Source of the DNA: Lentzea alba
Lineage (GTDB): Bacteria > Actinomycetota > Actinomycetes > Mycobacteriales > Pseudonocardiaceae
Reading direction: 5' to 3'
DNA: 64,000 bases
Assembly (NCBI RefSeq): GCF_011067745.1
Contig: NZ_JAAMPJ010000003.1
Coordinates: forward strand, 310,001 to 374,000
Of the stretch, positions 1 to 64,000 are shown piece after piece. Position 1 is the stretch's first letter. Every line of letters starts with the position of its first letter. The notes beneath the pieces were generated by a model. It was not told the origin of the DNA and ran no database searches. It saw nothing but the letters and a program-made list of their open reading frames with translations. The translations under genes were made by a program, and so were the position numbers.

Positions 1-28
1 GCGAATCATCTGAAGTCCTCCGAGGAGA

Positions 29-73
29 CCCTGTCCTTCAGGACGGGGAGGAATCGGGCCCTGCGGAGCAGGG
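29..73. repeat. Hairpins upstream of tnpB
   Basis: Two stem-loops lie in a row. At 29-48 there is an 8-bp stem with a TTCA loop (one T-G pair), and at 59-73 CCCTGC and GCAGGG enclose GGA. The first has the same architecture, including the TTCA loop, as the hairpin downstream of tnpB. It could be the left-end structure of this element or the right end of another TnpB element lying off the window. The choice cannot be made from this sequence. Confidence 0.5.
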
Positions 74-163
74 TAGGCAGGAGTAGTTGTTTCGTTGCCA
101 GAGCGAAGCTGCGTCTGTCACCCAGCTGCATTGGGGTCCACAGTGGACTGATAGTATGGTGAT

Positions 164-1357
164 GTGGGTGGGCAGGTGAAGCGGGCGTTCAAGTTCCGCT
201 TCTATCCGACCGAGGCGCAGGCTGTGGAGCTGTCGCGCACGTTCGGGTGTGTCCGCAAGGTGTACAACCTGGCGTTGCAGGCTCGCTCGGAGGCGTGGAC
301 GCAGCGTGGGGAACGGGTCGACTACGAGGCCACGTCGGCGTTGCTGACCGCGTGGAAGCGCACCGAGGAACTCGCGTTCCTGGGTGAGGTGTCGGCGGTG
401 CCGTTGCAGCAGGGGTTGCGGCATCTGCAGGCGGCCTTCGGCAACTTCTTCGCTAAGCGCGCCCGGTTTCCGCGGTTCAAGTCGCGGAAGAGATCGCGTG
501 CTTCGGCGGAGTACACGCGGTCGGCGTTCCGCTGGCGGGACGGCACGTTGACATTGGCGAAGATGGCCGCGCCGCTGGACATCCGCTGGTCGCGGTCCCT
601 GCCGGACGGGGTGGCGCCCTCGACGGTTACCGTGTCGCGGGACGCGGCCGGGCGCTGGTTCGTGTCGCTGCTGTGTGAGGATCCGAGCGTGGCGCCGTTG
701 CCCGTCACGGATGCGGTGGTGGGGATCGATGTCGGTCTCGATCACCTGCTGGTGCTGTCGACCGGGGAGAAGATCGCCAACCCACGGCACGAGCGGCGGG
801 ACCGGGAACGCCTGGTCAAGGCGCAGCGGGCGTTGTGCCGTAAGCAGAAGGGCAGTAGCAACCGGGACAAAGCTCGCGTCAAGGTCGCCCGTGTGCACGC
901 ACGGATGGCCGACCGGCGTACTGACCACCTGCACAAGATCACTACTCGGCTCGTGCGCGATAACCAAACGCTCGTGATCGAGGATCTGGCCGTGTCGAAC
1001 ATGGTCGGCAACCACTGCCTGGCCCGCGCGATCGGTGATGCGGGCTGGCGGCAGTGCCGGCAGATGCTGGAGTACAAGGCACGGTGGTTCGGGCGGGAAG
1101 TGATCGCGGTGGATCGCTGGTTCCCGTCGTCCAAGCTGTGCTCGGTCTGCGGCGCGCTCGCGGCGGAGATGCCGCTGCAGGTACGCGCGTGGACCTGTGG
1201 CTGTGGCGCGACCCTTGACCGGGACGTGAACGCGGCACGCAACATTCTGGCCGCCGGGCTGGCGGTCACAGTCTGTGGAGCCGGTGTAAGACCTCAACGG
1301 AACACTCCGGGCGGGCAGTCGGTGACGAAGCAGAAAAACCTCCGGCGCGAGCCGTAG
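164..1357 (+). CDS. tnpB: TnpB, IS200/IS605-family RNA-guided nuclease (OrfB)
   Basis: A 397-residue TnpB. The N-terminal KRAFKFRFYPT motif suggests that GTG at 176 is the true start, although 164 is open. RuvC residues are visible as Asp-189 (GIDVG), Glu-273 (VIEDL) and Asp-354 (DRDVNAARN). A zinc ribbon has Cys-326, 329, 345 and 347. All catalytic positions are present, so the protein looks active. TnpB uses the RNA from the element's right end to cut DNA at a transposon-adjacent motif and so maintains the element. No tnpA (Y1 transposase) is seen nearby, so this is an IS1341-type solo copy mobilised in trans, if at all. Confidence 0.93.
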   Translation: MGGQVKRAFKFRFYPTEAQAVELSRTFGCVRKVYNLALQARSEAWTQRGERVDYEATSALLTAWKRTEELAFLGEVSAVPLQQGLRHLQAAFGNFFAKRARFPRFKSRKRSRASAEYTRSAFRWRDGTLTLAKMAAPLDIRWSRSLPDGVAPSTVTVSRDAAGRWFVSLLCEDPSVAPLPVTDAVVGIDVGLDHLLVLSTGEKIANPRHERRDRERLVKAQRALCRKQKGSSNRDKARVKVARVHARMADRRTDHLHKITTRLVRDNQTLVIEDLAVSNMVGNHCLARAIGDAGWRQCRQMLEYKARWFGREVIAVDRWFPSSKLCSVCGALAAEMPLQVRAWTCGCGATLDRDVNAARNILAAGLAVTVCGAGVRPQRNTPGGQSVTKQKNLRREP

Positions 1358-1391
1358 GAATCCCCCTCGTTCACGAGGGGGAGAAGTCAAG
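1358..1391 (+). mobile_element. TnpB element right end (omega-RNA scaffold end)
   Basis: Directly after the tnpB stop there is a perfect 8-bp hairpin, CCCCCTCG-TTCA-CGAGGGGG (1362-1381), followed by AGAAGTCAA. This is the usual form of a TnpB right end, where the guide RNA scaffold finishes. The exact boundary is inferred. If the element ends at TCAA, the guide is the following flank and the stop codon of the neighbouring kinase (1387-1389) lies in the element terminus. Confidence 0.65.
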
Positions 1392-2436
1392 ACGGCAAAG
1401 GTATCCGGGCGATCACCGCGAAGCCGTGCGATCCGTCGACCTCCAGCGTGCCGCCCAGAGCTTCGGCTCGTGAGCGCATGCCGGTGATGCCGTGGCCCTC
1501 GGTGAACGTGCTCGGCGTGCCGGTGTCGGTCACGTGCACGACGAGCTCGTCGTGCACGGCGTAGACGCGCACGGACGCGGTGACGCCGGGGGAGGAGTGG
1601 CGCAGGACGTTGGTCAGCGACTCCTGCACGATCCGGTACACGGCGAGCTGGTGGGCGTCGGGCAGCTCCACCTCGTCGACGTCGACCGACACCTCGAGTC
1701 CGGCCTCGCGCATCCGCGTCGCCAAGGCCGGGATGTCGGCCAGCGAGATCGTTGGGGTCAAAGGAGCCGATCCGCGCAGAGTGTCCAGTTCGGACCGAAG
1801 TCCGTCGAGCGCTTCCTTCGACGTGTCGCGGATCGCCTCCAGTGAGGCACGCGCTTTCGCCGGATCCTTGTCCAGCACGTACAGCGCGACCCCGGCCTGC
1901 ATGGCGATCACTGAAAGCCCGTGGCCGACGACGTCGTGGACCTCCTGGGCGAGCCGCAGCCGTTCGGAGATCACGGCGCGCTCCCGTACGTCCACAACGG
2001 ACCGGCGGCGCAGCCTCATCAGCACGCCGGCCGCGACGGGCAGCAGGATCCAGCCCGCGGACCAGGTGATCCACGACGTCACCGTGTCGTTCCACCACGG
2101 CAGGATCGCCAGCGCGTACAGCAGAGCGCAGCCGACCGCCAGTTCGATGCTCGCGTACGTCGCCACCGCGTACATCGCCGCGACACCGCTCACCAGGATC
2201 GGGCCGAACGGGTAGCCGAAAGCCAGGTAGACCACGATCGGGACGGTGGTGATCGCGACCGTCCACAGCGGACGGACCGAGCGGAGCAGCAGGCCCGCGG
2301 CCGCGACCGTGATGAGCAGGTAGGCGAGGACGTCGAGGGCTTCCGCGCCCTGCAGGCGTGCGGCGAACCGCGTCCCGGCGAGTCCGAAGAACAGCAGCGC
2401 CACGGTCAGCGCCACGTCCTGCCATTTGATCCGCAT
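1387..2436 (-). CDS. NarL/DesK-type sensor histidine kinase
   Basis: A membrane sensor kinase of about 349 residues from the ATG at 2436, which starts MRIKWQDV. An upstream ATG at 2484 would place an inverted repeat inside the gene. Four to five hydrophobic helices in the first 140 residues precede a HisKA_3 dimerisation box with EVHDVVGHGLS (phospho-acceptor His near residue 167), then a HATPase domain ending in GITGMRSRAEALGG. Such kinases signal to LuxR/NarL-type regulators, but no partner is present: the next gene downstream is the TnpB element. The divergent ABC exporter is the likely output. The last codons and the stop abut the element. Confidence 0.88.
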   Translation of the reverse strand: MRIKWQDVALTVALLFFGLAGTRFAARLQGAEALDVLAYLLITVAAAGLLLRSVRPLWTVAITTVPIVVYLAFGYPFGPILVSGVAAMYAVATYASIELAVGCALLYALAILPWWNDTVTSWITWSAGWILLPVAAGVLMRLRRRSVVDVRERAVISERLRLAQEVHDVVGHGLSVIAMQAGVALYVLDKDPAKARASLEAIRDTSKEALDGLRSELDTLRGSAPLTPTISLADIPALATRMREAGLEVSVDVDEVELPDAHQLAVYRIVQESLTNVLRHSSPGVTASVRVYAVHDELVVHVTDTGTPSTFTEGHGITGMRSRAEALGGTLEVDGSHGFAVIARIPLPS

Positions 2437-2461
2437 GCCGCTGACCATACGACCGGGGACG

Positions 2462-2477
2462 TACGCAGATGTGCGTA
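2462..2477. promoter_or_regulatory. Inverted repeat between kinase and ABC exporter
   Basis: Perfect inverted repeat TACGCA-GATG-TGCGTA. It lies between the likely kinase start (2436) and the ABC ATPase start (2535), where a response regulator controlling both directions would bind. Function is inferred from position and symmetry. Confidence 0.5.
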
Positions 2478-2534
2478 TCTTCATGACGCTCCGGAGCGGA
2501 CGACCCGAAGCGCTCGCGGGACCACTGTTGAGCC

Positions 2535-3395
2535 ATGATCGTGACGACGGAGAAGCTGACGAAGCGCTACGGCGACCGCGCCGTGGTAGACGAGGTCAGT
2601 CTGTCCGTGCGGCGGGGCGAGGTCTACGGGTTCCTCGGTCCCAACGGCGCGGGCAAGACGACCACGATCCGCATGCTGCTGGGGCTCGTGCAGCCGACCA
2701 GTGGCTCAGCCCGGGTCCTCGGTGAGGCGCCGGGCACCCCCAAGGCGTTGCTCAAGGTCGGGTCGCTGATCGAAGGGCCGGGTTTCTACCCGTACCTGTC
2801 CGGCCGCGACAACCTGCGCGTGCACGCTCACCGCAGGGGAGTCGACAGGACGCACGTCGAGGCCGCGTTGGAGCAAGTGGACCTCGTGGGCGCCGCCAAC
2901 GAGAAGTTCCGCCGGTACTCGCTCGGCATGAAGCAACGGCTCGGCGTGGCCGCGGCCCTGCTCGGACAGCCCGAGCTGCTGATCCTGGACGAGCCGACCA
3001 ACGGCCTCGACCCGGCGGGCATGGCCGACATGCGCGACCTGGTGCGGGCGCTGGCGGCGCAGGGGCAGACCGTGCTGCTGTCGAGCCACCTGCTCGGCGA
3101 GGTCGAGGAGATCTGCGACCGGGTCGGCGTGATCTCGCAGGGCAGGTTGGTCGCCGAGAGCACGGTCGAGCAGTTGCGGGGCGACACCGTGCTGCTGATT
3201 CGCGCGGATCCGATCGAGAAGGCACACGTGCTGATCGAGGGCAGCGAGTTGCGCGGCGATGTGCTGCACGTGCGGGAGACGGACGCGGGGGCGTTGATCC
3301 GGACGCTGGTGCACGCCGACGTGGACGTGCGGGAAGTTCGGCCGCTGCGCCGGACGTTGGAAGAGGTCTTCTTCGAGATGACGGGAGTGGCGTGA
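2535..3395 (+). CDS. ABC exporter ATP-binding protein (drug/bacitracin type)
   Basis: A 286-residue ATPase of the BcrA/CcmA-like exporter class. It has Walker A GPNGAGKT (Lys-41), signature YSLGMKQRL, Walker B LLILDEPTNGLDP and the H-loop SSH. The C-terminal 80 residues form the accessory region common to drug and lantibiotic exporters. It powers the membrane partner encoded immediately downstream, whose start overlaps this stop. It is divergent from the sensor kinase and probably under that system's control. Antibiotic resistance or cell-envelope stress export is likely; the substrate cannot be told. Confidence 0.92.
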   Translation: MIVTTEKLTKRYGDRAVVDEVSLSVRRGEVYGFLGPNGAGKTTTIRMLLGLVQPTSGSARVLGEAPGTPKALLKVGSLIEGPGFYPYLSGRDNLRVHAHRRGVDRTHVEAALEQVDLVGAANEKFRRYSLGMKQRLGVAAALLGQPELLILDEPTNGLDPAGMADMRDLVRALAAQGQTVLLSSHLLGEVEEICDRVGVISQGRLVAESTVEQLRGDTVLLIRADPIEKAHVLIEGSELRGDVLHVRETDAGALIRTLVHADVDVREVRPLRRTLEEVFFEMTGVA

Positions 3396-4210
3396 TGGGC
3401 AGCGTCAAGGCGGAGCTGCTGCGGCTCTGGAAGTGGCCGGCGACGTGGGTGCTGATCGGCGTGTGGCTGGTGATGTCGCTGACGTTCGGCTACCTGTTTA
3501 ACTACCTCGCGCTGAACGGCGGCACCAACACGCGTGACCTCTCGCAGCAGCAGCTGATCAGCTCGATGCAGCCGGAGAACGTGGGCGCGGCGGTCGTGCG
3601 CGGGCTGCCGATGTTCGGTGGCGCGATCATCCTGGTGCTGGCGGCGCTGGCGGTCGGCAGCGGATACGGCTGGGGCACCTGGAAGACGACGCTGACCGCC
3701 GGTCCGCGGCGCGTCTCGGCGATGGCCGGCACGGTGGGCGCGCTGGCCGTCATCGTGGTCGTCCTGGTGGCGTTGACGTTCCTGGTCGACCTGGGGGCGG
3801 CCATCACGGTGGCGTCGCTGGAGGGCTGGGACTGGAGCCTGCCGGGTACCGCTGTCGTGGAGCCGCTGGCCGCGTCACTGCTGATCGCCGCCATGTGGAC
3901 GGGGTTCGGGGTGTTCCTCGGCATCGTCACCAAGGGGCCCGCGCTGGCGGTCGGGCTCGGGCTGATGTGGGCGATCGTGACCGAGAACCTGTTGCGGGGC
4001 GTGGGAGCCCTCCTCGGGCCGGTCGAGTCGCTGACCAAGGTGCTGCCCGGTGGTTCGGCCGGCAACCTCGCCGGTGCCGTCGGCGGATCGGGTGCGCCCG
4101 GCGTGCTGAACGACCTGGGCGGCACGACTGCCGCGTTGTTCCTCGTCGGGTACGTGGTGTTCTTCCTCGGCACGGCGACGCTGCTGAAGGTGCGCCGCGA
4201 CCTCGTATAG
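3395..4210 (+). CDS. ABC-2 type permease
   Basis: About 271 residues with six predicted membrane helices: one near residues 18-38, then a long extracytoplasmic loop, then five closely spaced helices. This is the layout of an ABC-2 exporter permease. ATG at 3395 overlaps the ATPase stop (TGATG); GTG at 3392 is also possible. It forms the channel for the ATPase at 2535-3395. The 3-prime end lies opposite a long antisense reading frame (3875-4540), which is unusual and discussed under that gene. Confidence 0.88.
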   Translation: MGSVKAELLRLWKWPATWVLIGVWLVMSLTFGYLFNYLALNGGTNTRDLSQQQLISSMQPENVGAAVVRGLPMFGGAIILVLAALAVGSGYGWGTWKTTLTAGPRRVSAMAGTVGALAVIVVVLVALTFLVDLGAAITVASLEGWDWSLPGTAVVEPLAASLLIAAMWTGFGVFLGIVTKGPALAVGLGLMWAIVTENLLRGVGALLGPVESLTKVLPGGSAGNLAGAVGGSGAPGVLNDLGGTTAALFLVGYVVFFLGTATLLKVRRDLV

Positions 4211-4540
4211 GGCGACGCCCGCCCAGATCAGGCCCAGCACGACCGCGACTCCGGTGGGGTAGTCGCGGTCGTGCAGTCCTGGGTTGACCGGGCCGCTGTG
4301 CTCCCGCCACAGCAACGGAACCGCGAGGAGGGCCACGATTCCCGTGGTGACCAGTCCGATGCCGATCGACGCGCGTGTGACGACGAGCCCGGACGCTCCG
4401 ACCAGTGGAGCGATCAGGAGGTCGTGGAGGAGGACGCCTCCGCCGAACCAGGCCAGCAGTTCGACGGTGATCTGGGGGAGCAGCAGCCACGCGCCCCACG
4501 CGGTCAGTCCCACGCCGGCGATGCCGAGCAGGATTCTCAT
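3875..4540 (-). CDS. Small multi-pass membrane protein, unknown function
   Basis: ATG at 4540 overlaps the stop of the molybdoenzyme gene (ATGA). The first 115 or so residues are well-formed membrane protein: MRILLGIAGVGLTAWGAWLL, then GGVLLHDLLIAPLVGASG, a WREHSG-DRDYPTG loop and a final helix, giving about four helices. This part resembles small membrane proteins found beside sulfite-oxidase-like enzymes. The frame stays open through a basic, low-complexity tail for about 110 more codons, antisense to the ABC permease, until 3875. The native protein probably ended near 4200, so the C-terminal half is likely a read-on after loss of a stop. Confidence is for the N-terminal part. Confidence 0.6.
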   Translation of the reverse strand: MRILLGIAGVGLTAWGAWLLLPQITVELLAWFGGGVLLHDLLIAPLVGASGLVVTRASIGIGLVTTGIVALLAVPLLWREHSGPVNPGLHDRDYPTGVAVVLGLIWAGVALYEVAAHLQQRRRAEEEHHVPDEEQRGSRAAQVVQHAGRTRSADGTGEVAGRTTGQHLGQRLDRPEEGSHAPQQVLGHDRPHQPEPDRQRGPLGDDAEEHPEPRPHGGDQQ

Positions 4541-5580
4541 CGGACCTCCAGCGACGTGACCCACTTCGTCTGCAGCACACCCGGACGGTTCGGTGCGATG
4601 AGCCGGCACGGATAGCCGTGGTCGGGGGTGAGTTCCTCGCCGTTGAGCTTCAACGCCAGCAGGGTGAGCGGGTCCTGCGCGAACGCTTCGGGCAGCGTGG
4701 TGGCCCGGTAGAGGCCGTCGCGTTCCAGCGACTCGACCCTGACGTCGCCCTTGTGGACCAGATCGGCGACTCTCACACCGGTCCAGGTCGCGTTCTGGCT
4801 CCAGCCCTCGACACACGCGATCGGCAGTTCGACGGTGGTCTGCGGCATGGCTTGGAGTTCTTCCAACGAGTAGCTCTTCGGTCCGGCTTTCAGACGCCAG
4901 TCCGGTGGCACCACGATGTTCGCGGCCTTCGCCGTGCGGTTGACCGGTAGTGCTCCCGGTGACCGCCAGGCCAGCACCGAGATGTCGCGCAGCCACGGGA
5001 CCGTGACGCCCGCCGTGGTGACGATCGCGACCCCCGTCGTCAACGCGGTCGTGCGCAGGAAAGCCCGGCGGGACAGGACGGTTCGTTCTTCGGACGGTGG
5101 TTCGAGGGTGCGTCGGACGACCGGGATCTTCACCGCGATGTGGATCAGCAGGGCGCCGATCGCGAGGTACGCGACCGCGTAGTGGGCGGTGGGGAAGTAG
5201 AACGACCACGGGTAGTTCTGGGCCGCGTTGAACAGCCCGGTCACCAGCTCGAAGAACGACGCCGCGACCAGCACGAGGATCGAGCCGCGTTCCAGCGCGT
5301 GCGGCACGTTCCGGACGAGCGGGCGTTCGAACAGCTTCGGGTAGACGCTCCACAACTTGGCCAGCAGCAACGGGATCGACGCGACCCCGGAGATCACGTG
5401 CACCCCCTGTGTGACCCGGTAGAGGTCGACCGGACGGGTCGGCCACGGCCAGTCGTGCTGCACGCCGTGGCTGAGCAGTCCGGTGACGAAGCACAGCCCG
5501 AACGTGATGCCGAGCCACGTGCCGACCCGGCTGGTCACGCCGATGTGGTGGGCGGGGGCTTTGAACGTCGGTGGTTTCAC
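4537..5580 (-). CDS. Molybdopterin-dependent oxidoreductase with cytochrome b561-like membrane anchor
   Basis: About 347 residues from GTG 5580 (VKPPTFKAPAHH), overlapping the methyltransferase stop. The N-terminal 160 residues have four membrane helices with spaced histidines (HGVQHDW, GVHVISG, HALERG, HYAVAY, LLIHIAV), consistent with a haem b anchor. After a connector (RRAFLRTTALTTG) comes a sulfite-oxidase-like molybdopterin domain: ELPIACVEGWSQNATWTGVR carries the Mo-ligand Cys, with DHGYPCRLIAPNRPGVLQTKWV near the end. It probably faces outside the membrane and reduces or oxidises a small sulfur or other oxo substrate. The substrate is unknown. Confidence 0.85.
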   Translation of the reverse strand: MKPPTFKAPAHHIGVTSRVGTWLGITFGLCFVTGLLSHGVQHDWPWPTRPVDLYRVTQGVHVISGVASIPLLLAKLWSVYPKLFERPLVRNVPHALERGSILVLVAASFFELVTGLFNAAQNYPWSFYFPTAHYAVAYLAIGALLIHIAVKIPVVRRTLEPPSEERTVLSRRAFLRTTALTTGVAIVTTAGVTVPWLRDISVLAWRSPGALPVNRTAKAANIVVPPDWRLKAGPKSYSLEELQAMPQTTVELPIACVEGWSQNATWTGVRVADLVHKGDVRVESLERDGLYRATTLPEAFAQDPLTLLALKLNGEELTPDHGYPCRLIAPNRPGVLQTKWVTSLEVR

Positions 5581-6176
5581 AGCCTCTCCCAGCAGGCGAA
5601 CCGGCGGCCGGCGCGTTCTCGTTGCCAGAGCAGGAAGAACCCGTCGGCTTTCAGGGACTCCGCGTCGCTCCAGGCCCACGGGAACCACTGGCCCTCGGTC
5701 CCTTCGGTGCGCACCCGTGCCTGGCCGGTGGTCAGGCCGGAACCCGGCTGCTCGACCTCGACGACGACGGTTCCGCTGGGGCGGAGGAGCTGGTGTGCGC
5801 GGCGCAGGAGTGCGGCCGGGTCGCCGCCGATGCCGATGTTGCCGTCGGCGAGCAGCACGTGGTGCCAGCGTCCCTCGCCGGGCAGCGGGTCGAACACGTC
5901 GCGGCGCAGTGCGATGCCGCCTCGGGCCGTGGTCCGTCGGATGGCTTCCGGGGAGACGTCGACGCCCAGAGCCTGGACGTTGCGGGCCAGGAGGGCGGCG
6001 ACCAGGCGTCCGGGGCCGCAGCCGACGTCGAGGGTGGGGCCGGTGCAGGCGTCGAGGAGGACGGAGTCGCCGCCGGCGGCGTCGGCCTGCCAGCGGGCGA
6101 CACTCAGCTCGCGCGGGGTGGCACCGGACAGGTCGAGCCAGCTCGGGTTGCCACGAAGGGCTTGGTCGAACATCAT
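5577..6176 (-). CDS. Class I SAM-dependent methyltransferase
   Basis: A 199-residue methyltransferase from ATG 6176 (or the adjacent ATG at 6173). Motif I is LDVGCGPGRLVAAL, with an acidic VDVSP at strand 2 and VLLADGNIGIGG in the motif IV region. It overlaps the DUF2064 gene upstream and the molybdoenzyme downstream, so the five genes from 7443 to 4537 are translationally coupled. The substrate is not evident. Co-occurrence with glycosyltransferases suggests a glycan or lipid-linked acceptor (inference). Confidence 0.85.
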   Translation of the reverse strand: MMFDQALRGNPSWLDLSGATPRELSVARWQADAAGGDSVLLDACTGPTLDVGCGPGRLVAALLARNVQALGVDVSPEAIRRTTARGGIALRRDVFDPLPGEGRWHHVLLADGNIGIGGDPAALLRRAHQLLRPSGTVVVEVEQPGSGLTTGQARVRTEGTEGQWFPWAWSDAESLKADGFFLLWQRERAGRRFACWERL

Positions 6177-6808
6177 CGGGGCACCGCCGCGACGTCGGCG
6201 AGAGCTGTGGCGAACCGGGTGCGCGGTGCTTGAGCCACCACCGCACGGGCGTCCACCATCGTGTCCACATCGGACAGGATCGGCAGCGTCCGCACCTTCA
6301 GGCCCTGCAGCGCGTCGAGCGTCCGCGTCCCCGTGTCCGCGCGGGACATCGGCACGTCCCGCAGCACCGAAGCGCGCGAGGGATCCCGCAGCCCGAGCGC
6401 CCACCAGCCGCCGTCGAGCGCGAACCCGAGCGCCGCCTCCTCGAACTCGGCGCACGACTCCAGCAGCGCGGGTGTCACCTGCGGGGTGTCCATCCCGATC
6501 TGCAGCACCGGCATCCCGAACCGCGCGATGTCGGCGTGCGCGTGCACCAGGCGTTCGGCGAACGTCCAACCGCGCTGCGGGATCACCACGCACTCGGCCA
6601 GGGCGTCCCGCACGTCCTCGCGCCGCACCACCCCGGCCAGCGCGACCACGGGCACGGCGCCGGGGGTCGAGAGCGCGGCGTCCAGGGTGTCGAGCAGTGA
6701 GGCCGCTGCCACGTCGGCGGCTTCCTCCAGCGAAAGAGGCGGGCAGAGACGGGTTTTCACCTGGCCGGGCACGGGTGACTTGGCCATGATCAGCAGGCAG
6801 AACCTCAT
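6173..6808 (-). CDS. DUF2064/TIGR04282-type glycosyltransferase-like protein
   Basis: 211 residues starting MRFCLLIMAKSPVPGQVKTR, the hallmark N-terminus of the DUF2064 (TIGR04282) family, a GT-A fold nucleotidyl/glycosyltransferase relative. IGMDTPQVTP stands at the DXD-like metal/nucleotide site and DGGWWALGL is the second family motif. Start ATG 6808 overlaps the GT2 stop by ATGA. The annotated arsenosugar role of some relatives should not be transferred here, as no arsenic genes are nearby. A role in sugar transfer with the adjacent GT2 enzyme is inferred. Confidence 0.85.
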   Translation of the reverse strand: MRFCLLIMAKSPVPGQVKTRLCPPLSLEEAADVAAASLLDTLDAALSTPGAVPVVALAGVVRREDVRDALAECVVIPQRGWTFAERLVHAHADIARFGMPVLQIGMDTPQVTPALLESCAEFEEAALGFALDGGWWALGLRDPSRASVLRDVPMSRADTGTRTLDALQGLKVRTLPILSDVDTMVDARAVVAQAPRTRFATALADVAAVPR

Positions 6809-7443
6809 CGCAGCACCCCCGCCATGTCCCGCGCCGCCCGCAGCGTGCCGCGGACCGAGCCGGACACCTTGGAACGCGTGCCGGCCGCGCGCGGGCCGTA
6901 GGTCACGTCGACCTCGCGCACCCGCCAACCCGCCGAAGCAGCGCGCACCAGCAGCTCGAGCGGATAGCCGAACGCGCGGTCCTGGACGTCCAGGGCCAGC
7001 AGGGCTTCCCGGCGACACACCCGCAGGGGTGCGATGTCGTGGACGTTCAGGCCACGGCGGCGCAGCAAACCGGAGATCACGGCGTTGCCCGCCCGTGCGT
7101 GCCACGGCCAGACGCCGGGCGAGACAGGCACCCGGCGGCCCACCACCAGGTCGGCGTCGGCGAGCAGGGCGGCCATTTCGGGCAGTTCGGCGAGGTCCAG
7201 TGAGCCGTCGGCGTCGGCGAAGGCGACGAGGTCCGAGGTAGCGGCCAGGAGGCCGGCGTGCACGGCGGCGCCGTAGCCGCGGCGGGGCTCGTGCACGACC
7301 AGCGCGCCGTGGGCCGAAGCAACCGCTGGAGAGCCGTCGGTCGAGCCGTTGTCCACGACTATCGCGCGGTGTCCGGGAGGCAGGGTGGCGAGAACGGCCG
7401 GCAGTGCGGCGGCCTCGTCCAGGCAGGGCAACACGACATCCAT
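6805..7443 (-). CDS. Family 2 glycosyltransferase
   Basis: About 212 residues from ATG 7443 (MDVVLPCLDEA), which has a purine-rich GGGTGG upstream; ATG 7461 is open but has no ribosome site. GT-A fold motifs: IVVDNGSTDGS (nucleotide binding), FADADGSLDL (DXD metal site) and GNAVISGLLRRRGLNVHDIAPLR, typical of dolichyl/polyprenyl-phosphate sugar transferases. There is no C-terminal membrane segment. It is the first gene of the five-gene minus-strand operon. The divergent membrane protein at 7565 may be its lipid-linked sugar partner (inference). Confidence 0.88.
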   Translation of the reverse strand: MDVVLPCLDEAAALPAVLATLPPGHRAIVVDNGSTDGSPAVASAHGALVVHEPRRGYGAAVHAGLLAATSDLVAFADADGSLDLAELPEMAALLADADLVVGRRVPVSPGVWPWHARAGNAVISGLLRRRGLNVHDIAPLRVCRREALLALDVQDRAFGYPLELLVRAASAGWRVREVDVTYGPRAAGTRSKVSGSVRGTLRAARDMAGVLR

Positions 7444-7564
7444 GCGTCCACCCTGGACCATCGGAAAGTCTTGTGGTGCTTAAGGAATTGTTACGCACGA
7501 AAGAGTTCTTACGGTTGTCTTGCGTGGTCGGCGGACGCCGCCGGAAGGCCCTAGGTTGGGCGCG

Positions 7565-8731
7565 GTGCGTCTAGTCATCGCCGGTCTGCTCGTCGCTGCC
7601 GCCGTCATCGTCGGGGTCGTCGTCAACGCCAACGATCCCCACGTCATCTTCGCCGCGGCGGCACCCCTTTTCGGCGACTGGCAGCCCCACCTCGGCCCCG
7701 GTACACCAGCAGCGATCCTCATCGCGTTCCTCGTCATCGCCAAGGGACCGGAGCTCGCACAGCACCGGTTCGCGTTGCCGATCGCCTATGCGACAGCAAC
7801 GGCGTTCACCTTCAGCCTGGCGATGATCGACGGCTGGAGCCGGTTCGTCACCAGGCTGACGACCGAGGACGAGTACCTCCACGAGGTACCTCGAATCACC
7901 GACATCCCGGCCATGCTGCAGGGATTCGCCGCGCGCATCCCGGACTTCCAGCCGGACTCGTGGACCACGCACGTCTCCGGGCACCCGCCGGGCGCGCTGC
8001 TCACGTTCGTCGCGCTGGACCGCATCGGGCTCGGCGGGGGAGCGGCGGCGTCGATCTTCTGCGTGCTGGTCGGATCGCTCGCGGTCGTGGCCATCCCGCT
8101 GACCATCAAGAACAACGCGGTGCTGCCGTTCCTGGTGCTGTTCCCCGGAGCGGTGTGGGTCGGGGTGTCGGCGGACGGCATGTTCATGGGCGTCGCGGCG
8201 GTCGGGATCTACCTGCTCACCAGGTGGCCGCTGCTGGGTGGCGTCGTGCTGGGCTGGTGCCTGTTCTTGTCGTACGGACTCGTCCTGCTCGCCCCGCTGG
8301 CACTCGTCGCCGTCGGCAGAAAGGTCGGCTGGGCGCTCGCGGGCGCGCTGGCCGTGGTGGGAGCGTTCGCACTCGCCGGTTTCTGGTGGCTCGACGGCTA
8401 CGAGCTCGTGAAACTCCGCTACTACCAGGGCATCGGCGACACCCGGCCGTACTGGTACTGGGTGTGGGCGAACCTCGCGGCGCTCGCGCTGGTGATCGGC
8501 CCGGCCGGGATCCGGGGTCTGCGGAGAGACAAGTGGGTCATCGCAGCAGCGGTTGCGATCCTGGCGGCCGACCTGTCGGGGCTGAGCAAGGCCGAGACCG
8601 AACGGATCTGGTTGTCGTTCGCGATCTGGTTGCTCGCCGGAACGGCGAAACTGGACAACCGGAGGAGGTGGCTCACCGCGCAGGCCGTCACGGCGCTGGC
8701 GGTGAACCACCTCGTGCTCACGAACTGGTGA
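7565..8731 (+). CDS. Multi-pass membrane protein, GT-C-like
   Basis: A 388-residue integral membrane protein from GTG 7565, with 10 to 12 hydrophobic segments and a large extracytoplasmic loop near residues 85-150 (TTEDEYLHEVPRITDIP...HVSGHPPGA). The acidic loop after the early helices and the HPPG motif recall polyprenyl-phosphate-dependent mannosyltransferases (GT-C fold), but no canonical DXD is certain. It is divergent from the GT2 operon across a 120-bp gap and converges with the epimerase gene by 14 bp. Role: sugar transfer on the outer membrane face, by inference. Confidence 0.7.
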   Translation: MRLVIAGLLVAAAVIVGVVVNANDPHVIFAAAAPLFGDWQPHLGPGTPAAILIAFLVIAKGPELAQHRFALPIAYATATAFTFSLAMIDGWSRFVTRLTTEDEYLHEVPRITDIPAMLQGFAARIPDFQPDSWTTHVSGHPPGALLTFVALDRIGLGGGAAASIFCVLVGSLAVVAIPLTIKNNAVLPFLVLFPGAVWVGVSADGMFMGVAAVGIYLLTRWPLLGGVVLGWCLFLSYGLVLLAPLALVAVGRKVGWALAGALAVVGAFALAGFWWLDGYELVKLRYYQGIGDTRPYWYWVWANLAALALVIGPAGIRGLRRDKWVIAAAVAILAADLSGLSKAETERIWLSFAIWLLAGTAKLDNRRRWLTAQAVTALAVNHLVLTNW

Positions 8732-9758
8732 CCGGCTCCCGCTGCGCGGCGAAGGCGAACTCCCGCACGCCCTCGGTGAACCCCACCTGAGCCTCGAAAC
8801 CCAGCACCTCCAACGCCTTCGCGGGCGACGCGACGACGTGCCGGACGTCGCCGGGCCGCGCCCCGCCCACGATCGCGGGCGTCGGACCGTCGCACGCCTC
8901 GGCCAGGGCGAAGGCCAGCTCACCGATCGTGTGCGGTGAGCCGGAACAGACGTTCACCGCCTCGAAGCCAGGCCGTGGTGAGGACAAGGCCAGCACGTTG
9001 GCCCGCGCCACGTCGGTGACGTGCACGAAGTCGCGCCGTTGCCGCCCGTCCTCCATCACGCTCGGGGGAACGCCGTTCCGCAGCGCCGACCGGAAGATCG
9101 ACGCGACACCGGCGTACGGGGTGTCGCGCGGCATCCGCGGGCCGTAGACGTTGTGGTACCGCAACGCCCAGACGCTGCCGCCGGTCTGCCGGGCCCACGC
9201 CACGGCGAGGTGTTCCTGAGCCAGTTTCGTTGCGGCGTAAGTGCTGCGAGGCTCCAGCGGAGCGTCCTCAGGCACCAGCTCGGACACGACGAAGTCGCCG
9301 CAGAAGCAGCGAGGTTCGTACACGCCACGAGCGAGGTCATCGGCAGACCGTTCGGCACGCACGATTCCGTGTGACAGACAGCGGTAGCGCCCCTCGCCGT
9401 AGACGACCATCGAGGACGCCAGCACCAGCCGGGACACGCCGGCCCGGTACATCTCGGCCAGCAACACCGCCGTGCCGAGGTCGTTGTGCCGCGCGTAAGA
9501 AGGCGCGTCGAACGGATCCACGCCGTGGCCGACCATCGCGGCCTGGTGACATACTGCATCCACAGTGGACAGAAGAGGCCGCAGGACTTCGGGAGAAGTG
9601 ACGTCGCCGACCACGAGTTCGTGGGTCAGCAGGGGAGCGGAGCCGTGTGCCTCGGGCAGCAACGCGTCGAGCAGGACGCACTCGTGGCCCTGTGCGGCCA
9701 GCTCGTCCGCGACGTGCGACCCGATGAACCCGGCCCCGCCGGTGATCAGTACTCGCAT
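8718..9758 (-). CDS. NAD-dependent sugar-nucleotide epimerase/dehydratase
   Basis: A 346-residue extended SDR. The N-terminal Rossmann motif is MRVLITGGAGFIGSHVADEL (GxxGxxG). The substrate region has HQAAMVGHG, SSMVVYGEG and the active-site pair in YAATKLAQEH (Tyr-x3-Lys), then RYHNVYGPRMPRDTPYAGVA, a motif of nucleotide-sugar 4-epimerases. The stretch EPRCFCGDFVVSELVPEDAP before the Tyr is longer than usual. It probably makes the sugar nucleotide used by the neighbouring transferases. The substrate is not determinable. Confidence 0.88.
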   Translation of the reverse strand: MRVLITGGAGFIGSHVADELAAQGHECVLLDALLPEAHGSAPLLTHELVVGDVTSPEVLRPLLSTVDAVCHQAAMVGHGVDPFDAPSYARHNDLGTAVLLAEMYRAGVSRLVLASSMVVYGEGRYRCLSHGIVRAERSADDLARGVYEPRCFCGDFVVSELVPEDAPLEPRSTYAATKLAQEHLAVAWARQTGGSVWALRYHNVYGPRMPRDTPYAGVASIFRSALRNGVPPSVMEDGRQRRDFVHVTDVARANVLALSSPRPGFEAVNVCSGSPHTIGELAFALAEACDGPTPAIVGGARPGDVRHVVASPAKALEVLGFEAQVGFTEGVREFAFAAQREPVTSS

Positions 9759-9810
9759 CCGTCGACCGTAGGACCATCCACCGCTCCGAGCGCCCTGAAG
9801 CGGTCGGCCG

Positions 9811-11127
9811 TCAGAACTCCGTAAGCTCCACGACGAACCGCGAGCCGTGCGGCGAGCGATCCTCCACCCACACCCGGCCGCCCAGTCGCAGCACGTGTTC
9901 GCGCACCAGCGCCAGCCCCAAGCCGCTGCCCGTGTCGTCACCCCGGCTGCCCGCCATGACGCCGCGCGCGAACCGTTCGAAGATCTGCTCCCGCAACGGC
10001 TCGGGCACCCCCGGCCCGGCGTCCTCCACCTCCAGCCGCACCCGCGAGCCGGAAACGCGCACCGCCACCAGCACCGCCCCGCCCGCATGGCGCTCGGCGT
10101 TGTCCAGCAGGTTGGTCAGCACCCGGTCGAGCCGCCGCCGGTCGCCGAGCACGACTGCGGGCTCGAGCGCAAGCGGAACCCCGGCACGGGTCGCGATCAC
10201 GTTGCGCACCAACGCGTCCAGCGCGATCTCCTCCGGCGGTGGATCATCGGTCTGGTCCGCGCGGGAGATCTCCAGCAGGTCCACCACCATCCGCGCGAAC
10301 CTGTCGACCTCCGAGGTCAGCAGTTCCAGCGCGGTCCCGGCGGTCCCCGGCAGGTGCTCGCGACGGCGGCGCAGGACCGCGCCCGCGTTCACCATCGTCG
10401 TCAACGGCGACCGCAGCTCGTGCGAGATGTCCGAGGCGAACCGGGCGTCCCGCAACGCCCGCTGCTCCAGCGCGTGCGCGGTCGAGTTGAACTTCGCGGC
10501 CAGCGCGGCCAGATCGGGGTCGTCCTGATCGGGCAGCCGGGCCCGGAGATCACCGCCGGCGATGCGCACCGCGGCGGAACTCAACTCCGCCAACGGTCGC
10601 AGCGCCCGCTTCGACGCCCACGAGCCCAGCGCCGCGCCGAGCAGTGCCGACCCGATCGTGCCGGCGATCAGCACCGCGCCGAGGAACCCGAACGTGCGAT
10701 CCAGTTGCTGCAACGGGAACAGCTCCACGTAGACCGCGTTGCCCGCCACCGGGAGCGTCACGGCGATGACGGGCAGCCCGGCCACGGTGATCCGCGACCG
10801 GCCCGGCGGGTGTTCCACGAGGTCGGCGGGCAGCTGGGACGCCTCGACCTTGCGGCCCGCGTTCACCTGACCGTCCGGGCCGATCACCAGGATCGACGAG
10901 TCCGGCCCGGTGGTGAGCCCGGTCAGCAGCTCGTCCAAGCCCGGTGAGGACAGCGACTTCTCGACCAGCCGCACGTTGACCTCGGCCTGCCGGGTCGCGC
11001 TCGCCTCCCGTTGCCGCAGCATGTAACCGGAGGCGAGGTTCCAGGTCGCGAACGCCAGCACGCTCGTGACGACCAGCAGGCCGAAGCCGAACGAGAGGGT
11101 GATCCGGCAGCGCAGGGTGAGTCTCAC
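9811..11127 (-). CDS. Two-component sensor histidine kinase (HAMP/HisKA)
   Basis: 438 residues from a GTG that overlaps the regulator stop (GTGA). Two membrane helices (about 12-32 and 150-172) flank a 115-residue extracytoplasmic sensor. Then come HAMP, HisKA with FASDISHELRSPLTT (the phospho-His), and HATPase with the N-box NLLDNAERHAGG, DAGPGVPE and GSGLGLALV. A standard class I kinase that pairs with the OmpR-type regulator directly upstream. The signal is unknown; neighbouring glycan genes and the GH64 glucanase suggest an envelope or carbohydrate cue. Confidence 0.94.
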   Translation of the reverse strand: MRLTLRCRITLSFGFGLLVVTSVLAFATWNLASGYMLRQREASATRQAEVNVRLVEKSLSSPGLDELLTGLTTGPDSSILVIGPDGQVNAGRKVEASQLPADLVEHPPGRSRITVAGLPVIAVTLPVAGNAVYVELFPLQQLDRTFGFLGAVLIAGTIGSALLGAALGSWASKRALRPLAELSSAAVRIAGGDLRARLPDQDDPDLAALAAKFNSTAHALEQRALRDARFASDISHELRSPLTTMVNAGAVLRRRREHLPGTAGTALELLTSEVDRFARMVVDLLEISRADQTDDPPPEEIALDALVRNVIATRAGVPLALEPAVVLGDRRRLDRVLTNLLDNAERHAGGAVLVAVRVSGSRVRLEVEDAGPGVPEPLREQIFERFARGVMAGSRGDDTGSGLGLALVREHVLRLGGRVWVEDRSPHGSRFVVELTEF

Positions 11128-11795
11128 GAGCGGATCCGATACCCGGTGCCGCGCACGGTGAGCAGCAACGCCGGATCGTCCGGGTTCGCCTCGATCTTGC
11201 GGCGCAGTCTCCTTATGTGCACGTCGAGCAGCCGAGTGTCACCAAAGTAGTCATATCCCCAAACCTTTTGCAGCAACTGTTCCCTGGTGACGATTCGGCC
11301 AGCCGCACCAGCGAGTTCCAGCAGCAGCCGGAATTCCGTTCTGGTCAGGTGAACGCGTTCACCCGCACGGTGTACGAGTCCTTCCTGCGGACGGATTTCC
11401 AGATCGCCGATCCGAACGGCTTCGCGACCGGGGCCACGCCGGCGCAACAACGCGCGGATGCGCGCGGCGAGAACGCTGGCCATCAACGGTTTCGTGACGT
11501 AGTCGTCCGCCCCGGCCTCCAGCCCGGCGATCATGTCACGGGCGTCGGTGCGCGCTGTCACCACGATTATCGGCAGGTCACCGCGTGCTCGGAGAGTCCG
11601 CACGACCTCCAGGCCGTCGATGCCGGGCAACGTCAGGTCGACCAGCACCACGTCGAACTGCTCCGTCTCCAAACGCCGAAATGCCTCTTCACCCGAAACC
11701 GCCTCGTCAACGGTGAAACCCTCATCGGACAAGGCGAGGCTCAAGGCCTGCCGGATTCGCTCGTCGTCTTCCACGAGCAGGACCCGTACGCACAC
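11124..11795 (-). CDS. OmpR/PhoB-family response regulator
   Basis: 223 residues. The receiver domain has the acidic pair in LLVEDDE, phospho-acceptor Asp in VVLVDLTLPG, Thr in VVTART and Lys in YVTKPL. A winged-helix Trans_reg_C domain ends RRLRRKIEANPDD...VRGTGYRI. The start is GTG 11795 with ribosome site GGAG five bases upstream. That site lies inside one arm of a 16-bp inverted repeat (11800-11846), so translation may be gated. It is cotranscribed with the kinase at 9811-11127. Confidence 0.94.
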   Translation of the reverse strand: MCVRVLLVEDDERIRQALSLALSDEGFTVDEAVSGEEAFRRLETEQFDVVLVDLTLPGIDGLEVVRTLRARGDLPIIVVTARTDARDMIAGLEAGADDYVTKPLMASVLAARIRALLRRRGPGREAVRIGDLEIRPQEGLVHRAGERVHLTRTEFRLLLELAGAAGRIVTREQLLQKVWGYDYFGDTRLLDVHIRRLRRKIEANPDDPALLLTVRGTGYRIRS

Positions 11796-11799
11796 AACG

Positions 11800-11846
11800 A
11801 CTCCACTGTGTGAGAGCCGCGGCGACGGCGTCTCACACAGTGGAGT
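11800..11846 (-). promoter_or_regulatory. 16-bp perfect inverted repeat over the response-regulator ribosome site
   Basis: ACTCCACTGTGTGAGA (11800-11815) is repeated inverted at 11831-11846 around a 15-nt GC-rich loop. In the minus-strand transcript the 3-prime arm contains GGAG, five bases before the GTG of the regulator. A hairpin would hide the ribosome site; alternatively it is the GH64 terminator (31 bp beyond the GH64 stop, no U tract) or an operator for the regulator dimer. Confidence 0.7.
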
Positions 11847-11877
11847 GAAAGTCGATCAAAAGCAAGAACGTTTCGGA

Positions 11878-13044
11878 TCAGAATGCGGTTAGCGTGACTT
11901 TTGCCGAACGCGGGTTGGGTTCGTGGACAAGTGACTCGAACGCGCCGACGTCGTCGAAGGCGAACCCGTAGGCCTTCCCGTCCACCATGTTGGCGTGCAC
12001 GATCTTCGAGAAGTGGTTCGTGGTCGCGCGGGTGTAGAACTCGCTTGCGTTGTACGTCGGCTGCGTGTGCAGGAAGCCGAGCGTCGACCGGTTGAGCGCG
12101 GCGCACAGCGACCGCGAGATCGCGCCGACGTCGTTGTTCGGTGCCGCGAGCCGGCCGTCGCAGTTGAGCACGTCCCGGGTGGACGGCTGCTGGAACGACG
12201 CGACCTGCTGGCCGGACGTGTTGGTGAAGTTGAGGACCCCGCCGCTGGTGCGGCCGGTGAACTTGCGGTTCGGCTCGTTCCGGTACGGCACCACCGTCAG
12301 CGGCGTGTTCTGGTACGTCGACCAGGTGCTGCTGACGTAGTTCGCGAAGTACGAGCCGGAGAACACGCCCGCGTCGAGGCCCTTGCTCGGGTTCAGCACG
12401 CGCAGCCGGGTGCCGTCTCCTCGCGTGTGGATCAGCCGCGCCCAGTCACCGCCGAGCTGCTGGTGCTGGTCGAAGACGCGGTTGCGGCCGTTGGACACCA
12501 GCTGGCCGGTCTTCTTCGTGGCACCGGCCTGCGAGGTCGTCTCGACCGCGTGGGGGACCGAGAACATGTCCACCTGCGAGCTGTTCAACCACAACCCGCC
12601 GCCGTTGTAGGTGAACTCGCTCCAGTCGAACAGGATGTCGCGGTTCGGGTCGCCCGGCGCCCACGGCGCGGGTTGCACCAGGCCGTTCGGCACCAGGGAG
12701 AACTTCAGCTTGTCCCGGAAGGACATGTAGAGCCGGCCGCCGGCCAGGTTGATCGGGATCTGCAGGGTCCGGCTGCCGCCGTTGCCGGGGCCGGGGATCG
12801 ACACGTCCGGTGCCGGCGTCGGCGGGTTGCCGCCCCCGGACCAGGGGGTGAACTGACCACTGGCGTTGACGTACCCGAGCCGGCCGCCCATCTCGCCGAA
12901 CACGTACAGGTGGACGGCGTCGCCGCGGCCCGAGTTGTTCGTGACGGTCAACGGGAGCAGGTTCGGTGGAGCCGCGTGTACAGGTGCAGACATCGTTGTC
13001 AGCCCAAGCAGGGCCGATGTCGCGAGCAGCAGGAGCTTGCGCAT
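11878..13044 (-). CDS. Secreted GH64 beta-1,3-glucanase
   Basis: 388 residues with a signal peptide ending near AAPVHAAP (residue 24). The thaumatin-like fold of GH64 is recognised from YVFGEMGGRLGYV and DWSEFTYNGGGLWLNSSQVD. The catalytic Glu (DWSE) and Asp (SQVD) are 16 residues apart, the same spacing as the known Glu/Asp pair of the Streptomyces matensis laminaripentaose-producing enzyme. It cleaves beta-1,3-glucan, likely fungal walls. No carbohydrate-binding module is attached. A CebR-like palindrome precedes it. Confidence 0.9.
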   Translation of the reverse strand: MRKLLLLATSALLGLTTMSAPVHAAPPNLLPLTVTNNSGRGDAVHLYVFGEMGGRLGYVNASGQFTPWSGGGNPPTPAPDVSIPGPGNGGSRTLQIPINLAGGRLYMSFRDKLKFSLVPNGLVQPAPWAPGDPNRDILFDWSEFTYNGGGLWLNSSQVDMFSVPHAVETTSQAGATKKTGQLVSNGRNRVFDQHQQLGGDWARLIHTRGDGTRLRVLNPSKGLDAGVFSGSYFANYVSSTWSTYQNTPLTVVPYRNEPNRKFTGRTSGGVLNFTNTSGQQVASFQQPSTRDVLNCDGRLAAPNNDVGAISRSLCAALNRSTLGFLHTQPTYNASEFYTRATTNHFSKIVHANMVDGKAYGFAFDDVGAFESLVHEPNPRSAKVTLTAF

Positions 13045-13077
13045 CGACTTATCTCCTCACTGAGACAGGGTTGTTCG

Positions 13078-13091
13078 TGAGAGCGCTCTCA
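13078..13091. promoter_or_regulatory. CebR-like LacI-family operator
   Basis: Perfect 14-bp palindrome TGAGAGCGCTCTCA, 33 bp upstream of the GH64 start. The Streptomyces CebR (cellulose utilisation) site is TGGGAGCGCTCCCA, differing at one symmetric position. Induction of the glucanase by an oligosaccharide effector is inferred. Confidence 0.72.
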
Positions 13092-13131
13092 TACTCAGCG
13101 TGATCGTGTTGATGTGTCAAGAATGGTCTTC

Positions 13132-14103
13132 ATGCGCGCACTGACGGTGGATCTTGCACGAGCCGGGTCCCTGACGTTGTCCGAACTGCCCGATCCTGAG
13201 CCCGGCCCGGACGAGCTGCTGGTGGAGGGGCTCGCGATCGGCATCTGCGGGACGGACCGGGAAATCGTGCGCGGTGAGTTCGGCGTCGGCCGAAGACTGG
13301 TGATCGGGCACGAGTCGCTGGGGCGGGTGATCAGCGGGCCGGGGTTCGCACCGGGGGATCTCGTCGCCGGAGTCGTCCGGCGGCCTGATCCGGTGCCGTG
13401 CCCGGCGTGTGCGCGCGGTGAGTTCGACATGTGCCTGAACGGGCAGTACACCGAGCGCGGGATCACCGATCTCGACGGCTACGGCTCGACGTTGTGGACG
13501 GTCCCGGCCGCGTATGCCGTCGGGGTCAGCTCTTCGACGGGTGTGCTCGTGGAGCCGGCCTCGGTGGTGGTCAAGGCGTGGGAGCGGCTGGACCGGCTGG
13601 CGTTGTTCGGGTTCGAGAGCGTGCTGGTGACCGGGGCGGGACCGATCGGGCTGCTGGCGGCGTTGATCGGGGTACAGCGCGGGCTCGACGTGCACGTGTT
13701 CGACCTGGCCGCGGACGGACCGAAGCCCGCGCTGGTGGAGTCGCTGGGCGCCACCTATCACCGGACGCTGCCGGACCACCGGATCGTGATCGAGGCGACC
13801 GGGGCGCCGTCGGTGGTCGCCCAGGTGCTCGGGCGGGACCTGGTGTGCCTGACCGGGGTGCCGTCCACTGAGGTCGTTCCGGTGGATCTCGGTCAGGTGA
13901 ACCGGGATCTGGTGCTGCACAACGGAATCGTGTTCGGAACCGTCAACGCGAACGTGCGGCACTACCGGGAGGCCTCGGCCGTGCTGGACCGGGCGGACGA
14001 CGCCTGGTTGCAGTCGATGATCACTCGGCGGGTTCCGCTGGAGTCCTATGCGGAGGCGTTCGAGACCCGGCCCGGTGACGTGAAGGTGGTGCTGGAGCTG
14101 TGA
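13132..14103 (+). CDS. Zinc-dependent glucose 1-dehydrogenase-like medium-chain dehydrogenase
   Basis: About 323 residues from ATG 13132 (MRALTVDLARAG). Catalytic zinc ligands: Cys in GICGTDRE, His-Glu in IGHESLG and Glu in LVEPASV. The structural-zinc lobe is reduced (CPACARGEFDMC, three Cys instead of four), as in the archaeal glucose-dehydrogenase branch. Rossmann motif VTGAGPIGLLAA follows. The LGQVNRDLVLHNGIVFGTVNAN segment near the C-terminus is typical of the Glu_dehyd_C family. It likely oxidises a free sugar with NAD(P). It lies divergent from the GH64 gene, so the operator may serve both. Confidence 0.82.
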   Translation: MRALTVDLARAGSLTLSELPDPEPGPDELLVEGLAIGICGTDREIVRGEFGVGRRLVIGHESLGRVISGPGFAPGDLVAGVVRRPDPVPCPACARGEFDMCLNGQYTERGITDLDGYGSTLWTVPAAYAVGVSSSTGVLVEPASVVVKAWERLDRLALFGFESVLVTGAGPIGLLAALIGVQRGLDVHVFDLAADGPKPALVESLGATYHRTLPDHRIVIEATGAPSVVAQVLGRDLVCLTGVPSTEVVPVDLGQVNRDLVLHNGIVFGTVNANVRHYREASAVLDRADDAWLQSMITRRVPLESYAEAFETRPGDVKVVLEL

Positions 14104-14133
14104 TCGCGGCTGTGAGAGCCGCAGCCTCCTAGG

Positions 14134-15066
14134 ATGCGGGACGTGGAACTGCGTCAACTCCGGTACTTCCTCGCGGTCGCCGAAGAGCTGCACTTCGGCC
14201 GGGCCGCGAGCCGTCTGCTGATTGCCGGGCCGTCGTTGTCGCAGCAGATCAAGGCGCTCGAACGCGATCTGGGCGTTCCGTTGTTCGCTCGTGACCGGCG
14301 CACGGTCGCGCTCACCGCCGCGGGCGCCGCACTGGTGCCCGAGGTGCGGGCGTTGCTCGAACGGGCCGAGGAGCTGCAACGGCACGCACGGCAGCTGTCC
14401 GGCTCACGGCCGGTGCGGATCGGGTACGTCAACTGGCTGCCGTCGGACCTCTCCGTACGCACGGCCGGTGTCGCGCAGCTCTACGTGGACGCGTGGGTCG
14501 TGCCGTCGCACCAACAGGCCGCACGGGTCGCCGACGGGAGCCTCGACCTGGCCGTGTGCTGGGTGCGCAACGACGACCTCGCCCAGTTGGGACTCACCGC
14601 GCGGCTGATCGGCGCGGACCGGCTCTACGCCGTGGCGGTCGGCACGGACACGAGTCCGGTGCGGGCCAAGGACATCGCGGTGCTGGTGGACGACGACGTC
14701 ACGTCGTGGCAGTCGTGGAACGTCTACGCCGAGGAGTTCGCCCGCGACACGGGCGCCGTCGTGCGACGCATCCACAACGGTGCCATCACCGGGCCCGCGT
14801 TCTTCGACCACGTCCGGGTGTGCACGACGCCGGTGCTCAACTCGCCCAAGGGACAGACCACGCCGCTGCCGCCGGATCTGGTGCAGCGCCCGGTGATCGA
14901 TCCCGAGGCGCTCTGGACGTGGTCGCTGGTCCGTCGCACCGACGAGGTCCGGGCGGACGTCATCGCCGCCGCGGAGGCGATCGCCCGCGACGTCGGTGAT
15001 CTCGGGTTGGGGCGCGAGGGCGTCTGGCTGCCCGCGGACGACCCCTACCGTGCGCTGCGAGGCTGA
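14134..15066 (+). CDS. LysR-family transcriptional regulator
   Basis: 310 residues. The N-terminal winged helix has [20 protein letters not shown] and [20 protein letters not shown]. The effector domain follows, starting near [15 protein letters not shown] 14134 is used, and GTG 14143 is an alternative. The substrate-binding half is normal in length. It may control the downstream SDR/SnoaL-like pair, which lies on the same strand 108 bp further on, but a divergent target, usual for LysR proteins, is lacking. Confidence 0.88.
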
Positions 15067-15173
15067 GCCTCTCACGAAGGAGGAAACGGGTCGCAATTCC
15101 GCGAAATGAACTCGCGGGTGCGGGCCGTTGTGGCTGTCAGTTCCACTACTTCTCCTTCGAAAGCGAGTTGGAA

Positions 15174-15875
15174 ATGAGCAGCAAGGTCGCCATCGTGACG
15201 GGTGCGTCGCAGGGAATCGGTGCGGCACTCGTCCCGGCCTATCGCAAGCTCGGCTATTCGGTGGTGGCGGTCTCCCGCTCCATCGATTCCTCGAACGACC
15301 CCGAGGTGCTCACGATCCGCGCTGATCTCTCGAAGCCCGGTGAGGGCGCGCGGGTCGTCGAGGAGACGCTGGCCCGGTTCGGCCGGGTCGACAGCCTCGT
15401 CAACAACGCGGGCATCTTCGTCGCCAAGCCGTTCACCGAGTACACCGACGAGGACTTCGCCGCCGTCACCGGCACGAACCTGGTCGGCTTCTTCGACATC
15501 ACCCGCGCCGCCGTCGCGGCGATGGACACCACCGGCGGGCACGTGGTGAACGTGTCCACGAGCCTCGTCGACCACGCGTTGTCGGCGGTCCCGGCGGCGC
15601 TCGCGGTGCTGACCAAGGGCGGTCTGAACGCCGTCACGAAGTCGCTGGCGATCGAGTACGCGGCGCGGAACATCCGCTTCAACACGGTCGCGCTCGGCAT
15701 CGTCCGCACGCCGATGCACGCCCCGGAGACCCACGACGCGCTGGCCGGACTGCACCCGGTCGGCCGCATCGGTGAGATCGACGAGGTCGTGGACGCGATC
15801 ACCTTCCTGGAACAGGCCGGCTTCGTCACGGGCGAGATCCTGCACGTCGACGGCGGCCAGAGCGCGGGGCACTGA
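15174..15875 (+). CDS. Short-chain dehydrogenase lacking the catalytic Tyr
   Basis: 233 residues with TGASQGIGAAL (cofactor glycine motif), NNAGIFV and VVNVSTS (active-site Ser region). The usual YxxxK pair reads AVLTK: the Lys is there but Ala replaces Tyr four residues before. The C-terminus GEILHVDGGQSAGH is normal. Either this belongs to an SDR subfamily without the Tyr, with altered chemistry, or it is a non-catalytic homologue. It is cotranscribed with the SnoaL-like gene one base downstream. Confidence 0.85.
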   Translation: MSSKVAIVTGASQGIGAALVPAYRKLGYSVVAVSRSIDSSNDPEVLTIRADLSKPGEGARVVEETLARFGRVDSLVNNAGIFVAKPFTEYTDEDFAAVTGTNLVGFFDITRAAVAAMDTTGGHVVNVSTSLVDHALSAVPAALAVLTKGGLNAVTKSLAIEYAARNIRFNTVALGIVRTPMHAPETHDALAGLHPVGRIGEIDEVVDAITFLEQAGFVTGEILHVDGGQSAGH

Positions 15876-15876
15876 C

Positions 15877-16209
15877 ATGAGCGTCGAGAAGGTGCTGGAC
15901 CGGTGGAAGGACGCCGTGGACGCGCACGATCCGCGGCGCGTGGCGTCGAACTTCACCGAGGACGCGATTTTCCAGGGGCTCAAGCCGTACGGGGTCGGGC
16001 GAGCGGCGATCGCCGCCTACTACGATTCCCAGCCGATCGGGTTGAGAGCCGAGTACAAGATTCTCGAAACCCGCGAGTTCGCTGATGATTTGACGCTCGG
16101 TCATGTGAACGTCGATTTCACGCGTCCCGACGGAACGGTGATCAACGTCCACCTGAGCGTGCTCGTGCGGGGAGACCTGATAGCGCACTACCAGGTCTCC
16201 CGGCTCTGA
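15877..16209 (+). CDS. SnoaL/NTF2-like protein
   Basis: 110 residues with the SnoaL-like pattern: VLDRWKDAVDAHDPRRVASN, FTEDAIFQGLKPYGVGRAAI and a C-terminal beta sheet ending GDLIAHYQVSRL. The cone-shaped fold binds small hydrophobic ligands and often acts as an isomerase, cyclase or hydrolase. It starts one base after the SDR stop. The pair could act in sequence on one small molecule (inference). Confidence 0.78.
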   Translation: MSVEKVLDRWKDAVDAHDPRRVASNFTEDAIFQGLKPYGVGRAAIAAYYDSQPIGLRAEYKILETREFADDLTLGHVNVDFTRPDGTVINVHLSVLVRGDLIAHYQVSRL

Positions 16210-16210
16210 G

Positions 16211-18550
16211 TCAGTGCCTGCGCGGCTCCCGGCCGGACGGCGACTTCGGCCGTTCGAGCTCGGGAGCCTTCGGGATGGGCATGGTCACGGGCTGGTCCAC
16301 CGTGATCGTGATCGGCTCGCCGTGGTGCTTCGTCCTGAGCTCGGTACCGTCCACGATCCGGTAGGTGGCCTCGGTCTCGCACACGTCGATCGCGATTCTC
16401 GTGCCCTGGAACGCCATCCGGAACGAGAACCGGGTCAGCGCGGCCGGCAGCCGTGGCGCGAAGGTCAGTTCGCCGCCGTGGTCGCGCATGCCGCCGAACC
16501 CGGCGACGAGCGCCATCCACGCTCCCGCGAGCGACGCCATGTGCAGGCCGTTGTCCACGTTGCTGTGCAGGTCGTGCAGGTCGGTGTAGACGGCCTCGAT
16601 CAGGTAGTCGAACGCGAGGTCCAGGTGTCCGACCTCGGCCGCCAGCACCGCCTGCGTGCCCGCCGACAACGACGAGTCACGCACGGTCCGCGCCTCGTAG
16701 TAGGCGAAGTTGCGGGCCTTCTCCTCCGGCGTGAACACGTCACCGCGCACGTGCATCGCGAGCACGAGGTCCGCCTGCTTGATGACCTGACGGCGATACA
16801 GGTCGAAGTACGGGAAGTGCAGCAGCAGCGGGTACTTCTCCTCCGGTGTGTTCTCGAAGTCCCACTCCGCGTGCTTGGTGAAGTTGTCCGCCTGCGGATG
16901 CACCTGCAGCATCTCGTCGTACGGGATCGCCATCTCGTCGGCGGCCCTGCGCCACGTCGCGATCTCTTCCGCTGAAGCGTTCGCCTTGTCCGGGTGCCGT
17001 TCCGCGGCGTCGGCGGCGGCGCGCAGGTTCTGCTGGGCGATCAGGTTGGTGTAGACGTTGTTGTCCACGATCGCCGAGTACTCGTCCGGGCCGGTGACGC
17101 CGTCGATGCGGAACCCGTCGTGCCGGTCGTGGTGGCCGAGCGAGGCCCACAACCGTGCGGTCTCCACGAGGATCTCGGTGGCCTCGTCACGGTCGAAGCA
17201 CTCGTCGTTGGTGGCGTTGAGGTACTGCTGGGTGGCGTAGGCGACGTCGCCCGAGACGTGGAACGCGGCCGTGCCCGCCGGCCAGTACGCACTGCATTCG
17301 GCGCCGTTGATCGAACGCCACGGGAACGCGGCACCCTTGAGCCCCAGCACCTTCGCGCGGTCGCGGGCTTTGTCCAATGTGGAGTGACGCCACCGCAGCG
17401 CGTCGCGGGCCGCGTCCGGCAGCGTGTAGGTGAGCACCGGCAGCACGAACATCTCGGTGTCCCAGAACGCGTGCCCGTCGTAACCGGGGCCGGTGAGACC
17501 TTTGCCGGGAATGGCCCGGGTCTCGCCGCGGGCCCCGGCCTGCAGGATGTGGAACAGGGCGAACCTGATCGCCTGCTGCAGCTCGTCGTCGCCCTCGATC
17601 TCGATGTCGGCGACCTGCCAGAAGTCGTCGAGGAAGTCCCGCTGCTCCTGGAGCAGCCCCTCCCAGCCGGTCTGGCAGGCACCGGCGAGCGCGGCCTCGA
17701 CCTGGGCGCGAAGTGCTGGGGTGGAACGCTTTCCGGACCAGCCGTAGCCGAGGTACTTGGTGAGCTTGAGGCAGCTGCCCGCCCGGACGTCGACGGCCGC
17801 GGTGAACCGGGCCAGGTCGGCCTCGGCGCGGATCTCCGTGCGGAGGTCGTTGTACCGGTCGTGTTCGGGGCCGACGACCTCGATCTCGTGGTCCATCGCG
17901 GCGGCCATGCGCAGACCGGACGCCTTGGTGTGGTGGCACAGCACGGCCCGCGACTTCTCCGCCATCATGAACTCGTTGACCAGCGGGGCGTCCAGTGCCG
18001 CGGCGACGCGGGGATCGTTGGTGCGGTGGACGGTCGGCTCGTTCGCGAGCAGGTCGGACTGGACGACGAGCTGCAGGTCGTCCATTGGCTCGACCTCGTA
18101 GCGGATGGCGGCGACCGCGCGTTGGGTGAACGACACCAGCCGCTCGCTGCGGACGATCACGCGACGGCCGGTCGGCGACTCCCAGACCGTGCGGCGGCGC
18201 AACGTGCCGGAGCGGAAGTCGAGCGTTCGTTCGTGCTCGATCGCGTTGCCGTAGCGCATGTCCAGCGGCTCGTCCTCGACCAGCAACCGGATGATCTTGC
18301 CGTCGGTGACGTTGACGACGGTCTGACCGGCCTCGGGATAGCCGTAGCCCGCCTCCCCGTACGGCAGCTGGTGCTGTTCGTAGAACCCGTTGAGGTACGT
18401 GCCCGGCAGGCCGCGCGGTTCGCCCTCGTCGAGCGTGCCGCGGAACCCGATGTGGCCGTTGGACAGGGCGAACGTCGACTCGGTCCGGTGCAGCTGGTCC
18501 ACCGCGAGGCCCTGCCAGCGCAGCTGCCACGGTTCGATCGTGTAGCTCAT
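16211..18550 (-). CDS. GH65 glycoside phosphorylase (maltose/trehalose/kojibiose type)
   Basis: 779 residues with complete GH65 architecture: N-terminal beta-sandwich from residue 1, (alpha/alpha)6 barrel from about 300, and a short C-terminal beta sheet from about 690. GHAFWDTEMF and GVTGPDEYSAIVDNNVYTN are the signature motifs; Glu-490 is the general acid. It phosphorolyses an alpha-glucosidic disaccharide to beta-glucose-1-phosphate and glucose. It overlaps the stop of the beta-phosphoglucomutase gene (ATGA), which handles its product. Which disaccharide is used cannot be read from the sequence. Confidence 0.93.
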   Translation of the reverse strand: MSYTIEPWQLRWQGLAVDQLHRTESTFALSNGHIGFRGTLDEGEPRGLPGTYLNGFYEQHQLPYGEAGYGYPEAGQTVVNVTDGKIIRLLVEDEPLDMRYGNAIEHERTLDFRSGTLRRRTVWESPTGRRVIVRSERLVSFTQRAVAAIRYEVEPMDDLQLVVQSDLLANEPTVHRTNDPRVAAALDAPLVNEFMMAEKSRAVLCHHTKASGLRMAAAMDHEIEVVGPEHDRYNDLRTEIRAEADLARFTAAVDVRAGSCLKLTKYLGYGWSGKRSTPALRAQVEAALAGACQTGWEGLLQEQRDFLDDFWQVADIEIEGDDELQQAIRFALFHILQAGARGETRAIPGKGLTGPGYDGHAFWDTEMFVLPVLTYTLPDAARDALRWRHSTLDKARDRAKVLGLKGAAFPWRSINGAECSAYWPAGTAAFHVSGDVAYATQQYLNATNDECFDRDEATEILVETARLWASLGHHDRHDGFRIDGVTGPDEYSAIVDNNVYTNLIAQQNLRAAADAAERHPDKANASAEEIATWRRAADEMAIPYDEMLQVHPQADNFTKHAEWDFENTPEEKYPLLLHFPYFDLYRRQVIKQADLVLAMHVRGDVFTPEEKARNFAYYEARTVRDSSLSAGTQAVLAAEVGHLDLAFDYLIEAVYTDLHDLHSNVDNGLHMASLAGAWMALVAGFGGMRDHGGELTFAPRLPAALTRFSFRMAFQGTRIAIDVCETEATYRIVDGTELRTKHHGEPITITVDQPVTMPIPKAPELERPKSPSGREPRRH

Positions 18551-19224
18551 GACAGGAGCTCGTCGAGCTCGTTCACGACCACGTCGGCGCCATTGGTCTT
18601 GAGCGCTTCCGCCTGGTGGCCGCGATCCACCCCGACGACGAACCCGAAACCGCCGTCGTGGCCCGCTTTGACGCCCGCGAGCGCGTCCTCGTAGACCGCG
18701 GCGTGCTCCGGTGGCGTCTTGAGCCTTCTGGCGCCTTCCACGAACGAGTCCGGCGCCGGTTTGCCGTGCAGGTTCGACGCGGTGATGACGTTGCCGTCCA
18801 CCAGTGCGTCGACGTAGTCCAGCAGGTTGCCCGCGCGCAGCACGCGCATGGCGTTGGCCGACGACGTGACGACGCCGATCGGCACGCCGGCCGCGCGGGC
18901 GGCCTGGAGGTAGCGGACGGAACCGGGGTAGGGCGTGATGCCCTCCTCGTCGATGATCTGGTTGACCAGGTCGTTCTTCTGGTCGCCGATGCGGCGGATC
19001 TCGTCCTCCGGCGGCGTGAGACCGCGTGAGGTGAGGAAGCTGCGCACGCCGTCGTAGCGCGGTTTGCCGTCCACGTAAGCGAGATAGTCCTGCTCGCTGA
19101 ACGGCTGACCCATGCTCTCGAACGTCTGCTTCCACGCCTTGCGGTGCAGGACCGCGGTGCTGGTGAGCACACCGTCGAGGTCGAACAGCAACGCCGTGAT
19201 CTTCTCCGGGATGCCGAGGCTCAT
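18547..19224 (-). CDS. Beta-phosphoglucomutase (HAD family)
   Basis: 225 residues from ATG 19224 (MSLGIPEKI). HAD motif I FDLDGVLTST has nucleophile Asp-15 and acid/base Asp-17. VVTSSANAMRVL is motif II, LHGKPAPDSF the lysine motif and YEDALAGVKAG motif IV. It converts beta-glucose-1-phosphate to glucose-6-phosphate via the 1,6-bisphosphate. Direct coupling with GH65 makes a complete disaccharide-to-glycolysis route without ATP cost for one glucose. Confidence 0.93.
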   Translation of the reverse strand: MSLGIPEKITALLFDLDGVLTSTAVLHRKAWKQTFESMGQPFSEQDYLAYVDGKPRYDGVRSFLTSRGLTPPEDEIRRIGDQKNDLVNQIIDEEGITPYPGSVRYLQAARAAGVPIGVVTSSANAMRVLRAGNLLDYVDALVDGNVITASNLHGKPAPDSFVEGARRLKTPPEHAAVYEDALAGVKAGHDGGFGFVVGVDRGHQAEALKTNGADVVVNELDELLS

Positions 19225-19231
19225 GGTTCGA

Positions 19232-19450
19232 TCATGCACCCGTCTCGCCGACATCGCTGCGTTCTTCTTTGAGGCGTTCGTCCAGCGGCCGCGGGTGGGC
19301 CTGCTCGTACTCGGTCATCCCGTACTTGTCGGACTCCGCCCAGCCTTCCTCCGGCTCGGTCTCCAGCGGGTCGTGCTTGATGTTGTCCTCGTCGAGGGCC
19401 TCGAAGCTGTCGGTGTCCTCGGGGATGTACGCGCCACGTTCTTCGCTCAT
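19232..19450 (-). CDS. Small acidic protein, DUF5709-like
   Basis: 72 residues, highly charged and acidic, with ALDEDNIKHDPLETEPEEGW and a C-terminal RPLDERLKEE that resembles the DUF5709 ending. No signal peptide or membrane segment. It lies seven bases upstream of the phosphoglucomutase start on the same strand, so it may be the first gene of that operon. Function unknown. Confidence 0.65.
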   Translation of the reverse strand: MSEERGAYIPEDTDSFEALDEDNIKHDPLETEPEEGWAESDKYGMTEYEQAHPRPLDERLKEERSDVGETGA

Positions 19451-19475
19451 GCCCGTGGCAATACCCAGTTCGGTC

Positions 19476-20177
19476 CTATCCGATGCTTTGGCCGACGAGC
19501 GAGCCGATGGCGTAGGTGACTCCCATGGCGATCAGTCCGCCCGCGACGTTGCGGACGATCGCGCGCCGTTTGCCCGCGCCGCTGAGCCTCGCGCTGATGA
19601 AGCCGGTCAGGGCGAGGGTGAGGACGGCGGCAAGGACTGTGACGGGTACGCGGAGGCTGGTCGGGGTCAGCACGATCGCGGCGAGGGGGAGCAGAGCGCC
19701 GATGGTGAACGAGAGGAAGCTCGCGATCGCGGCGCCCCACGGGTTGGTGAGCTCGTCCGGGTCGATGTGCAGCTCGGCGTCGGCGTGCGCGGCCAGGGCG
19801 TCGTGCTCGGTGAGCTGTCTGGCGACCTGTTCGGCGGTGTCCGCGTCGAGGCCTTTGTTCTCGTAGATCTCGGTGAGCTCCTCGAGCTCCTCCTCGGGCG
19901 TGTCCTTCAGCTCCTGGCGTTCCTTGGCGAGGAGAGCGCGTTCGGCGTCGCGCTGGCTGCTGACCGAGACGTACTCGCCGCTGGCCATGGACATCGCGCC
20001 CGCGAACAGGCCGGCGAGGCCCGCCACGAGGATCTGAGCCTTGTCGGTGGTGGCACCGGCGACGCCCACCACGAGGCTGGCGGTCGAGACGATGCCGTCG
20101 TTCGCGCCCAGAACGCCCGCGCGCAGCCAGTTCATCCGATCGCCGGTGACCTCGTCGTGGGGCTCGTGGTGGTCCAT
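19476..20177 (-). CDS. VIT1/CCC1-family Fe/Mn transporter
   Basis: 233 residues. The N-terminal region has two helices containing [19 protein letters not shown] and [19 protein letters not shown], the VIT family signatures. A cytoplasmic acidic helical domain (about 85-145, rich in Glu) corresponds to the metal-binding insert, and three helices follow. Family members move Fe2+ or Mn2+ out of the cytosol by proton antiport. A possible iron box (20184-20193) precedes it in the 23-bp gap to the divergent dehydrogenase. Confidence 0.9.
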
Positions 20178-20183
20178 TTCCGC

Positions 20184-20193
20184 AGGCTAACCT
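20184..20193. promoter_or_regulatory. Possible partial IdeR box in a 23-bp divergent gap
   Basis: AGGCTAACCT matches the centre and one arm of the IdeR/DtxR consensus TTAGGTTAGSCTAACCTAA, about 12 of 19 overall. TAACCT at 20188-20193, seven bases before GTG 20201, also fits a leaderless -10 element. An iron link suits the VIT transporter, but the match is incomplete. Confidence 0.3.
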
Positions 20194-20200
20194 GGGGATC

Positions 20201-21160
20201 GTGCTTTCGTGGCAGACCACGCCGCTGAGGTTGTCCGACGTGCCGGTGGCGTCACCCGCGCCGGGGGAGCTGCTGGTGCGGGTGCTCGCCTGCGGGGTGT
20301 GCCGGACGGATCTGCACGTCGTGGACGGGGATCTGCCCGTGCACCGCTTGTCGGTCGTGCCGGGGCATCAGGTCGTGGGTGAGGTCGTGGTCGCCGCTCC
20401 CGGGTTCGTCGTCGGGGAACGGGTCGGGATCGCCTGGTTGCGGCACACGTGCGGAGCCTGCCGGTTCTGTTTGCGCGGTGCGGAGAACCTTTGTCCGGCG
20501 TCGCTCTACACCGGGTGGGACGCTGACGGCGGTTACGCGTCTTATGCCGTTGTTCCTGCTGCTTACGCTTTGAGGCTGCCTTCCGGGTATTCGTCCGAAG
20601 CGTTGGCGCCGTTGTTGTGCGCGGGGATCATCGGCTATCGGGCGTTGAAGCTCGCCTCGGTGCCTGACGGTGGGCGGCTCGGCATTTACGGATTCGGCGG
20701 GTCCGCGCATTTGGCAGCGCAGGTCGCCGTTGCCCGCGGGTACGAGGTGCACGTCGTCACCCGGTCTTCGTCGGCGCGCGCGTTGGCCATGTCCTTGGGG
20801 GCGGCCTCGGTTTCGGCTGACGCGCCGCCGGTGCCGGTGGACTCGGCGGTGCTGTTCGCGCCGGTCGGGACGTTGGTGCCGCCCGCGTTGGAGGCGCTGG
20901 ACCGGGGCGGCACGCTGGCGATCGCCGGGATCCACCTGTCCGACGTGCCCGTCCTGAACTACTCGCGGCACCTCTTCCAGGAGCGGGTGGTCCGGTCGGT
21001 CACGGCGAACACGCGGGCCGACGCCGCCGAGTTCCTGTCGTTCTGCGCCTCGCACCGGCTGTCGGTCGCCGTCCAGCCGTACCCGCTCGCCTCGGCGAAC
21101 CTGGCCCTGGCGGACCTCCGCGCGGGCCGCGTGACCGGTGCGGCAGTGCTCGTGGCGTGA
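20201..21160 (+). CDS. Zinc-dependent alcohol dehydrogenase
   Basis: 319 residues with all medium-chain dehydrogenase zinc ligands: Cys in [10 protein letters not shown], His in PGHQVVGEV (His-Gln instead of His-Glu), the structural Cys set in [15 protein letters not shown], and Cys in [12 protein letters not shown] as third catalytic ligand. The coenzyme motif is IYGFGGSAH. It resembles the AdhA-like family of aldehyde/alcohol dehydrogenases. GTG 20201 appears leaderless. It is divergent from the VIT gene. Confidence 0.88.
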
Positions 21161-21218
21161 TGTTTTGCCTGCTCAGAGGGCAAGTGTTCAGTTTTTGTCA
21201 GACCTCCGTGGCACCATG

Positions 21219-21234
21219 TCGAACAGGTGTTCGT
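21219..21234. promoter_or_regulatory. LexA/SOS box
   Basis: TCGAAC-AGGT-GTTCGT matches the actinobacterial LexA site TCGAAC-N4-GTTCGA at 11 of 12 defined positions. It lies 27 bp upstream of ATG 21261, where a repressor would block the promoter of the unknown gene there. Confidence 0.65.
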
Positions 21235-21260
21235 GTGCGTGCTATAGGAGGTAGGTCCAG

Positions 21261-21905
21261 ATGCAGATCGATCCCAGTCGCTGGCCGGGCCGCGTGGTGC
21301 CTTCCACCGACGCCGACGTGGACATCGCCGTCGAGTCGCTGTGCACGCGCGCCTCGTGGCCGGACGCCGACCGTCGCTGGGTGCGCCGCCTGCTCGAACC
21401 GTGGTTCAAGGCTGGTTGGAGCGTCGACGCGCTGCTGGTGGCCGTCGACACCCGCCCGGACGGCACGCGTCAGGGCCGCCCGCGCTCACGTGCCCAGGTG
21501 GCGCACGAGTTCCTGCGCGCACGGCTGATGGTGTGGACCGCGGACGGCGCGCGCCTCGCCCGCCCGCCGTTAGCCGGCATGTCGCTGGGCGAGTGGTTCC
21601 GCGTGAACCGCCGCAACGCCGCCCTGCACGCCCCGCGCTCCCGCAGCGCGCTGACCACGGAAGGCGAACGCGCGCGGGCGGAGTCGCGCGCCCTGGCCCA
21701 CCGCCGCGACCCGGTGGAGCGCAGCCGCGAGAAGGGCCGCCGCCGGCAGGAGGTGCTGGACAGCCTGCTGGTGCCGGGACAGGAGGCGCCGTCGTTCGCC
21801 GACTCGTGGCGGCTGGTGGCCGAACTGGTCCCGGTGCAGCGGGTGTGCTCGCAGTGCGGTCACGTGCGGAGCGAGGTGTCGCGCCCGGCGCACCGGGTGG
21901 CGTGA
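21261..21905 (+). CDS. Unknown protein, likely SOS-controlled, C-terminal CxxC
   Basis: 214 residues, not recognised with confidence. It is basic and Arg-rich in the middle (RNAALHAPRSRSALTTEGER). An N-terminal helical part has RRWVRRLLEPWFKAGWSVDA and VDTRPDGTRQGRPRS, like helical DNA- or plasmid-associated proteins. The C-terminus ends with a small CSQCGHVR zinc-knuckle-like motif. The start is fixed by AGGAGG at 21246-21251. The LexA box upstream suggests DNA-damage induction. A degenerate copy of its last 27 codons follows at 21981-22062. Confidence 0.7.
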   Translation: MQIDPSRWPGRVVPSTDADVDIAVESLCTRASWPDADRRWVRRLLEPWFKAGWSVDALLVAVDTRPDGTRQGRPRSRAQVAHEFLRARLMVWTADGARLARPPLAGMSLGEWFRVNRRNAALHAPRSRSALTTEGERARAESRALAHRRDPVERSREKGRRRQEVLDSLLVPGQEAPSFADSWRLVAELVPVQRVCSQCGHVRSEVSRPAHRVA

Positions 21906-22062
21906 CCACCTGCTCCTGGTTCTGGTGGCCTCTGCGAGGACTCTGCCGGCCCTCATGTCTGCGAGCGGCGCCGGCGAGGGTTCGCCGACTCGTGGTGGCT
22001 GGTGGCCGAGCTGGCCCTGGTATGGCGGGTGTGCGCGGCGTGCGGTCGCGTGCGCAGCGAAC
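21795..22062 (+). repeat. Direct duplication of the gene tail (21795-21876 and 21981-22062)
   Basis: The two segments are about 85 percent identical by eye over 80 bp, offset by 186 bp (62 codons), and keep the same reading frame and the CxxC motif (CSQC versus CAAC). The second copy is beyond the stop at 21903-21905 and has no start of its own. It looks like a remnant of a tandem paralogue or of a longer gene end. Confidence 0.8.
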
Positions 22063-22169
22063 GTGCTGGTCAGAGCGTTATTTGTCGGCGACTTCGGTGA
22101 ACGGTGGTTGAAGCCGGCGCGGGCAGGGAACACCGAACGAGTTTCTTGTTTCCTGCTGAAGGGGCCGAC

Positions 22170-22499
22170 ATGCTCGAAGTGACGCCGATGGCTGCCGAGG
22201 TCATCAACGAGCTGACGTCACAGTCCGAGGGCACCACGGACGACGTCGGCCTGCGTTTCGCCGTGGCCGCCGACCACAACAGCCAGGCCGCCCTGGAGCT
22301 GTCGCTGGCCGAAGCCGTCGACGGCGACGAGGTGGTGGCGGCGCCCGCGGGTGCCAAGGTCATCATGGAGCCGGCCGCGGCCCAGTACCTGGAGGACAAG
22401 GTCCTCGACGTGCGTCAGGACGCCGAGGGCAACCCGGCGTTCGCCATCGCTCGCCAGGAGCAGGAGGGTGACCCCAGCCAGAACGGCCAGGTCACCTGA
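22170..22499 (+). CDS. HesB/IscA-like protein without the cluster cysteines
   Basis: 109 residues. The pattern MLEVTPMAAEVINELTSQ, VGLRFAVAAD, GDEVVAAPAGAKVIMEP and AAQYLEDKVLDV follows the HesB/IscA fold and length. The three conserved Cys that bind the Fe-S cluster are all absent: the protein has no Cys at all. This is a known actinobacterial branch, and an A-type carrier role cannot be assumed. A strong terminator follows at 22526. Confidence 0.75.
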   Translation: MLEVTPMAAEVINELTSQSEGTTDDVGLRFAVAADHNSQAALELSLAEAVDGDEVVAAPAGAKVIMEPAAAQYLEDKVLDVRQDAEGNPAFAIARQEQEGDPSQNGQVT

Positions 22500-22525
22500 C
22501 TCAGCGCTCCCTGCGGGGCGCGAAA

Positions 22526-22561
22526 CGGGCCGGACCCCACAACGGTGTGGGATCCGGCCCG
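22526..22561. terminator. Bidirectional terminator hairpin
   Basis: 16-bp stem with one mismatch, CGGGCCGGACCCCACA (22526-22541) against TGTGGGATCCGGCCCG (22546-22561), loop ACGG, followed by TTCT. It sits between the convergent HesB-like gene and the NlpC/P60 gene and can end transcription both ways. Confidence 0.8.
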
Positions 22562-22601
22562 TTCTGCGAAACCTTGCGAAAAGCGTTCTGCGAAGAGCTC
22601 G

Positions 22602-23588
22602 TCAGCCCTCGATGCGCCGCACGACGCTGATCGGGCCGATCGACTGGATGTCGGCGATCTTCACCGGCACCCCCTCGGTCGACGCGTGCACCGCGCGGAT
22701 GCCGTCCACCGCCATGGCCACGTGGGACTGGCTGGAGTAGTAGACGATGATGTCGCCGGCCTTGATCTCACTGACGCTGACCTGGCGACCGGCGGCCGCC
22801 TGGGCGTAGCTGGTGCGGCCGATGGAGACGCCCGCGTAGGCGTACGCCTTCTGGATCAGCGACGAGCAGTCCCACGTGTCCGGGCCGTTGGAGCCGTAGA
22901 CGTAGTCCTTGCCGCGCTGCGCCAGAGCGAACTCGAGCGCCTTGCCCGCGGTGCCCGCCGGCACCGAGATGTTCGACATGTCGCCGGAGTTCGCCAGCTG
23001 CTTGCGGACGGACGCGCTCAGCGAGTTGTACTGCGCCTTCGCGTCGGCGAGCTGCTTGTCGAGTTCGGCCTTCTTGGCATCGATCTCGGCGAGCAGCTTC
23101 TTGGACACCTCGGTGGCCTCGTTGGCCGTCTTCGTCGCGTTGTCCGCGGCGTTGACCGCGTCCTGCAGCTTCTGCAGGGCCTCCGCGTTGTCCGCCGCCA
23201 GGATGTTGATGGCCGACATGCGGTTGAGGAAGTCCTGCTGCGAGTCGCTCACGAGCAGCGCCGAGATCTGGCTGAAGCGCGCGCCGGAGTTGGTGGCCTC
23301 GGTGAGGAGGTCGACCTGACCGCGGAGGGACTCCTCGGCCTTCTGGGCGACGGCGAGGTCGCCCTTGGCCTTGTCCAGTTCGCCCTGCTTGGCCGCGAGG
23401 TCGCCCTGGGCCTTCAGGTGGTCCTGGTTGAGCTTGGAAGCCTGCTCGGACAGCTCGTTGTACTTCTTGAGCGCGTCCGCGGCAGAAGGCTGTGCGGTGG
23501 CCGGTGCCGTGGGGAGTGCTGCCGCGACGACCGCTGCCGTCGCCACGAGTGCTCCACGCACGGTGCGGCGTGAGGGTTGCGACACCAC
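22602..23588 (-). CDS. Secreted NlpC/P60 peptidoglycan endopeptidase
   Basis: About 328 residues from GTG 23588, nine bases after AGGAGG (GTG 23585 also possible). A signal peptide ends near PATAQPS. Residues 40-210 form a long coiled coil rich in Ala, Lys and Glu (ADALKKYNELSEQASKLNQD), similar to RipA-type hydrolases, which autoinhibits or positions the enzyme. The C-terminal NlpC/P60 domain has catalytic Cys in TWDCSSLIQKAY, His in SQSHVAMAV and the third polar residue in AVHAST. It cuts stem peptides in the wall during growth or division. Paralogue of the next gene. Confidence 0.93.
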   Translation of the reverse strand: MVSQPSRRTVRGALVATAAVVAAALPTAPATAQPSAADALKKYNELSEQASKLNQDHLKAQGDLAAKQGELDKAKGDLAVAQKAEESLRGQVDLLTEATNSGARFSQISALLVSDSQQDFLNRMSAINILAADNAEALQKLQDAVNAADNATKTANEATEVSKKLLAEIDAKKAELDKQLADAKAQYNSLSASVRKQLANSGDMSNISVPAGTAGKALEFALAQRGKDYVYGSNGPDTWDCSSLIQKAYAYAGVSIGRTSYAQAAAGRQVSVSEIKAGDIIVYYSSQSHVAMAVDGIRAVHASTEGVPVKIADIQSIGPISVVRRIEG

Positions 23589-23810
23589 GTCGCGGGTCCT
23601 CCTTTGTCCTGGCAGCCGCCCCGCGAGAACTACTGCGCGTGAGGCGGCAACCTTGGCGTGTGCCCCGAGTGGGTTAACTGCTGGGCCGAAGGTCTCGGAC
23701 AGGTTACGGAACGACCTTGTGTTCGTCCACCGCCGGGTCCTCAACAGTTCACCGATCAGCACGCTCTCACAGACGCCTACATCGGTTTATCGCGGGGTGG
23801 GAGACAAGCG
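23589..23810 (-). promoter_or_regulatory. Structured 5-prime leader of NlpC/P60 gene 1
   Basis: This 222-bp gap holds no gene. Near the start codon a nested hairpin (23615-23648) pairs GCCGCC with GGCGGC and CGCG with CGCG, just upstream of AGGAGG. Further up the minus strand reads GTTAACCCACTCGGGG, weakly like the ACCCA..TTGGGG core of ydaO/yuaA (cyclic di-AMP) riboswitches, which often precede actinobacterial wall hydrolases. Assignment as a riboswitch is tentative. Confidence 0.35.
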
Positions 23811-24779
23811 TCACCCGACAACCCGGCGAATCACCGAAATGGGTCCGATCGAGTCGATGTTGGCGACTTTCACCGGCACGCCTTCAGTGGACGCGTGCAC
23901 CGCACGGGTGCCGTCGACGGCCATGGCCACATGCGACTGTCCCGAGTAGTAAATGATCAGGTCACCCGGTGCGACCTCGCCGCGACCGACCCCTCGGCCG
24001 ACCTTCGCCTGGTCGTAGGTGACGCGGGGGATGGACACCCCGGCCGCCCGGTAGGCGGCCTGCATCAACGACGAGCAGTCCCACGAGCCGGGGCCGTTCG
24101 AGCCGAACACGTACGGCTTGCCCTGCTCGCCCAGCGCGAAGTTCAGCGCCACCCCGGCCGCGCCCGCCGGCACCGGCGCGGAGACCTTGGGGCCGGTGGC
24201 GGCCAAGGTCTTCTGCTGCGGCGCGGTCAGCGACTGGTACTTGGTGCGCGCGGCCGTCACCTGCTGGTCCATGGCGACCTTGCGGGTGGAGACGTCCGTC
24301 GCGAACTTCTCCGCCAGCGACGCGGCGGTGGTGGCGTCGGTGCGGGCCTTCTGCGCCGCGGTCAGCGTGGCGTTCATGCGTTCCACCGCGGCGTTCTGGT
24401 CGCTGGCGATGATGTTCATCGCCTGCATCCGTTCCAGGAAGTCCTGCTGGGAGGTCGACGTCAGGAACGCCGACAGGTTGGTGAGCCGGGCGCCCTCGAA
24501 CGACGCCGTGGTCAGCAGGTCGACCTGGCCGCGGTACTGCTCGGACTCGGCCAGCGCCTTCTTCTCCGCCTCGGTGGCGGCGACCACGACGGCGTTCGCC
24601 CTGGACAGGTCGCTCTGGGCCTTGAGGTGGTCCTGGCTGAGCTTCTCGGCTTCCCGCGTCAGGTCGGTGTAGGTCTTCAGCGCGTCGTCGGCGGGCTGGG
24701 CGTGCGCCGAGGGCATCGACACCACCGTCGCGGCGATCACGGCAGCCAGGGCGGTGGTCCTTGCAGCGCGGCCGGGCAC
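23811..24779 (-). CDS. Secreted NlpC/P60 peptidoglycan endopeptidase (paralogue)
   Basis: 322 residues from GTG 24779 (MPGRAARTTALAA), signal peptide ending near SAHAQPA. The same plan as its downstream neighbour: coiled coil (DLTREAEKLSQDHLKAQSDL onward to about residue 200) and NlpC/P60 domain with catalytic Cys in SWDCSSLMQAAY, His in GQSHVAMAVDG and AVHAST. The tandem pair is clearly duplicated. Its ribosome site AGGAGG is only four bases from the GTG and lies in a perfect hairpin (24784-24816). Confidence 0.92.
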   Translation of the reverse strand: MPGRAARTTALAAVIAATVVSMPSAHAQPADDALKTYTDLTREAEKLSQDHLKAQSDLSRANAVVVAATEAEKKALAESEQYRGQVDLLTTASFEGARLTNLSAFLTSTSQQDFLERMQAMNIIASDQNAAVERMNATLTAAQKARTDATTAASLAEKFATDVSTRKVAMDQQVTAARTKYQSLTAPQQKTLAATGPKVSAPVPAGAAGVALNFALGEQGKPYVFGSNGPGSWDCSSLMQAAYRAAGVSIPRVTYDQAKVGRGVGRGEVAPGDLIIYYSGQSHVAMAVDGTRAVHASTEGVPVKVANIDSIGPISVIRRVVG

Positions 24780-24783
24780 GCGG

Positions 24784-24816
24784 CCTCCTCAGAGTCGGAA
24801 ACAACTTCTGAGGAGG
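24784..24816 (-). promoter_or_regulatory. Hairpin sequestering the ribosome site of NlpC/P60 gene 2
   Basis: Perfect 10-bp inverted repeat: on the minus strand CCTCCTCAGA, 13-nt loop, TCTGAGGAGG. The second arm carries the AGGAGG ribosome site. The paired arm is an exact anti-ribosome-site, so translation should depend on opening this stem. Upstream on the transcript GGGTGATTCAT and CAGCTGAACC recall pieces of the ydaO riboswitch, weakly. Confidence 0.55.
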
Positions 24817-24895
24817 CGTACGGCCGAACAGGGCAAAGGGTTCAGCTGCGGGGCGTCGCAGAGCGGTAGCAATGCGATGAATCACCCAAACCGCC

Positions 24896-25213
24896 CTAGG
24901 CAGCTCGGTTCGCCACGATCGAGGCACGGCACGCGGCGATCAGGCGGGCGGTGGCGGCGCTGCCCCCGCGCCCACAGCGGGGGCAGCGCATCGCGACATC
25001 ACCGGAGAGCTCGTCGACCACCACGCCCAGTTCGGCGTCGCAGCCGCGGCACCAGCGGTGTCGCGTGACCGGGTTGACGTGCACGGGGGAGGCCACGCAC
25101 TGGTGGATCCACCTCCCGTGCACGTGACAGGTCAGGCGGTCGTCGGGCGCCAGTGCGCCGTTGTCCTCGGCGTGGTCTTCCTCGACCAGCGTGGCGATGA
25201 GCGTGGCGATCAT
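24896..25213 (-). CDS. Small Cys/His-rich zinc-ribbon protein
   Basis: 105 residues. CHVHGRWIHQC, CRGC and CPRCGRG give two or three metal-binding knuckles. The N-terminus MIATLIATLVEEDHAEDNG is acidic and the C-terminus is a helix ending IVANRAA. No signal peptide. It has the look of small actinomycete proteins of unknown function. The start is ATG 25213; the next upstream gene on this strand ends at 25244, so it might be transcribed with the MFS gene. Confidence 0.7.
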   Translation of the reverse strand: MIATLIATLVEEDHAEDNGALAPDDRLTCHVHGRWIHQCVASPVHVNPVTRHRWCRGCDAELGVVVDELSGDVAMRCPRCGRGGSAATARLIAACRASIVANRAA

Positions 25214-25243
25214 GGCGTCCTCCGATCCGAAAACCTGTCTCTG

Positions 25244-26428
25244 CTACCTCGTCGAACCGGCGAGCTCCGAATCGACACGGGACGCCGACTTCCGCAACGC
25301 CCACGCACACCCGAGCCCCACGGCCGTGAGAGCGAGCCAGGGCATCCATGGCACAGCCGCGCGCGCAGCGGCGTCGAACGCGATTCCGGTGAGCAGGTTC
25401 CCGAGCAGGATCCCGACGCCCACGATCGTGTTGTAGAGGCCGTAGTGCGTGGCCACGAGCCGGTCACCCGACAGCGAGACGATCTTGTCCATCTCGAACG
25501 GGAACACCACCATCGTCCCCAGCGCGAGCACCGCCGCGCACCCGAGCAGTCCGGCCCAGCCGCCGAAGACCGCGGGCAGGAACGCCAGCCCGAGGATCAG
25601 CACGCCCACCGTCAACGACCGGTCCGGCCCGAAGCGCGCTCGTGCCCACGCGGTCACGCGCATCTGGCCGAGCACCGCCAGCACGCCCGACACGGCGAAC
25701 AACACCGCGGTCAGCACGGTCGACCCCGAAGCCAGCGGCAGCGCCAGGTAGACCTGGAACGACAGCACGTAGGACCCGGTCATCGCCAGCGCGAACAGCA
25801 CGAACCGCCGGTTGCCGGCGACGACCCGCCAGTCGGCCAGCACCGAGTTCCCCGACGCCGACCCCGCCCGCGCCGGCAGCGATCGCCACTGCAACACCGT
25901 CAGCAGGAGGAACACGAGAGCCGCGACCAGGCACGTCAGCCGGAAGTCCACCGCGGTCAGCGCGAGCCCGGCCAACGGTCCCACCAGGATCCCGGTCTGG
26001 TAGAAGACGTTGAACAACGCGAAGGCCTCGACCCGCCGCGGACCGGCATCGGCGGCCACGTAGGCGCGCACGGCGGGGTTGAACAAGGCCCCGGCGAACC
26101 CGGTCGCGGCCGACGCGATCACCAGCGCCGGCAACCCGTCCACCAGCCCGAGCAACGCGAACCCACCGGTCCGCAACGCGCAGCCCGCCACGATCAACGG
26201 CTTGTACCCCAAGCGATCCGCCAAGGTGCCGCCGATCAGGAACATGCCCTGCTGCGCGAAGTTCCGCACGCCCAGGACAAGTCCGACGGCCCACCCCGCC
26301 AACGCCAGCGTCACCGAGAGGTGCGAGGCGAGGTACGGCATCAACATGTAGAAGCCCACGTTGATGCTGAACTGGTTGAGCAGCAACAACCGCACGCTGC
26401 GGTCGAACGAACGGAACTGCGTGATCAC
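25244..26428 (-). CDS. MFS transporter of the cysK2 operon
   Basis: 394 residues, 12 predicted helices, from GTG 26428, which overlaps the cysK2 stop (GTGA). Motif A is seen as [14 protein letters not shown] between helices 2 and 3, with the motif repeated weakly in the second half. The N-terminus [18 protein letters not shown] is typical of drug-type MFS proteins. In M. tuberculosis the corresponding neighbour of cysK2 is Rv0849, also MFS. Substrate unknown; a sulfur metabolite or copper-related compound is possible by context. Confidence 0.88.
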
Positions 26429-27492
26429 GCCGTCACCGCCAGCGGGTCCACCACGGACCGGCACATGCTCCACGACAGCACTTCGCGCTCTCCCAACGAA
26501 GAGATCTCCAGCGGATCCGAAGCCGGGACAACGTCCAGCAAGCCGTGCGAGGCGCAGTACTCGTCGCTGAACACCGTGTCGAAATACCGCTGTGGCCCGT
26601 CCGGGAACACCGCGGCGATCCGCGTGCCGTCCGGGGAGGTCCGCGCCAGCCAGGACGCCACCAGAGCGACCGCGCCGACACTCCAGCCGCCGCTCGCGTA
26701 GTGCCGCGAGGCGAGCGTCCGGCACGCCCACACGGCCTCGCCGGGATTCACCCAGTGCACCTGGTCGAACGCCGGGTAGTCGACGTTGCGCGGGAAGATG
26801 CTCGACCCGAGCCCGCGCATCAGCCGGGTCCGCGCCGGTTGACCGAAGATCGTCGAGCCGATCGTGTCGACCCCGACCAGCCGCAACGACGGGAAGTGCG
26901 GGCGCAACGCCGAAGCCACCCCGGCGGAGTGACCGCCGGTGCCTACCGCGCACACCAGCACGTCGACGTGCCCGAGCTGCGCGGCGAGCTCGTGCGCGAG
27001 AGGCGCGTACCCGGCCACGTTGTCCGGGTTGTTGTACTGGTCGGGACAGTACGCGCCGGGCAGCCCCGACAGCAGCGTCGCCACGCGCTCGCGGCGTGCC
27101 TCCTGCCAGCCTCCGGTCGGATGCGGGCTGTCGACGACGTCCACGGTGGCGCCGTAGGCGCGCAGCATCCGCCGGATGATCGGCTCGAGGCCCGGATCGG
27201 TCACCAGCGTGACGGGAACGCCGTGCACGACCCCGGCGAGCGCCAGCCCGAGGCCGAGCGTGCCGCTGGTCGACTCGACGACGTGACCGGTGGGAAGAAG
27301 ATCACCGCGTTCGAGTGCGCGGCCGATCATGTGCAGGGCGGCGCGATCCTTCATGCCACCGCCGGGGTTGGCGCTTTCGAGCTTGGCCCAGAAGCCGGAC
27401 GACGACGTGCGCGAGAGTTCGTCGATCCACAGCACGGGCGTGTTGCCGACGATGCCCGCGGGCGTGTTGCGATCGAGCACGGGAACAGACAT
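26425..27492 (-). CDS. cysK2: CysK2-like PLP-dependent cysteine/S-sulfocysteine synthase
   Basis: 355 residues from ATG 27492 ([13 protein letters not shown]). Fold-type II PLP enzyme: Lys in [14 protein letters not shown] forms the Schiff base; [11 protein letters not shown] and [11 protein letters not shown] bind substrate and cofactor phosphate. It is longer than CysK and matches the Rv0848 CysK2 type, which uses O-phosphoserine and thiosulfate to make S-sulfocysteine. The lpqS-like gene before it and MFS gene after it reproduce the Rv0847-Rv0848-Rv0849 order. The enzyme assignment rests on motifs plus context. Confidence 0.8.
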
Positions 27493-27589
27493 GGGGGTCC
27501 CTCGGAAGAAGTGGTCACAGGCCGGTGCGAGAGCGCGCGCCGGCGAGACAGGACCGGAAAGCCCTGTCACAGCACGCGAAGAGGTCGGC

Positions 27590-27937
27590 CTACGTCCGGG
27601 AAATGCCGAGGTCGAGCAGCAGTGTTCGCCCGGAGCGGGACTGCGGGGAGCGCCACGGACACGACCGCGCCGTGGCGGTAGGACGTGCGGCGGGCGTGAC
27701 GTCCGCGTCCGGCAGGGCGACCGAGGCCGCGCTTGCCTGCACGGCGGCCTGGGCGGGCGCCGCGGCGGACAGGTGGTGGGCGTCGCCGTGGTGGCAGAAC
27801 TCCCCGGAGATGCCCGGCGTGAGCGCGCCGTGGTGGTCGGGCTCGGGCGGGCAGGCGGGGTGGAGCACGAACACCGCGATGAGCATCAGTGCGACGACGA
27901 CGGCGAAACGACGCCCTGTCGTCAGTTGGTTCCGCAC
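27590..27937 (-). CDS. LpqS-like secreted His-rich protein
   Basis: About 115 residues from GTG 27937 (purine box GGTAGG nine bases upstream); GTG 27943 and TTG 27946 are open too. One N-terminal membrane or signal segment ([19 protein letters not shown]), then [20 protein letters not shown] and HH, a His-rich metal-binding stretch. The C-terminus [12 protein letters not shown] resembles the end of mycobacterial LpqS, a copper-responsive (RicR-regulated) protein. Copper or other metal binding outside the membrane is inferred. I find no clear RicR-type TACCC-N5-GGGTA site. Confidence 0.62.
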
Positions 27938-27985
27938 GGTCACCAACCTACCGGTGTGGCGGATCTTGTAAAGCGCCTTGCTAAG

Positions 27986-28004
27986 TTAGGTAAGCCTAAA
28001 CTCA
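27986..28004. promoter_or_regulatory. IdeR/DtxR iron box
   Basis: TTAGGTAAGCCTAAACTCA matches 15 of 19 positions of TTAGGTTAGGCTAACCTAA. It lies just upstream of AGGAGG and GTG 28017 of the siderophore-binding gene and in the gap shared with the divergent lpqS-like gene. Iron-loaded IdeR would repress the uptake gene. Confidence 0.75.
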
Positions 28005-28016
28005 GGAGGTGGACAG

Positions 28017-29009
28017 GTGCGCAGGACAGTCGCCGCGGTTCTGCTGCTCGGCCTGGTGGCTGGGTGTAGCGGGAACGCTCCCACGGAGCAGCAGGGTGGC
28101 CAGTGGTCGTTCAAGGACGACCGCGGCAAGGAGGTCACCGCGCCCAAGCGGCCGGAACGCGTGGTCGCCCAGGTGTCCGCCGCCGGTGCGCTCAAGGACT
28201 ACGGTGTCAACGTTGTCGGCACGTTCGGCCCGCTGAAGCGTCCGGACGGCAGCACCGACCCCGAGGCCGGCAGCATCGACCCGAGCCAGGTCACCGACAT
28301 CACCGGCCCCGGCTACGGTGAGATCGACTTCGAGAAGTTCGCCGCGCTGAACGCCGACCTGGTCGTCGCGGGCTACTACCCGGAGGTCACCGGGCTCTGG
28401 CACCTCACCGCCGAGTTCGAGGAGAAGGTGCTCAAGGTCGCCCCGACCGTCGGCATCGGCCAGTCCAAGATCGGGTTGCCGGACGGGATCAAGCGCTTCC
28501 GCGAGCTCGCCAAGTCGCTCGGCGCGGACACCGAGTCCGCTCAGGTGAAGGCCGACGAGGAGGCGTTCACCAAGGCCGCCGACCGACTCAATGCCATCGG
28601 CAAGAAGATGACGGCCGCGAACCAGAAGATCCAGGTCGTCGGCGCGGACCCGAAGCTGTTCTACGTCGCGGTGCCGGCCCGCAACCCCGATCTCGACTGG
28701 TACACCGAGGAACTCGGCCTGCCGCTGCTCACGCCGGACAAGCCCGACACCGAGGGCGGCGGCTACTTCCAGTCGTTGTCGTGGGAGAACTCCGGCACCT
28801 ACAAAGAGCACGTGATCATGTGGGACACGCGCGCGCACGTGCTCAACCCGGAGAAGATGAAGGAGGGCCACCCGGTCTTCCAGGCGTTGCCCGCCGTGCA
28901 GGCCAACCGGTTCGTCGAGTGGAACGCGGTCGCGCCGTTGAGCCACTCGTCCTACGCCAAGATCATGAACAAATTGGCTGACCAGCTCGAACAGGTGTTG
29001 GCACGATGA
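28017..29009 (+). CDS. Iron-siderophore ABC transporter binding lipoprotein
   Basis: 330 residues, FepB/FhuD-type. Signal peptide with lipobox LVAGC (acylated Cys-17). The protein keeps the two-lobe binding fold with QVSAAGALKDYGV, ALNADLVVAGY and WDTRAHVLNPEKM. Start GTG 28017 has AGGAGG seven bases upstream. It captures a ferric siderophore outside the membrane, but no permease or ATPase lies alongside, so it must use a transporter encoded elsewhere. The exporter gene follows after four bases. Confidence 0.9.
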   Translation: MRRTVAAVLLLGLVAGCSGNAPTEQQGGQWSFKDDRGKEVTAPKRPERVVAQVSAAGALKDYGVNVVGTFGPLKRPDGSTDPEAGSIDPSQVTDITGPGYGEIDFEKFAALNADLVVAGYYPEVTGLWHLTAEFEEKVLKVAPTVGIGQSKIGLPDGIKRFRELAKSLGADTESAQVKADEEAFTKAADRLNAIGKKMTAANQKIQVVGADPKLFYVAVPARNPDLDWYTEELGLPLLTPDKPDTEGGGYFQSLSWENSGTYKEHVIMWDTRAHVLNPEKMKEGHPVFQALPAVQANRFVEWNAVAPLSHSSYAKIMNKLADQLEQVLAR

Positions 29010-29013
29010 CCGT

Positions 29014-30213
29014 GTGCTGACGCTTCTGAAAGAGAACGGCCCGTTGCGCGTGCTCAGCACCGCACGGGTCGTTTCCGTTGTGGGGGACGCGCTCAGCCTG
29101 GTCACGCTGATGCTGCACGTGCAGTCGGTCGCGGGGAAAGCGATCGCGGTGGCCGCGTTGCTGCTGGTCGGCGATTTCGCGCCGTCGTTGCTCAGCCCGG
29201 TCACCGGACTCATCAGCGACCGGTTCGACCGGCGCACCGTGATGATCGCCTGCGAGGTCGCCCAGTGCGCGCTGCTGGCGGTCATCGCGTTCACGTTGCC
29301 GCCGTTGCCGGTTCTGCTCGTGCTGGTCGGCGTGCGCGCGATGATCGGGCAGATCTTCATCCCGGCGTCACGGGCCGCCGTGCCGAGCCTGGTCGCGGAG
29401 AAGGACCTCCCGCAGGCGAACACGGTGCTGGGCTTCGGATCCAACAGCGCGGACGTCGTCGGGCCGCTGCTCGCCGCCGGGCTCCTGCAGTTCATGAGCA
29501 CCCGAGGCGTGCTGCTGGTGGACGCGGTGTCGTTCGGTGTGTCGGCGCTGTTGCTGTTGCGGCTGCCGAAGCTGATCGTGCCGGCGGAACCGGGTGGTTC
29601 GGTGTTCGCGGACGTGAAAGAGGGGCTCGGCGCGATCTGGCACGCGCGGGCGCTGCGGATCGTCTTCCTCGGCTTCTGCGGAGTCGTCGCGTGCACCGCG
29701 ATCGACGACGTCGCGATCATCCAGCTGTCCAAGGAGACGTTCCACGCGTCGGACAGCGCGGCCGGAGTTCTCCTTGCGTCGGTGGGCATCGGTCTGCTGG
29801 CCGGGTTCGCGTTGCTCGCCAGGGGAGCCACCCGGATCGGCATGGTCGCGTTGCTCGTGACGGGGTTCGTGGTCAGCAGTGCCGGCAACCTCCTGACCGG
29901 CTTCGCCTGGGGCGTCGCGGCGGCGTTCGCCGTGCAGACGGTGCGCGGGCTCGGCATCGCGGCGATGGACGTCGCGCACAGCACGCTCATCCAGCGGCTG
30001 GCGCCGGCCGACCGGGTGGGCAGGGTCTTCGGCAACTTCTACGGCGGAATCGGTGTGGCAGCGGCGATCGGCTACGTCGGCGGTGGTCTGCTGTTGGACG
30101 CCGTCGGCCCCGAGCTGACCTTCGTCCTCACCGGCGGCGCGGGCGTTTTGGTGGCGCTTTGGGTGGTTGCCGCTTCACGGGCAAGAGGTGTTGAGTGGGA
30201 ATCAGCCTCTTGA
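29014..30213 (+). CDS. MFS exporter, EntS-like (MFS_3)
   Basis: 399 residues with 11 to 12 helices. RVVSVVGDALSLVTLMLHV in helix 1 and RFDRRTVMIACE between helices 2 and 3 are typical of the enterobactin-exporter/MFS_3 group; ASRAAVPSLVAEKDLPQAN follows. It is coupled to the siderophore-binding gene, so export of a siderophore or of its breakdown product is the likely role. No siderophore synthesis genes are in the window. Confidence 0.86.
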   Translation: MLTLLKENGPLRVLSTARVVSVVGDALSLVTLMLHVQSVAGKAIAVAALLLVGDFAPSLLSPVTGLISDRFDRRTVMIACEVAQCALLAVIAFTLPPLPVLLVLVGVRAMIGQIFIPASRAAVPSLVAEKDLPQANTVLGFGSNSADVVGPLLAAGLLQFMSTRGVLLVDAVSFGVSALLLLRLPKLIVPAEPGGSVFADVKEGLGAIWHARALRIVFLGFCGVVACTAIDDVAIIQLSKETFHASDSAAGVLLASVGIGLLAGFALLARGATRIGMVALLVTGFVVSSAGNLLTGFAWGVAAAFAVQTVRGLGIAAMDVAHSTLIQRLAPADRVGRVFGNFYGGIGVAAAIGYVGGGLLLDAVGPELTFVLTGGAGVLVALWVVAASRARGVEWESAS

Positions 30214-30225
30214 GGGGAGAAGGCG

Positions 30226-31233
30226 ATGTGGGGGAAACGCATTGCTGTCCTTGCTGTTTCACTGCTGTTAGCCGGTGGCATCACCTCCGTCGCGCGCGCC
30301 GCGACCGGGGTGGTGCCCGCGTCGACGTCGTGGGTGTCCGCTGATCGCGGCTGGGTGCTCGGGCTCGACATGCTGTGCCAGACCGCGAAATGCCCGCAGC
30401 TCGTCCGCACGCTCGACGGCGGGGCGTCGTGGACTCGGGTGAAGACCCCGGCGCTGTCGGTGCCGGAGACCGACCGGCTGCGGGTGAAGTTCGCGAACGA
30501 CGCCGCCGGCATGGTGACCGACGGCGAACAGCTGTTCGTCACCAGCAACGGCGGTACCCGCTGGGAACCGTCCGGGATCAAGGGAACCGTGGGGGCGCTG
30601 GGGTTCGACCACTCCGGGTTCCTCGCGGTGATCTACGACGGCACGTCCTCGCGGTTGTTCCACCGCGACCTGTGGTCACCCAGCCCGTGGCAGCCGGTGC
30701 CGGGCATCGAGGTGAAGGGCCAGGCGTTCGGCGACATCGCGGAGGGCCAGGTCTCGCTGGCGACGATCGGCGTGGACAACCGGTACTGGACGCGGTCGCC
30801 GGCGGGCTGGATGGAAGAACCCGCGCCGTGCACCGAGTTCTCGGCCACCCGGCTCGGCACGGTCGGCACCAGCCGCTTCGCGTTGTGCAGCTTCGATCCC
30901 GGTTTCGGGAACATGACGAAGGAGCTGCGCAAGTCCGAGGGCGGCCCGTTCGAGACCGTGAGCGTGCCGCCGCGGGAGGGCATCACCACGGGCTTCGCGG
31001 TGTCGCCGGAGGCGGCGCTCGTGGCCGCGACCGGGCGGGACTGGTCGTTCGTGCACCGCGGTCCCGGTGAGAAGTGGGACACCCCGTTCACCTTGGGCGG
31101 GCCGCCGTTCGAAGACCTGGCGTTCTCCGACCCTCGGCACGCCACGCTGGTGCGCGGCGGGCCCGGCCAGGAGTTCGCCGAGGTCTACCGGTCCGATGAC
31201 GCGGGTCTGACCTGGAAACCGCTCGACGTTTAG
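30226..31233 (+). CDS. Secreted BNR/YCF48-like beta-propeller protein
   Basis: 335 residues with signal peptide (AVLAVSLLLAGGITSVARAA). The mature part carries repeated sialidase-type Asp-box-like turns: LVRTLDGGASWTRV, LFVTSNGGTRWEPS and YRSDDAGLTWKPLD. This fits a six- or seven-bladed propeller. Asp boxes are structural, so enzymatic activity is not implied. A carbohydrate- or protein-binding role at the cell surface is possible. The ribosome site is in the GGGGAGAAGG preceding ATG 30226. Confidence 0.78.
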   Translation: MWGKRIAVLAVSLLLAGGITSVARAATGVVPASTSWVSADRGWVLGLDMLCQTAKCPQLVRTLDGGASWTRVKTPALSVPETDRLRVKFANDAAGMVTDGEQLFVTSNGGTRWEPSGIKGTVGALGFDHSGFLAVIYDGTSSRLFHRDLWSPSPWQPVPGIEVKGQAFGDIAEGQVSLATIGVDNRYWTRSPAGWMEEPAPCTEFSATRLGTVGTSRFALCSFDPGFGNMTKELRKSEGGPFETVSVPPREGITTGFAVSPEAALVAATGRDWSFVHRGPGEKWDTPFTLGGPPFEDLAFSDPRHATLVRGGPGQEFAEVYRSDDAGLTWKPLDV

Positions 31234-31247
31234 CTAGATTGAAGATC

Positions 31248-32165
31248 ATGGAGCCTTACGAACACGGCATGCTCGACGTCGGCGACGGCAACCAGGTCTA
31301 CTGGGAGGTCGTCGGGAACCCGGACGGCAAGCCTGCCGTGTTCCTCCACGGCGGGCCCGGCGCTCCGGCGAACGGTGCGCGCAGGGCGCTCGACACCGAG
31401 AAGTTCCGGGTGGTGATCTTCCACCAGCGCGGGTGCGGCAAGAGCACGCCGAACGCCAGCGACCCGGCCGTGGACATGAGCGTCAACACGACCGACCACC
31501 TCATCGCCGACATGGAACAGCTCCGCGAGCACCTCGGCATCGAGAAGTGGTTGGTGTGCGGCGGATCCTGGGGCGTCACGCTCGGTGTCGCCTACGCGTT
31601 GCGTCATCCGCAGCGCGTCTCCGAGATGATCCTGTTGTCGGTCACCCTCGCTTCTGCCCGTGAGCTGGATTGGCTCTACAAGGGCGTTTCCCGGTTCTTC
31701 CCGGAAGCCTGGGAGCGCTTCAGCGCGCACGTCGGCCACGCGCCGGACGTCGTGCGGGCGTACGCCGAGGTGATGGAGAACCCGGACCGCGCGGTGCGGG
31801 AGCGGGCCGCCGTCGAGTGGTGCCGGTGGGAGGACACCGTGCTGTCGCTGGAGGACCACGGCCGGCCGAGCCCGTTCAGCGACAGGGCTTCGGATGACGT
31901 GATCGCGCTCGTGCGGATCATCGCGCACTACTATGCGAACCTGGGTTTCGTCGACGATCTGCTGCGTGACGCAGGCAAGCTCGCGGGCATCCCGGCCGCG
32001 TTGATCCACGGCCGGCGAGACCTGAGTTGCCCGGCCGACACGGCGTACGCGCTGGCGCAGGCGTGGCCGGACGCGGAGCTGACCCTCGTGGACGACAGCG
32101 GCCACAAGGGCAGCCCCGCGTTCACGGAGGCGATGCAATCCGCGACCAGGAGGTTTTCCTCATGA
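31248..32165 (+). CDS. pip: Proline iminopeptidase
   Basis: 305 residues, alpha/beta hydrolase. HGGPG forms the oxyanion site (VFLHGGPGAPANG), QRGCGKSTPNA is the family signature, the nucleophile Ser is in GGSWGVTLGVAYAL, then GRRDLSCP holds the Asp and DSGHKGS the His. It removes N-terminal proline from peptides in the cytosol. ATG 31248 follows TAGATT at 31235-31240, so the mRNA may be leaderless; TTG 31239 is an in-frame alternative. Confidence 0.92.
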   Translation: MEPYEHGMLDVGDGNQVYWEVVGNPDGKPAVFLHGGPGAPANGARRALDTEKFRVVIFHQRGCGKSTPNASDPAVDMSVNTTDHLIADMEQLREHLGIEKWLVCGGSWGVTLGVAYALRHPQRVSEMILLSVTLASARELDWLYKGVSRFFPEAWERFSAHVGHAPDVVRAYAEVMENPDRAVRERAAVEWCRWEDTVLSLEDHGRPSPFSDRASDDVIALVRIIAHYYANLGFVDDLLRDAGKLAGIPAALIHGRRDLSCPADTAYALAQAWPDAELTLVDDSGHKGSPAFTEAMQSATRRFSS

Positions 32166-32569
32166 CACAACGGAAGCCGCCCGGCATGGGCTTCGAGTCG
32201 TGGATCGACAAGCAGATCCGCGAAGCCCAGGAACGCGGTGAGTTCGACGACCTGCCGAGCGCCGGGAAACCGTTGCCCGGCGCGGGTGAGCCGCTCGAGG
32301 AAGACTGGTGGATCAAGAGGAAGGTGCGGGAGGAAGAGGGCACTGCAGGGTTGCCCCCTTCCCTGGTGTTGCGCAGGCAGGCCGAGACCGCCAAGGCCCG
32401 TGCTCTGGCGGCCCCGGCCGACGCCGAGGCGCGCGCGATCATCGAGGAGATGAACGCGAAGATCCTCGACGCGCTGCGGAAACCGTTGTCCGGTCCGCCG
32501 TTGAACCTGATGCCGTTCGACGTCGAGCAGTTGCTGCGTGAGCGGAAGGGGACCTCACGCGGTCAATGA
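32162..32569 (+). CDS. DUF1992 protein (DnaJ-C28-like domain)
   Basis: 135 residues with the family motif WIDKQIREAQERGEFDDLPS-GKPLP near the N-terminus, ending MPFDVEQLLRER. The DUF1992 domain is found in bacterial proteins and in human DNAJC28, but there is no J domain here. Start ATG 32162 overlaps the pip stop. Function in bacteria is not established. Confidence 0.88.
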   Translation: MTQRKPPGMGFESWIDKQIREAQERGEFDDLPSAGKPLPGAGEPLEEDWWIKRKVREEEGTAGLPPSLVLRRQAETAKARALAAPADAEARAIIEEMNAKILDALRKPLSGPPLNLMPFDVEQLLRERKGTSRGQ

Positions 32570-33088
32570 TCAGCTCGCGTTGACGTCGATGCAGGAGTAG
32601 AAGGCGTTCGTGGTGTCGCCGATGTTCCAGATGGCGAGCACCTTGTGGCGTCCGGGGGATCCCAGGTTGACCTTGTGCTGCACGGTGGCCGGCGGCTGCT
32701 GGTTGTTGCCGCTGAACGTCGCGACCTTGCGGCCGTCGACGAAGTACTCGTAGTCACGAGTGCGGTGGCGCGCGGTGAACGTCCAGTTGAACGTGGCCGT
32801 GCGGCCGACGTTCGAGACCTTCCAGCCCTTGCTTTCGTTGCTGAGCACGGAGAACTGCTGAAGGTTGGCGTGGCAGCTGCGCAGGCCCTTCGGGCCCTCC
32901 ACCGACTGCGGCTCCCACTGGATGGCGCCGCACTCCTTGACCGCGCCGCTGGCACATTGCGCCTGGCGGCTGGCGGGCGAGGACACGTAGCCGTGTGCGA
33001 ACGCCGTGCCGGTCGGGACGGCGACGACGAGTAGTGGTGCAGCCAGAACGCCGGCCATGGCAGCCGCAACCCTGCGTCCAATTTTCAT
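32570..33088 (-). CDS. AA10 lytic polysaccharide monooxygenase, chitin type
   Basis: 172 residues. A signal peptide of 31 residues ends AFA, leaving mature N-terminal His-32 of the copper histidine brace; the second His is 108 (TARHRTRDYEYF), and axial Phe is in NAFYSCIDV. HGYVSSPASR and GAIQWEPQSVEGPKG closely follow the chitin-active CBP21 type. The mature protein is only 141 residues with no binding module. It oxidatively cleaves crystalline chitin. A DasR-type palindrome lies in the promoter, which supports chitin/GlcNAc control. Confidence 0.93.
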   Translation of the reverse strand: MKIGRRVAAAMAGVLAAPLLVVAVPTGTAFAHGYVSSPASRQAQCASGAVKECGAIQWEPQSVEGPKGLRSCHANLQQFSVLSNESKGWKVSNVGRTATFNWTFTARHRTRDYEYFVDGRKVATFSGNNQQPPATVQHKVNLGSPGRHKVLAIWNIGDTTNAFYSCIDVNAS

Positions 33089-33141
33089 GTGACGTCCTTT
33101 GCCTTGATGTGCGTGAACGTGCGTACATCGCGGCGGCGGTT

Positions 33142-33157
33142 GAAGGTCTAGACCATA
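33142..33157. promoter_or_regulatory. DasR-responsive element (dre)
   Basis: GAAGGTCTAGACCATA contains the full core GGTCTAGACCA of the Streptomyces dre (ACTGGTCTAGACCACT), 11 of 16 overall. It lies 54 bp upstream of the AA10 start. GlcNAc- or phosphate-sugar-dependent derepression is expected. Confidence 0.7.
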
Positions 33158-33396
33158 CCGCGCGTAATCAAGGCGCCACAAGACGTGCCTGGCAGATCGG
33201 TCAGGAAGTGTCCTGTGTCGCTGAAGATGTCGTGTCCGGAGTACTGCTCACCCTGCAGTTCGCGGTCGAGGACGCGGAGGTCCTGGACGTCGCGACTCCC
33301 GTGGAAGTAGACCTGAGCGGCTCCGGGGTTGATGGCGTGGACCTGCCCGGACGGGATGTACGAGGGTCGGCAGCCCTGCCGGGCGTCGACCACCAC
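33148..33396 (-). CDS. Short unrecognised reading frame with coding-like codon use
   Basis: 82 codons from GTG 33396, with AGAGG six bases upstream. Third positions are mostly G or C and the peptide is well behaved (PSGQVHAINPGAAQVYFHGS, DVQDLRVLDRELQGEQYSGH), so it was selected as protein at some time. No family recognised. Its stop lies inside the dre, 60 bp upstream of the AA10 start. It may be the remaining 3-prime end of a larger decayed gene, or a small gene of its own. Confidence 0.4.
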   Translation of the reverse strand: MVVDARQGCRPSYIPSGQVHAINPGAAQVYFHGSRDVQDLRVLDRELQGEQYSGHDIFSDTGHFLTDLPGTSCGALITRGMV

Positions 33397-33857
33397 TCAC
33401 AACCTCTGATGTGACGGCGGACGCTGCAAGAACACGCCGAACCTCCACCGCTCTGTTCCCCGTGGCGCAGCCCGGCTCGCTCACGAGCGGTCAAGATCGC
33501 GGCGGAGCGCCTGCTGCACCGCCCTACCGGTCGGCGGCACCGGACCGCGTCTGCTCCTGCGGTTCCTGGTCCAGCCGAATCCGCCAACTAGGTCCGGACA
33601 ACTTCTCCTGTCCACGTCCGCACTCACTTGGCGGATCGCTGTCCTGTCCAGCCGAACATTGCGGTGTTCAGGGCAAGTTTGCGGTGCTTGCTACGGCGTC
33701 CGAGCTAGTTTGCGGGCCGCCACACGTTCTGCCTGAAGTTGGCGCATTCTCACCAACCGCGTTGGTTCCTTGCCAACGGCCTGTAGCGCCTGTACGCAGC
33801 CTCAAGGTCAGGGCAAGCATGCCGCGACCTTGCGGCCACCCATGTGCCACGCCGTAG
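33397..33857. other. Gene-free stretch of decayed DNA
   Basis: 460 bp with less biased composition than its surroundings and no convincing gene; an open frame on the plus strand (33411-33857) has random-looking codon use. It contains ATCCGCCAA (33579-33587) repeated inverted as TTGGCGGAT (33628-33636), direct repeats of GTCCAGCCGAA (33569, 33646), and 12-bp words shared with the far side of the adjacent methyltransferase gene. Confidence 0.5.
33639..33686 (+). repeat. Decayed inverted-repeat flank, left copy (right copy 34770-34846)
   Basis: CTGTCCTGTCCA (33639-33650) and AAGTTTGCGGTG (33675-33686) both recur, same order and opposite strand, at 34846-34835 and 34781-34770. Between them GCCGAAC and adjoining bases are shared too. 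The right copy has about 28 extra bases. The pair brackets the methyltransferase gene. Confidence 0.5.
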
Positions 33858-34610
33858 TCAGGCGGCCTCCAGGACGAAGAACATGAAGCTCAGGAAGGCC
33901 CCGGAGGGGAACCTCGCCATCTCGTCGGGAAAGAGTTCGTGGGCTTCCGGCGCCGGAGGCGGCTCGCTGATGACGGCGGTGCGGAAGCCTGCTGCGGTGA
34001 AGGCATCGGTCATCGCGTGCAGCGGCCGGTGCCAGTAGGTGAGCACGGCCTTCTGGCCGTTGAAGTCGTACTCGTCGGACCACTTGGTGGTCGCGAAGTA
34101 GTCAGTCTCGCGATGCACCATCTTGAGGAGGATGGGGTGGTTGACGACCACGATCAGCCGGCCACCGGGCTTCAGCACCCGCCGCAGCTCAGCCAGAGGT
34201 GCGGTCCAGTCCTCCAGGTAGTGCAGCACCAAAGCGGCGACGGCGTCGTCGAACGCGCCGTCGGGGTACGGCAGCGGGCCCGTTATGTCGGCGACCCGCA
34301 GGTCCACGTCGTCGCCGAGCCGCTGCCGGGCCAGCTCCACCATCTTGGCGCTGCGGTCGAAGCCGCTCACGACGGCTCCCCGATCACGTAGCGCCACGGA
34401 CACAGGACCAGCACCGCAGCCGGCGTCGAGAATTCGTCGACCGGCCACGTCGCCAGCCAGGTCCACGATCGCGGGCCGGACGTAGTAGGCGTTGAGGAGG
34501 CTGGTCTCGTTCTCGGCCGTGTACGCCTCGGCGAAGCCGTCGTAGTCGTTCTCCACGGCCACATCGGCGATGACGGCGGAGCTCTCGGGAATGGCAGGCA
34601 CGTTTCCCAT
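33858..34610 (-). CDS. Class I SAM-dependent methyltransferase
   Basis: 250 residues. Motif I RRILDAGCGAGPVSVALRDR, motif II SGFDRSAKMVELAR, then VADITGPLPYPDGAFDDAVA and LHYLEDWTAPLAELRRVLKPGG as motifs III to V, a Methyltransf_11 type. The C-terminal third (ETDYFATTKWSDEYDFNGQ) may form the acceptor site. It stands alone between two gene-poor stretches with shared inverted words, so it may be an acquired cassette. Substrate unknown. Confidence 0.88.
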   Translation of the reverse strand: MGNVPAIPESSAVIADVAVENDYDGFAEAYTAENETSLLNAYYVRPAIVDLAGDVAGRRILDAGCGAGPVSVALRDRGAVVSGFDRSAKMVELARQRLGDDVDLRVADITGPLPYPDGAFDDAVAALVLHYLEDWTAPLAELRRVLKPGGRLIVVVNHPILLKMVHRETDYFATTKWSDEYDFNGQKAVLTYWHRPLHAMTDAFTAAGFRTAVISEPPPAPEAHELFPDEMARFPSGAFLSFMFFVLEAA

Positions 34611-34769
34611 ACTGCCCAGTGATCAATCAGGGCGCCAGGAGATCATCTCCCTCGCCAATCGCCCGCTTGGGGTGCGGGCCGGCCCACCGCAAGCCCGACC
34701 AGCGCGGGATCGACTCGACCCCTGACGAGCCCAATAGTTCGCCGCCGACCGCAGCTCACAGATCTGCAC

Positions 34770-34846
34770 CACCGCAAACTTCAGCTGGTCGAGACAATCG
34801 CAGTTCGGCGGCCTGGTCCTCCGACAGGTTCAAGTGGACAGGACAG
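34770..34846 (-). repeat. Decayed inverted-repeat flank, right copy
   Basis: Counterpart of 33639-33686. On the minus strand this stretch would read as protein (CPVHLNLSEDQAAELRLSRP) ending at a stop at 34756, with no start, so it may be the tail of a lost gene. The rest of the 34611-34879 gap shows nothing recognisable. Confidence 0.45.
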
Positions 34847-34879
34847 TCCCCGCTGACGGGTGTGGCCCGCAGGGCGGTG

Positions 34880-36265
34880 TCAGAACGGGGGTTCGGCGGA
34901 GAAAGTGCCCGTCCAGACGGGCGCGACCGGCTCGGACTCGCGCTGCTGAAGGACTGCCACAGCGTCCTTGATCCGGCCGAGGTCGATGAGGTGGCCTGCC
35001 AGAGAGCGACTGTTGGCGGGGGCGTGTGCCTCCAGGACCGCGACAGCCTCCTCGATCCGGCCGGTCTCGGCGAGCAGGTCGGAGATGATCCAGGCCGCGT
35101 ACCAGGTGTTGCCCTCGGGGTGCGCCCGCGCCTGCTCGAGTGCTTCATCGAGCAGGCCGCAGCCGGCCATGAGCGGAAGCCGCATCCTGAAGAAGTCCCA
35201 CTCCTCCTCGCCGTCGCGGCGCGCCTTGAGGGTGTCGAGGTAGGCCAGGCCGTCCTGGGCGCGGCCGTGGTCGGTGTACAGGGTGCACAGCGTGTCGACG
35301 ATCCAGTCCTCCGCGCCACCGGGAGAGTCCGCGAGCACGCGCATCACTTCGATCGCCTCGTCGCCCCGGCCATGCCTGGCCAGGAGCTGCGCCAGTTGGA
35401 CCGAGCCGTGACACTGACGGGCCGGCGAGTCGCCCCGCTGCCGGTACACGGCGATCGCGCCTTCCACGTCACCGCGTTCCTCCAACACCTTGGCCAGGCG
35501 CTGCGCGGCGTGCCCGAGGTGCTCGGACGCCGCGTACTCACGCAGTTCCTCGATCCGGTTGTGCCTCGCCAGCAGGTCGGCCAACTGGTCGTGGTCGTTC
35601 ACAGAGGTGATGTGCTGCCGGGTGTGCAGCAGGGCGATCGCTTCGTCGATGCGGCCCTGGCGCTCGCGGATCGCGGCAACCAGGCCGATTGCCGTGTCCG
35701 GGTCGAGGCCGCGGCAGCACCAGGGACCGTCGCATCGATGCTGGGCCGGGATCCGCGCGGCCAGCAGCGCGGCGATGTCGTCGTCCCTGCCTGCCCCCTC
35801 GGAAACCTCTACCAGAGCAGTGGCGAGGAACCAGTCCTCGATTCCGGCGCTCAGCAACACGAGCGCCTCGTCCTGGTGTCCGTGCCGGGCCAGCAGCCGC
35901 GCGAAAAACTCCAGCGGGAGCCTTCCCTTTGCGGACGGCCGGGCCAGCGCGATTGCCTCCTCTGCCCGCCCCCAGCTCTCCAGTAGTTCCGCCTGGGCCT
36001 GGGCGGCCGGCCACCAGCCCGTGGCGACGTAGGGAGCGATCACTTCCAACGCCTCGGCCTGCCGCCCTTGGTCACCGAGCAATCGTGCCCACTCACGCGC
36101 ACAGAACCATTCCCCACGGCCTGCCTGGAACTCCACTTCTTCCCCGTGGCCGAGCTCAAGAAGCCGGGAGACCAGGAGCGGAGGAATACAGCCGGACAAG
36201 GTCCGGGCCCGATAGTCGAGATCGGCAGCATCCATGCCTGTGCACCCTAGCCACCACCCCGACAT
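34880..36265 (-). CDS. TPR/SEL1-like helical repeat protein
   Basis: About 461 residues from ATG 36265, with GGAGG ten bases upstream; ATG 36235 is an alternative. It is built of some ten helical-pair repeats of about 35 residues of the form LARLLARHGHQDEAL, LADLLARHNRIEELR, LAQLLARHGRGDEAIEV, ISDLLAETGRIEEAVAVLE. No catalytic domain, signal peptide or membrane segment. Such solenoids bind protein partners. Similar proteins are abundant in Streptomyces and relatives, with unknown roles. It follows DedA by 41 bases on the same strand. Confidence 0.82.
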   Translation of the reverse strand: MSGWWLGCTGMDAADLDYRARTLSGCIPPLLVSRLLELGHGEEVEFQAGRGEWFCAREWARLLGDQGRQAEALEVIAPYVATGWWPAAQAQAELLESWGRAEEAIALARPSAKGRLPLEFFARLLARHGHQDEALVLLSAGIEDWFLATALVEVSEGAGRDDDIAALLAARIPAQHRCDGPWCCRGLDPDTAIGLVAAIRERQGRIDEAIALLHTRQHITSVNDHDQLADLLARHNRIEELREYAASEHLGHAAQRLAKVLEERGDVEGAIAVYRQRGDSPARQCHGSVQLAQLLARHGRGDEAIEVMRVLADSPGGAEDWIVDTLCTLYTDHGRAQDGLAYLDTLKARRDGEEEWDFFRMRLPLMAGCGLLDEALEQARAHPEGNTWYAAWIISDLLAETGRIEEAVAVLEAHAPANSRSLAGHLIDLGRIKDAVAVLQQRESEPVAPVWTGTFSAEPPF

Positions 36266-36306
36266 CGGCTTGCGGCCTCCGACAGAGTGACGGCCGCGGC
36301 CGGCGG

Positions 36307-36963
36307 CTACGCTGGCGTGACTTCCTCGGCCCCGAGCTTCTCCTCGGCCTCCAGCTTCTCCGCCGCGCGGGCCAGCCGGCGCTTCACCACGAACACGCCG
36401 GCCACGCCGAAGACCACGGCGATCGCCAGGCCCGCATAGGAGAAGCCCTTCAGCCACTTCTCGGCCACGACACCGAGGTAGTAGACGGCGGCTGCCGTGC
36501 CGCCCGCCCACACCACGCCGCCGAGTGCGTTCGCCACCAGGAACTTGCCGTAGTTCATGTGCAGCGAACCGGCCAGCGGGCCGGCGAGAATGCGCAGCAG
36601 GGCCACGAAACGGCCGAAGAACACCGCCCAGGCACCGCGTTTCTGGAACACCCGGCGGGCGTGCTCCAGCTGCGTTTCGCCGAAGTGCTTGGGGAATTTG
36701 CGGCCCATCCACGCGAACAGGCGAGGGCCGCCGCGCCGGCCGATGAGGTAGCCGAAGTTGTCGCCGATGATGGCGCCCGCGCTCGCCCACACGCCGATCC
36801 ACAGCGGGCTCAGGTGGTCGTGCTGTGACGCCAGCAGTGAGGCCGTGACCAGCACGATCTCGCCTGGCAGCGGGATGCCGAGCGACTCGAAGCCGATCAC
36901 CAGGCCGACGATGACGTACACGAGCAGAGGAGGAATGGCTTCGAGCCACTGTTCGATCGGCAC
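36307..36963 (-). CDS. DedA-family membrane protein
   Basis: 218 residues from GTG 36963 (VPIEQWLEAIPPLLVYVIVG). Family motifs: FESLGIPLPGEIVLVTAS, GDNFGYLIGRRGG and FGRFVALLRILAGPLAGSLHMNYGKFLVAN, with membrane helices at both ends and a Glu/Lys-rich cytoplasmic tail. DedA proteins are implicated in undecaprenyl-phosphate and phospholipid recycling and membrane-potential upkeep. Its start is only 24 bp from the divergent ccdA start. Confidence 0.9.
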   Translation of the reverse strand: MPIEQWLEAIPPLLVYVIVGLVIGFESLGIPLPGEIVLVTASLLASQHDHLSPLWIGVWASAGAIIGDNFGYLIGRRGGPRLFAWMGRKFPKHFGETQLEHARRVFQKRGAWAVFFGRFVALLRILAGPLAGSLHMNYGKFLVANALGGVVWAGGTAAAVYYLGVVAEKWLKGFSYAGLAIAVVFGVAGVFVVKRRLARAAEKLEAEEKLGAEEVTPA

Positions 36964-36987
36964 CGCGCAAACACTACCGTCGCTGAC
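36964..36987. promoter_or_regulatory. 24-bp divergent gap with overlapping leaderless promoters
   Basis: TACCGT (36975-36980) ends seven bases before the ccdA GTG, and on the other strand TAGTGT (36976-36971) ends seven bases before the dedA GTG. Both fit TANNNT -10 elements of leaderless genes, and they overlap by two bases, so the two polymerases would exclude one another. Confidence 0.5.
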
Positions 36988-37779
36988 GTGAACGAGCTCG
37001 CACTCGCGGTCGTCGCGGGAATGGTCGCCACGGTCAACCCGTGCGGATTCGCGATGCTGCCCGCCTATTTGGTGTTGGTGGCACGGGACAACCTCACGAG
37101 AGCCTTTATGTCCGGTTTGGTGATGACGTTCGGATTCGTCACCTTTTTCGGGCTGTTCGGCTTTCTCGTCACGCCGCTGGCGGCCACGCTCAAGCGCTAC
37201 CTGCCGTTCGTGACGGTCGTGATCGGCGTGGGGATGCTCGTCGTCGGTGTCCTCCTGGTGATCGGCAAAGACCTCTACCTCAAGCTGCCGAAGCTGCAGG
37301 CGGCGCCGAAGAGCCTGTGGTCGATGTACGGCTATGGCGTCGCGTTCGCCATCGCCTCTCTCTCGTGCGCGATCGGCCCGTTTCTGGCCGTGGTCGGTGC
37401 ATCGCTGCAGACCGGTGGAATTGCGTTCCTGGCCTATGCACTCGGTATGGGGCTCGTTGTCACCACACTGGCCGTTGCGGGTTCGGCGCTCGCACCGCAT
37501 GTCCGCAAGGTCCTCCCACACGTCGGCCGCATCGGCGGTGTGGTGCTGATAGCCGTTGGTGCGTATGTGACCTACTACGGCGTCTACGAGCTGCGGCTGT
37601 TTCTCGCCAACGGCAGTGCGATCGACCCGGTGGTGCAGGGCGCCGGACGGTTCCAGGGCACGCTCGTGCAGATCATGACGGCGCTCGGGCCGTGGCCGTT
37701 CGTGATCGTCCTGGTCGCAGCGGGGGCGTGGTGGCTGAACCGGAGGAGGCGCAAGGCCGTACGCCCGGACAGGAGGTGA
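36988..37779 (+). CDS. ccdA: Cytochrome c biogenesis/thiol-disulfide transporter CcdA
   Basis: 263 residues with six to seven helices. The two redox Cys are in VNPCGFAMLPAY (Cys-19) and SLSCAIGPF (Cys-127). CcdA carries electrons from cytosolic thioredoxin to extracytoplasmic thiol proteins. The thioredoxin-like lipoprotein seven bases downstream is the natural acceptor. The C-terminal tail (WWLNRRRRKAVRPDRR) is basic, so it lies in the cytoplasm. No haem-lyase genes are nearby, so general thiol reduction is as likely as cytochrome c maturation. Confidence 0.92.
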   Translation: MNELALAVVAGMVATVNPCGFAMLPAYLVLVARDNLTRAFMSGLVMTFGFVTFFGLFGFLVTPLAATLKRYLPFVTVVIGVGMLVVGVLLVIGKDLYLKLPKLQAAPKSLWSMYGYGVAFAIASLSCAIGPFLAVVGASLQTGGIAFLAYALGMGLVVTTLAVAGSALAPHVRKVLPHVGRIGGVVLIAVGAYVTYYGVYELRLFLANGSAIDPVVQGAGRFQGTLVQIMTALGPWPFVIVLVAAGAWWLNRRRRKAVRPDRR

Positions 37780-37786
37780 GGAGCCG

Positions 37787-38269
37787 ATGCGCTTGCTCGG
37801 AGTCCTGCTGGGAGTCGTGCTGCTGCTCGCGGGGTGTGGCGAGAAAGCGCCGCCGCCCGAGAAGTTCCAGTTCACCGCCAAGACCCTGGAGGGCGCGGAG
37901 TTCCGCGGCGACAAGCTCGTCGGCCAGCCGGCCGTGCTGTGGTTCTGGACGCCCTGGTGCCCGTCGTGCAACGCCGAGGCGAAGACCGTCGCCGAGATCG
38001 CCCAGCGGCACGACAAGATCCAGTTCGTCGGCGTCGCGGCGGAGGACCAGCTGGACGCGATGAAGAAGTTCGTGGCCGACCACCAGATGACGGGGTTCCC
38101 GCACCTGGCCGACCTCGACGGGTCCGTGTGGAAGCGGTTCGGCGTGACGGCGCAGCCCACTTTCGCCTTCGTGAAAAGTGATGGCTCGGTGGAACTTCTC
38201 ACCGGCGCGCCCACCAAGGAGCAGCTCGACGAGCGCGTATCCGCTTTGACACCGAAGAATCAGCCCTAG
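37787..38269 (+). CDS. TlpA/ResA/DsbF-like thioredoxin lipoprotein
   Basis: 160 residues. Lipobox LLAGC (Cys-17) anchors it outside the membrane. The redoxin domain has WFWTPWCPSC (Cys-58, Cys-61) and a cis-Pro at TAQPTFAF. It reduces or isomerises disulfides in exported proteins and is recycled by CcdA. Mycobacterial DsbF/DsbE have the same design. Confidence 0.92.
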   Translation: MRLLGVLLGVVLLLAGCGEKAPPPEKFQFTAKTLEGAEFRGDKLVGQPAVLWFWTPWCPSCNAEAKTVAEIAQRHDKIQFVGVAAEDQLDAMKKFVADHQMTGFPHLADLDGSVWKRFGVTAQPTFAFVKSDGSVELLTGAPTKEQLDERVSALTPKNQP

Positions 38270-38279
38270 GACAAAGTCC
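38269..38279. promoter_or_regulatory. Possible DosR/OsdR-like site
   Basis: GGACAAAGTCC overlapping the end of the thioredoxin gene, followed by GGGACCAACGCC at 38290. The DosR box is GGGACTWWAGTCCC-like. The downstream HPF-like gene is a class often in dormancy regulons. Weak on sequence alone. Confidence 0.25.
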
Positions 38280-38381
38280 CTGCGCTGTCGGGACCAACGC
38301 CTGGTTCGGCGTGGCGTTCGAATTCGTATCGTCGAACCGGCCACGTGGCCATGCCGCGTGCCTTGAAGGAGGCAGGTGTCG

Positions 38382-38657
38382 ATGGACTACATCCAGGTCT
38401 CGCTCGCGGAGGCCATTCCCGAGCAGGCCAGGGACTACGCGTCTGCGCGGATCGGGTCGCTCGACCGGTACGCGCCCGACCGCGTCGACTTCGCCTGGAT
38501 CAACCTGACTTCGGACAAGTCCGTGATCCACGCGCACGCCCGCCTCGACCTGAAGTGGGTCGAGGTGCAGGCCTATGCGGAGGCCAACACCGTTACCGAG
38601 GTGATCGATCTGCTGCGCGAACGCATGCGCAGACAGCTCGTCTCGATGCACAACTGA
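38382..38657 (+). CDS. HPF/RaiA-like ribosome-associated protein
   Basis: 91 residues from ATG 38382, preceded by AAGGAGG. The fold pattern (IPEQARDYASARIGSLDRYA, VIHAHARLDLKWVEVQAYAEA, VIDLLRERMRRQL) is that of the small single-domain S30AE/HPF type, without the C-terminal dimerisation domain of long HPF. It likely binds idle ribosomes in stress or stationary phase. It converges with the PEP-synthase-like gene, which is also a dormancy-associated type in other actinobacteria. Confidence 0.7.
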   Translation: MDYIQVSLAEAIPEQARDYASARIGSLDRYAPDRVDFAWINLTSDKSVIHAHARLDLKWVEVQAYAEANTVTEVIDLLRERMRRQLVSMHN

Positions 38658-38703
38658 CCTCGGTGAGCAGAACCCACCACTCGGCGGCGGACGGGTGGTG
38701 GGT

Positions 38704-40932
38704 TCACCTCACCCTTTTCACGGTTCCGCGTGCTCCGTCGACTTGGACGACGTCTCCCGTGGTGATCCGGGTCGTGGCGTTCCCGCAGCCCACCACCGCC
38801 GGAATTCCCAGTTCCCGCGCCACGATCGCGGCGTGCGAGAGGGGCGCGCCCACATCGGTCACGACCGCGGCGGCGCGGGTGAACAACGGCGTCCAGCCGA
38901 TGTTCGTCACCGTGGTCACGAGAATTTCGCCCTCCAGCAACGATTCGCCGTCCTCGACGCGGGCCAGCACCCGTGCGACACCCTCCACCACACCCGCCGA
39001 ACCGGGAAAACCGGTGACGTCCGACGGCATCGGCACGTCCGCGGCGGCGTCGTACAGATCAGCTCGCCGGTCCGGTGAGGCGGCCCAGGACTCCGGATCG
39101 AACCGTCCGCGGATCACCGCCGGATAGGGCGGCAGCGCGCGATAACGCTGGTACGCGGTCCGTTGCGCATGAACTCGGTCCAGCAACGAGGTTTCGCCGC
39201 CCAGCACGCGCAGCACGTCGTCGATCGGCAGGAAGAACAGGTCGTCACCCGACGACGTCAGCTCGCCAGCCCGCAGCACGAACGCCCGCATCACCCAGAA
39301 CGCCCGCACCATCTCCGACCGGGCCTGCTCCCGCGCCCGCGCGCCCGCACCGACCCGGTCGAGCTGCTCACGGATCTTCGGGGCAGCCGCGGGATCCTTC
39401 GCCACCAACCGATCCCACGCCTGCGCCCGCAGCGATGCCTGGCGGGCCAGCAGGCTCTCGGGATCGGCCAGCGTCGCCAGCTGCCGGGAGATCCACTCCG
39501 GATCCTCCGCCGGTCGCGGCGCGTGAATCTCGAACTCGTTGGCGGACCGGTGACCCCACGTCCGGGCGAAGGTGTCCCGGTCGATCTCACCGGATCGCAA
39601 CCGCGCGAGCCCGACCAGCGGACCCAGGCTGGCGAGCCCCGCGCCGTCGTGGAACCCGGTCAGCAACGTGGCCGCGTCCTCCTCGCCGACCAGCGCGACG
39701 AGCCTGCGCCGCAACGCCGCCGGCCCGCCCGCGATCATGCGCGCACCGGCGTCCAGGATCGGGCAGACGAACCGCAACAGCTGGTCGAGATCACGCCGCC
39801 ACAGGTCGAGCAACGCCGCCGGCGACGAACATCCCGCGATCGCCTCACGAGCAGCGGCGCACCGTCCGGGGTTGTCGCGAACCAGCCGCGGCAGCCGTGT
39901 CCGGTAGAGGATCTGCTGCTTCAGGGGACCGCCCGCGCCGCGCAGCACCGCGCCCAGGATCGCGAGGCGGGACATCGGCAGCGGAGGCACCGTCACGCCG
40001 GCCGGGATGCGCCCGAACGTCTCCTCGCCCGCGCGCAGCATCTCGTCGGCCTTCCCGATGGCCGTGCCCAACGCGGAGTAGGTGCTGATGTTGAGGTAGA
40101 AGCGGCCACCGATGTTGCCGGAGATCCGGTGCGGCCCGATCGCCGCGCTCGACAGCACCCGCACCAGCGACCACGTCACCGGCGTCATCACCTCGGGGAT
40201 CGCCTCGCCGACGTTGCCGTTGGACCACAGGTAGTCGCCGTCGAGCGAGTCGTTCCACTCGACCCGCAACGACGTGATCGGCCGCGCCTGCAGGATCTGG
40301 AACTCGCCGCCGGCCAGCGCCCACTCGACGTCCATCGGCATCCCGAACAGCGCCTCGATCCGCGTGCCCAACGCGAGCAACGACGCCTTCTGCTCGGCCG
40401 AGAGCAGCTCCTCCGGGTCCGCCTCGCCGCTGACCAGCGCCTCACCGAGCCCGCGCACCGCGTTGATCACCGGTTCGGGCCGCCCGGTCACCGGGTCCGC
40501 CGTGAACAGCACACCGGACACGTCCGCGGGCACCATCCGTTGCACGACAACGGCCATCTCGGCGGACTCGATCCCGTTGCGCGCGCGATAGGCGACGGCC
40601 CGTTCGGAGCGCAGCGAGTCCCAGCACCGCAGGACCGCGTCGAACAGGCCGCTCTCGTCGACGTTCAGCACCGTGTCGTGCTGGCCCGCGAACGACAGGT
40701 CCGGCAGGTCCTCGGCGGTGGCTGACGACCGCACCGCCACCGGTCCGCCCAGCGCGCGGAACGCCTCCAGCACGCCCTCCATCGACCGCTCGCGGTAGGC
40801 GCGGGTGGTGAGGTGGAACCCGGCGGGCACCGGCAGCCCGGCCCGCGTCAACCGGGCCAGCGACGCGCCCTTGCCGCCGACCGCGGCCAGGCTCGCGGCC
40901 GAGTCGTCGAGCGGGAGGATCAACGGGAACAT
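38704..40932 (-). CDS. PEP-synthase/rifampin-phosphotransferase-like dikinase
   Basis: 742 residues from ATG 40932 (MFPLILPLDDSAASLAAVGG). The N-terminal ATP-grasp PEP/pyruvate-binding domain has GGKGASLARL, AVRSSATAEDLPDLSFAGQH and ADVSGVLFTADPVTG. The middle 380 residues are unlike PEP synthase and resemble the substrate domain of rifampin phosphotransferases. The C-terminal swivelling domain has catalytic His in GAPLSHAAIVARELGIPAVVG, as in both families. There is no C-terminal TIM barrel, so it is not a true PEP synthase. It is shorter than typical Rph (about 860). No rifamycin-associated element upstream. Confidence 0.8.
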   Translation of the reverse strand: MFPLILPLDDSAASLAAVGGKGASLARLTRAGLPVPAGFHLTTRAYRERSMEGVLEAFRALGGPVAVRSSATAEDLPDLSFAGQHDTVLNVDESGLFDAVLRCWDSLRSERAVAYRARNGIESAEMAVVVQRMVPADVSGVLFTADPVTGRPEPVINAVRGLGEALVSGEADPEELLSAEQKASLLALGTRIEALFGMPMDVEWALAGGEFQILQARPITSLRVEWNDSLDGDYLWSNGNVGEAIPEVMTPVTWSLVRVLSSAAIGPHRISGNIGGRFYLNISTYSALGTAIGKADEMLRAGEETFGRIPAGVTVPPLPMSRLAILGAVLRGAGGPLKQQILYRTRLPRLVRDNPGRCAAAREAIAGCSSPAALLDLWRRDLDQLLRFVCPILDAGARMIAGGPAALRRRLVALVGEEDAATLLTGFHDGAGLASLGPLVGLARLRSGEIDRDTFARTWGHRSANEFEIHAPRPAEDPEWISRQLATLADPESLLARQASLRAQAWDRLVAKDPAAAPKIREQLDRVGAGARAREQARSEMVRAFWVMRAFVLRAGELTSSGDDLFFLPIDDVLRVLGGETSLLDRVHAQRTAYQRYRALPPYPAVIRGRFDPESWAASPDRRADLYDAAADVPMPSDVTGFPGSAGVVEGVARVLARVEDGESLLEGEILVTTVTNIGWTPLFTRAAAVVTDVGAPLSHAAIVARELGIPAVVGCGNATTRITTGDVVQVDGARGTVKRVR

Positions 40933-40992
40933 GTCGCCATAGTTGTCGAAACCCGCCGCCGCCGTTCGTACAAAGGGCGAAAGGAGTCCACC

Positions 40993-41355
40993 ATGCCTCA
41001 AGAAACGACACAGCAGTACCTGCTCAGCATCTACCAGCCCGACGGTGAGGCCCCTCCGCCAGAGGTCCTCGACCCGATCATGGCGAACCTGCAGGCCCTG
41101 AACGAGGAGATGCAGGCCAAGGGGGCGTGGGTGTTCGCTGTCGGCCTGCACCCGCCGTCGACCGCGACCGTGCTCAGGGCGAAGGACGACGACGTGCTGA
41201 TGACCGACGGGCCGTTCGCCGAGGGCAAGGAGCACATCGGCGGCTTCACCGTCGTCCAGGCGGCCGACCTGGACGAGGCGCTGGAGTGGGGTCGCCGGCT
41301 CGCGACCGTGCTCAGCCCGCTGTCGGTCGAGGTCAGGCCGATCGTGTCCGAATGA
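40993..41355 (+). CDS. DGPF/YCII-family protein (ECF42 partner)
   Basis: 120 residues from ATG 40993 (AAGGAG upstream). It contains [20 protein letters not shown], the DGPF signature, in an alpha-beta dimer fold related to YciI. Genes of this family sit beside ECF42 sigma factors throughout actinobacteria and are their regulon members. The sigma gene begins ten bases after its stop. Biochemical role is unknown. Confidence 0.92.
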
Positions 41356-41365
41356 TCGTGTCCGG

Positions 41366-42589
41366 ATGATCGAGGAGATCTTCCGCGCGGAGTACGGCCG
41401 CGCGGTGTCCGTCCTGACCCGCGTCCTCGGCGATCTCGACCTCGCCGAGGAGGCGGTGCAGGACGCCTTCACCACGGCTGCCGAGCAGTGGCCGGTCAAA
41501 GGTGTTCCACCGGCGCCTGCGGGCTGGATCATCACGACCGCCCGCAACCGCGCGATCGACAAGCTGCGCCGCGAGTCCAAAGGCCACGAGAAGCTCGCGC
41601 AGGCCGCGTTGCTCCAGCACGAACCGGAGGAGGAGGTGGGGGACGTGCCCGACGACCGGCTGCGGCTGATCTTCACCTGCTGCCACCCGGCGCTGGCGCT
41701 GCCGGCCCAGGTCGCGCTCACCCTGAAGCTCCTCGGCGGTCTCACGACGGGGGAGATCGCCAGGGCGTTCCTGGTGCCGGAACCGACGATGGCGCAACGG
41801 ATCGTGCGCGCGAAGGGCAAGATCCGCGCGGCCCGCATCCCGTACCGGGTGCCGCGTGACGCCGACCTGCCCGAACGCCTGAAAGCTGTGCTCGCCGTCG
41901 TCTACCTGATCTTCAACGAGGGCTACCTGGACAAGGTTGGTCTCGAGGCGGAGGCGATCCGGCTCGGACGGGTGCTGGCCCAGCTCATGCCGGACGAACC
42001 CGAGGTGTGGGGGCTGCTGGCGTTGATGCTGCTCGTCGCGTCCCGCCGGGAGGCCCGGCTGCGCGACGGCGAGATCGTCCTGCTCGCGGACCAGGACCGG
42101 TCGAGGTGGGACGCGGACCTCATCGCCGAAGGCCAGGACATCGTGCGCCGCTGCCTGCGCTGGAACCGGCCCGGCCCGTACCAGATCCAGGCCGCCATCA
42201 ACGCCGTGCACAGCGATCCGCCGACCGACTGGCATCAGGTCGTGGCGCTCTATGACCAACTACTTGCCGTCACACCGAGTCCGGTCGTGGCACTGCATCG
42301 CGCCGTTGCGGTCGCGGAGACCGACGGCCCGGAGAAGGCGCTGAGAGAAGTCGACGCGCTCGATCTCGACCGCTATCACCTGTTCCACGCCGTGCGCGCG
42401 GAACTGCTGACACGGCTCGGCCAGGACCCGACCGCGGCCCTGGAGGCCGCGCTCGACCGGGCGGAACACCCGGCCGAGCGCGCTCTCCTACGCGGCCGGC
42501 TTGCGGCGGCGGACCAGCAGGATCACGCCGACGAGCACGATCAGCACGACCACGATCCACAGCCAGGCCGGGACACCACCGGACTCTGA
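41366..42589 (+). CDS. ECF42-type sigma factor with long C-terminal domain
   Basis: 407 residues. Sigma region 2: [20 protein letters not shown] with [18 protein letters not shown]; region 4: [22 protein letters not shown]. The 200-residue C-terminal extension ([50 protein letters not shown]) is a TPR-like domain specific to ECF42 and replaces a separate anti-sigma factor. The final 35 residues ([18 protein letters not shown]) are His/Asp-rich and are read antisense to the copC-like gene, a 102-bp overlap. The true end may have been shorter. Confidence 0.92.
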
Positions 42590-43039
42590 CGTCGTGCTGG
42601 CGGGCGCGTTGGACACCGGCGCGCTCATCGTCACCGACGAGGGCGGCGGCTCCGAGGCGGACGTCGGCGCGGCGATGTTCATGGTGAAGGCGAAGGTGCC
42701 CTGGACGAGGTCACCGTCCTCGGACACCGCCTTCCAGGCGAGCGTGTGCGGGCCTGCCTTGGCCGCGGTGGTGTCGAACTTCGCCGTGATCGTCTTGTCG
42801 ACGACCGCCGACTGCGTGATCGGCCACTTGGCGCCGTCCGGACCCGTGATGGTGATCGCGTCGCCGTCGGGCAGGCTGATGACGTCGCTGAACGTCAGCT
42901 CGACCTGAGGGGGAAGGGCGTCGAGGGTCGCGCCGGACGCCGGGTTGCTGCTCTTGAGCTCGGCGTGGGCCTGCGCGGGGACGGCCACGGCCGTCGCGGC
43001 GAACAGTGCCAGCACGAGCGCGCTGAAGAAACGCCTCAC
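42488..43039 (-). CDS. CopC-domain protein with C-terminal membrane anchor
   Basis: 183 residues. A signal peptide ends AQA, leaving His-25 first in the mature chain ([15 protein letters not shown]), one copper ligand of CopC. The second Cu(II) site usually reads DGHPxxG, but here it is [13 protein letters not shown], with Asp in place of His. A Ser/Pro/Thr linker leads to one helix and RRRKP, so it is tethered to the outer membrane face. Weaker or altered copper binding is expected. It converges with the ECF42 gene. Confidence 0.88.
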
Positions 43040-43124
43040 CGGCCGCAGCGTAGTGGTACGAGGTTCCTTATCGGATCAGACAGGTTCGTTGCCAGCCGAC
43101 GCAGCGTGGATTTCACTCACCCGC

Positions 43125-43634
43125 ATGCACGACTTCCTCCGCGTGCTCTACGACGATCATCACCACTGCCTGCTCAACTACGCGACCCGGCTGACCGGAG
43201 ATCGCGCGCTGGCCGAGGACGTGGTGCAGGAGACCTTCCTGCGGGCGTGGCGGCACCCCGAGTCGTTCGCCGAGGGCACGTCCGCCCGCGGCTGGCTGAT
43301 CACGGTGGCGCGCAACGTCGTCATCGACCGGGTGCGGGCGGGCAAGGTGCGGCCGCACGAGATCGGCGAGCACGAACCGGAACCGATGCCGGATCACGCG
43401 CAGCACGTCGTCGACGCGGTGGTGATGGAGACCGTGCTCGCATCACTGTCCTATGAACACCGACGCGTGCTCACCGAGCTCTACTACAACGGCCGCACGT
43501 ACACCGAGGCTGCTGTGTGTCTAGGCGTGCCGACCGGGACCGTGAAGTCACGCACGCACTACGCGTTGTGCGAGCTACGCCGGGCGTTCCAGCTCGAAGC
43601 GGGCCAGGTCTTCGAACCGCGGCCGGCCCGGTGA
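43125..43634 (+). CDS. ECF sigma factor
   Basis: 169 residues from ATG 43125. Region 2: HHCLLNYATRLTGDRALAED and ETFLRAWRHPE with ARGWLITVARNVVIDRVR; region 4: HRRVLTELYYNGRTYTEAAV with VPTGTVKSRTHYALCELRR. No anti-sigma gene follows; the next gene is on the other strand and overlaps its last 60 bp. It may be controlled from elsewhere or by the divergent CopC-type protein's copper signal (speculative). Confidence 0.88.
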   Translation: MHDFLRVLYDDHHHCLLNYATRLTGDRALAEDVVQETFLRAWRHPESFAEGTSARGWLITVARNVVIDRVRAGKVRPHEIGEHEPEPMPDHAQHVVDAVVMETVLASLSYEHRRVLTELYYNGRTYTEAAVCLGVPTGTVKSRTHYALCELRRAFQLEAGQVFEPRPAR

Positions 43635-44075
43635 GCTTCGATCCGCCACCAGCGCGATCCGGTCGGCGACCCACGACGCGCTGATCGGCTGACCTGCCTG
43701 CCCGGCGGGCACCCGGCCGCGCGCGAGGACCACGAACGTCTGGAACGGCTGGGGATGCGTGACCGGCACGACCGGTGCGGTCGCCTCGAACACGACGGCT
43801 CCCAGATCGTCCAACCCGGACACCGGAACGCTGATCCACCCGCTGAGCGGCCGCGTTTTCGGCCCCAGGACGCACCGGGTCGCCGGCGCGCCGTCCAGTT
43901 CCTCGGTCAGCGCCTCGACCAGGTCCGGCACGACCCGCTCGGGCACCGTGCCCAGCGGCCGCACCTTGATCAGCCACTGGGCGGGCGACGACCACGCGAT
44001 GCCCGGCGCACGGTCGAGCGCGCCGAGCGCCTCGACGACCGAGGGCGGCGGCCAGATCGCGACGGACAGCCTCAT
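43575..44075 (-). CDS. 2-prime-5-prime RNA ligase-like (LigT) protein with degenerate motifs
   Basis: 166 residues from ATG 44075, overlapping the MFS stop. MRLSVAIWPPPSVVEALGAL and GPKTRPLSGWISVPVSGLDDL follow the LigT/2H phosphoesterase pattern. The first HxT/S motif is replaced by WLIKVRP and the second by TFVVLARG, so both catalytic His are missing. It is probably a non-catalytic member or has a different role. Its end runs under the sigma-factor gene. Confidence 0.65.
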   Translation of the reverse strand: MRLSVAIWPPPSVVEALGALDRAPGIAWSSPAQWLIKVRPLGTVPERVVPDLVEALTEELDGAPATRCVLGPKTRPLSGWISVPVSGLDDLGAVVFEATAPVVPVTHPQPFQTFVVLARGRVPAGQAGQPISASWVADRIALVADRSSPGRPRFEDLARFELERPA

Positions 44076-45241
44076 GCCACCGATTCTGGGACACGCGGCG
44101 CGAGTCGGGGCAGCGACAACACCCAGGCGAGAGCGGCGGCCAGTCCGGCGGCGATCACCGGCGCGATCGGTTCGAGGTCGTACAGCAGACCGCTCAGCGT
44201 CGTCCCGACGAGGACGGCGAGCCCGGTCGTGGCACAGACGAACCCGGCGACCAGGCCCTGGTGCCGCGGCGCGACGCCGAGCGAGGCCGCCGCGGCGAAC
44301 CCGGTCACCGCGAACCCGAGCCCGACCGCCACCAGCAGGAACGCCAGCGCGGCCAGCCACAGCGACTGCCCGACCGCCAATACCGCGTAACCCGCCAGCG
44401 CGATCGGCGCGCCGGTGCGCATCAACCGGGCGGCGGGCCACCTCAGCAGCGGCACGACCACACCCTGCGTCACGACGAGTCCGAGGGCGGAGAGCAGCAT
44501 GACCCCGCTGATCGCGTACAGGCTGGTGCTGACCTCCAGCTGTGCTTTGACGAGCAACGCGACGATGGCCTGGGAAAGCGCGAACGCCAGGTACATCAGG
44601 AACCCGACACCGAAGGCGGGCAACAGCTCCCACGGCCGTGTGGGGATCGTGTGCTGCGGACGTTCGACAGGCTTGACGGCGAGAAGAACCACGATCGCGA
44701 CCAGCAGGGCGATCGCGGGCGCGAGGTAGAGCGGCAGCAGCAGCGAGACGACCACGAGCACGCCACCGATCGGCGGTCCGATCAGCGTCGCCAGTCCCTG
44801 CGCCGCCCAGACCAGGCCGATCACGCGGGTGCGGTCCCCTTCCGCCACCGTGCCCGCGACGGCCAGTGCCGCGACGGGGAACACGGCGAGTCCGGCACCC
44901 ACCAGCACGCCGCGGAAGACCAGCACGAACGCGAACGACAGGTCCGGGGTCAGCGTCTCGTCGAGGCCGAACGTCACGGCCGCGGCGAACCCGGCCAGCC
45001 CGGCCACGCTCAGGGCGAGTCCGGCGATCAGCACCGCGCGCAACCCGACGGAGTCGAGCGCCCAGCCCCAGAGCGGGCTCGACAGGGCGAGCGCGGCGGA
45101 CCCGATCGTGAGCACGAGCCCCAGCTGCGTCGCCGAGAGACCGACGTCGGTGGACAGCGGGGTGAGCGCCGGGACGATCAGGTGCTGGGTCAGCAGCATT
45201 CCGAGCACGGCGAGCAGCAAGGGCAGCAACGATCTGGGCAC
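44072..45241 (-). CDS. MFS drug-type exporter
   Basis: About 389 residues from GTG 45241; 12 helices. Motif A-like GWALDSVGLRAVLIAG lies between helices 2 and 3, and GVLVGAGLAVFPVAALAVAG corresponds to the antiporter motif C region. The family resembles YfcJ/multidrug exporters. A perfect 16-bp palindrome lies 39 bp upstream of the start. The LigT-like gene is coupled to its stop. Confidence 0.85.
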   Translation of the reverse strand: MPRSLLPLLLAVLGMLLTQHLIVPALTPLSTDVGLSATQLGLVLTIGSAALALSSPLWGWALDSVGLRAVLIAGLALSVAGLAGFAAAVTFGLDETLTPDLSFAFVLVFRGVLVGAGLAVFPVAALAVAGTVAEGDRTRVIGLVWAAQGLATLIGPPIGGVLVVVSLLLPLYLAPAIALLVAIVVLLAVKPVERPQHTIPTRPWELLPAFGVGFLMYLAFALSQAIVALLVKAQLEVSTSLYAISGVMLLSALGLVVTQGVVVPLLRWPAARLMRTGAPIALAGYAVLAVGQSLWLAALAFLLVAVGLGFAVTGFAAAASLGVAPRHQGLVAGFVCATTGLAVLVGTTLSGLLYDLEPIAPVIAAGLAAALAWVLSLPRLAPRVPESVA

Positions 45242-45279
45242 GCGGTTCCCCCTCGAGTGCGATGGCAGTGAGGGTAGTT

Positions 45280-45295
45280 GTTCAGCCGGCTGAAC
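45280..45295. promoter_or_regulatory. 16-bp perfect palindrome upstream of MFS gene
   Basis: GTTCAGCCGGCTGAAC, with full dyad symmetry, 39 bp before GTG 45241 and 84 bp before the divergent TTG 45379. The form suits a TetR- or MarR-type dimer. No such regulator is encoded in the window. Confidence 0.6.
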
Positions 45296-45378
45296 GGTTG
45301 GTTTGGTGGCTGATGGAGTTGGGTAACCCGGCCGCGAACTGATCAACTGCTGGAGAAGCACGGGACAAGAGGAGCGGT

Positions 45379-45774
45379 TTGGCCCACGACCAGGCAGCGA
45401 CGACGGGTGACGCGGCTCGTCTGCCTCTGGGCAGGCAGCGGCCGTCGCTCGCGGCGGTGCGGCGCTGGGTGCGGCTGGAGCTGATGAGGGAGGACGCCGA
45501 CAGCGTGGCCGACGTGCTGCTGGTGGTGAACGAGCTCGTCAGCAACGCCTACCGCTACACGTCCGAGCCGTCGTTCCTGCGCGTCGTCGTGGAGAAGTCC
45601 AAGATCCGCGTCGAGATCGCGCACGACGCCCGCGCTCACCCCCCGTTGCGGAAGGTCTCTCGGCCGCAACGCGGATATGGCCTGGTCCTGGTCGCCCGGC
45701 TGTCCGACAGGTGGGGTGTGGACCGCGCGCACGGCGGCACGGTGGTGTGGGCCGATCTTCCGAGGTTCCCGTGA
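45379..45774 (+). CDS. HATPase-fold protein (RsbW/anti-sigma-like), copy 1
   Basis: 131 residues from TTG 45379 with GAGGAGCGG before it. The GHKL N-box is VVNELVSNAYRYT and the G-box GYGLVLVARLSDRWGVDR. It lacks the His-kinase dimer helix, so it is a stand-alone HATPase_c_2 domain, common by the dozen in Streptomyces and relatives. Some phosphorylate anti-anti-sigma proteins. Partner unknown. Confidence 0.85.
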   Translation: MAHDQAATTGDAARLPLGRQRPSLAAVRRWVRLELMREDADSVADVLLVVNELVSNAYRYTSEPSFLRVVVEKSKIRVEIAHDARAHPPLRKVSRPQRGYGLVLVARLSDRWGVDRAHGGTVVWADLPRFP

Positions 45775-45856
45775 TTCCAGTTCGGTGGGTTTCGATCTGC
45801 GCGCGCCTGGGTACGGATCCTCCTGCCTTGAATGAACAGGGCGCGGGGAGATGCTG

Positions 45857-46258
45857 ATGGGTATTGCAGGACGGTCCAGCGAACGACTGGACCTCGTCCT
45901 ACCGGAGGGGAACATGCCGCTCGCGAACGTGCGAGCGGAGGTGCGCCGACTTCTGCTGGGGATGCACGAGAACGTCGTGGTCGACGTGATGGTGGTGGCC
46001 ACGGAACTCGTGAGCAACGCCTACCACCACGGTGCGCCACCACGTCGTGTCCGGATTCTGCGTCTGCCCGAACGTGAGGTCGTGCGGGTGGAGGTCGACG
46101 ACGGGACGCCAGGCCGGTTCCCGCAACTCGGCCGGATGGGGTTCCTGGGACGACGACAGCGCGGGTTGTTGCTGGTCAACGGCTTGGCGCAGGTGTGGGG
46201 GCACTACCGGTACCCCGACCTCAAGACGGTGTGGGCGGACGTGTCCTCGGTCAGATGA
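45857..46258 (+). CDS. HATPase-fold protein (RsbW/anti-sigma-like), copy 2
   Basis: 133 residues from ATG 45857 (GGGGAG six bases upstream; ATG 45851 is too close). N-box ATELVSNAYHHG and C-terminal RRQRGLLLVNGLAQVWGHYR. It is paralogous to copy 1 with the same order of motifs. The G-box is weaker, so ATP binding may be reduced. It overlaps the beta-lactamase stop by 8 bp, convergent. Confidence 0.83.
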   Translation: MGIAGRSSERLDLVLPEGNMPLANVRAEVRRLLLGMHENVVVDVMVVATELVSNAYHHGAPPRRVRILRLPEREVVRVEVDDGTPGRFPQLGRMGFLGRRQRGLLLVNGLAQVWGHYRYPDLKTVWADVSSVR

Positions 46259-47150
46259 GGGTCTTGACCACGTAGGCGGTGGCCTCGGCGATGAGGGCCT
46301 CGTCGTACTTGGCGTCCGCGGACGACCTGCTGGACATGATCGCGATCAGGATCGGTTCCCGGCCGGGCGGCCACACGACGGCGATGTCGTTGGCCGTGCC
46401 GTAGCTGCCGGTGCCGGTCTTGCTCGCGACCTTGCTGCCCTGTGGCACGCCCGCCCGGATCCGCTTGGCGCCGGTGACCGAGCGTTCCAGCAGGTCCTTC
46501 AGGAAGTCGCGCTTCGCCGGTTCGAGCGCGTCGCCGAGGACGAGCCGCTGGTAGTCCGTGCCGAGCGAGCGCGGCGTGGCCGTGTCGCGCGGGTCGCCGG
46601 GCGTGGCCGAGGTGATGTCGGGCTCGACGCGGTCCATCCTGGTCTCGTCGTCGCCGAGGTCGCGCAGGTACCTGGTGAGTTCGGCGGGGCCGCCGAGGGC
46701 GCGCAGCAGCAGGTTGCCGGCCGTGCCGTCGCTGTGGCGGACCGCGGCGTCGCACAGGTCGCGGAGCTTCATGCCGGTCTGGACGTGCTGCCTGGTGATG
46801 GTCGAGCTCTTCATCAGGTCGGCCTCGGTGTAGGTGACCACGGTGTCCAGGTGCGTCATCGGGTTGCGGTGCAGCACGGCCGCGGCGGCGAGGCCCTTGA
46901 ACGTCGAGCAGAACGCGAACCGCTCGTCGGCCCGGTGCTCGATCGTGCCGACGCCCGCCGCGTAGACGCCCAGCCGTGCGTCGAACTTCTTCTCCAGCTC
47001 GACCAGCGCGTCGTGCTTCACGGGCGCCGCGCTGGTGGTCGTGGTCGTTGTTGCCGGTGGCGGGGTGGTCGTCGGTGTGGCCGGGGTGGCGGCGCAGCCG
47101 GCGAGGGGGAGCAGGGCGAAGGTCTTCAGCACAGCACGTCGAGCGGTCAC
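46251..47150 (-). CDS. Class A beta-lactamase (lipoprotein)
   Basis: 299 residues. Lipobox PLAGC (Cys-19), then a Thr/Pro-rich linker (about residues 21-42), then the penicillinase domain. Active-site Ser-82 and Lys-85 in CSTFKG; the SDN loop is SDG (140-142), as in M. tuberculosis BlaC; the omega-loop Glu is 176 (RVEPDI); KTG is at 244 in SKTGTGSYG. All catalytic residues are intact. It hydrolyses penicillins and possibly cephalosporins at the cell surface. The pseudogene of a regulator ends five bases before its GTG. Confidence 0.95.
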   Translation of the reverse strand: MTARRAVLKTFALLPLAGCAATPATPTTTPPPATTTTTTSAAPVKHDALVELEKKFDARLGVYAAGVGTIEHRADERFAFCSTFKGLAAAAVLHRNPMTHLDTVVTYTEADLMKSSTITRQHVQTGMKLRDLCDAAVRHSDGTAGNLLLRALGGPAELTRYLRDLGDDETRMDRVEPDITSATPGDPRDTATPRSLGTDYQRLVLGDALEPAKRDFLKDLLERSVTGAKRIRAGVPQGSKVASKTGTGSYGTANDIAVVWPPGREPILIAIMSSRSSADAKYDEALIAEATAYVVKTLI

Positions 47151-47154
47151 GCCC

Positions 47155-47675
47155 TCACGCTATTCGATCTCCGCCCGCGACCTTCCACGCGTGATCGGCT
47201 CGCGGCAGGTGCATCGTGAGGTGCGCGCGATCGCTCCGCAGGACGACCCACGACCGTTCGACCGGCAGACCGCGGAAGTCGTGGCCCATCCACGAGACCG
47301 ACAGCACCGGTGTGGCGGGGCGGAGGTCGAGCATTCCGGCGAGGCGCGGTGTGGCGAGCGTGGTGGTGCACCACGGGTGCAGCTCGCCGAACCGGATCTT
47401 GTACCGGTCCGTCAGGAACTTCCGCAGCGGCGTGGTGCGGTCGTAGGCCTGCCGGCCTTGCGCAGCGCGGACACGGCGTTCAGCAGGATCCCGCGTGCCG
47501 TCGGCGGGTGCCCGTCCGGCCACAACGCCTCGGTGAGCTCGCTGATCGACACGACCCGGCCCGCGTTGAGCAACAGGAAAGCCAGCGCGGCCCGGCGGGT
47601 GAACCCGCCGACCGCCTGCTCCCTGCCGTCCACGCGGACCTGCAGCGGTCCGAGGACGGCGAACTCGACAGACAT
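47155..47675 (-). pseudogene. Chimeric regulator remnant: SARP-type DNA-binding domain joined to a UTRA tail
   Basis: From ATG 47675 the first 72 codons encode a Trans_reg_C winged helix as in SARP/AfsR regulators (FAVLGPLQVRVDGREQAVGG, SISELTEALWPDGHPPTARG) and then run out of frame to a stop at 47412. From about 47450 a different frame encodes the C-terminal half of a UTRA (GntR/HutC effector) domain: LRKFLTDRYKIRFGELHPW, TLATPRLAGMLDLRPATPVL, and an end AHLTMHLPRADH. These belong to different regulator families, so a deletion fused two genes. Unlikely to be functional. Confidence 0.72.
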
Positions 47676-47696
47676 CGGTTCGGACCATACCGCTGG

Positions 47697-48815
47697 TCAG
47701 CCCACCAGACGGATCCCCGGATGGCGCGGCCGGTCGAACAACGTCGTCCCGCGATGCTTCAGGTGGAGATCGAAGAACGCGGCCACGTAGTCGTGCTGGG
47801 CGTCGAGCGCGTCCTCCGGGTTGATCGTCCCGATGAGATCCGCGCGGCGTTGCGGTGAGATCTGGGCGATCTGCGGCAGCGACCACTGCATGTCGCTGAA
47901 GCCGAGGTGGGCGCCGTTGTCCAGGTGCACGTCCCGCTTCCAGCCGCGCTGCTTCGGCCAGAAGTCGGCCCACGTCCTGGTCAGGCTCGTGTCGACGTGC
48001 GAGAGCTCGCGGTCACCGAGATCGCCGCCGAACAGCAGGAACGGCCGGTCGAGCCCCTTGGTGACGACCTCGCCCGGTGCGTAGGTGCCGCCGTCGCCGG
48101 TGTGCTCCATCGCGCCGTCGATGTTGATGCCCGCGTCGAACCTGCGGTCGTGCGCCATGGTTTCGCCGGCTGTGTAGCCACCGTAGGAGTGCCCGGCGAT
48201 GCCCACCCGGCTCGTGTCCGCCCACCTGTGCAGCCGCGGGAGTTGCGTCAGCACGAACCGCATGTCGGCCACGCGTGCGTCGATGGCCTTCTTCATCGTT
48301 TCCGGCTTGCTGTCCGGCAACAGGCCCCACTCGAGCCGGTTGCCGGGGAACTCCACGGCCACTGACTCGTGGGTGTGGGAGACCGTCACGACGACGTAGC
48401 CGCGGCTCGCCAGATCGTCGGCGGCGCCCGCGTAGAACTCGCGGGGCGTCTGCAGGCCCGGCGAGAACAGCACGACTGGCCACTTGTTCCTGATCGGTGG
48501 GGCGTCCACCCGGGCCTGCCGGAGCGTTTTCGCCCAGTCGACCGTCCCGGCTGGGATGTCGAGGTAGTCGGGGCTGGAGATGATCGGGTCGATGGCCGTC
48601 GCGAGGCCTTCCGCGAGCCAGGGCGCCTGCTGGCCGCGGCGGTGGGCCGGGTAGCTGACGGTGACCATCAGTTCCCGGTTCTTCGACGGCTGGAACGGGT
48701 CGAGTCGCGTCGAGTCGACGAGGTGAGCGCCCAGGGTGCCGACTGGGAAAGGTCCGGTGAGCTGCGGGGACACCAAGGTCGAGGCGGCCAGGACAGCCGC
48801 CATGAGCAGTTGCAC
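47697..48815 (-). CDS. Secreted PAF-acetylhydrolase/lipase-like alpha/beta hydrolase
   Basis: 372 residues with an N-terminal signal segment (MQLLMAAVLAASTLVSPQ). KWPVVLFSPGLQTPREFYAG carries the oxyanion region, GIAGHSYGGYTAGE the nucleophile Ser, and the distal HLGFSDMQW and HDYVAAF may hold the His. The pattern matches plasma-type PAF-acetylhydrolases and related bacterial lipases or polyester hydrolases. It is exported and acts on ester bonds; substrate uncertain. Confidence 0.85.
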   Translation of the reverse strand: MQLLMAAVLAASTLVSPQLTGPFPVGTLGAHLVDSTRLDPFQPSKNRELMVTVSYPAHRRGQQAPWLAEGLATAIDPIISSPDYLDIPAGTVDWAKTLRQARVDAPPIRNKWPVVLFSPGLQTPREFYAGAADDLASRGYVVVTVSHTHESVAVEFPGNRLEWGLLPDSKPETMKKAIDARVADMRFVLTQLPRLHRWADTSRVGIAGHSYGGYTAGETMAHDRRFDAGINIDGAMEHTGDGGTYAPGEVVTKGLDRPFLLFGGDLGDRELSHVDTSLTRTWADFWPKQRGWKRDVHLDNGAHLGFSDMQWSLPQIAQISPQRRADLIGTINPEDALDAQHDYVAAFFDLHLKHRGTTLFDRPRHPGIRLVG

Positions 48816-48948
48816 GTTGATCTACCCCCTTCGCGCGCCAGCCTCGCAGCCGCCCACTGAGAGGGTGCTGAGAACTTGTGGTCGAGGTGATCCAGTGCCA
48901 GGTTGGAGGTTGACGTACCAGCTGGTCCTCTGGGTGGGGAGATCACGG

Positions 48949-50328
48949 ATGCGGCGTACGAAGGTGTTCGGGTTGCTGGCGGTGTGCGGACTGCTGGCGG
49001 GCTGTTTGGGGCAGACGCAAGAGGGTGATCAGGCGCAGAACGCCGACGCCAAGGAGATCACGCTGACGATCGTCGCGAACGCGGCGGCGGGCGGGAAGAA
49101 CGCCCGCGGGGCGAACTGGCTGCAGAACTGGGTGATCCCGAGGTTCACCGAACTGCAGAAGGCCAAGGGCGTCACCGCGACGATCAAGTTCGAGCAGAAC
49201 GGCGCCGGCGACGAGGACTTCAAGACCAAGGTCGCGCTGGACCTCAAGACCGGTGGTGGCGGCGACATCATCGAGATCGACGGCATCTGGCTCGGCGAGT
49301 TCGCGCAGGCCGGGCAGATCAAGCCGCTGAACGACGTGGTCGGCAACACCGACTGGGACGGCTGGAACCAGATCCCCAAGGCCGTGCAGGGCCTCGGCGA
49401 GTTCGACGGCAAGCGCTACGGCGTGCCGATGGGCACCGACGGGCGTGTGCTGTTCTTCAACAAGAAGCTGTTCGCGCAGGCCGGGTTGCCCGCGGACTGG
49501 CAGCCGCGCAGCTGGCAGGACGTGCTGGACGCGGGTGCCCGGTTGAAGGCGCTGCCCGGTGTCACGCCGATCCAGCTCAACGCCGGCACCGCGATGGGCG
49601 AGGCCACCACCATGCAGGGCGTGCTGCCCCTGCTCGCCGGCGCCGGCAAGCCCGTCTACGAGAACGGGAAGTGGCAAGGGGACTCGGCCCAGCTGAAGGA
49701 CGTTCTGGGGCTGTACCAGAAGGTCTACGGCGGCGGGCTCGGCGATCCGGTGCTGCAGCAGGAGGCCAAGGGACGCGACCGGTCGTTCACGCTGTTCGGC
49801 GAGAACAAGATCGGCATTCTGCTGGAGAGCGACTACTTCTGGCGTTCGGTCGTAGAACCCCGCAACGGCGTGGCGAAGATGGCCGACCGCGACACCGCTG
49901 TCGGCTGGGCGCTGGTTCCCGCGAAGCAGGCCAAGGCGGGGGTGGGCGGACAGGACTTCGTGAGCATGTCCGGCGGCGGTGTGCGGGTGATCAACCCGAA
50001 CACGAAGTACCCGAGGCAGGCGTGGGAGTTCATGCAGTTCCTGAACTCCGCGGAGGCCGTGAAGGAGTCGCTGGCGGGTGCCGCGCAGCTCACCCAGCGG
50101 CAGGACGTCAACGACGAGGTGCTCAAGGGCGACCCGATGCTGACGTTCATCTCGGAGAAGGTCCTGCCGATCACCCGTTACCGGCCGGGGCTCGCCGACT
50201 ACCCGAAGGTGTCGGCGGCGCTGCAGCAGGCGACCGCGGACGTGGTGGCGGGCAAGAGCCCGGACGACGCCGCGAAGGCCTACCGCGACGCGCTGGTGAA
50301 GGCGGTCGGTGAGGGGAACGTTGGCTAG
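48949..50328 (+). CDS. Sugar ABC transporter substrate-binding lipoprotein (family 1)
   Basis: 459 residues from ATG 48949 (GGGGAG 7 bases upstream). Lipobox LLAGC (Cys-19) and mature two-lobe fold with IIEIDGIWLGEFAQAGQIKP, GVPMGTDGRVLFFNKKLF and AWEFMQFLNSAEAVKESLAG, typical of CUT1 sugar-binding proteins. It delivers a carbohydrate to the two permeases and the ATPase that follow without gaps. The ligand is unknown. No LacI palindrome was seen upstream. Confidence 0.92.
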   Translation: MRRTKVFGLLAVCGLLAGCLGQTQEGDQAQNADAKEITLTIVANAAAGGKNARGANWLQNWVIPRFTELQKAKGVTATIKFEQNGAGDEDFKTKVALDLKTGGGGDIIEIDGIWLGEFAQAGQIKPLNDVVGNTDWDGWNQIPKAVQGLGEFDGKRYGVPMGTDGRVLFFNKKLFAQAGLPADWQPRSWQDVLDAGARLKALPGVTPIQLNAGTAMGEATTMQGVLPLLAGAGKPVYENGKWQGDSAQLKDVLGLYQKVYGGGLGDPVLQQEAKGRDRSFTLFGENKIGILLESDYFWRSVVEPRNGVAKMADRDTAVGWALVPAKQAKAGVGGQDFVSMSGGGVRVINPNTKYPRQAWEFMQFLNSAEAVKESLAGAAQLTQRQDVNDEVLKGDPMLTFISEKVLPITRYRPGLADYPKVSAALQQATADVVAGKSPDDAAKAYRDALVKAVGEGNVG

Positions 50329-51199
50329 CTCCCTGGACAGCTCCGGGTTGGGCGTCCGGCGCGCGGTCGGGTTCGTCGCGCCGGCACTGGTGCTGATCGG
50401 GGTCTTCCTGGTCTTCCCGGCGCTCTGGACGCTCTACATCGGGATCACGAACTACCAGCTCACCGGACCCGCGGCGGCCAACCCGCGGGTCGTCGGGCTG
50501 GACAACGTCGTCGAGGCCGTGCGCGACCCGTTGTTCACGAACTCGGTGTGGCTCACGGCGTTGTTCGTGCTGGGCTCGGCGGTGATCGGGCAGAACGTGC
50601 TGGGGTTCGGGCTGGCGTGGCTGTTGCGCGCGGTCCGGCCGTGGCTGCGCCGGACCGTCGAGGGCCTGGTGCTGCTGTCGTGGATCCTGCCGGGCACGGT
50701 CGTGGCGTACCTGTGGTTCGCGGTGCTGAGCCGCGACACGGGCACGCTGGGGTTGCTGCTCGGCTCGCCGGAGACCGCGTGGCTGGTGCAGTACCCGATG
50801 ACCAGCCTGATCATCTTCAACGTGTGGCGCGGCACGGCGTTCTCGATGCTGCTCTACACCTCCGCGCTGGCCGCGGTGCCGCCGTCGCAGCTGGAGACCG
50901 CGCGGCTGGTGGGTGCGTCGGGGTGGCAGACCGTGCGGGACGTGGTGTTCCCGCACATCCGCGGGCACGTGCTGACCAACACGTTGCTGATCAGCCTGTG
51001 GACGGCCAACGACTTCACGCCGTTCCTGCTCACCGCGGGCGGGCCGAACCACCAGTCCGAGGTGTTGCCGGTGCTGATCTACCGGCAGGCGCTGGAGAGC
51101 GGGCAGCTCGGGTACGCGTCCGCGATGTCGATCCTGTTGCTGCTGGGCAACCTGGCGATCGCCCTGGTGTACCTGAGGTTGCTGCGGAGGCGGGCATGA
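50309..51199 (+). CDS. Sugar ABC transporter permease 1 (MalF type)
   Basis: 296 residues; GTG 50309 overlaps the binding-protein gene by 20 bp, and TTG 50321 with GAGGGG before it is an alternative. Six helices. The EAA loop motif for ATPase contact is QLETARLVGASGWQTVRDVV. C-terminal NLAIALVYLRLLRRRA. It forms a heterodimer with the next permease. Confidence 0.9.
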   Translation: MRGTLASSLDSSGLGVRRAVGFVAPALVLIGVFLVFPALWTLYIGITNYQLTGPAAANPRVVGLDNVVEAVRDPLFTNSVWLTALFVLGSAVIGQNVLGFGLAWLLRAVRPWLRRTVEGLVLLSWILPGTVVAYLWFAVLSRDTGTLGLLLGSPETAWLVQYPMTSLIIFNVWRGTAFSMLLYTSALAAVPPSQLETARLVGASGWQTVRDVVFPHIRGHVLTNTLLISLWTANDFTPFLLTAGGPNHQSEVLPVLIYRQALESGQLGYASAMSILLLLGNLAIALVYLRLLRRRA

Positions 51200-52017
51200 G
51201 TCCTCTGTGGATGGTGCGGCGGATCGGCTTCTACGTGCTGATCACGCTGGTGCTGGCGTTCTTCGCGGTGCCGATGCTGTGGCTGGCCTCGGCGCCGTTC
51301 GACTCGAAGCCGGGTCTCGGGTTGCGGTGGCCGGACTGGACGTTCTCGAACGTGGTCGCGACCTTCGAGCATCCCTATGCGCTGACGTCGTTGGTGAACT
51401 CGTTGGTGCTGTGCGTGGTCGCGACGGTGGTGACGACGGTGCTCGCGGCACTGGCGGCCTATGCGTTGTCGCGGGTGCGGATTCCCGGCCGGGATCTGTT
51501 GCTGTACCTGCTGTTGCTGTTGTCGTCGGTGGTGACCGGCACGGCTGCGATGGTGCCGATCTTCGTGATGATGCTGCAGCTCGGCCTGATCAACTCGCAG
51601 TTCGGGACGGCGCTGGTGATCGCGGGCGGCATGTTGCCCGCGGCGATCTTCATCCTGAAGGACTTCATGGACGCCGTGCCGCGCTCGTACGAGGAGTCGG
51701 CGCGGGTGTTCGGCGCCTCACCGCGCCAGGTGCTGAGCCACGTCGTGCTGCCGGTCGCCCGGCCCGGTGTCGCGACGATCTTCGTGTGGGCGTTCGTCAA
51801 CGCCTGGGGCAACTTCCTGCTGCCGTTCCTGCTGCTGCGCGACGTCGGCCAGCAGCCGGCGGCGGTGCTGCTGCGCACCCTGTACGACGAGGGCGGCAGC
51901 GCCAACCTGACGGTGATCCCGGTGTTCTCGCTGCTGTACTCGATCCCGGTGGTCGTGCTGTACCTGTTCGTGAGCAAGCGGTACGGGTTCCGATTCCACG
52001 GAGGCATCAAGAGCTGA
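51196..52017 (+). CDS. Sugar ABC transporter permease 2 (MalG type)
   Basis: 273 residues from ATG 51196, overlapping the previous stop. Six helices and the EAA motif in SYEESARVFGASPRQVLSHV. The start is FYVLITLVLAFFAVPMLWLA. Coupled by TGATG to the ATPase gene. Confidence 0.92.
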   Translation: MSPLWMVRRIGFYVLITLVLAFFAVPMLWLASAPFDSKPGLGLRWPDWTFSNVVATFEHPYALTSLVNSLVLCVVATVVTTVLAALAAYALSRVRIPGRDLLLYLLLLLSSVVTGTAAMVPIFVMMLQLGLINSQFGTALVIAGGMLPAAIFILKDFMDAVPRSYEESARVFGASPRQVLSHVVLPVARPGVATIFVWAFVNAWGNFLLPFLLLRDVGQQPAAVLLRTLYDEGGSANLTVIPVFSLLYSIPVVVLYLFVSKRYGFRFHGGIKS

Positions 52018-53000
52018 TGGCGGGCATCACTGTCGAGGGTCTGTCGACCGTCTACCCCAACGGGGTGCGGGCGGTGGACGAACTGGACCTCGAGATCGTC
52101 GACGGCGAGTTGTTCGCCCTGCTCGGCCCTTCCGGCTGTGGCAAAACCACTCTGCTGCGCACGATCGCCGGGCTGGAGGGCGCTTCCGAGGGCGCGGTGT
52201 CGATCGGGGCGCGGGACGTGACGCGGATGCAGCCCGGTGATCGCCGGGTCGCGATGGTGTTCCAGGACTACGCGTTGTTCCCGCACATGACGGTGTCGGA
52301 GAACATCGCCTATCCGCTGCGAGTGCGCGGGGTTCCGAAGTCCGTGCAACAGGAGACCGCGGTGCGGACCGCCAATGGCTTGAGTCTCGGTGCGTTGCTG
52401 GATCGGCGCCCCGGACAGCTTTCCGGTGGGCAGCAACAACGGGCGGCGCTGGCTCGTGCGGTGGCCGCGTCCGCCGAGGTCCTGCTGCTGGACGAACCTC
52501 TGTCCAACCTGGACGCCCGACTGCGGCTGGAGGCGCGGACCTTCCTGAAGAAGCTGCAGCGAGAACTCGCTTTGACGACGGTGTTCGTGACGCACGACCA
52601 GGCCGAGGCGCTGGCACTGGCCGATCGGATCGCGGTGATGGACTCCGGCCGGATCCGGCAGCTCGGCACCCCGCGCGAGGTGTTCCAACGACCTGCGGAC
52701 ACGTTCGTCGCGAACTTCATCGGATCGACGCCGATGAACCTGGTACCGCGCGGGGACGTCATCGTCGGCGTTCGACCCGAGTACCTGGTGCCCGCTTCCG
52801 AAGGTTTGTTCACCGGATCGGTGTCCATTGTGGAGAATCTCGGCGTCACGTCGCTGGTGACGCTCGACTGCGGCGAGGACCAGATCGGCTACGTCGTGCC
52901 CGAGGACGACGAGCCCGAAATCGGCGTGACCGTGACCGTGGACGCCCCGCCCGCACGCGTTCTGCGCTATGACAAGGAGACCGGCCTACTCGTGAGGTGA
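52017..53000 (+). CDS. Sugar ABC transporter ATPase (UgpC/MalK-like)
   Basis: 327 residues. Walker A GPSGCGKTT, Q-loop VFQDYALFPHM, signature LSGGQQQRAALARA, Walker B LLLDEPLSNLD, then the H-loop VFVTHDQAE. The C-terminal 90 residues are a short TOBE-type regulatory domain (VGVRPEYLVPASEG). In actinobacteria many sugar operons lack an ATPase and share MsiK; here a dedicated one is encoded. Confidence 0.92.
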   Translation: MAGITVEGLSTVYPNGVRAVDELDLEIVDGELFALLGPSGCGKTTLLRTIAGLEGASEGAVSIGARDVTRMQPGDRRVAMVFQDYALFPHMTVSENIAYPLRVRGVPKSVQQETAVRTANGLSLGALLDRRPGQLSGGQQQRAALARAVAASAEVLLLDEPLSNLDARLRLEARTFLKKLQRELALTTVFVTHDQAEALALADRIAVMDSGRIRQLGTPREVFQRPADTFVANFIGSTPMNLVPRGDVIVGVRPEYLVPASEGLFTGSVSIVENLGVTSLVTLDCGEDQIGYVVPEDDEPEIGVTVTVDAPPARVLRYDKETGLLVR

Positions 53001-53004
53001 CGCG

Positions 53005-53691
53005 ATGTTCCAGACCGACGGCTACGAGACGCGTGCCAGTGTGCTCGCCCCCGCGAAGTTCGAGGCGCTGGCGCGGCACTTCGAGGCCAAGCTCGCGGCC
53101 CTGCCGGAAGACCAGCGGCCCGAGCACATGGACGTGCCGCACCTGACCGACCCGGCGCTGTTCGAGTGGCTGCTGGACCCGGACGTGCTGGACCTCGTCG
53201 AGTCGCTGATCGGCCCGGACATCGCGTTGTTCTCGTCGCACTTCATCTGCAAACCCGCCGGTGACGGCAAACCCGTGCCCTGGCACCAGGACGCGCACTT
53301 CTGGCGCGACACCATCGCACCGGCGGGCGACGCGATCACCGTCTGGCTCGCCATCGACCCGTCCACCGTCGAGAACGGCTGCCTGCGGGTGATTCCCGGC
53401 AGCCACCTGGCGCCCGTCTCACATCGCGGCAACGACGACTCGTTCTTCAACCAGGAGACGGAGGTCGACGAGGCGCGGGCGGTCGACGTGGAACTGCAGC
53501 GCGGCGCGTGCAGCATCCACTCGGCCATGCTGGTGCACGGCAGTCCGCCCAATCGCAGCAAGCAGCGGCGCTGCGGTTACACCATGCGGTACATGCCGAC
53601 AACCGTCAGGTTCCTGAAGTCGGGCGATCATCGGATCTATCTCGCGCGCGGCCGCGATCACGCGGGCAACGTCTACGCCCCGGTGCCCTGA
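53005..53691 (+). CDS. Phytanoyl-CoA dioxygenase-family Fe(II)/2-oxoglutarate enzyme
   Basis: 228 residues, starting four bases after the ATPase stop. The iron triad is His and Asp in PWHQDAHFW and distal His in LVHGSPPNRS. Arg in QRRCGYTMRY is placed to bind 2-oxoglutarate. It is shorter than average PhyH proteins but complete. Within a sugar-import operon it may hydroxylate or demethylate the imported compound. An oxidative step on a modified sugar or polyol is inferred. Confidence 0.88.
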   Translation: MFQTDGYETRASVLAPAKFEALARHFEAKLAALPEDQRPEHMDVPHLTDPALFEWLLDPDVLDLVESLIGPDIALFSSHFICKPAGDGKPVPWHQDAHFWRDTIAPAGDAITVWLAIDPSTVENGCLRVIPGSHLAPVSHRGNDDSFFNQETEVDEARAVDVELQRGACSIHSAMLVHGSPPNRSKQRRCGYTMRYMPTTVRFLKSGDHRIYLARGRDHAGNVYAPVP

Positions 53692-53717
53692 CTCAGTGGT
53701 CTGGTCCACCTTGATCG

Positions 53718-53746
53718 GTCCACCTGCCTTGACCGGTAGGTGGACC
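53718..53746 (+). terminator. Terminator-like hairpin after the sugar operon
   Basis: GGTCCACCT (53718-53726) pairs with AGGTGGACC (53738-53746), starting 27 bp after the dioxygenase stop. A further GGTCCACC at 53703-53710 could pair alternatively. No U tract. It separates the operon from the next unit. Confidence 0.55.
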
Positions 53747-53760
53747 GGACATAGCGTACG

Positions 53761-53774
53761 GGAAAGCGCTTTCC
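53761..53774. promoter_or_regulatory. LacI-type operator 1
   Basis: Perfect palindrome GGAAAGCGCTTTCC, 16 bp before GTG 53790. Identical to the site at 59487 and one base from that at 56490. The central CG with flanking A/T-rich arms is the LacI/GalR-family form. Confidence 0.82.
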
Positions 53775-53789
53775 GACGGAGGGAGCTTC

Positions 53790-54611
53790 GTGAAACCGGT
53801 TTCGGGGGACCGTTGGCGCGGCGTTGTGGAGCGAACGTGGCGTCCCGCAGCGTTGTTGGCCACCTGTCTGGCGATCTGGCACCTCATCACCGTCAGCGGC
53901 CTGGTCGAGGCCTATCTGGTGCCGTCGCCGAGCAAGACCTTCCAGCTGCTCGTCGACAAGTGGTCCTACCTCTGGGGCCACACCTGGGTGACGACCTACG
54001 AGACGATCCTGGGCTTCGTCATCGCCGGCATCCTCGGCGTGCTCGTCGCCGTCGCCATGGTCTACTCGCGGACGATCGAGAGCACGGCGTACCCGCTGCT
54101 GCTGTTCGCCCAGGTCATCCCCAAGATCGCGATCGCGCCGCTGTTCGTGGTGTGGCTCGGTTTCGGCTTCGAGCCCAAGGTCGTCGTGGCCGTGCTGATG
54201 GCGTTCTTCCCGGTCGTCATCTCCACCGTCACCGGTCTCAAGTCGGTCGACACCGAGATGCTCGAACTCAGCGCCACGATGGGCGGTGGCCCGATCAAGA
54301 CGTTCGTGAAGATCCGCTTTCCCGCCGCGCTGCCGCACCTGTTCGCCGGCCTCAAGGTCGCCGTGACGCTCGCCGTCACCGGTGCCGTGGTCGGTGAGTT
54401 CGTCGGTTCCAACGAGGGTCTCGGCTACGTGATCCTGCAGGCCAACGGCAACATGGACACGCCGATGCTGTTCGCAGGGCTGATCGTCATCTCGGTGGTC
54501 GGCATCCTCCTCTTCCTCCTGCTCGACCTCGCCGAACAGCTGATGCTGCCGTGGCACTCCAGCAGGCGTGGCGCCGCCGTCACAACCCTTCTCGCGAAAG
54601 GTGGGACATGA
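53790..54611 (+). CDS. ABC importer permease, SsuC/TauC type
   Basis: 273 residues, start GTG with GGAGGGAG seven bases upstream. Six helices and the EAA-type loop ELSATMGGGPIKTFVKIRFP. The N-terminus and SPSKTFQLLVDKW match permeases of nitrate/sulfonate/thiamine-precursor (NMT1-type) importers. First gene of a three-gene importer controlled by LacI operator 1. Confidence 0.9.
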   Translation: MKPVSGDRWRGVVERTWRPAALLATCLAIWHLITVSGLVEAYLVPSPSKTFQLLVDKWSYLWGHTWVTTYETILGFVIAGILGVLVAVAMVYSRTIESTAYPLLLFAQVIPKIAIAPLFVVWLGFGFEPKVVVAVLMAFFPVVISTVTGLKSVDTEMLELSATMGGGPIKTFVKIRFPAALPHLFAGLKVAVTLAVTGAVVGEFVGSNEGLGYVILQANGNMDTPMLFAGLIVISVVGILLFLLLDLAEQLMLPWHSSRRGAAVTTLLAKGGT

Positions 54612-55615
54612 AGAAACTGCTCGCAGGCCTTCTCCCCGCGATGCTGGTGGTTGCCGCCTGCGGAGGCGGTGGCGGCGGTACGACAGCATCCGGTGGTGAG
54701 GTCAAGGACGTCACGCTCACCCTCAACTGGTACCCGTACGGCGAGCACGCGCCGTTCTACTACGGGGTCAAGCAGGGCATCTTCGAGAAGCACGGCATCA
54801 AGCTCAAGATCCAGGCGGGCCAGGGTTCCGGCAAGACCGTCACCGCGACCGGCGCGGGGCAGACGGACTTCGGCTGGGCCGACACGTCCGCGCTCGCCAC
54901 GGCCGTCGAGCAGGGCGTGCCGGTCAAGAGCGTCGGGGTGTTCCTGCAGACCACGCCGGCGTCCGTGCAGTTCTTCTCGGAGAAGAACATCAAGAAGCCC
55001 GCGGACCTCAAGGGCAAGTCGGTGGCGACGACCGCGGGGGACGCGTTGACGAAGACGTTCCCGGCGTTTCTCAAGCAGAACGGCATGCAGGACTCCGACG
55101 TCTCGATCCAGAACATCGACCCGGCGGGCAAGATGGCCGCGGTCATCTCCGGGCGGACCGACGTGCTGCTGGGCTTCGCGTCCGACCAGGGGCCGACGAT
55201 CAAGGAGAAGTCCGGCAAGGACGTCGGCTACCTGCGGTTCTCCGAGTTCGGGTTGAACTACTTCAGCAACGGGCTGCTCACCAGCAAAACCATGCTGCAG
55301 AAGGATCCCGAGCTGGTGAAGAAGATGGTCGCGGCCACTCAGGAGGCGTGGGCGGAGGCCGAGAAGGCGCCGGACGCCGCGGCCGAGTCGATGAAGGGCG
55401 CCGCCGAGCAGCTGCCGTCGCCGACGGTCGTGCTGGAGCAGTTCAAGACGACGCTGACGTTGCTGCACACCGATGCGACGAAGGGCAAGGCGCCGGGCGT
55501 CAACACGGTCGACGACTGGAAGAAGACCATCGACACCTTCCAGAAGACCGGCATCATCAAGCAAGCTGCCGAGCCCTCCGCCTACTGGGAAGAAAGCGTT
55601 GCCCCGAAGGGATGA
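54608..55615 (+). CDS. NMT1/ThiY-like ABC substrate-binding lipoprotein
   Basis: 335 residues. Lipobox VAAC (Cys-18), then a Gly run. NWYPYGEHAPFYYGVKQGIF is the typical start of NMT1/ThiY/SsuA-like binding proteins, with GSGKTVTATGAGQTDFGWAD lining the ligand cleft. Known ligands for the fold include aliphatic sulfonates, nitrate and pyrimidines. Start ATG overlaps the permease stop. The LacI operator implies a sugar-linked inducer, which is unusual for this binding-protein class. Confidence 0.88.
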   Translation: MKKLLAGLLPAMLVVAACGGGGGGTTASGGEVKDVTLTLNWYPYGEHAPFYYGVKQGIFEKHGIKLKIQAGQGSGKTVTATGAGQTDFGWADTSALATAVEQGVPVKSVGVFLQTTPASVQFFSEKNIKKPADLKGKSVATTAGDALTKTFPAFLKQNGMQDSDVSIQNIDPAGKMAAVISGRTDVLLGFASDQGPTIKEKSGKDVGYLRFSEFGLNYFSNGLLTSKTMLQKDPELVKKMVAATQEAWAEAEKAPDAAAESMKGAAEQLPSPTVVLEQFKTTLTLLHTDATKGKAPGVNTVDDWKKTIDTFQKTGIIKQAAEPSAYWEESVAPKG

Positions 55616-56436
55616 GCGCAGCGGGAATGAGCACAGTAGGGATGAGCGTGACTCTGGGAACCACCACCTCCGCCGTCGCGATCGACGACGTCTCCGTGCG
55701 CTTCCAGTCGAAGCGCACGGAGGTGACGGCGATCGGGCAAGTCTCGCTCGACGTCGCACCGGGCGAGTTCGTGTCCATCGTCGGCCCGTCCGGTTGCGGC
55801 AAGTCGACGTTGCTGAAGCTCGTGTCCGGGTTGTTGAAGCCGTCCTCGGGGTCGGTGACGTTGCTGGGGGAGGAGGTGCGCGGCCCGCGGCACGACATCG
55901 GGTTCGTGTTCCAGCGGGCGGCGTTGCTGGAGTGGCGGTCGGCCAGGAAGAACATCCTGTTGCAAGCCGAGATGCGGGGCATGAACGCGGCTGAGGCGGG
56001 CAAGCGCGCCGACGAGCTGATCGAGATGACCGGGCTGGCGGGGTTCGAGAACGCCCTGCCGCACGAGTTGTCCGGTGGCATGCAGCAGCGGGTGGCGTTG
56101 TGCCGCGCGCTGCTGCATCAGCCGCGCGTGCTGCTGATGGACGAACCGTTCGGCGCGCTCGACGCGTTGACGCGGGAGCAGATGAACGTCGAGCTGCACC
56201 GGGTGTGGCGGGAGACCGGCACGACGGTGCTGCTGGTGACGCACTCGATCGCGGAGTCGGTGTACCTGGCGAACCGGGTGATCGTGCTGACGCAACGGCC
56301 GGCGGTGGTCAAGGAGGTCATCGAAGTTGACTTGCCGGCGGAGCGCGACTACTCCGCGACGATGGCGAGGGCCGAGTTCGCCGCGGCGACGGCGCACATC
56401 AGAGACTTGCTGGGGGCCGTGACAGGACATGACTGA
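55612..56436 (+). CDS. ABC importer ATPase, SsuB/TauB type
   Basis: 274 residues. Walker A GPSGCGKST, Q-loop FVFQRAALLEWR, signature LSGGMQQRVALCRA, Walker B LLMDEPFGALDALT, H-loop LVTHSIAES. The first 30 bases repeat a unit ending GGGATGAGC or GGAATGAGC three times, giving starts at 55612, 55627 and 55642 in the same frame. Which start is used is not clear. Confidence 0.92.
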   Translation: MSAAGMSTVGMSVTLGTTTSAVAIDDVSVRFQSKRTEVTAIGQVSLDVAPGEFVSIVGPSGCGKSTLLKLVSGLLKPSSGSVTLLGEEVRGPRHDIGFVFQRAALLEWRSARKNILLQAEMRGMNAAEAGKRADELIEMTGLAGFENALPHELSGGMQQRVALCRALLHQPRVLLMDEPFGALDALTREQMNVELHRVWRETGTTVLLVTHSIAESVYLANRVIVLTQRPAVVKEVIEVDLPAERDYSATMARAEFAAATAHIRDLLGAVTGHD

Positions 56437-56489
56437 TCCGGTCTTGTGAGCGGGGACACCCGTGGGTAGTCTCGGGTGAGTCGCCGCGT

Positions 56490-56503
56490 GGTAAGCGCTT
56501 TCC
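56490..56503. promoter_or_regulatory. LacI-type operator 2
   Basis: GGTAAGCGCTTTCC, one base from the perfect palindromes at 53761 and 59487. It lies 26 bp upstream of ATG 56530. Confidence 0.78.
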
Positions 56504-56529
56504 CAAGCCGATCCACGAGGTGATGTGCG

Positions 56530-59436
56530 ATGTCCGGACGATCGCTCTCGGTCCTTGCCGTGCTGGCCGTGGTGGCCGCCACCCTGGTGCCCCAGGCGGC
56601 GGCCCAGCCCGGTCCCGTCTCCGATCCGCTTCCCACACCCGCCCCGTCCGGCGTCGGGGTGAAGCTGCAGGAGATCGCGCGGCTGCCGCAGTCGTCGACC
56701 ACGCCGGCCGCCGGTGACAGCCGGCTCAAGCAGTACAACCGGGTCAACTACCTGGGCGAGATTCCGGACGGTTCCGGCAGGTTCTTCGTGCCGGACATGA
56801 ACGGCAAGCTGTACACGCTGAACCGCGACGGCAGCGGGCAGCGCGCCTACCTCGACGTGCGCGCGACGATCGGCGGGAACTTCCACAACCACCAGGGGCT
56901 CGGCAGCGGGTTCGGGTTCGTGGCGTTCCACCCGCAGTTCGCGACCAACGGTAAGTTCTACACCGCGCACACCGAGGCGAAGGACGCGCTGAAGAACCGC
57001 AAGCCGGATCTTCCGTCGTCGTCGAACGCGGTGGTGCACGGCGTGATCACCGAGTGGACGGCGACGAACCCGAAAGCCGCGACGTTCGCGGGCAGCCGGC
57101 GGGAGTTGTTGCGCATCGGGTTCGAGATGTACCTGCACGGCTTCCAGGAGATCGGCTTCGGCCCGGACGGCCTGTTGTACCTGGCCGTGGGGGACGGCGG
57201 CATCGGTTACCGCTCGGACGTGCCGCAGGACGTGAAGGTGCCGCAGGGCAAGATCCTGCGCATCGATCCGGCGGGATCCAACAGCGGCAACAGGAAGTAC
57301 GGGATCCCGCCGTCGAACCCGTTCCTGGGCAGGCCGGGCGCGCTGGCCGAGCTGTACGCGATCGGTGTGCGCGACCCCTACCGGTTCAGCTGGGACAACG
57401 GCAGGATGTTCCTGGGGCACATCGGTGAGAAGGTCGTCGAGTCGGTCTACGAGGTCAAGCCGGGCGCGAATCTCGGCTGGGGCCAACGGGAAGGCCACCT
57501 GACCTACCGCCGCAACGATCCCAAGTGCCAGCTCTACCCGTTGCCCGTCGACGACGCGAAGTTCGGTTACACCTATCCGGTCGCGGGCTTCGACCACAAC
57601 CGGCCCAACGGTGGTTGTGGGGACAGCGGCAACGCGTTGATCGGCGGCTTCGTGTACCGCGGCACGGCGATTCCGGCGTTGCAGGGCAAGTACGTCTACG
57701 GCGAGGGCGTGAAGGGACTGCTGTACTACGCCGAAGAGAAGGACATGCGGGCCGGCGCGCCGATCGCGAAGACGTTCGAGCTCGCGGTGTACGACTCGGC
57801 GGGCAGGCGCACGACGATGAAGTCGTTGACCGGCAAGAGCCGTGTCGACCTGCGGCTGGGCACGGACGCGGCCGGTGAGCTCTACGTGCTGGCCAAGGCG
57901 AACGGCAAGATCTGGAAGGTCACCGGGACGATCGGGACCTTGGAGGCCTGCGAGTCCGGCAGCGAGGTCGTCAGCGGGGTCAACGCCGCCGCTGACTGGA
58001 AGCCCGTCACGGCGTCGCGCTGGCGGTTCCCCGGCAACGAGGTCGTGCTCTCCAAGGCTGGGTCCGCGAGGCCCGGTCCGCGGCGGCCAAACGAGTACGC
58101 GGTCGTCACCAAGGGGCCGGCGTTCGGCAACGTGACGGTCGACGCGCAGGTGCGGCTGGACACGCCGGTCTCGCAGAAGGACCGGGACGTGGTGATCGTG
58201 TTCGGCCACCAGTCGGACACGCGTTTCTACTACGTGCATCTGTCGTCGGACAACAAGATCTACCCGCACAACGGGATCTTCCTCGTCGACAACGCCGATC
58301 GGCTGCGCATCGACGACCAGTGGAACGGCTCGATCGGTGCCGCGCCCGCCATCACGGACATGAAGTGGCACCGGGTGCGCGTCACGCATTGCGTCGACAC
58401 GGGCGTGATCGCGGTTTACGTCGACGGTTCCTCACAACCGTTGATGACGGCCACGAACACCGTGCTGAAGTCCGGACGGGTGGGGTTCGGTTCGTTCGAC
58501 AACATCGGCCGGATCGCGGACCTCAGGATCACCGGGAAAGCGGCACCCACCGTGCTGTCCTCGCCGGACGACGTCTCTCCCGGCATCGCCTCGGCGGTCG
58601 TGAACCACTACGACTTCGAGCACCCGGTCGCCGGTGATCCGAAGAAGGAGGACGACATCGGCCGGGCCGACGCGCGCACGCCGATCTCGTTGGTCAACGG
58701 TGGTGCGGCGATGCGCACGGCGGACGGCGCGTTCCCCGGATCGACGACATCGTTGCAGCTCAAGCAGGTGCGGCCGAACAACAAGAGCAACGACGACTGG
58801 AAGGCCGGCGTTTACAACTCCGGCGGTGTCGCGTCGATGAAGGCGTTCAGCAAGGCGCGCGGCCTGTCGATCATGACGTGGGTGAAGGTCACCGGTGAGG
58901 CACCCGCGCGCAACTCGAACTCGTCCGGGACCGGTGACTTCTACGGTGCGATCGGGTTCGCGGGGATTCTCGCGGGAGATTCCGACGGTCACGCCGCGCG
59001 GGCGTTGCTGGAGACGGAGAACCACGACGGCGCGATGCGGCTGATCGCACTCGGCCGCCGGGTGGACGGCAGCGACAAGCAGTACTGGGTGTCCAGCGCA
59101 GACTGGAAAACGCTGATACCAGCTGGCAAATGGGTGTTTCTCGCGGGCACGTTCGACTTCGACAACGGCACGATCGGCCTGTACGTCGACGGCAAGCCCG
59201 TACCGGGTTCCTATGCGGTCAAGGGTGATCCGTGGAAGATCATCGGCGCTCCCGAACCCGATCTGACGTCCGCGGCGAACCCGCGCGGGATCAAGATCGG
59301 TGGCAGTCATCCGCAGAACAACCGCGAGGTCAACGCGTGCAACTGCCGGTTGGACAGCCTGATGCTGCTGGACCGCGCGGTGACGGCGGACGAGGTGCGC
59401 GGGCAGTACGAGTGGGTCGCCAAGGGGCGGAGGTGA
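56530..59436 (+). CDS. Secreted PQQ-type sugar dehydrogenase-like propeller with two lectin-like domains
   Basis: 968 residues. Signal peptide to about 26 (PQAAAQP). Residues 45-475 form a GSDH-like six-bladed propeller with FHNHQGLGSGFGFVAFHPQF, YLHGFQEIGFGPDGLLYLAV-GDGG and GVRDPYRFSWD. Residues 480-675 are a concanavalin-like domain (HLSSDNKIYPHNGIFLVDNA, VGFGSFDNIG), similar to DUF1080-type or family-16 carbohydrate-binding domains. Residues 690-968 are LamG-like (YDFEHPV, DSLMLLDRAVTADEVRGQYE). It likely binds a polysaccharide and oxidises sugars at its surface. ATG 56530 has GAGGTGA upstream. Confidence 0.88.
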   Translation: MSGRSLSVLAVLAVVAATLVPQAAAQPGPVSDPLPTPAPSGVGVKLQEIARLPQSSTTPAAGDSRLKQYNRVNYLGEIPDGSGRFFVPDMNGKLYTLNRDGSGQRAYLDVRATIGGNFHNHQGLGSGFGFVAFHPQFATNGKFYTAHTEAKDALKNRKPDLPSSSNAVVHGVITEWTATNPKAATFAGSRRELLRIGFEMYLHGFQEIGFGPDGLLYLAVGDGGIGYRSDVPQDVKVPQGKILRIDPAGSNSGNRKYGIPPSNPFLGRPGALAELYAIGVRDPYRFSWDNGRMFLGHIGEKVVESVYEVKPGANLGWGQREGHLTYRRNDPKCQLYPLPVDDAKFGYTYPVAGFDHNRPNGGCGDSGNALIGGFVYRGTAIPALQGKYVYGEGVKGLLYYAEEKDMRAGAPIAKTFELAVYDSAGRRTTMKSLTGKSRVDLRLGTDAAGELYVLAKANGKIWKVTGTIGTLEACESGSEVVSGVNAAADWKPVTASRWRFPGNEVVLSKAGSARPGPRRPNEYAVVTKGPAFGNVTVDAQVRLDTPVSQKDRDVVIVFGHQSDTRFYYVHLSSDNKIYPHNGIFLVDNADRLRIDDQWNGSIGAAPAITDMKWHRVRVTHCVDTGVIAVYVDGSSQPLMTATNTVLKSGRVGFGSFDNIGRIADLRITGKAAPTVLSSPDDVSPGIASAVVNHYDFEHPVAGDPKKEDDIGRADARTPISLVNGGAAMRTADGAFPGSTTSLQLKQVRPNNKSNDDWKAGVYNSGGVASMKAFSKARGLSIMTWVKVTGEAPARNSNSSGTGDFYGAIGFAGILAGDSDGHAARALLETENHDGAMRLIALGRRVDGSDKQYWVSSADWKTLIPAGKWVFLAGTFDFDNGTIGLYVDGKPVPGSYAVKGDPWKIIGAPEPDLTSAANPRGIKIGGSHPQNNREVNACNCRLDSLMLLDRAVTADEVRGQYEWVAKGRR

Positions 59437-59486
59437 GGGGTTGTAACCACCCTATTAGCTAGGTAGATTTCGGGTGCCGCTGCATT

Positions 59487-59500
59487 GGAAAGCGCTTTCC
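59487..59500. promoter_or_regulatory. LacI-type operator 3
   Basis: GGAAAGCGCTTTCC, identical to operator 1, 41 bp upstream of ATG 59542. TTGGAAAGCGCTTTCC is a slightly longer match to the LacI-family pattern. Confidence 0.82.
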
Positions 59501-59541
59501 GCTGCCGTGCTGGCACGGCCTGGCCCACGGGGTGGTGGGGG

Positions 59542-61602
59542 ATGTACAGACGGTTCTCTCGTTTGGCTGTCACAACATTCGTGCTATCAGCGTTGTTCGT
59601 GCCCATCGCATCGGCACAGTCCGATGCGCCGATCGCCGATCCGTTGCCGACGCCGGGTGCGTCCGGCATCGGCCTCGAACTGACCGAGGTCGCGCAGCTG
59701 CCGAAGTCGGAACCGGTTCCGCCACCGACGGACGCACGCCTGCGCCGGTACAACAGGATCAACTACCTCGGCGAAATTCCGGACGGGTCGGGCCGGCTGT
59801 TCGTGCCGGACATGAACGGCAAGCTCTACCTGCTGGACAACGGGGTTCAGCACGCGTTCCTGGATCTGGGCGCGGCCGTCGGCCCCGACTTCCACAACCA
59901 CCGCGGCCTGGGCAGTGGCTTCGGGTTCGTGGCGTTCCACCCGAACTTCAAGCGCAACGGCAAGTTCTACACCGTCCACACCGAAACCGGTTCCGCGCTC
60001 ACGACGAAGAAGCCGGACTGGTCTTCGCCGGTCGACAACGTGGTCCACGGCGTGATCACCGAGTGGACCGCGGCCGACCCGCGCGCCGACCTGTTCTCCG
60101 GCACGCACCGCGAGATCATGCGCGTCGGCTACGCGTCGTACATCCACGGCTTCCAGGAGATCGGCTTCAACCCGAACGCGCGCCGGTGGAACGAGGACTA
60201 CGGCCTGCTGTACCTCGCGGCGGGCGACGGCGGCATCGGCGTCTCGACGACGTTGCCGCAGGACTTGGCGCTGCCGCAGGGAAAGATCCTGCGCATCGAC
60301 CCTGATGGCCGCAACAGCGGCAACGGCCAGTACGGCATCCCGCGCACGAACCCGTTCGTGCACAAGGAAGGCGCGCTCGGCGAGATCTACGCGTACGGCA
60401 TGCGCGACCCGTACCGCTTCAGCTGGGACTCCGGCGGCTCGCACAAGATGTTCCTCGGCCACATCGGCGAGAAGGCCGTCGACTCGGTCTACGAGGTCCG
60501 CAAGGGCGCCAACCTGGGCTGGAGCGAACGCGAGGGCATCTGGTCGTACCGCCGCGGTGACCCGTCGTGCGGCGTGTTCCCGCTGCCCGCCGACGACGCG
60601 AAGTACGGCTTCACCTATCCCGTCACCGCGTTCGACCACAACCGGCTCTCTTCCCAACGGCCGTGCGCGGACAGCGGCAACGCATTGATGGGCGGCTTCG
60701 TCTACCGCGGTTCGAAGATCCCTTCGTTGCGCGGCAAGTACATCTACGGCGAAGGCGTGAAGGGCCTGATCTACTACGCCGAGGAACGCGAGATGCGTGC
60801 CGGCAAGCCGATGGCCACCACCCGCGAGATGATGGTGTACGCCAACGGCCGGCTGACGACGATGAAGGCTCTGGTCAACGACCCCAACCGGGTCGACCTG
60901 CGCTTCGGGCGGGACGCCGAGGGTGAGCTCTACGTGCTGGCCAAGGCGAACGGCAAGATCTGGAAGGTGACGGGCGCGCGCACCTTCGCCTCCTGCCGCT
61001 CCGGCCACGACTTCGTGAGCGGGGCGACCTCGGCCCGGTCGTGGGAGCCCGTGACGCCCGAGCTGTGGCAGTTCCCCGGCCGTGAAGTCGTGCTGGCCCA
61101 ACCTGGTGTCGCCCGTCCCGGCCCGCGCCGGCCGTTCGAGTACGCCGTGCTGAAGAAGGGCCCGGCGTTCGCGTCGGTGCAGGTGGACGCGCGGGTGCGG
61201 CTGGACACGCCGGTGGCGGAGTCGAACCGGGACGTGATCATCGTGTTCGGGTACAGGTCCGACACCGAGTTCTACTACGCGCATCTGTCGTCGGACAACA
61301 AGATCTATCCGCACAACGGCATCTTCGTGGTCAACAACGCGGACCGGCTTCGGCTCGACCACCAATGGGACGCCACGCGGTCCGTCGGTGCCCCTCCGGC
61401 GGTGTCGGACACGGCCTGGCATCGCGTGCGGGTCAGGCATTGCGCGGACTCGGGCGAGATCGCGGTGTACGTGGACGGTTCGCCGTACCCGTTGATGACG
61501 GCCGTGGACAAGACCTTCTCGTCGGGCCGCGTCGGGTTCGGCTCCTTCGACAACATCGGCCGGCTGCGCGACCTGCGCGTGCAGGGCAAGGGAGTGCGGT
61601 GA
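59542..61602 (+). CDS. Secreted PQQ-type sugar dehydrogenase-like propeller with one lectin-like domain
   Basis: 686 residues from ATG 59542 (MYRRFSRLAVTTF), signal peptide ending near ASAQSDA. It is a paralogue of 56530-59436 across its whole length: propeller with FHNHRGLGSGFGFVAFHPNF, YIHGFQEIGFNPNARRWNED (a short insert) and GMRDPYRFSWD, then the concanavalin-like domain with HLSSDNKIYPHNGIFVVNNA. It stops exactly where the long paralogue goes into its LamG domain, and the LamG part is the next gene, joined by TGATGA. Confidence 0.88.
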   Translation: MYRRFSRLAVTTFVLSALFVPIASAQSDAPIADPLPTPGASGIGLELTEVAQLPKSEPVPPPTDARLRRYNRINYLGEIPDGSGRLFVPDMNGKLYLLDNGVQHAFLDLGAAVGPDFHNHRGLGSGFGFVAFHPNFKRNGKFYTVHTETGSALTTKKPDWSSPVDNVVHGVITEWTAADPRADLFSGTHREIMRVGYASYIHGFQEIGFNPNARRWNEDYGLLYLAAGDGGIGVSTTLPQDLALPQGKILRIDPDGRNSGNGQYGIPRTNPFVHKEGALGEIYAYGMRDPYRFSWDSGGSHKMFLGHIGEKAVDSVYEVRKGANLGWSEREGIWSYRRGDPSCGVFPLPADDAKYGFTYPVTAFDHNRLSSQRPCADSGNALMGGFVYRGSKIPSLRGKYIYGEGVKGLIYYAEEREMRAGKPMATTREMMVYANGRLTTMKALVNDPNRVDLRFGRDAEGELYVLAKANGKIWKVTGARTFASCRSGHDFVSGATSARSWEPVTPELWQFPGREVVLAQPGVARPGPRRPFEYAVLKKGPAFASVQVDARVRLDTPVAESNRDVIIVFGYRSDTEFYYAHLSSDNKIYPHNGIFVVNNADRLRLDHQWDATRSVGAPPAVSDTAWHRVRVRHCADSGEIAVYVDGSPYPLMTAVDKTFSSGRVGFGSFDNIGRLRDLRVQGKGVR

Positions 61603-62531
61603 TGAAACGACTGTTCGTCCTCGGTGTGACCGGGTTGCTGTGCCTCGGCCTCGCTGCCCCTGCCCAGGCCACGTTCGGCACCGTGCTGCCCACCCTGTCC
61701 CGCAACCTGGTGTCGTACTACGACTTCGAACACCCGGTGCGCGCCAACTTGGCGTTAGAACAGGACAGCGGCCGCTCCGGCACGCAGCTGTCCCTGATCA
61801 ACGGCGGCGCCGACATGCGCGTCCGGGACGGCGCCTTCCGGCGGAGCCGCAACTCGGTGCAGCTCAAGCAGATCAACCCGACGGTCGCGGGCAACGACGA
61901 CTGGAAGGCGGGGCTGTACAGCGAAACCGGTGTGCCGTCGCTGAAGGCGTTCAACGGCGTGCGGCAGACGTCGATCATGGGCTGGGTGAAGATGACGGGC
62001 CAGAACCCTGCCCCGAACTCCAACTCGGCCAACCCCGCCGACTTCTACGGCGCGATCGGCCTGGCGGGCGTGCTGTCCGGTGACTCCAACGGTCACGCGG
62101 TGCGCGCATTGCTGGAGCTGATCCAGGTCGACGGCGAACTGAAGCTGGTCGCGCTGGCCCGGCGGATCGACGGAGGCGAGTCGCAAACGTTCGCGGCCAC
62201 CGAGGACTGGCAGAAGTTGTTGCCGCATAACGAGTGGGTGTTCCTGGCGGCCACGTTCGACTTCGACACCGGCGCGATGGTGCTGTACCGCAACGGCAAG
62301 CCGCTGGCCGGCAAGTACGTCGTGGCCGGTGACCCGTGGAAGCTCGAAGGTGAACCGGAGCCGGACCTGGCGTCGGCGACCGATCCGCGTGGGATCAAGA
62401 TCGGCGGCAGCTACCCGCAGAACAACCGCGAGGGCAACGCCTGCAACTGCCGGATGGACAGCCTGATGTTCCTCGACCGCGTCGTGAAGCCGTGGGAGGT
62501 GCACCTGCAGTACCTCTGGATGAAGGGCTGA
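61602..62531 (+). CDS. Secreted LamG-domain protein (split third domain of the paralogue)
   Basis: 309 residues. It has its own signal peptide (LGVTGLLCLGLAAPAQA), so it is exported separately. YYDFEHPVRANLALEQDSGR, WKAGLYSETGVPSLKAFNG and DSLMFLDRVVKPWEVHLQYL match the C-terminal LamG domain of the 968-residue protein. Its ATG overlaps the previous stop. It probably works with the propeller protein outside the cell as a carbohydrate-binding partner. Confidence 0.88.
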   Translation: MKRLFVLGVTGLLCLGLAAPAQATFGTVLPTLSRNLVSYYDFEHPVRANLALEQDSGRSGTQLSLINGGADMRVRDGAFRRSRNSVQLKQINPTVAGNDDWKAGLYSETGVPSLKAFNGVRQTSIMGWVKMTGQNPAPNSNSANPADFYGAIGLAGVLSGDSNGHAVRALLELIQVDGELKLVALARRIDGGESQTFAATEDWQKLLPHNEWVFLAATFDFDTGAMVLYRNGKPLAGKYVVAGDPWKLEGEPEPDLASATDPRGIKIGGSYPQNNREGNACNCRMDSLMFLDRVVKPWEVHLQYLWMKG

Positions 62532-62593
62532 TCTTCCCTTTCGCGTGGAATCCCGGTAATACCAAGGAGTCTCGGAACGAAAGTCCGAAGGCG

Positions 62594-62626
62594 CCGTGGT
62601 TCTCGCCCGCCGGGCGAGGGCCACGG
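62594..62626 (+). terminator. Strong hairpin after the LamG gene
   Basis: CCGTGG (62594-62599) pairs with CCACGG (62621-62626) around an inner 7-bp stem CTCGCCC/GGGCGAG, with GCC as loop. It stands 63 bp past the stop and closes the accessory unit. The remaining 170 bp up to the next gene shows nothing clear. Confidence 0.65.
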
Positions 62627-62796
62627 AGGCCTCGGGTTGGCCCGCGTTCCGTGAGCGGTGATTTTCGTGCGCCGAGCGGACCGAGGCCATTAGTCCCGGC
62701 CGATCACCTTCACCGAACCCCGTCGGTTCCTCCTTTGGGGTGACGTCGTAGATCCGCTAGCGTGCGGGCTTCCGCCGAGTCCAACGGAGTGCCCGC

Positions 62797-64000
62797 GTGA
62801 ATGTTGGAGTGCCGCCGGAGCGCGGTACCACGACCAACAAGGTGGACGGCGCCGGCAACGTCGTGCAGGCCGGCGAGATCCGCGACGTGCACTTCCACGG
62901 TGTGCCGGACGGCGGGTCGCAGCCGGGTCTGGTGTCGACGATCGCACCGACGGATCTGCTGCCGGGCAAGGTGTTCGGCCGCGAACAGCTGGTGACCCGG
63001 CTGGTCGAAGTGACCCAGCGCGCGGACGGCACGCGGGTCGTCCTGCACGGCACGGGCGGCAGCGGCAAGACGGCGGTGGCGCTCGCGCTGGCGGACCGGC
63101 TCGACCGCGAGTTCCCGCGCACCCGCGTCTGGTGGGTCGACGGGTCGTCGGAGTACAGCCTGTCGGCCGGGTTGCGCGAGGTCGTCTACGACGCGGATCC
63201 GCACCATCGCGTCGAGGAGGTCATGCGGGCGTGGCGCGGTGAGGGATCGGCGCCGAACCTGTTGAAGAGGGTGCTGGCGGAGATCCCCGGACGCTGGACG
63301 CTGATCATCGACGGCGCCGACGACCAGCGCGTGCTGGCGCAGTGGCGGTCGGCGCTGCAGCACGACACCGGCACGGTCGTCCTGACGACCCGGAACGGCA
63401 AGGCGAAGGAGTGGAGCCGCTGCGCCGAGGTGCACCAGGTGAGCACCCTGCACGCGGATGCCGCGGTCGAGATGCTGCGGACGCTGGCTCCCGGCTCCGG
63501 CACGGCGGAGCAGGCCCGCGAACTGGCCTGTGCGCTGGGGTACCTGCCGCTCGCGCTCCGCCTGGCCGGGAGCTACCTCAACACGGTGCCCACGCTGCCC
63601 ACCACCGGCGGACTGGCGTTGCCGCAGAGCTTCGAGCAGTACCGGCTGGTGTTCCACGAACGGTTCGTGGAGCTCGACCAGTTGCACGAGATCGGCAGCG
63701 GCCTGGCCGAGCGCGAGCTGTTGTCGCGGACGTGGGAGTTGTCGCTCGACCTGCTGGCGGATCTCGGCATGCCGTGGGCTCGCCCGTTGCTGCGCTGGCT
63801 GTCGTGTTTCGAGCAGGCCCCGATTCCGTGCGACCTGGCGAACTCCGAGATCCTGACCCGCTCGACGTTGTTCAAGGGCATCACGGGCATGGACCTGATC
63901 CACGCTTTCGTGTTCCTGACGAACTTCGGCCTGGTCGAACAGGTTTCGGTGTGGGGCATGCGGTCCTCGTCGGTCACCACGAAGTGCTGGGTGCTGCACC
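62797..64000 (+). CDS. NB-ARC STAND ATPase with RHIM-like N-terminal motif (NLR-like), 3-prime truncated by the window
   Basis: 401 residues are visible from GTG 62797 (CGGAG upstream). Residues 14-35 hold NKVDGAGNVVQAGEIRDVHF; VQAG (23-26) matches the VQxG core of RHIM and the related bacterial amyloid signalling motifs that precede STAND proteins. The NB-ARC module has Walker A GTGGSGKT (Lys-91), Walker B WTLIIDGADD (Asp-172), VLTTRN, and LGYLPLALRLAG (GLPL-like motif). A winged-helix region follows. The C-terminal sensor, usually TPR, lies off the window. Such proteins trigger cell death or immunity after ligand sensing. No effector gene is visible. Confidence 0.85.
   Translation, partial: MNVGVPPERGTTTNKVDGAGNVVQAGEIRDVHFHGVPDGGSQPGLVSTIAPTDLLPGKVFGREQLVTRLVEVTQRADGTRVVLHGTGGSGKTAVALALADRLDREFPRTRVWWVDGSSEYSLSAGLREVVYDADPHHRVEEVMRAWRGEGSAPNLLKRVLAEIPGRWTLIIDGADDQRVLAQWRSALQHDTGTVVLTTRNGKAKEWSRCAEVHQVSTLHADAAVEMLRTLAPGSGTAEQARELACALGYLPLALRLAGSYLNTVPTLPTTGGLALPQSFEQYRLVFHERFVELDQLHEIGSGLAERELLSRTWELSLDLLADLGMPWARPLLRWLSCFEQAPIPCDLANSEILTRSTLFKGITGMDLIHAFVFLTNFGLVEQVSVWGMRSSSVTTKCWVLH

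Follow-up and report, generated by a model that had tools for sequence, protein, structure and literature searches.

Conserved LacI-type palindromes precede an NMT1-class importer and two secreted GSDH/LamG units in Lentzea alba and suggest a split regulon

The window, i.e. the whole stretch of 64,000 nucleotides of Lentzea alba DNA that we analysed, carries three units, an importer, GSDH1-LamG and GSDH2, each headed by a palindrome that sits 15-41 bases 5' of the start codon (Table 1). The importer unit combines an NMT1 SBP, a BPD_transp_1 permease and an ABC ATPase, the composition of the NMT1/SsuA class. The start codon of the SBP was picked from its lipoprotein signal and the overlap with the permease stop, and that of the ATPase from the overlap with the SBP stop. 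The nearest NCBIfam families of the permease were SaoP, TauC and SsuC, each below cut-off, and the nearest solved structures of the SBP were 4nmy (4.4e-17) and 3ix1 (1e-12). No ThiXYZ, SsuABC or TauABC equivalog was recognised, SBP, permease and ATPase remaining below the NCBIfam cut-off in all the matches shown (for the ATPase, the best 25 of 187 families). Promoter boxes of the importer and GSDH2 units were read by eye and were absent from the list of a consensus scanner. The operator at 53761 would overlap the predicted transcription start of the importer unit. A UgpB-type sugar importer and a PhyH gene lie upstream (48949-53691) and adjoin the cluster in most of 21 Lentzea regions; they were rejected as part of the regulon, since no operator at up to two mismatches precedes them, and no conserved palindrome was seen by eye in the alignment of their upstream regions.

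Table 1. Features of the importer and GSDH/LamG units in the window.
Feature	Positions	Strand	Support
Importer promoter TTGACC-N17-TAGCGT	53729..53757	+	By eye; boxes conserved in a 21-row Lentzea upstream alignment, window included
Operator GGAAAGCGCTTTCC, exact	53761..53774		Exact in 19/20 other Lentzea importer heads, 14-18 bases before start codon
Importer permease, NMT1/sulfonate-class ABC	53790..54611	+	PF00528 (BPD_transp_1) 2.1e-33
Lipoprotein SBP, NMT1/SsuA class, with LTLNWYPYGEHAPFYYG	54608..55615	+	PF09084 1.9e-44
Importer ATPase	55612..56436	+	PF00005 (ABC_tran) 4.8e-34
Putative GSDH1 promoter TTGTGA-N17-TAGTCT	56444..56472	+	By eye
Operator variant GGTAAGCGCTTTCC	56490..56503		Identical variant in 6/6 other Lentzea GSDH1 heads
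GSDH1, secreted GSDH propeller with fused C-terminal Laminin_G_3, 968 aa	56530..59436	+	PF07995 5.3e-21, PF13385 9.7e-13
GSDH2 promoter TTGTAA-N17-TAGATT	59441..59469	+	By eye; boxes largely conserved in a 22-row alignment, window included
Operator GGAAAGCGCTTTCC, exact	59487..59500		Exact in 20/21 other Lentzea GSDH2 heads
GSDH2, secreted GSDH propeller with further C-terminal region, 686 aa	59542..61602	+	PF07995 1.9e-19
LamG2, secreted Laminin_G-like	61602..62531	+	Start overlaps GSDH2 stop; PF13385 4.6e-05

The GSDH domains of GSDH1, whose signal peptide was read by eye from the sequence, and of GSDH2 exceed the Pfam cut-off of 25 bits, with 75.7 and 70.6 bits respectively. LamG2 scored 24.1 bits against PF13385, below the cut-off of 27.6, and shares 57% identity with the LamG portion of GSDH1. 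GSDH2 was aligned with 43 relatives (57-90% identity), and His202, Arg288 and Arg450, for which we assume roles in PQQ binding, are invariant in the 44 rows and align with residues of the E. coli aldose sugar dehydrogenase YliI. This conservation, together with a pqqC gene that passes the cut-off in this genome and is followed by genes that look like pqqD, E and B by eye, argues against a non-oxidising role, in which the GSDH proteins would be secreted binding propellers that capture a polysaccharide or glycoside with the help of LamG domains. We regard such a role as unlikely, but it is favoured by two observations: among solved structures, hedgehog-interacting proteins come closest in sequence (1.7e-17 with the GSDH profile, against 2.5e-07 for the best sugar dehydrogenase), and in what we take to be the Arg-Asn pair of the PQQ site, the Asn position is occupied by Asp in 44 of 44 rows, Asn being found there in one distant relative, L105.

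The original prediction placed exact copies of the palindrome at 53761 and 59487 and a copy with one change at 56490, each just before a transcription unit. Both the positions and the placement proved correct, the units being those of the importer, GSDH2 and GSDH1-LamG respectively. The window contains 12 matches to the palindrome at up to three mismatches, whereas 100 shuffles gave 2.49 on average and 7 at most. In the whole genome, the exact palindrome occurs at 7 places and its reversed-pattern control at none; at up to one mismatch the numbers are 23 and 1. Two of the 7 exact copies are those of the window; of the other five, one separates a LacI gene from a Gfo gene on contig C3 and four are located elsewhere. 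Among these further copies L118, L119 and L120 precede other carbohydrate-type genes (named by eye) and L117 falls in an ORF. GGTAAGCGCTTTCC is found at five places in this genome, four of them at other genes that appear glycosidase-like by eye.

The sites are conserved in the genus. In 21 other Lentzea regions, a site lies within 150 bases of all the heads found for the importer (20/20), GSDH1 (6/6) and GSDH2 (21/21). The LacI gene, exact operator and Gfo gene occur together in 24 of 24 Lentzea genomes, with DUF993 directly behind Gfo in 22, and the importer SBP is present in 22 of 24 (E<=1e-60); the two genomes without it, G003 and G014, are also without GSDH1/2 (only a 2.9e-5 match and none), and G014 keeps the LacI/Gfo copy only. 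The 24 genomes hold 1-7 exact palindromes each, 98 summed, with a reversed control of 0 in each, and 66 of the 98 stand at the core places (LacI/Gfo, importer, GSDH2). Nine genomes, five listed in full and four (G001, G009, G020, G023) pieced together from several searches, have three exact copies genome-wide, at these core places only. Operator copies spread over unrelated genes had been named as an outcome that would refute the prediction, and here the picture is mixed: the extra copies at carbohydrate-type genes and in an ORF of this genome point that way, the nine three-copy relatives the other way.

Beyond Lentzea, the exact 12-base core GAAAGCGCTTTC was found in 32 of 62 GSDH loci among those listed, whereas none of 59 permuted palindromes occurred in any of them; these loci derive from the best 80 of 477 relatives and are not independent lineages. 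All 39 core matches fall outside called genes, and 38 of them are no more than about 300 bases from a called start, gene borders in these loci being approximate because the gene caller was trained on 11 window genes only, one with an out-of-frame tail; product names there were given by eye unless a Pfam match is cited. As every homologous gene head that we read in Lentzea relatives carries such a site, we do not consider the three palindromes to be a product of chance, an explanation that is refuted by this conservation and by the shuffle, reversed-pattern and permuted-palindrome controls, and to which we attach practically no weight.

None of the 44 LacI genes of this genome lies in the window, and the regulator was therefore sought genome-wide. 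The best candidate for the LacI-family gene with this site, which the original prediction proposed to look for, is on C3 (G000:C3:184210-185226), where the exact operator separates it from a divergent operon for a Gfo/Idh/MocA dehydrogenase, a DUF993 protein and a xylose-isomerase-like protein. Its product has the domains of the LacI family (PF00356 2.4e-15, Peripla_BP_3 1.6e-30), and an even palindrome with a central CG precedes both this gene and its proposed targets, as in local LacI regulons. The gene does not adjoin the window cluster. Eleven LacI proteins from importer-, Gfo-, Liv- or GSDH-side positions, one Lentzea ortholog (G023) included, were all nearest to the C3 LacI among the 44. 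The recognition helix VSLATASR is borne by the C3 LacI alone among the 44, as far as helices were printed (the pattern parse missed some rows), and by 10 of the 11 compared proteins. In the tree, whose bootstrap had not settled, a separate clade (100/99) unites the importer-side LacI proteins of G023 and of other genera, and the adjoining group (83/97) comprises the C3 LacI, L184 and two paralogs of this genome, C7_111211 and C7_111626. The latter are disfavoured as regulators, since their recognition helices (QATASR and VATASR) are unlike that of the C3 LacI and no palindrome of at least 6 pairs was found in their shared promoter, despite their place in the tree. As G023 has both LacI kinds, C3-type and importer-side, the importer may originally have been controlled by a different gene, which this genome has lost.

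The DUF993 protein of the C3 operon is probably a Schiff-base aldolase, judging from its DHDPS-like annotation in plasmid records and an invariant GVKVS-type lysine: Lys190, presumably the Schiff-base lysine by its role in DHDPS, is conserved in all of 14 actinobacterial and proteobacterial proteins. A glycerate kinase follows the enzymes in some relatives.

Several LacI paralogs might share the half-site, so that the units would answer to different or overlapping regulators and the 56490 variant would belong to a glycosidase regulator, leaving GSDH1 outside the regulon. The number of LacI genes gives room for this, as do the four other GGTAAGCGCTTTCC places before glycosidase-like genes, the presence of GGTAAGCGCTTTCC in Lentzea genomes that lack GSDH1 (G005, G017) or have no more than a remnant of it (G012) and the grouping of the C7 paralogs with the C3 LacI; moreover the core AAAGCGCTTT is not specific, as the AglR motif contains it too (in the accessible part of PMC4052901). 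Yet GGTAAGCGCTTTCC stands before Gfo, beside a LacI gene whose product is 55-58% identical to the C3 LacI, in four Micromonospora loci (L184, L191, L192, L198) and, in G004 and G015, adjoins an exact copy at the head of a second Gfo set; in nine Lentzea genomes, moreover, the exact copies are confined to the three core places. On balance we hold such a division among regulators to be the less probable reading, though a serious competitor to control by the C3 LacI.

The association of these genes extends to other genera. LacI, importer and GSDH genes share one locus in Thermomonospora (L169), Actinomadura (L168), Actinoallomurus (L180, L201, L210) and Micromonospora (L223, L224); the Gfo/DUF993/isomerase trio is complete in six of these seven loci, and the LacI is of the C3 kind in 7/7 of the non-Lentzea GSDH loci that hold the importer. 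The operator core heads the importer as well as GSDH in the Thermomonospora, Actinomadura and Actinoallomurus loci, L224 has one operator only, before LamG, and none was found in L223 at up to two mismatches. Four non-Lentzea loci unite LacI, NMT1-class importer, Gfo, DUF993, isomerase, GSDH and LamG with the operator core. Importer regions were also collected without using GSDH, from a sample of 394 genomes of the class, our own included, of which 31 matched, down to 46-47% identity; the 18 regions read contained the LacI in 13 cases, the trio in 7 and no such LacI in 5. L327 is probably the same contig as L169, the two being of equal length.

The co-location of importer, LacI, Gfo, DUF993 and isomerase in several genera weighs against a pyrimidine, sulfonate or other non-sugar cargo, which would make the tie to sugar genes a side branch; so does the use, in other GSDH loci, of Liv-type (22/62) or YtfQ-like (1/62) importers instead. 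We consider a non-sugar cargo improbable, even though the solved relatives of the SBP include the formyl-aminopyrimidine-binding protein and THI5 and the SBP matches an NCBIfam SsuA subfamily (9.9e-25, below cut-off).

Taken together, these data lead us to propose, as the likely reading, that the C3 LacI represses a pathway of extracellular oxidation, import and cleavage through GGAAAGCGCTTTCC-type operators at four units. The repressor would bind at its own divergent operon, the importer, GSDH1-LamG and GSDH2-LamG2, where it would block transcription because the operators coincide with or closely follow the predicted transcription starts, and a pathway metabolite would release it. Outside the cell, the secreted GSDH/LamG proteins would bind, and probably oxidise, perhaps with PQQ, a sugar or sugar derivative, whose product the importer would take up and the intracellular dehydrogenase, isomerase-like protein and DUF993 protein would break down, in an order that we can only suggest. 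Co-regulation of the units appears largely supported by comparative genomics. The predicted LacI regulon is supported in that it joins the NMT1-class importer and the GSDH/LamG units, but it is incomplete in that the candidate regulator and the intracellular enzymes lie on another contig.

More tentatively, an undescribed pathway may extend across actinobacteria, with extracellular oxidation by GSDH/LamG proteins, NMT1- or Liv-class import and cleavage by a DUF993 aldolase toward glycerate, under one LacI clade with a AAAGCGCTTT operator; different lineages would then use one or the other of these importer classes because oxidation leaves a product too unlike a sugar for sugar importers. The proposed regulon also suggests that a LacI regulon can employ importer classes usually tied to sulfonates or amino acids. 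DUF993, a domain of unknown function among whose relatives 4dnh has been solved, gains a function-bearing context, and the same holds for the GSDH/LamG family and an NMT1-class importer, both of which many actinobacterial genomes carry. With a small, conserved regulon and a single leading candidate for its repressor, the search for the inducer, and hence for the pathway substrate, is open to direct tests. In the open-access literature searched we found no description of this system and no paper on DUF993, 4dnh included; the accessible part of PMC12542648 merely lists S. meliloti locus tags.

Each part of the system resembles something known. The importer shares the three-gene unit and Pfam NMT1 with SsuABC, TauABC and ThiXYZ, its permease and ATPase being nearest to SaoP/SaoA, taurine and sulfonate types (NCBIfam), but differs from them in LTLNWYPYGEHAPFYYG, common to 18 aligned SBP sequences, and in its occurrence with LacI and sugar-type enzymes. 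The GSDH proteins belong to the same family (PF07995) as hedgehog-interacting protein and the PQQ aldose sugar dehydrogenases YliI, 2ism and 3das, and keep the His and two Arg residues of the latter; unlike these enzymes, they have a long extra C-terminal or LamG region and Asp for the presumed PQQ-site Asn, and by sequence they are closer to hedgehog-interacting protein. The Gfo/Idh/MocA-DUF993-isomerase module, whose three families have the solved relatives 3oqb, 4dnh and 3ju2, recurs on proteobacterial plasmids, the three families lying near one another in three of five regions read (Paracoccus, Nitratireductor, Erwinia), with DUF993 and isomerase but no Gfo in Rhizobium and Janthinobacterium and a glycerate kinase in Paracoccus and Erwinia. 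Unlike in Lentzea, these regions have TetR-type regulators (4/5) and sugar ABC, Tct- or MFS-type transporters, and no GSDH/LamG is annotated in the five, plasmid annotation being incomplete. Finally, the local LacI-family sugar regulons described in the accessible part of PMC4052901 likewise have an even palindrome with a central CG, sites near start codons and an autoregulated LacI gene divergent from a catabolic operon; the regulon proposed here would differ from them in its NMT1/sulfonate-class importer, two secreted GSDH/LamG units, DUF993-containing catabolic trio and division over two Lentzea contigs.

Both exact copies of the palindrome and its one-change copy lie where the original prediction had placed them, at the heads of three units: the importer (an NMT1/sulfonate-class ABC unit with permease, solute-binding protein and ATPase) and two units pairing a secreted sugar-dehydrogenase-like propeller (GSDH) with a Laminin_G-like partner, GSDH1-LamG and GSDH2-LamG2. 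All three are conserved, are of regulatory type and belong to a LacI regulon. In 21 other Lentzea regions, a site was found within 150 bases of the gene at all heads located (20/20 importer, 6/6 GSDH1, 21/21 GSDH2), 14-18, 21-28 and 20-44 bases from the respective start codons. Putative -35/-10 pairs with a 17-base spacer were recognized by eye (TTGACC/TAGCGT, TTGTGA/TAGTCT and TTGTAA/TAGATT for importer, GSDH1 and GSDH2); those of the importer and GSDH2 are largely kept in the alignment of Lentzea upstream regions and were not among the promoters listed by a consensus scanner. The importer operator would overlap the transcription start and the GSDH1 and GSDH2 operators would lie just downstream of theirs, a placement that suits a repressor.

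Positions of the features discussed
Sequence	Position	Feature
Window	48949-53691	UgpB-type sugar ABC importer and PhyH-family (PF05721) dioxygenase gene, immediately upstream of cluster
Window	53761	exact palindrome, importer
Window	53790-56436	NMT1/sulfonate-class importer
Window	56490	one-change palindrome, GSDH1-LamG
Window	59487	exact palindrome, GSDH2-LamG2
Window	62797-64000	start of large ATPase-like gene (GSGGSGKTAVALALADRL)
Contig C3	185313	exact palindrome, LacI/Gfo
L263 (G000:C12)	7272-12779	pqqC, pqqD-, E- and B-like genes, two GSDH-like genes
L261	5657-7891	MR_MLE gene by LacI and importer
L223	12924-15148	MR_MLE gene by LacI and importer
L341	7644-17450	importer unit and second unit (family f34)

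The GSDH1 site reads GGTAAGC... in 6/6 Lentzea heads, indicating a change that is maintained rather than drift. The same variant occurs at four further places in the window's genome and adjoins a C3-like LacI upstream of Gfo in four Micromonospora loci; it is the least secure site of the regulon. GSDH1 itself is decaying in Lentzea (fragments in G022, L096; a short remnant in G012, L093; a shortened head in G008, L091), and forms one frame with LamG in the window's genome and G001 and separate frames in four other Lentzea. In most of the Lentzea regions that we read, the UgpB-type importer/PhyH block is a neighbour of the cluster, but it has no operator.

The exact palindrome occurs at 7 places in the window's 10.2 Mb genome versus 0 for the reversed pattern, and at 23 versus 1 when one change is allowed. 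Other exact copies lie before carbohydrate-type genes (L118, L119, L120) and within an ORF (L117), and one-change copies at many carbohydrate-type genes but also at or inside unrelated ones. Copies scattered over unrelated genes had been named as evidence against a regulon; these extra copies give some such scatter in the window's genome, whereas nine Lentzea genomes (G005, G006, G011, G012, G017, G001, G009, G020, G023) carry exactly three exact copies, at LacI/Gfo, importer and GSDH2. The first five of these hold 3-12 one-change copies each in addition. Across 24 Lentzea genomes exact copies number 1-7 per genome and the reversed control 0 in all. The importer binding protein is present in 22/24; G003 and G014 lack it together with GSDH1/2, G014 keeping a single exact copy, at LacI/Gfo, and G003 two, the second within a polyketide-synthase-like ORF.

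None of the genome's 44 LacI-type genes lies in the window. The search for a LacI gene with this site, as had been proposed, yielded a candidate on contig C3, where an exact copy separates it from a divergent operon of Gfo/Idh/MocA, DUF993 (5.9e-160) and xylose-isomerase-like genes (the trio). All 24 Lentzea genomes have the LacI/exact operator/Gfo arrangement, and in 22 of them DUF993 immediately follows Gfo. Of the 44, the C3 LacI was the nearest to each of eleven LacI proteins encoded on the importer, Gfo, Liv or GSDH side, and it alone has VSLATASR. In the tree the eleven fall with it in one 14-row group (100/99) that also contains the paralogs C7_111211 and C7_111626; inside this group, LacI proteins encoded beside importer genes form a separate clade (100/99) adjoining the C3 group (83/97), in a bootstrap that had not settled. 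Lentzea G023 has both kinds. Since the window's genome retains only the C3 type, a LacI paralog having the same operator may have taken over control of these units. A second Gfo-DUF993 set in G004, G015 and G020 (L250, L251, L252, L264, L265) has tandem operators, one of GGTAAGC type.

Outside Lentzea we read 62 loci (L164-L225) among the best 80 of 477 GSDH loci. Exact GAAAGCGCTTTC was present in 32/62 versus none for any of 59 permuted palindromes; 0/39 matches fell inside a called gene, and 38/39 had a called start no more than about 300 bases away. It lay at most 1.5 kb upstream of GSDH in 20/62 loci (100 permuted controls, 0). Seven loci contain the importer, all with a LacI of C3 kind (at least 42% identity) and six with the full trio; Actinomadura L168 has Gfo alone. 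The operator core precedes importer and GSDH alike in Thermomonospora L169, Actinomadura L168 and Actinoallomurus L180, L201 and L210; none was found in Micromonospora L223 at up to 2 mismatches, and Micromonospora L224 showed a single one, upstream of LamG. Alternative importers were Liv-type (22/62) or YtfQ-like (1/62). When the binding protein alone served as query, 31 genomes of the class had it among 394 searched; the 18 importer regions read from this search contained LacI in 13 (no LacI of C3 kind in the other five), the trio in 7 and GSDH in 1. Four regions from a different family (f8) of the order that includes Lentzea (L335, L336, L338, L339) carry an altered operator, GGAATGCGCTTTCC, on the importer and Gfo sides of LacI. 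In L341 a second unit comes after that of the importer, encoding a TIM-barrel-like secreted protein and one of 1512 aa that by eye resembles ThuA; each of the two units has a one-change operator upstream.

His202, Arg288 and Arg450 are kept in 44 aligned GSDH rows, and the equivalent positions align with YliI; among solved proteins, however, the nearest matches are hedgehog-interacting proteins. In the window's genome pqqC scored over its cut-off, with pqqD/E/B-like genes behind it by eye; two further GSDH-like genes adjoining them resemble usual sugar dehydrogenases. For the trio, solved relatives are 4dnh (DUF993, Lys190 invariant in 14 proteins), 3oqb (Gfo) and 7vpf and 3ju2 (isomerase-like). 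DUF993 relatives occur on 147 plasmid records; three of five plasmid regions read hold all three families, and those of Paracoccus and Erwinia also glycerate kinase. A Pfam glycerate kinase stands behind the trio in Micromonospora L223 and Lentzea G015 (L265), and a similar gene, by eye, behind Gfo and DUF993 in G004 (L264), where the isomerase is absent. Lentzea G023, G019 and G009 have an enolase-superfamily (MR_MLE) gene adjoining the importer, of which G008 has a partial copy, and in L223 such a gene adjoins LacI; the best NCBIfam match of the MR_MLE gene, muconate cycloisomerase subfamily, is under cut-off. Judged from sequence, this enzyme set would be compatible with a putative sugar-acid breakdown ending in glycerate.

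The LacI regulon originally predicted was thus right in outline, with conserved sites at the importer and GSDH units, and incomplete, its LacI/Gfo half lying outside the window. No description of this combination was found in the open-access literature searched; the component families are already known.
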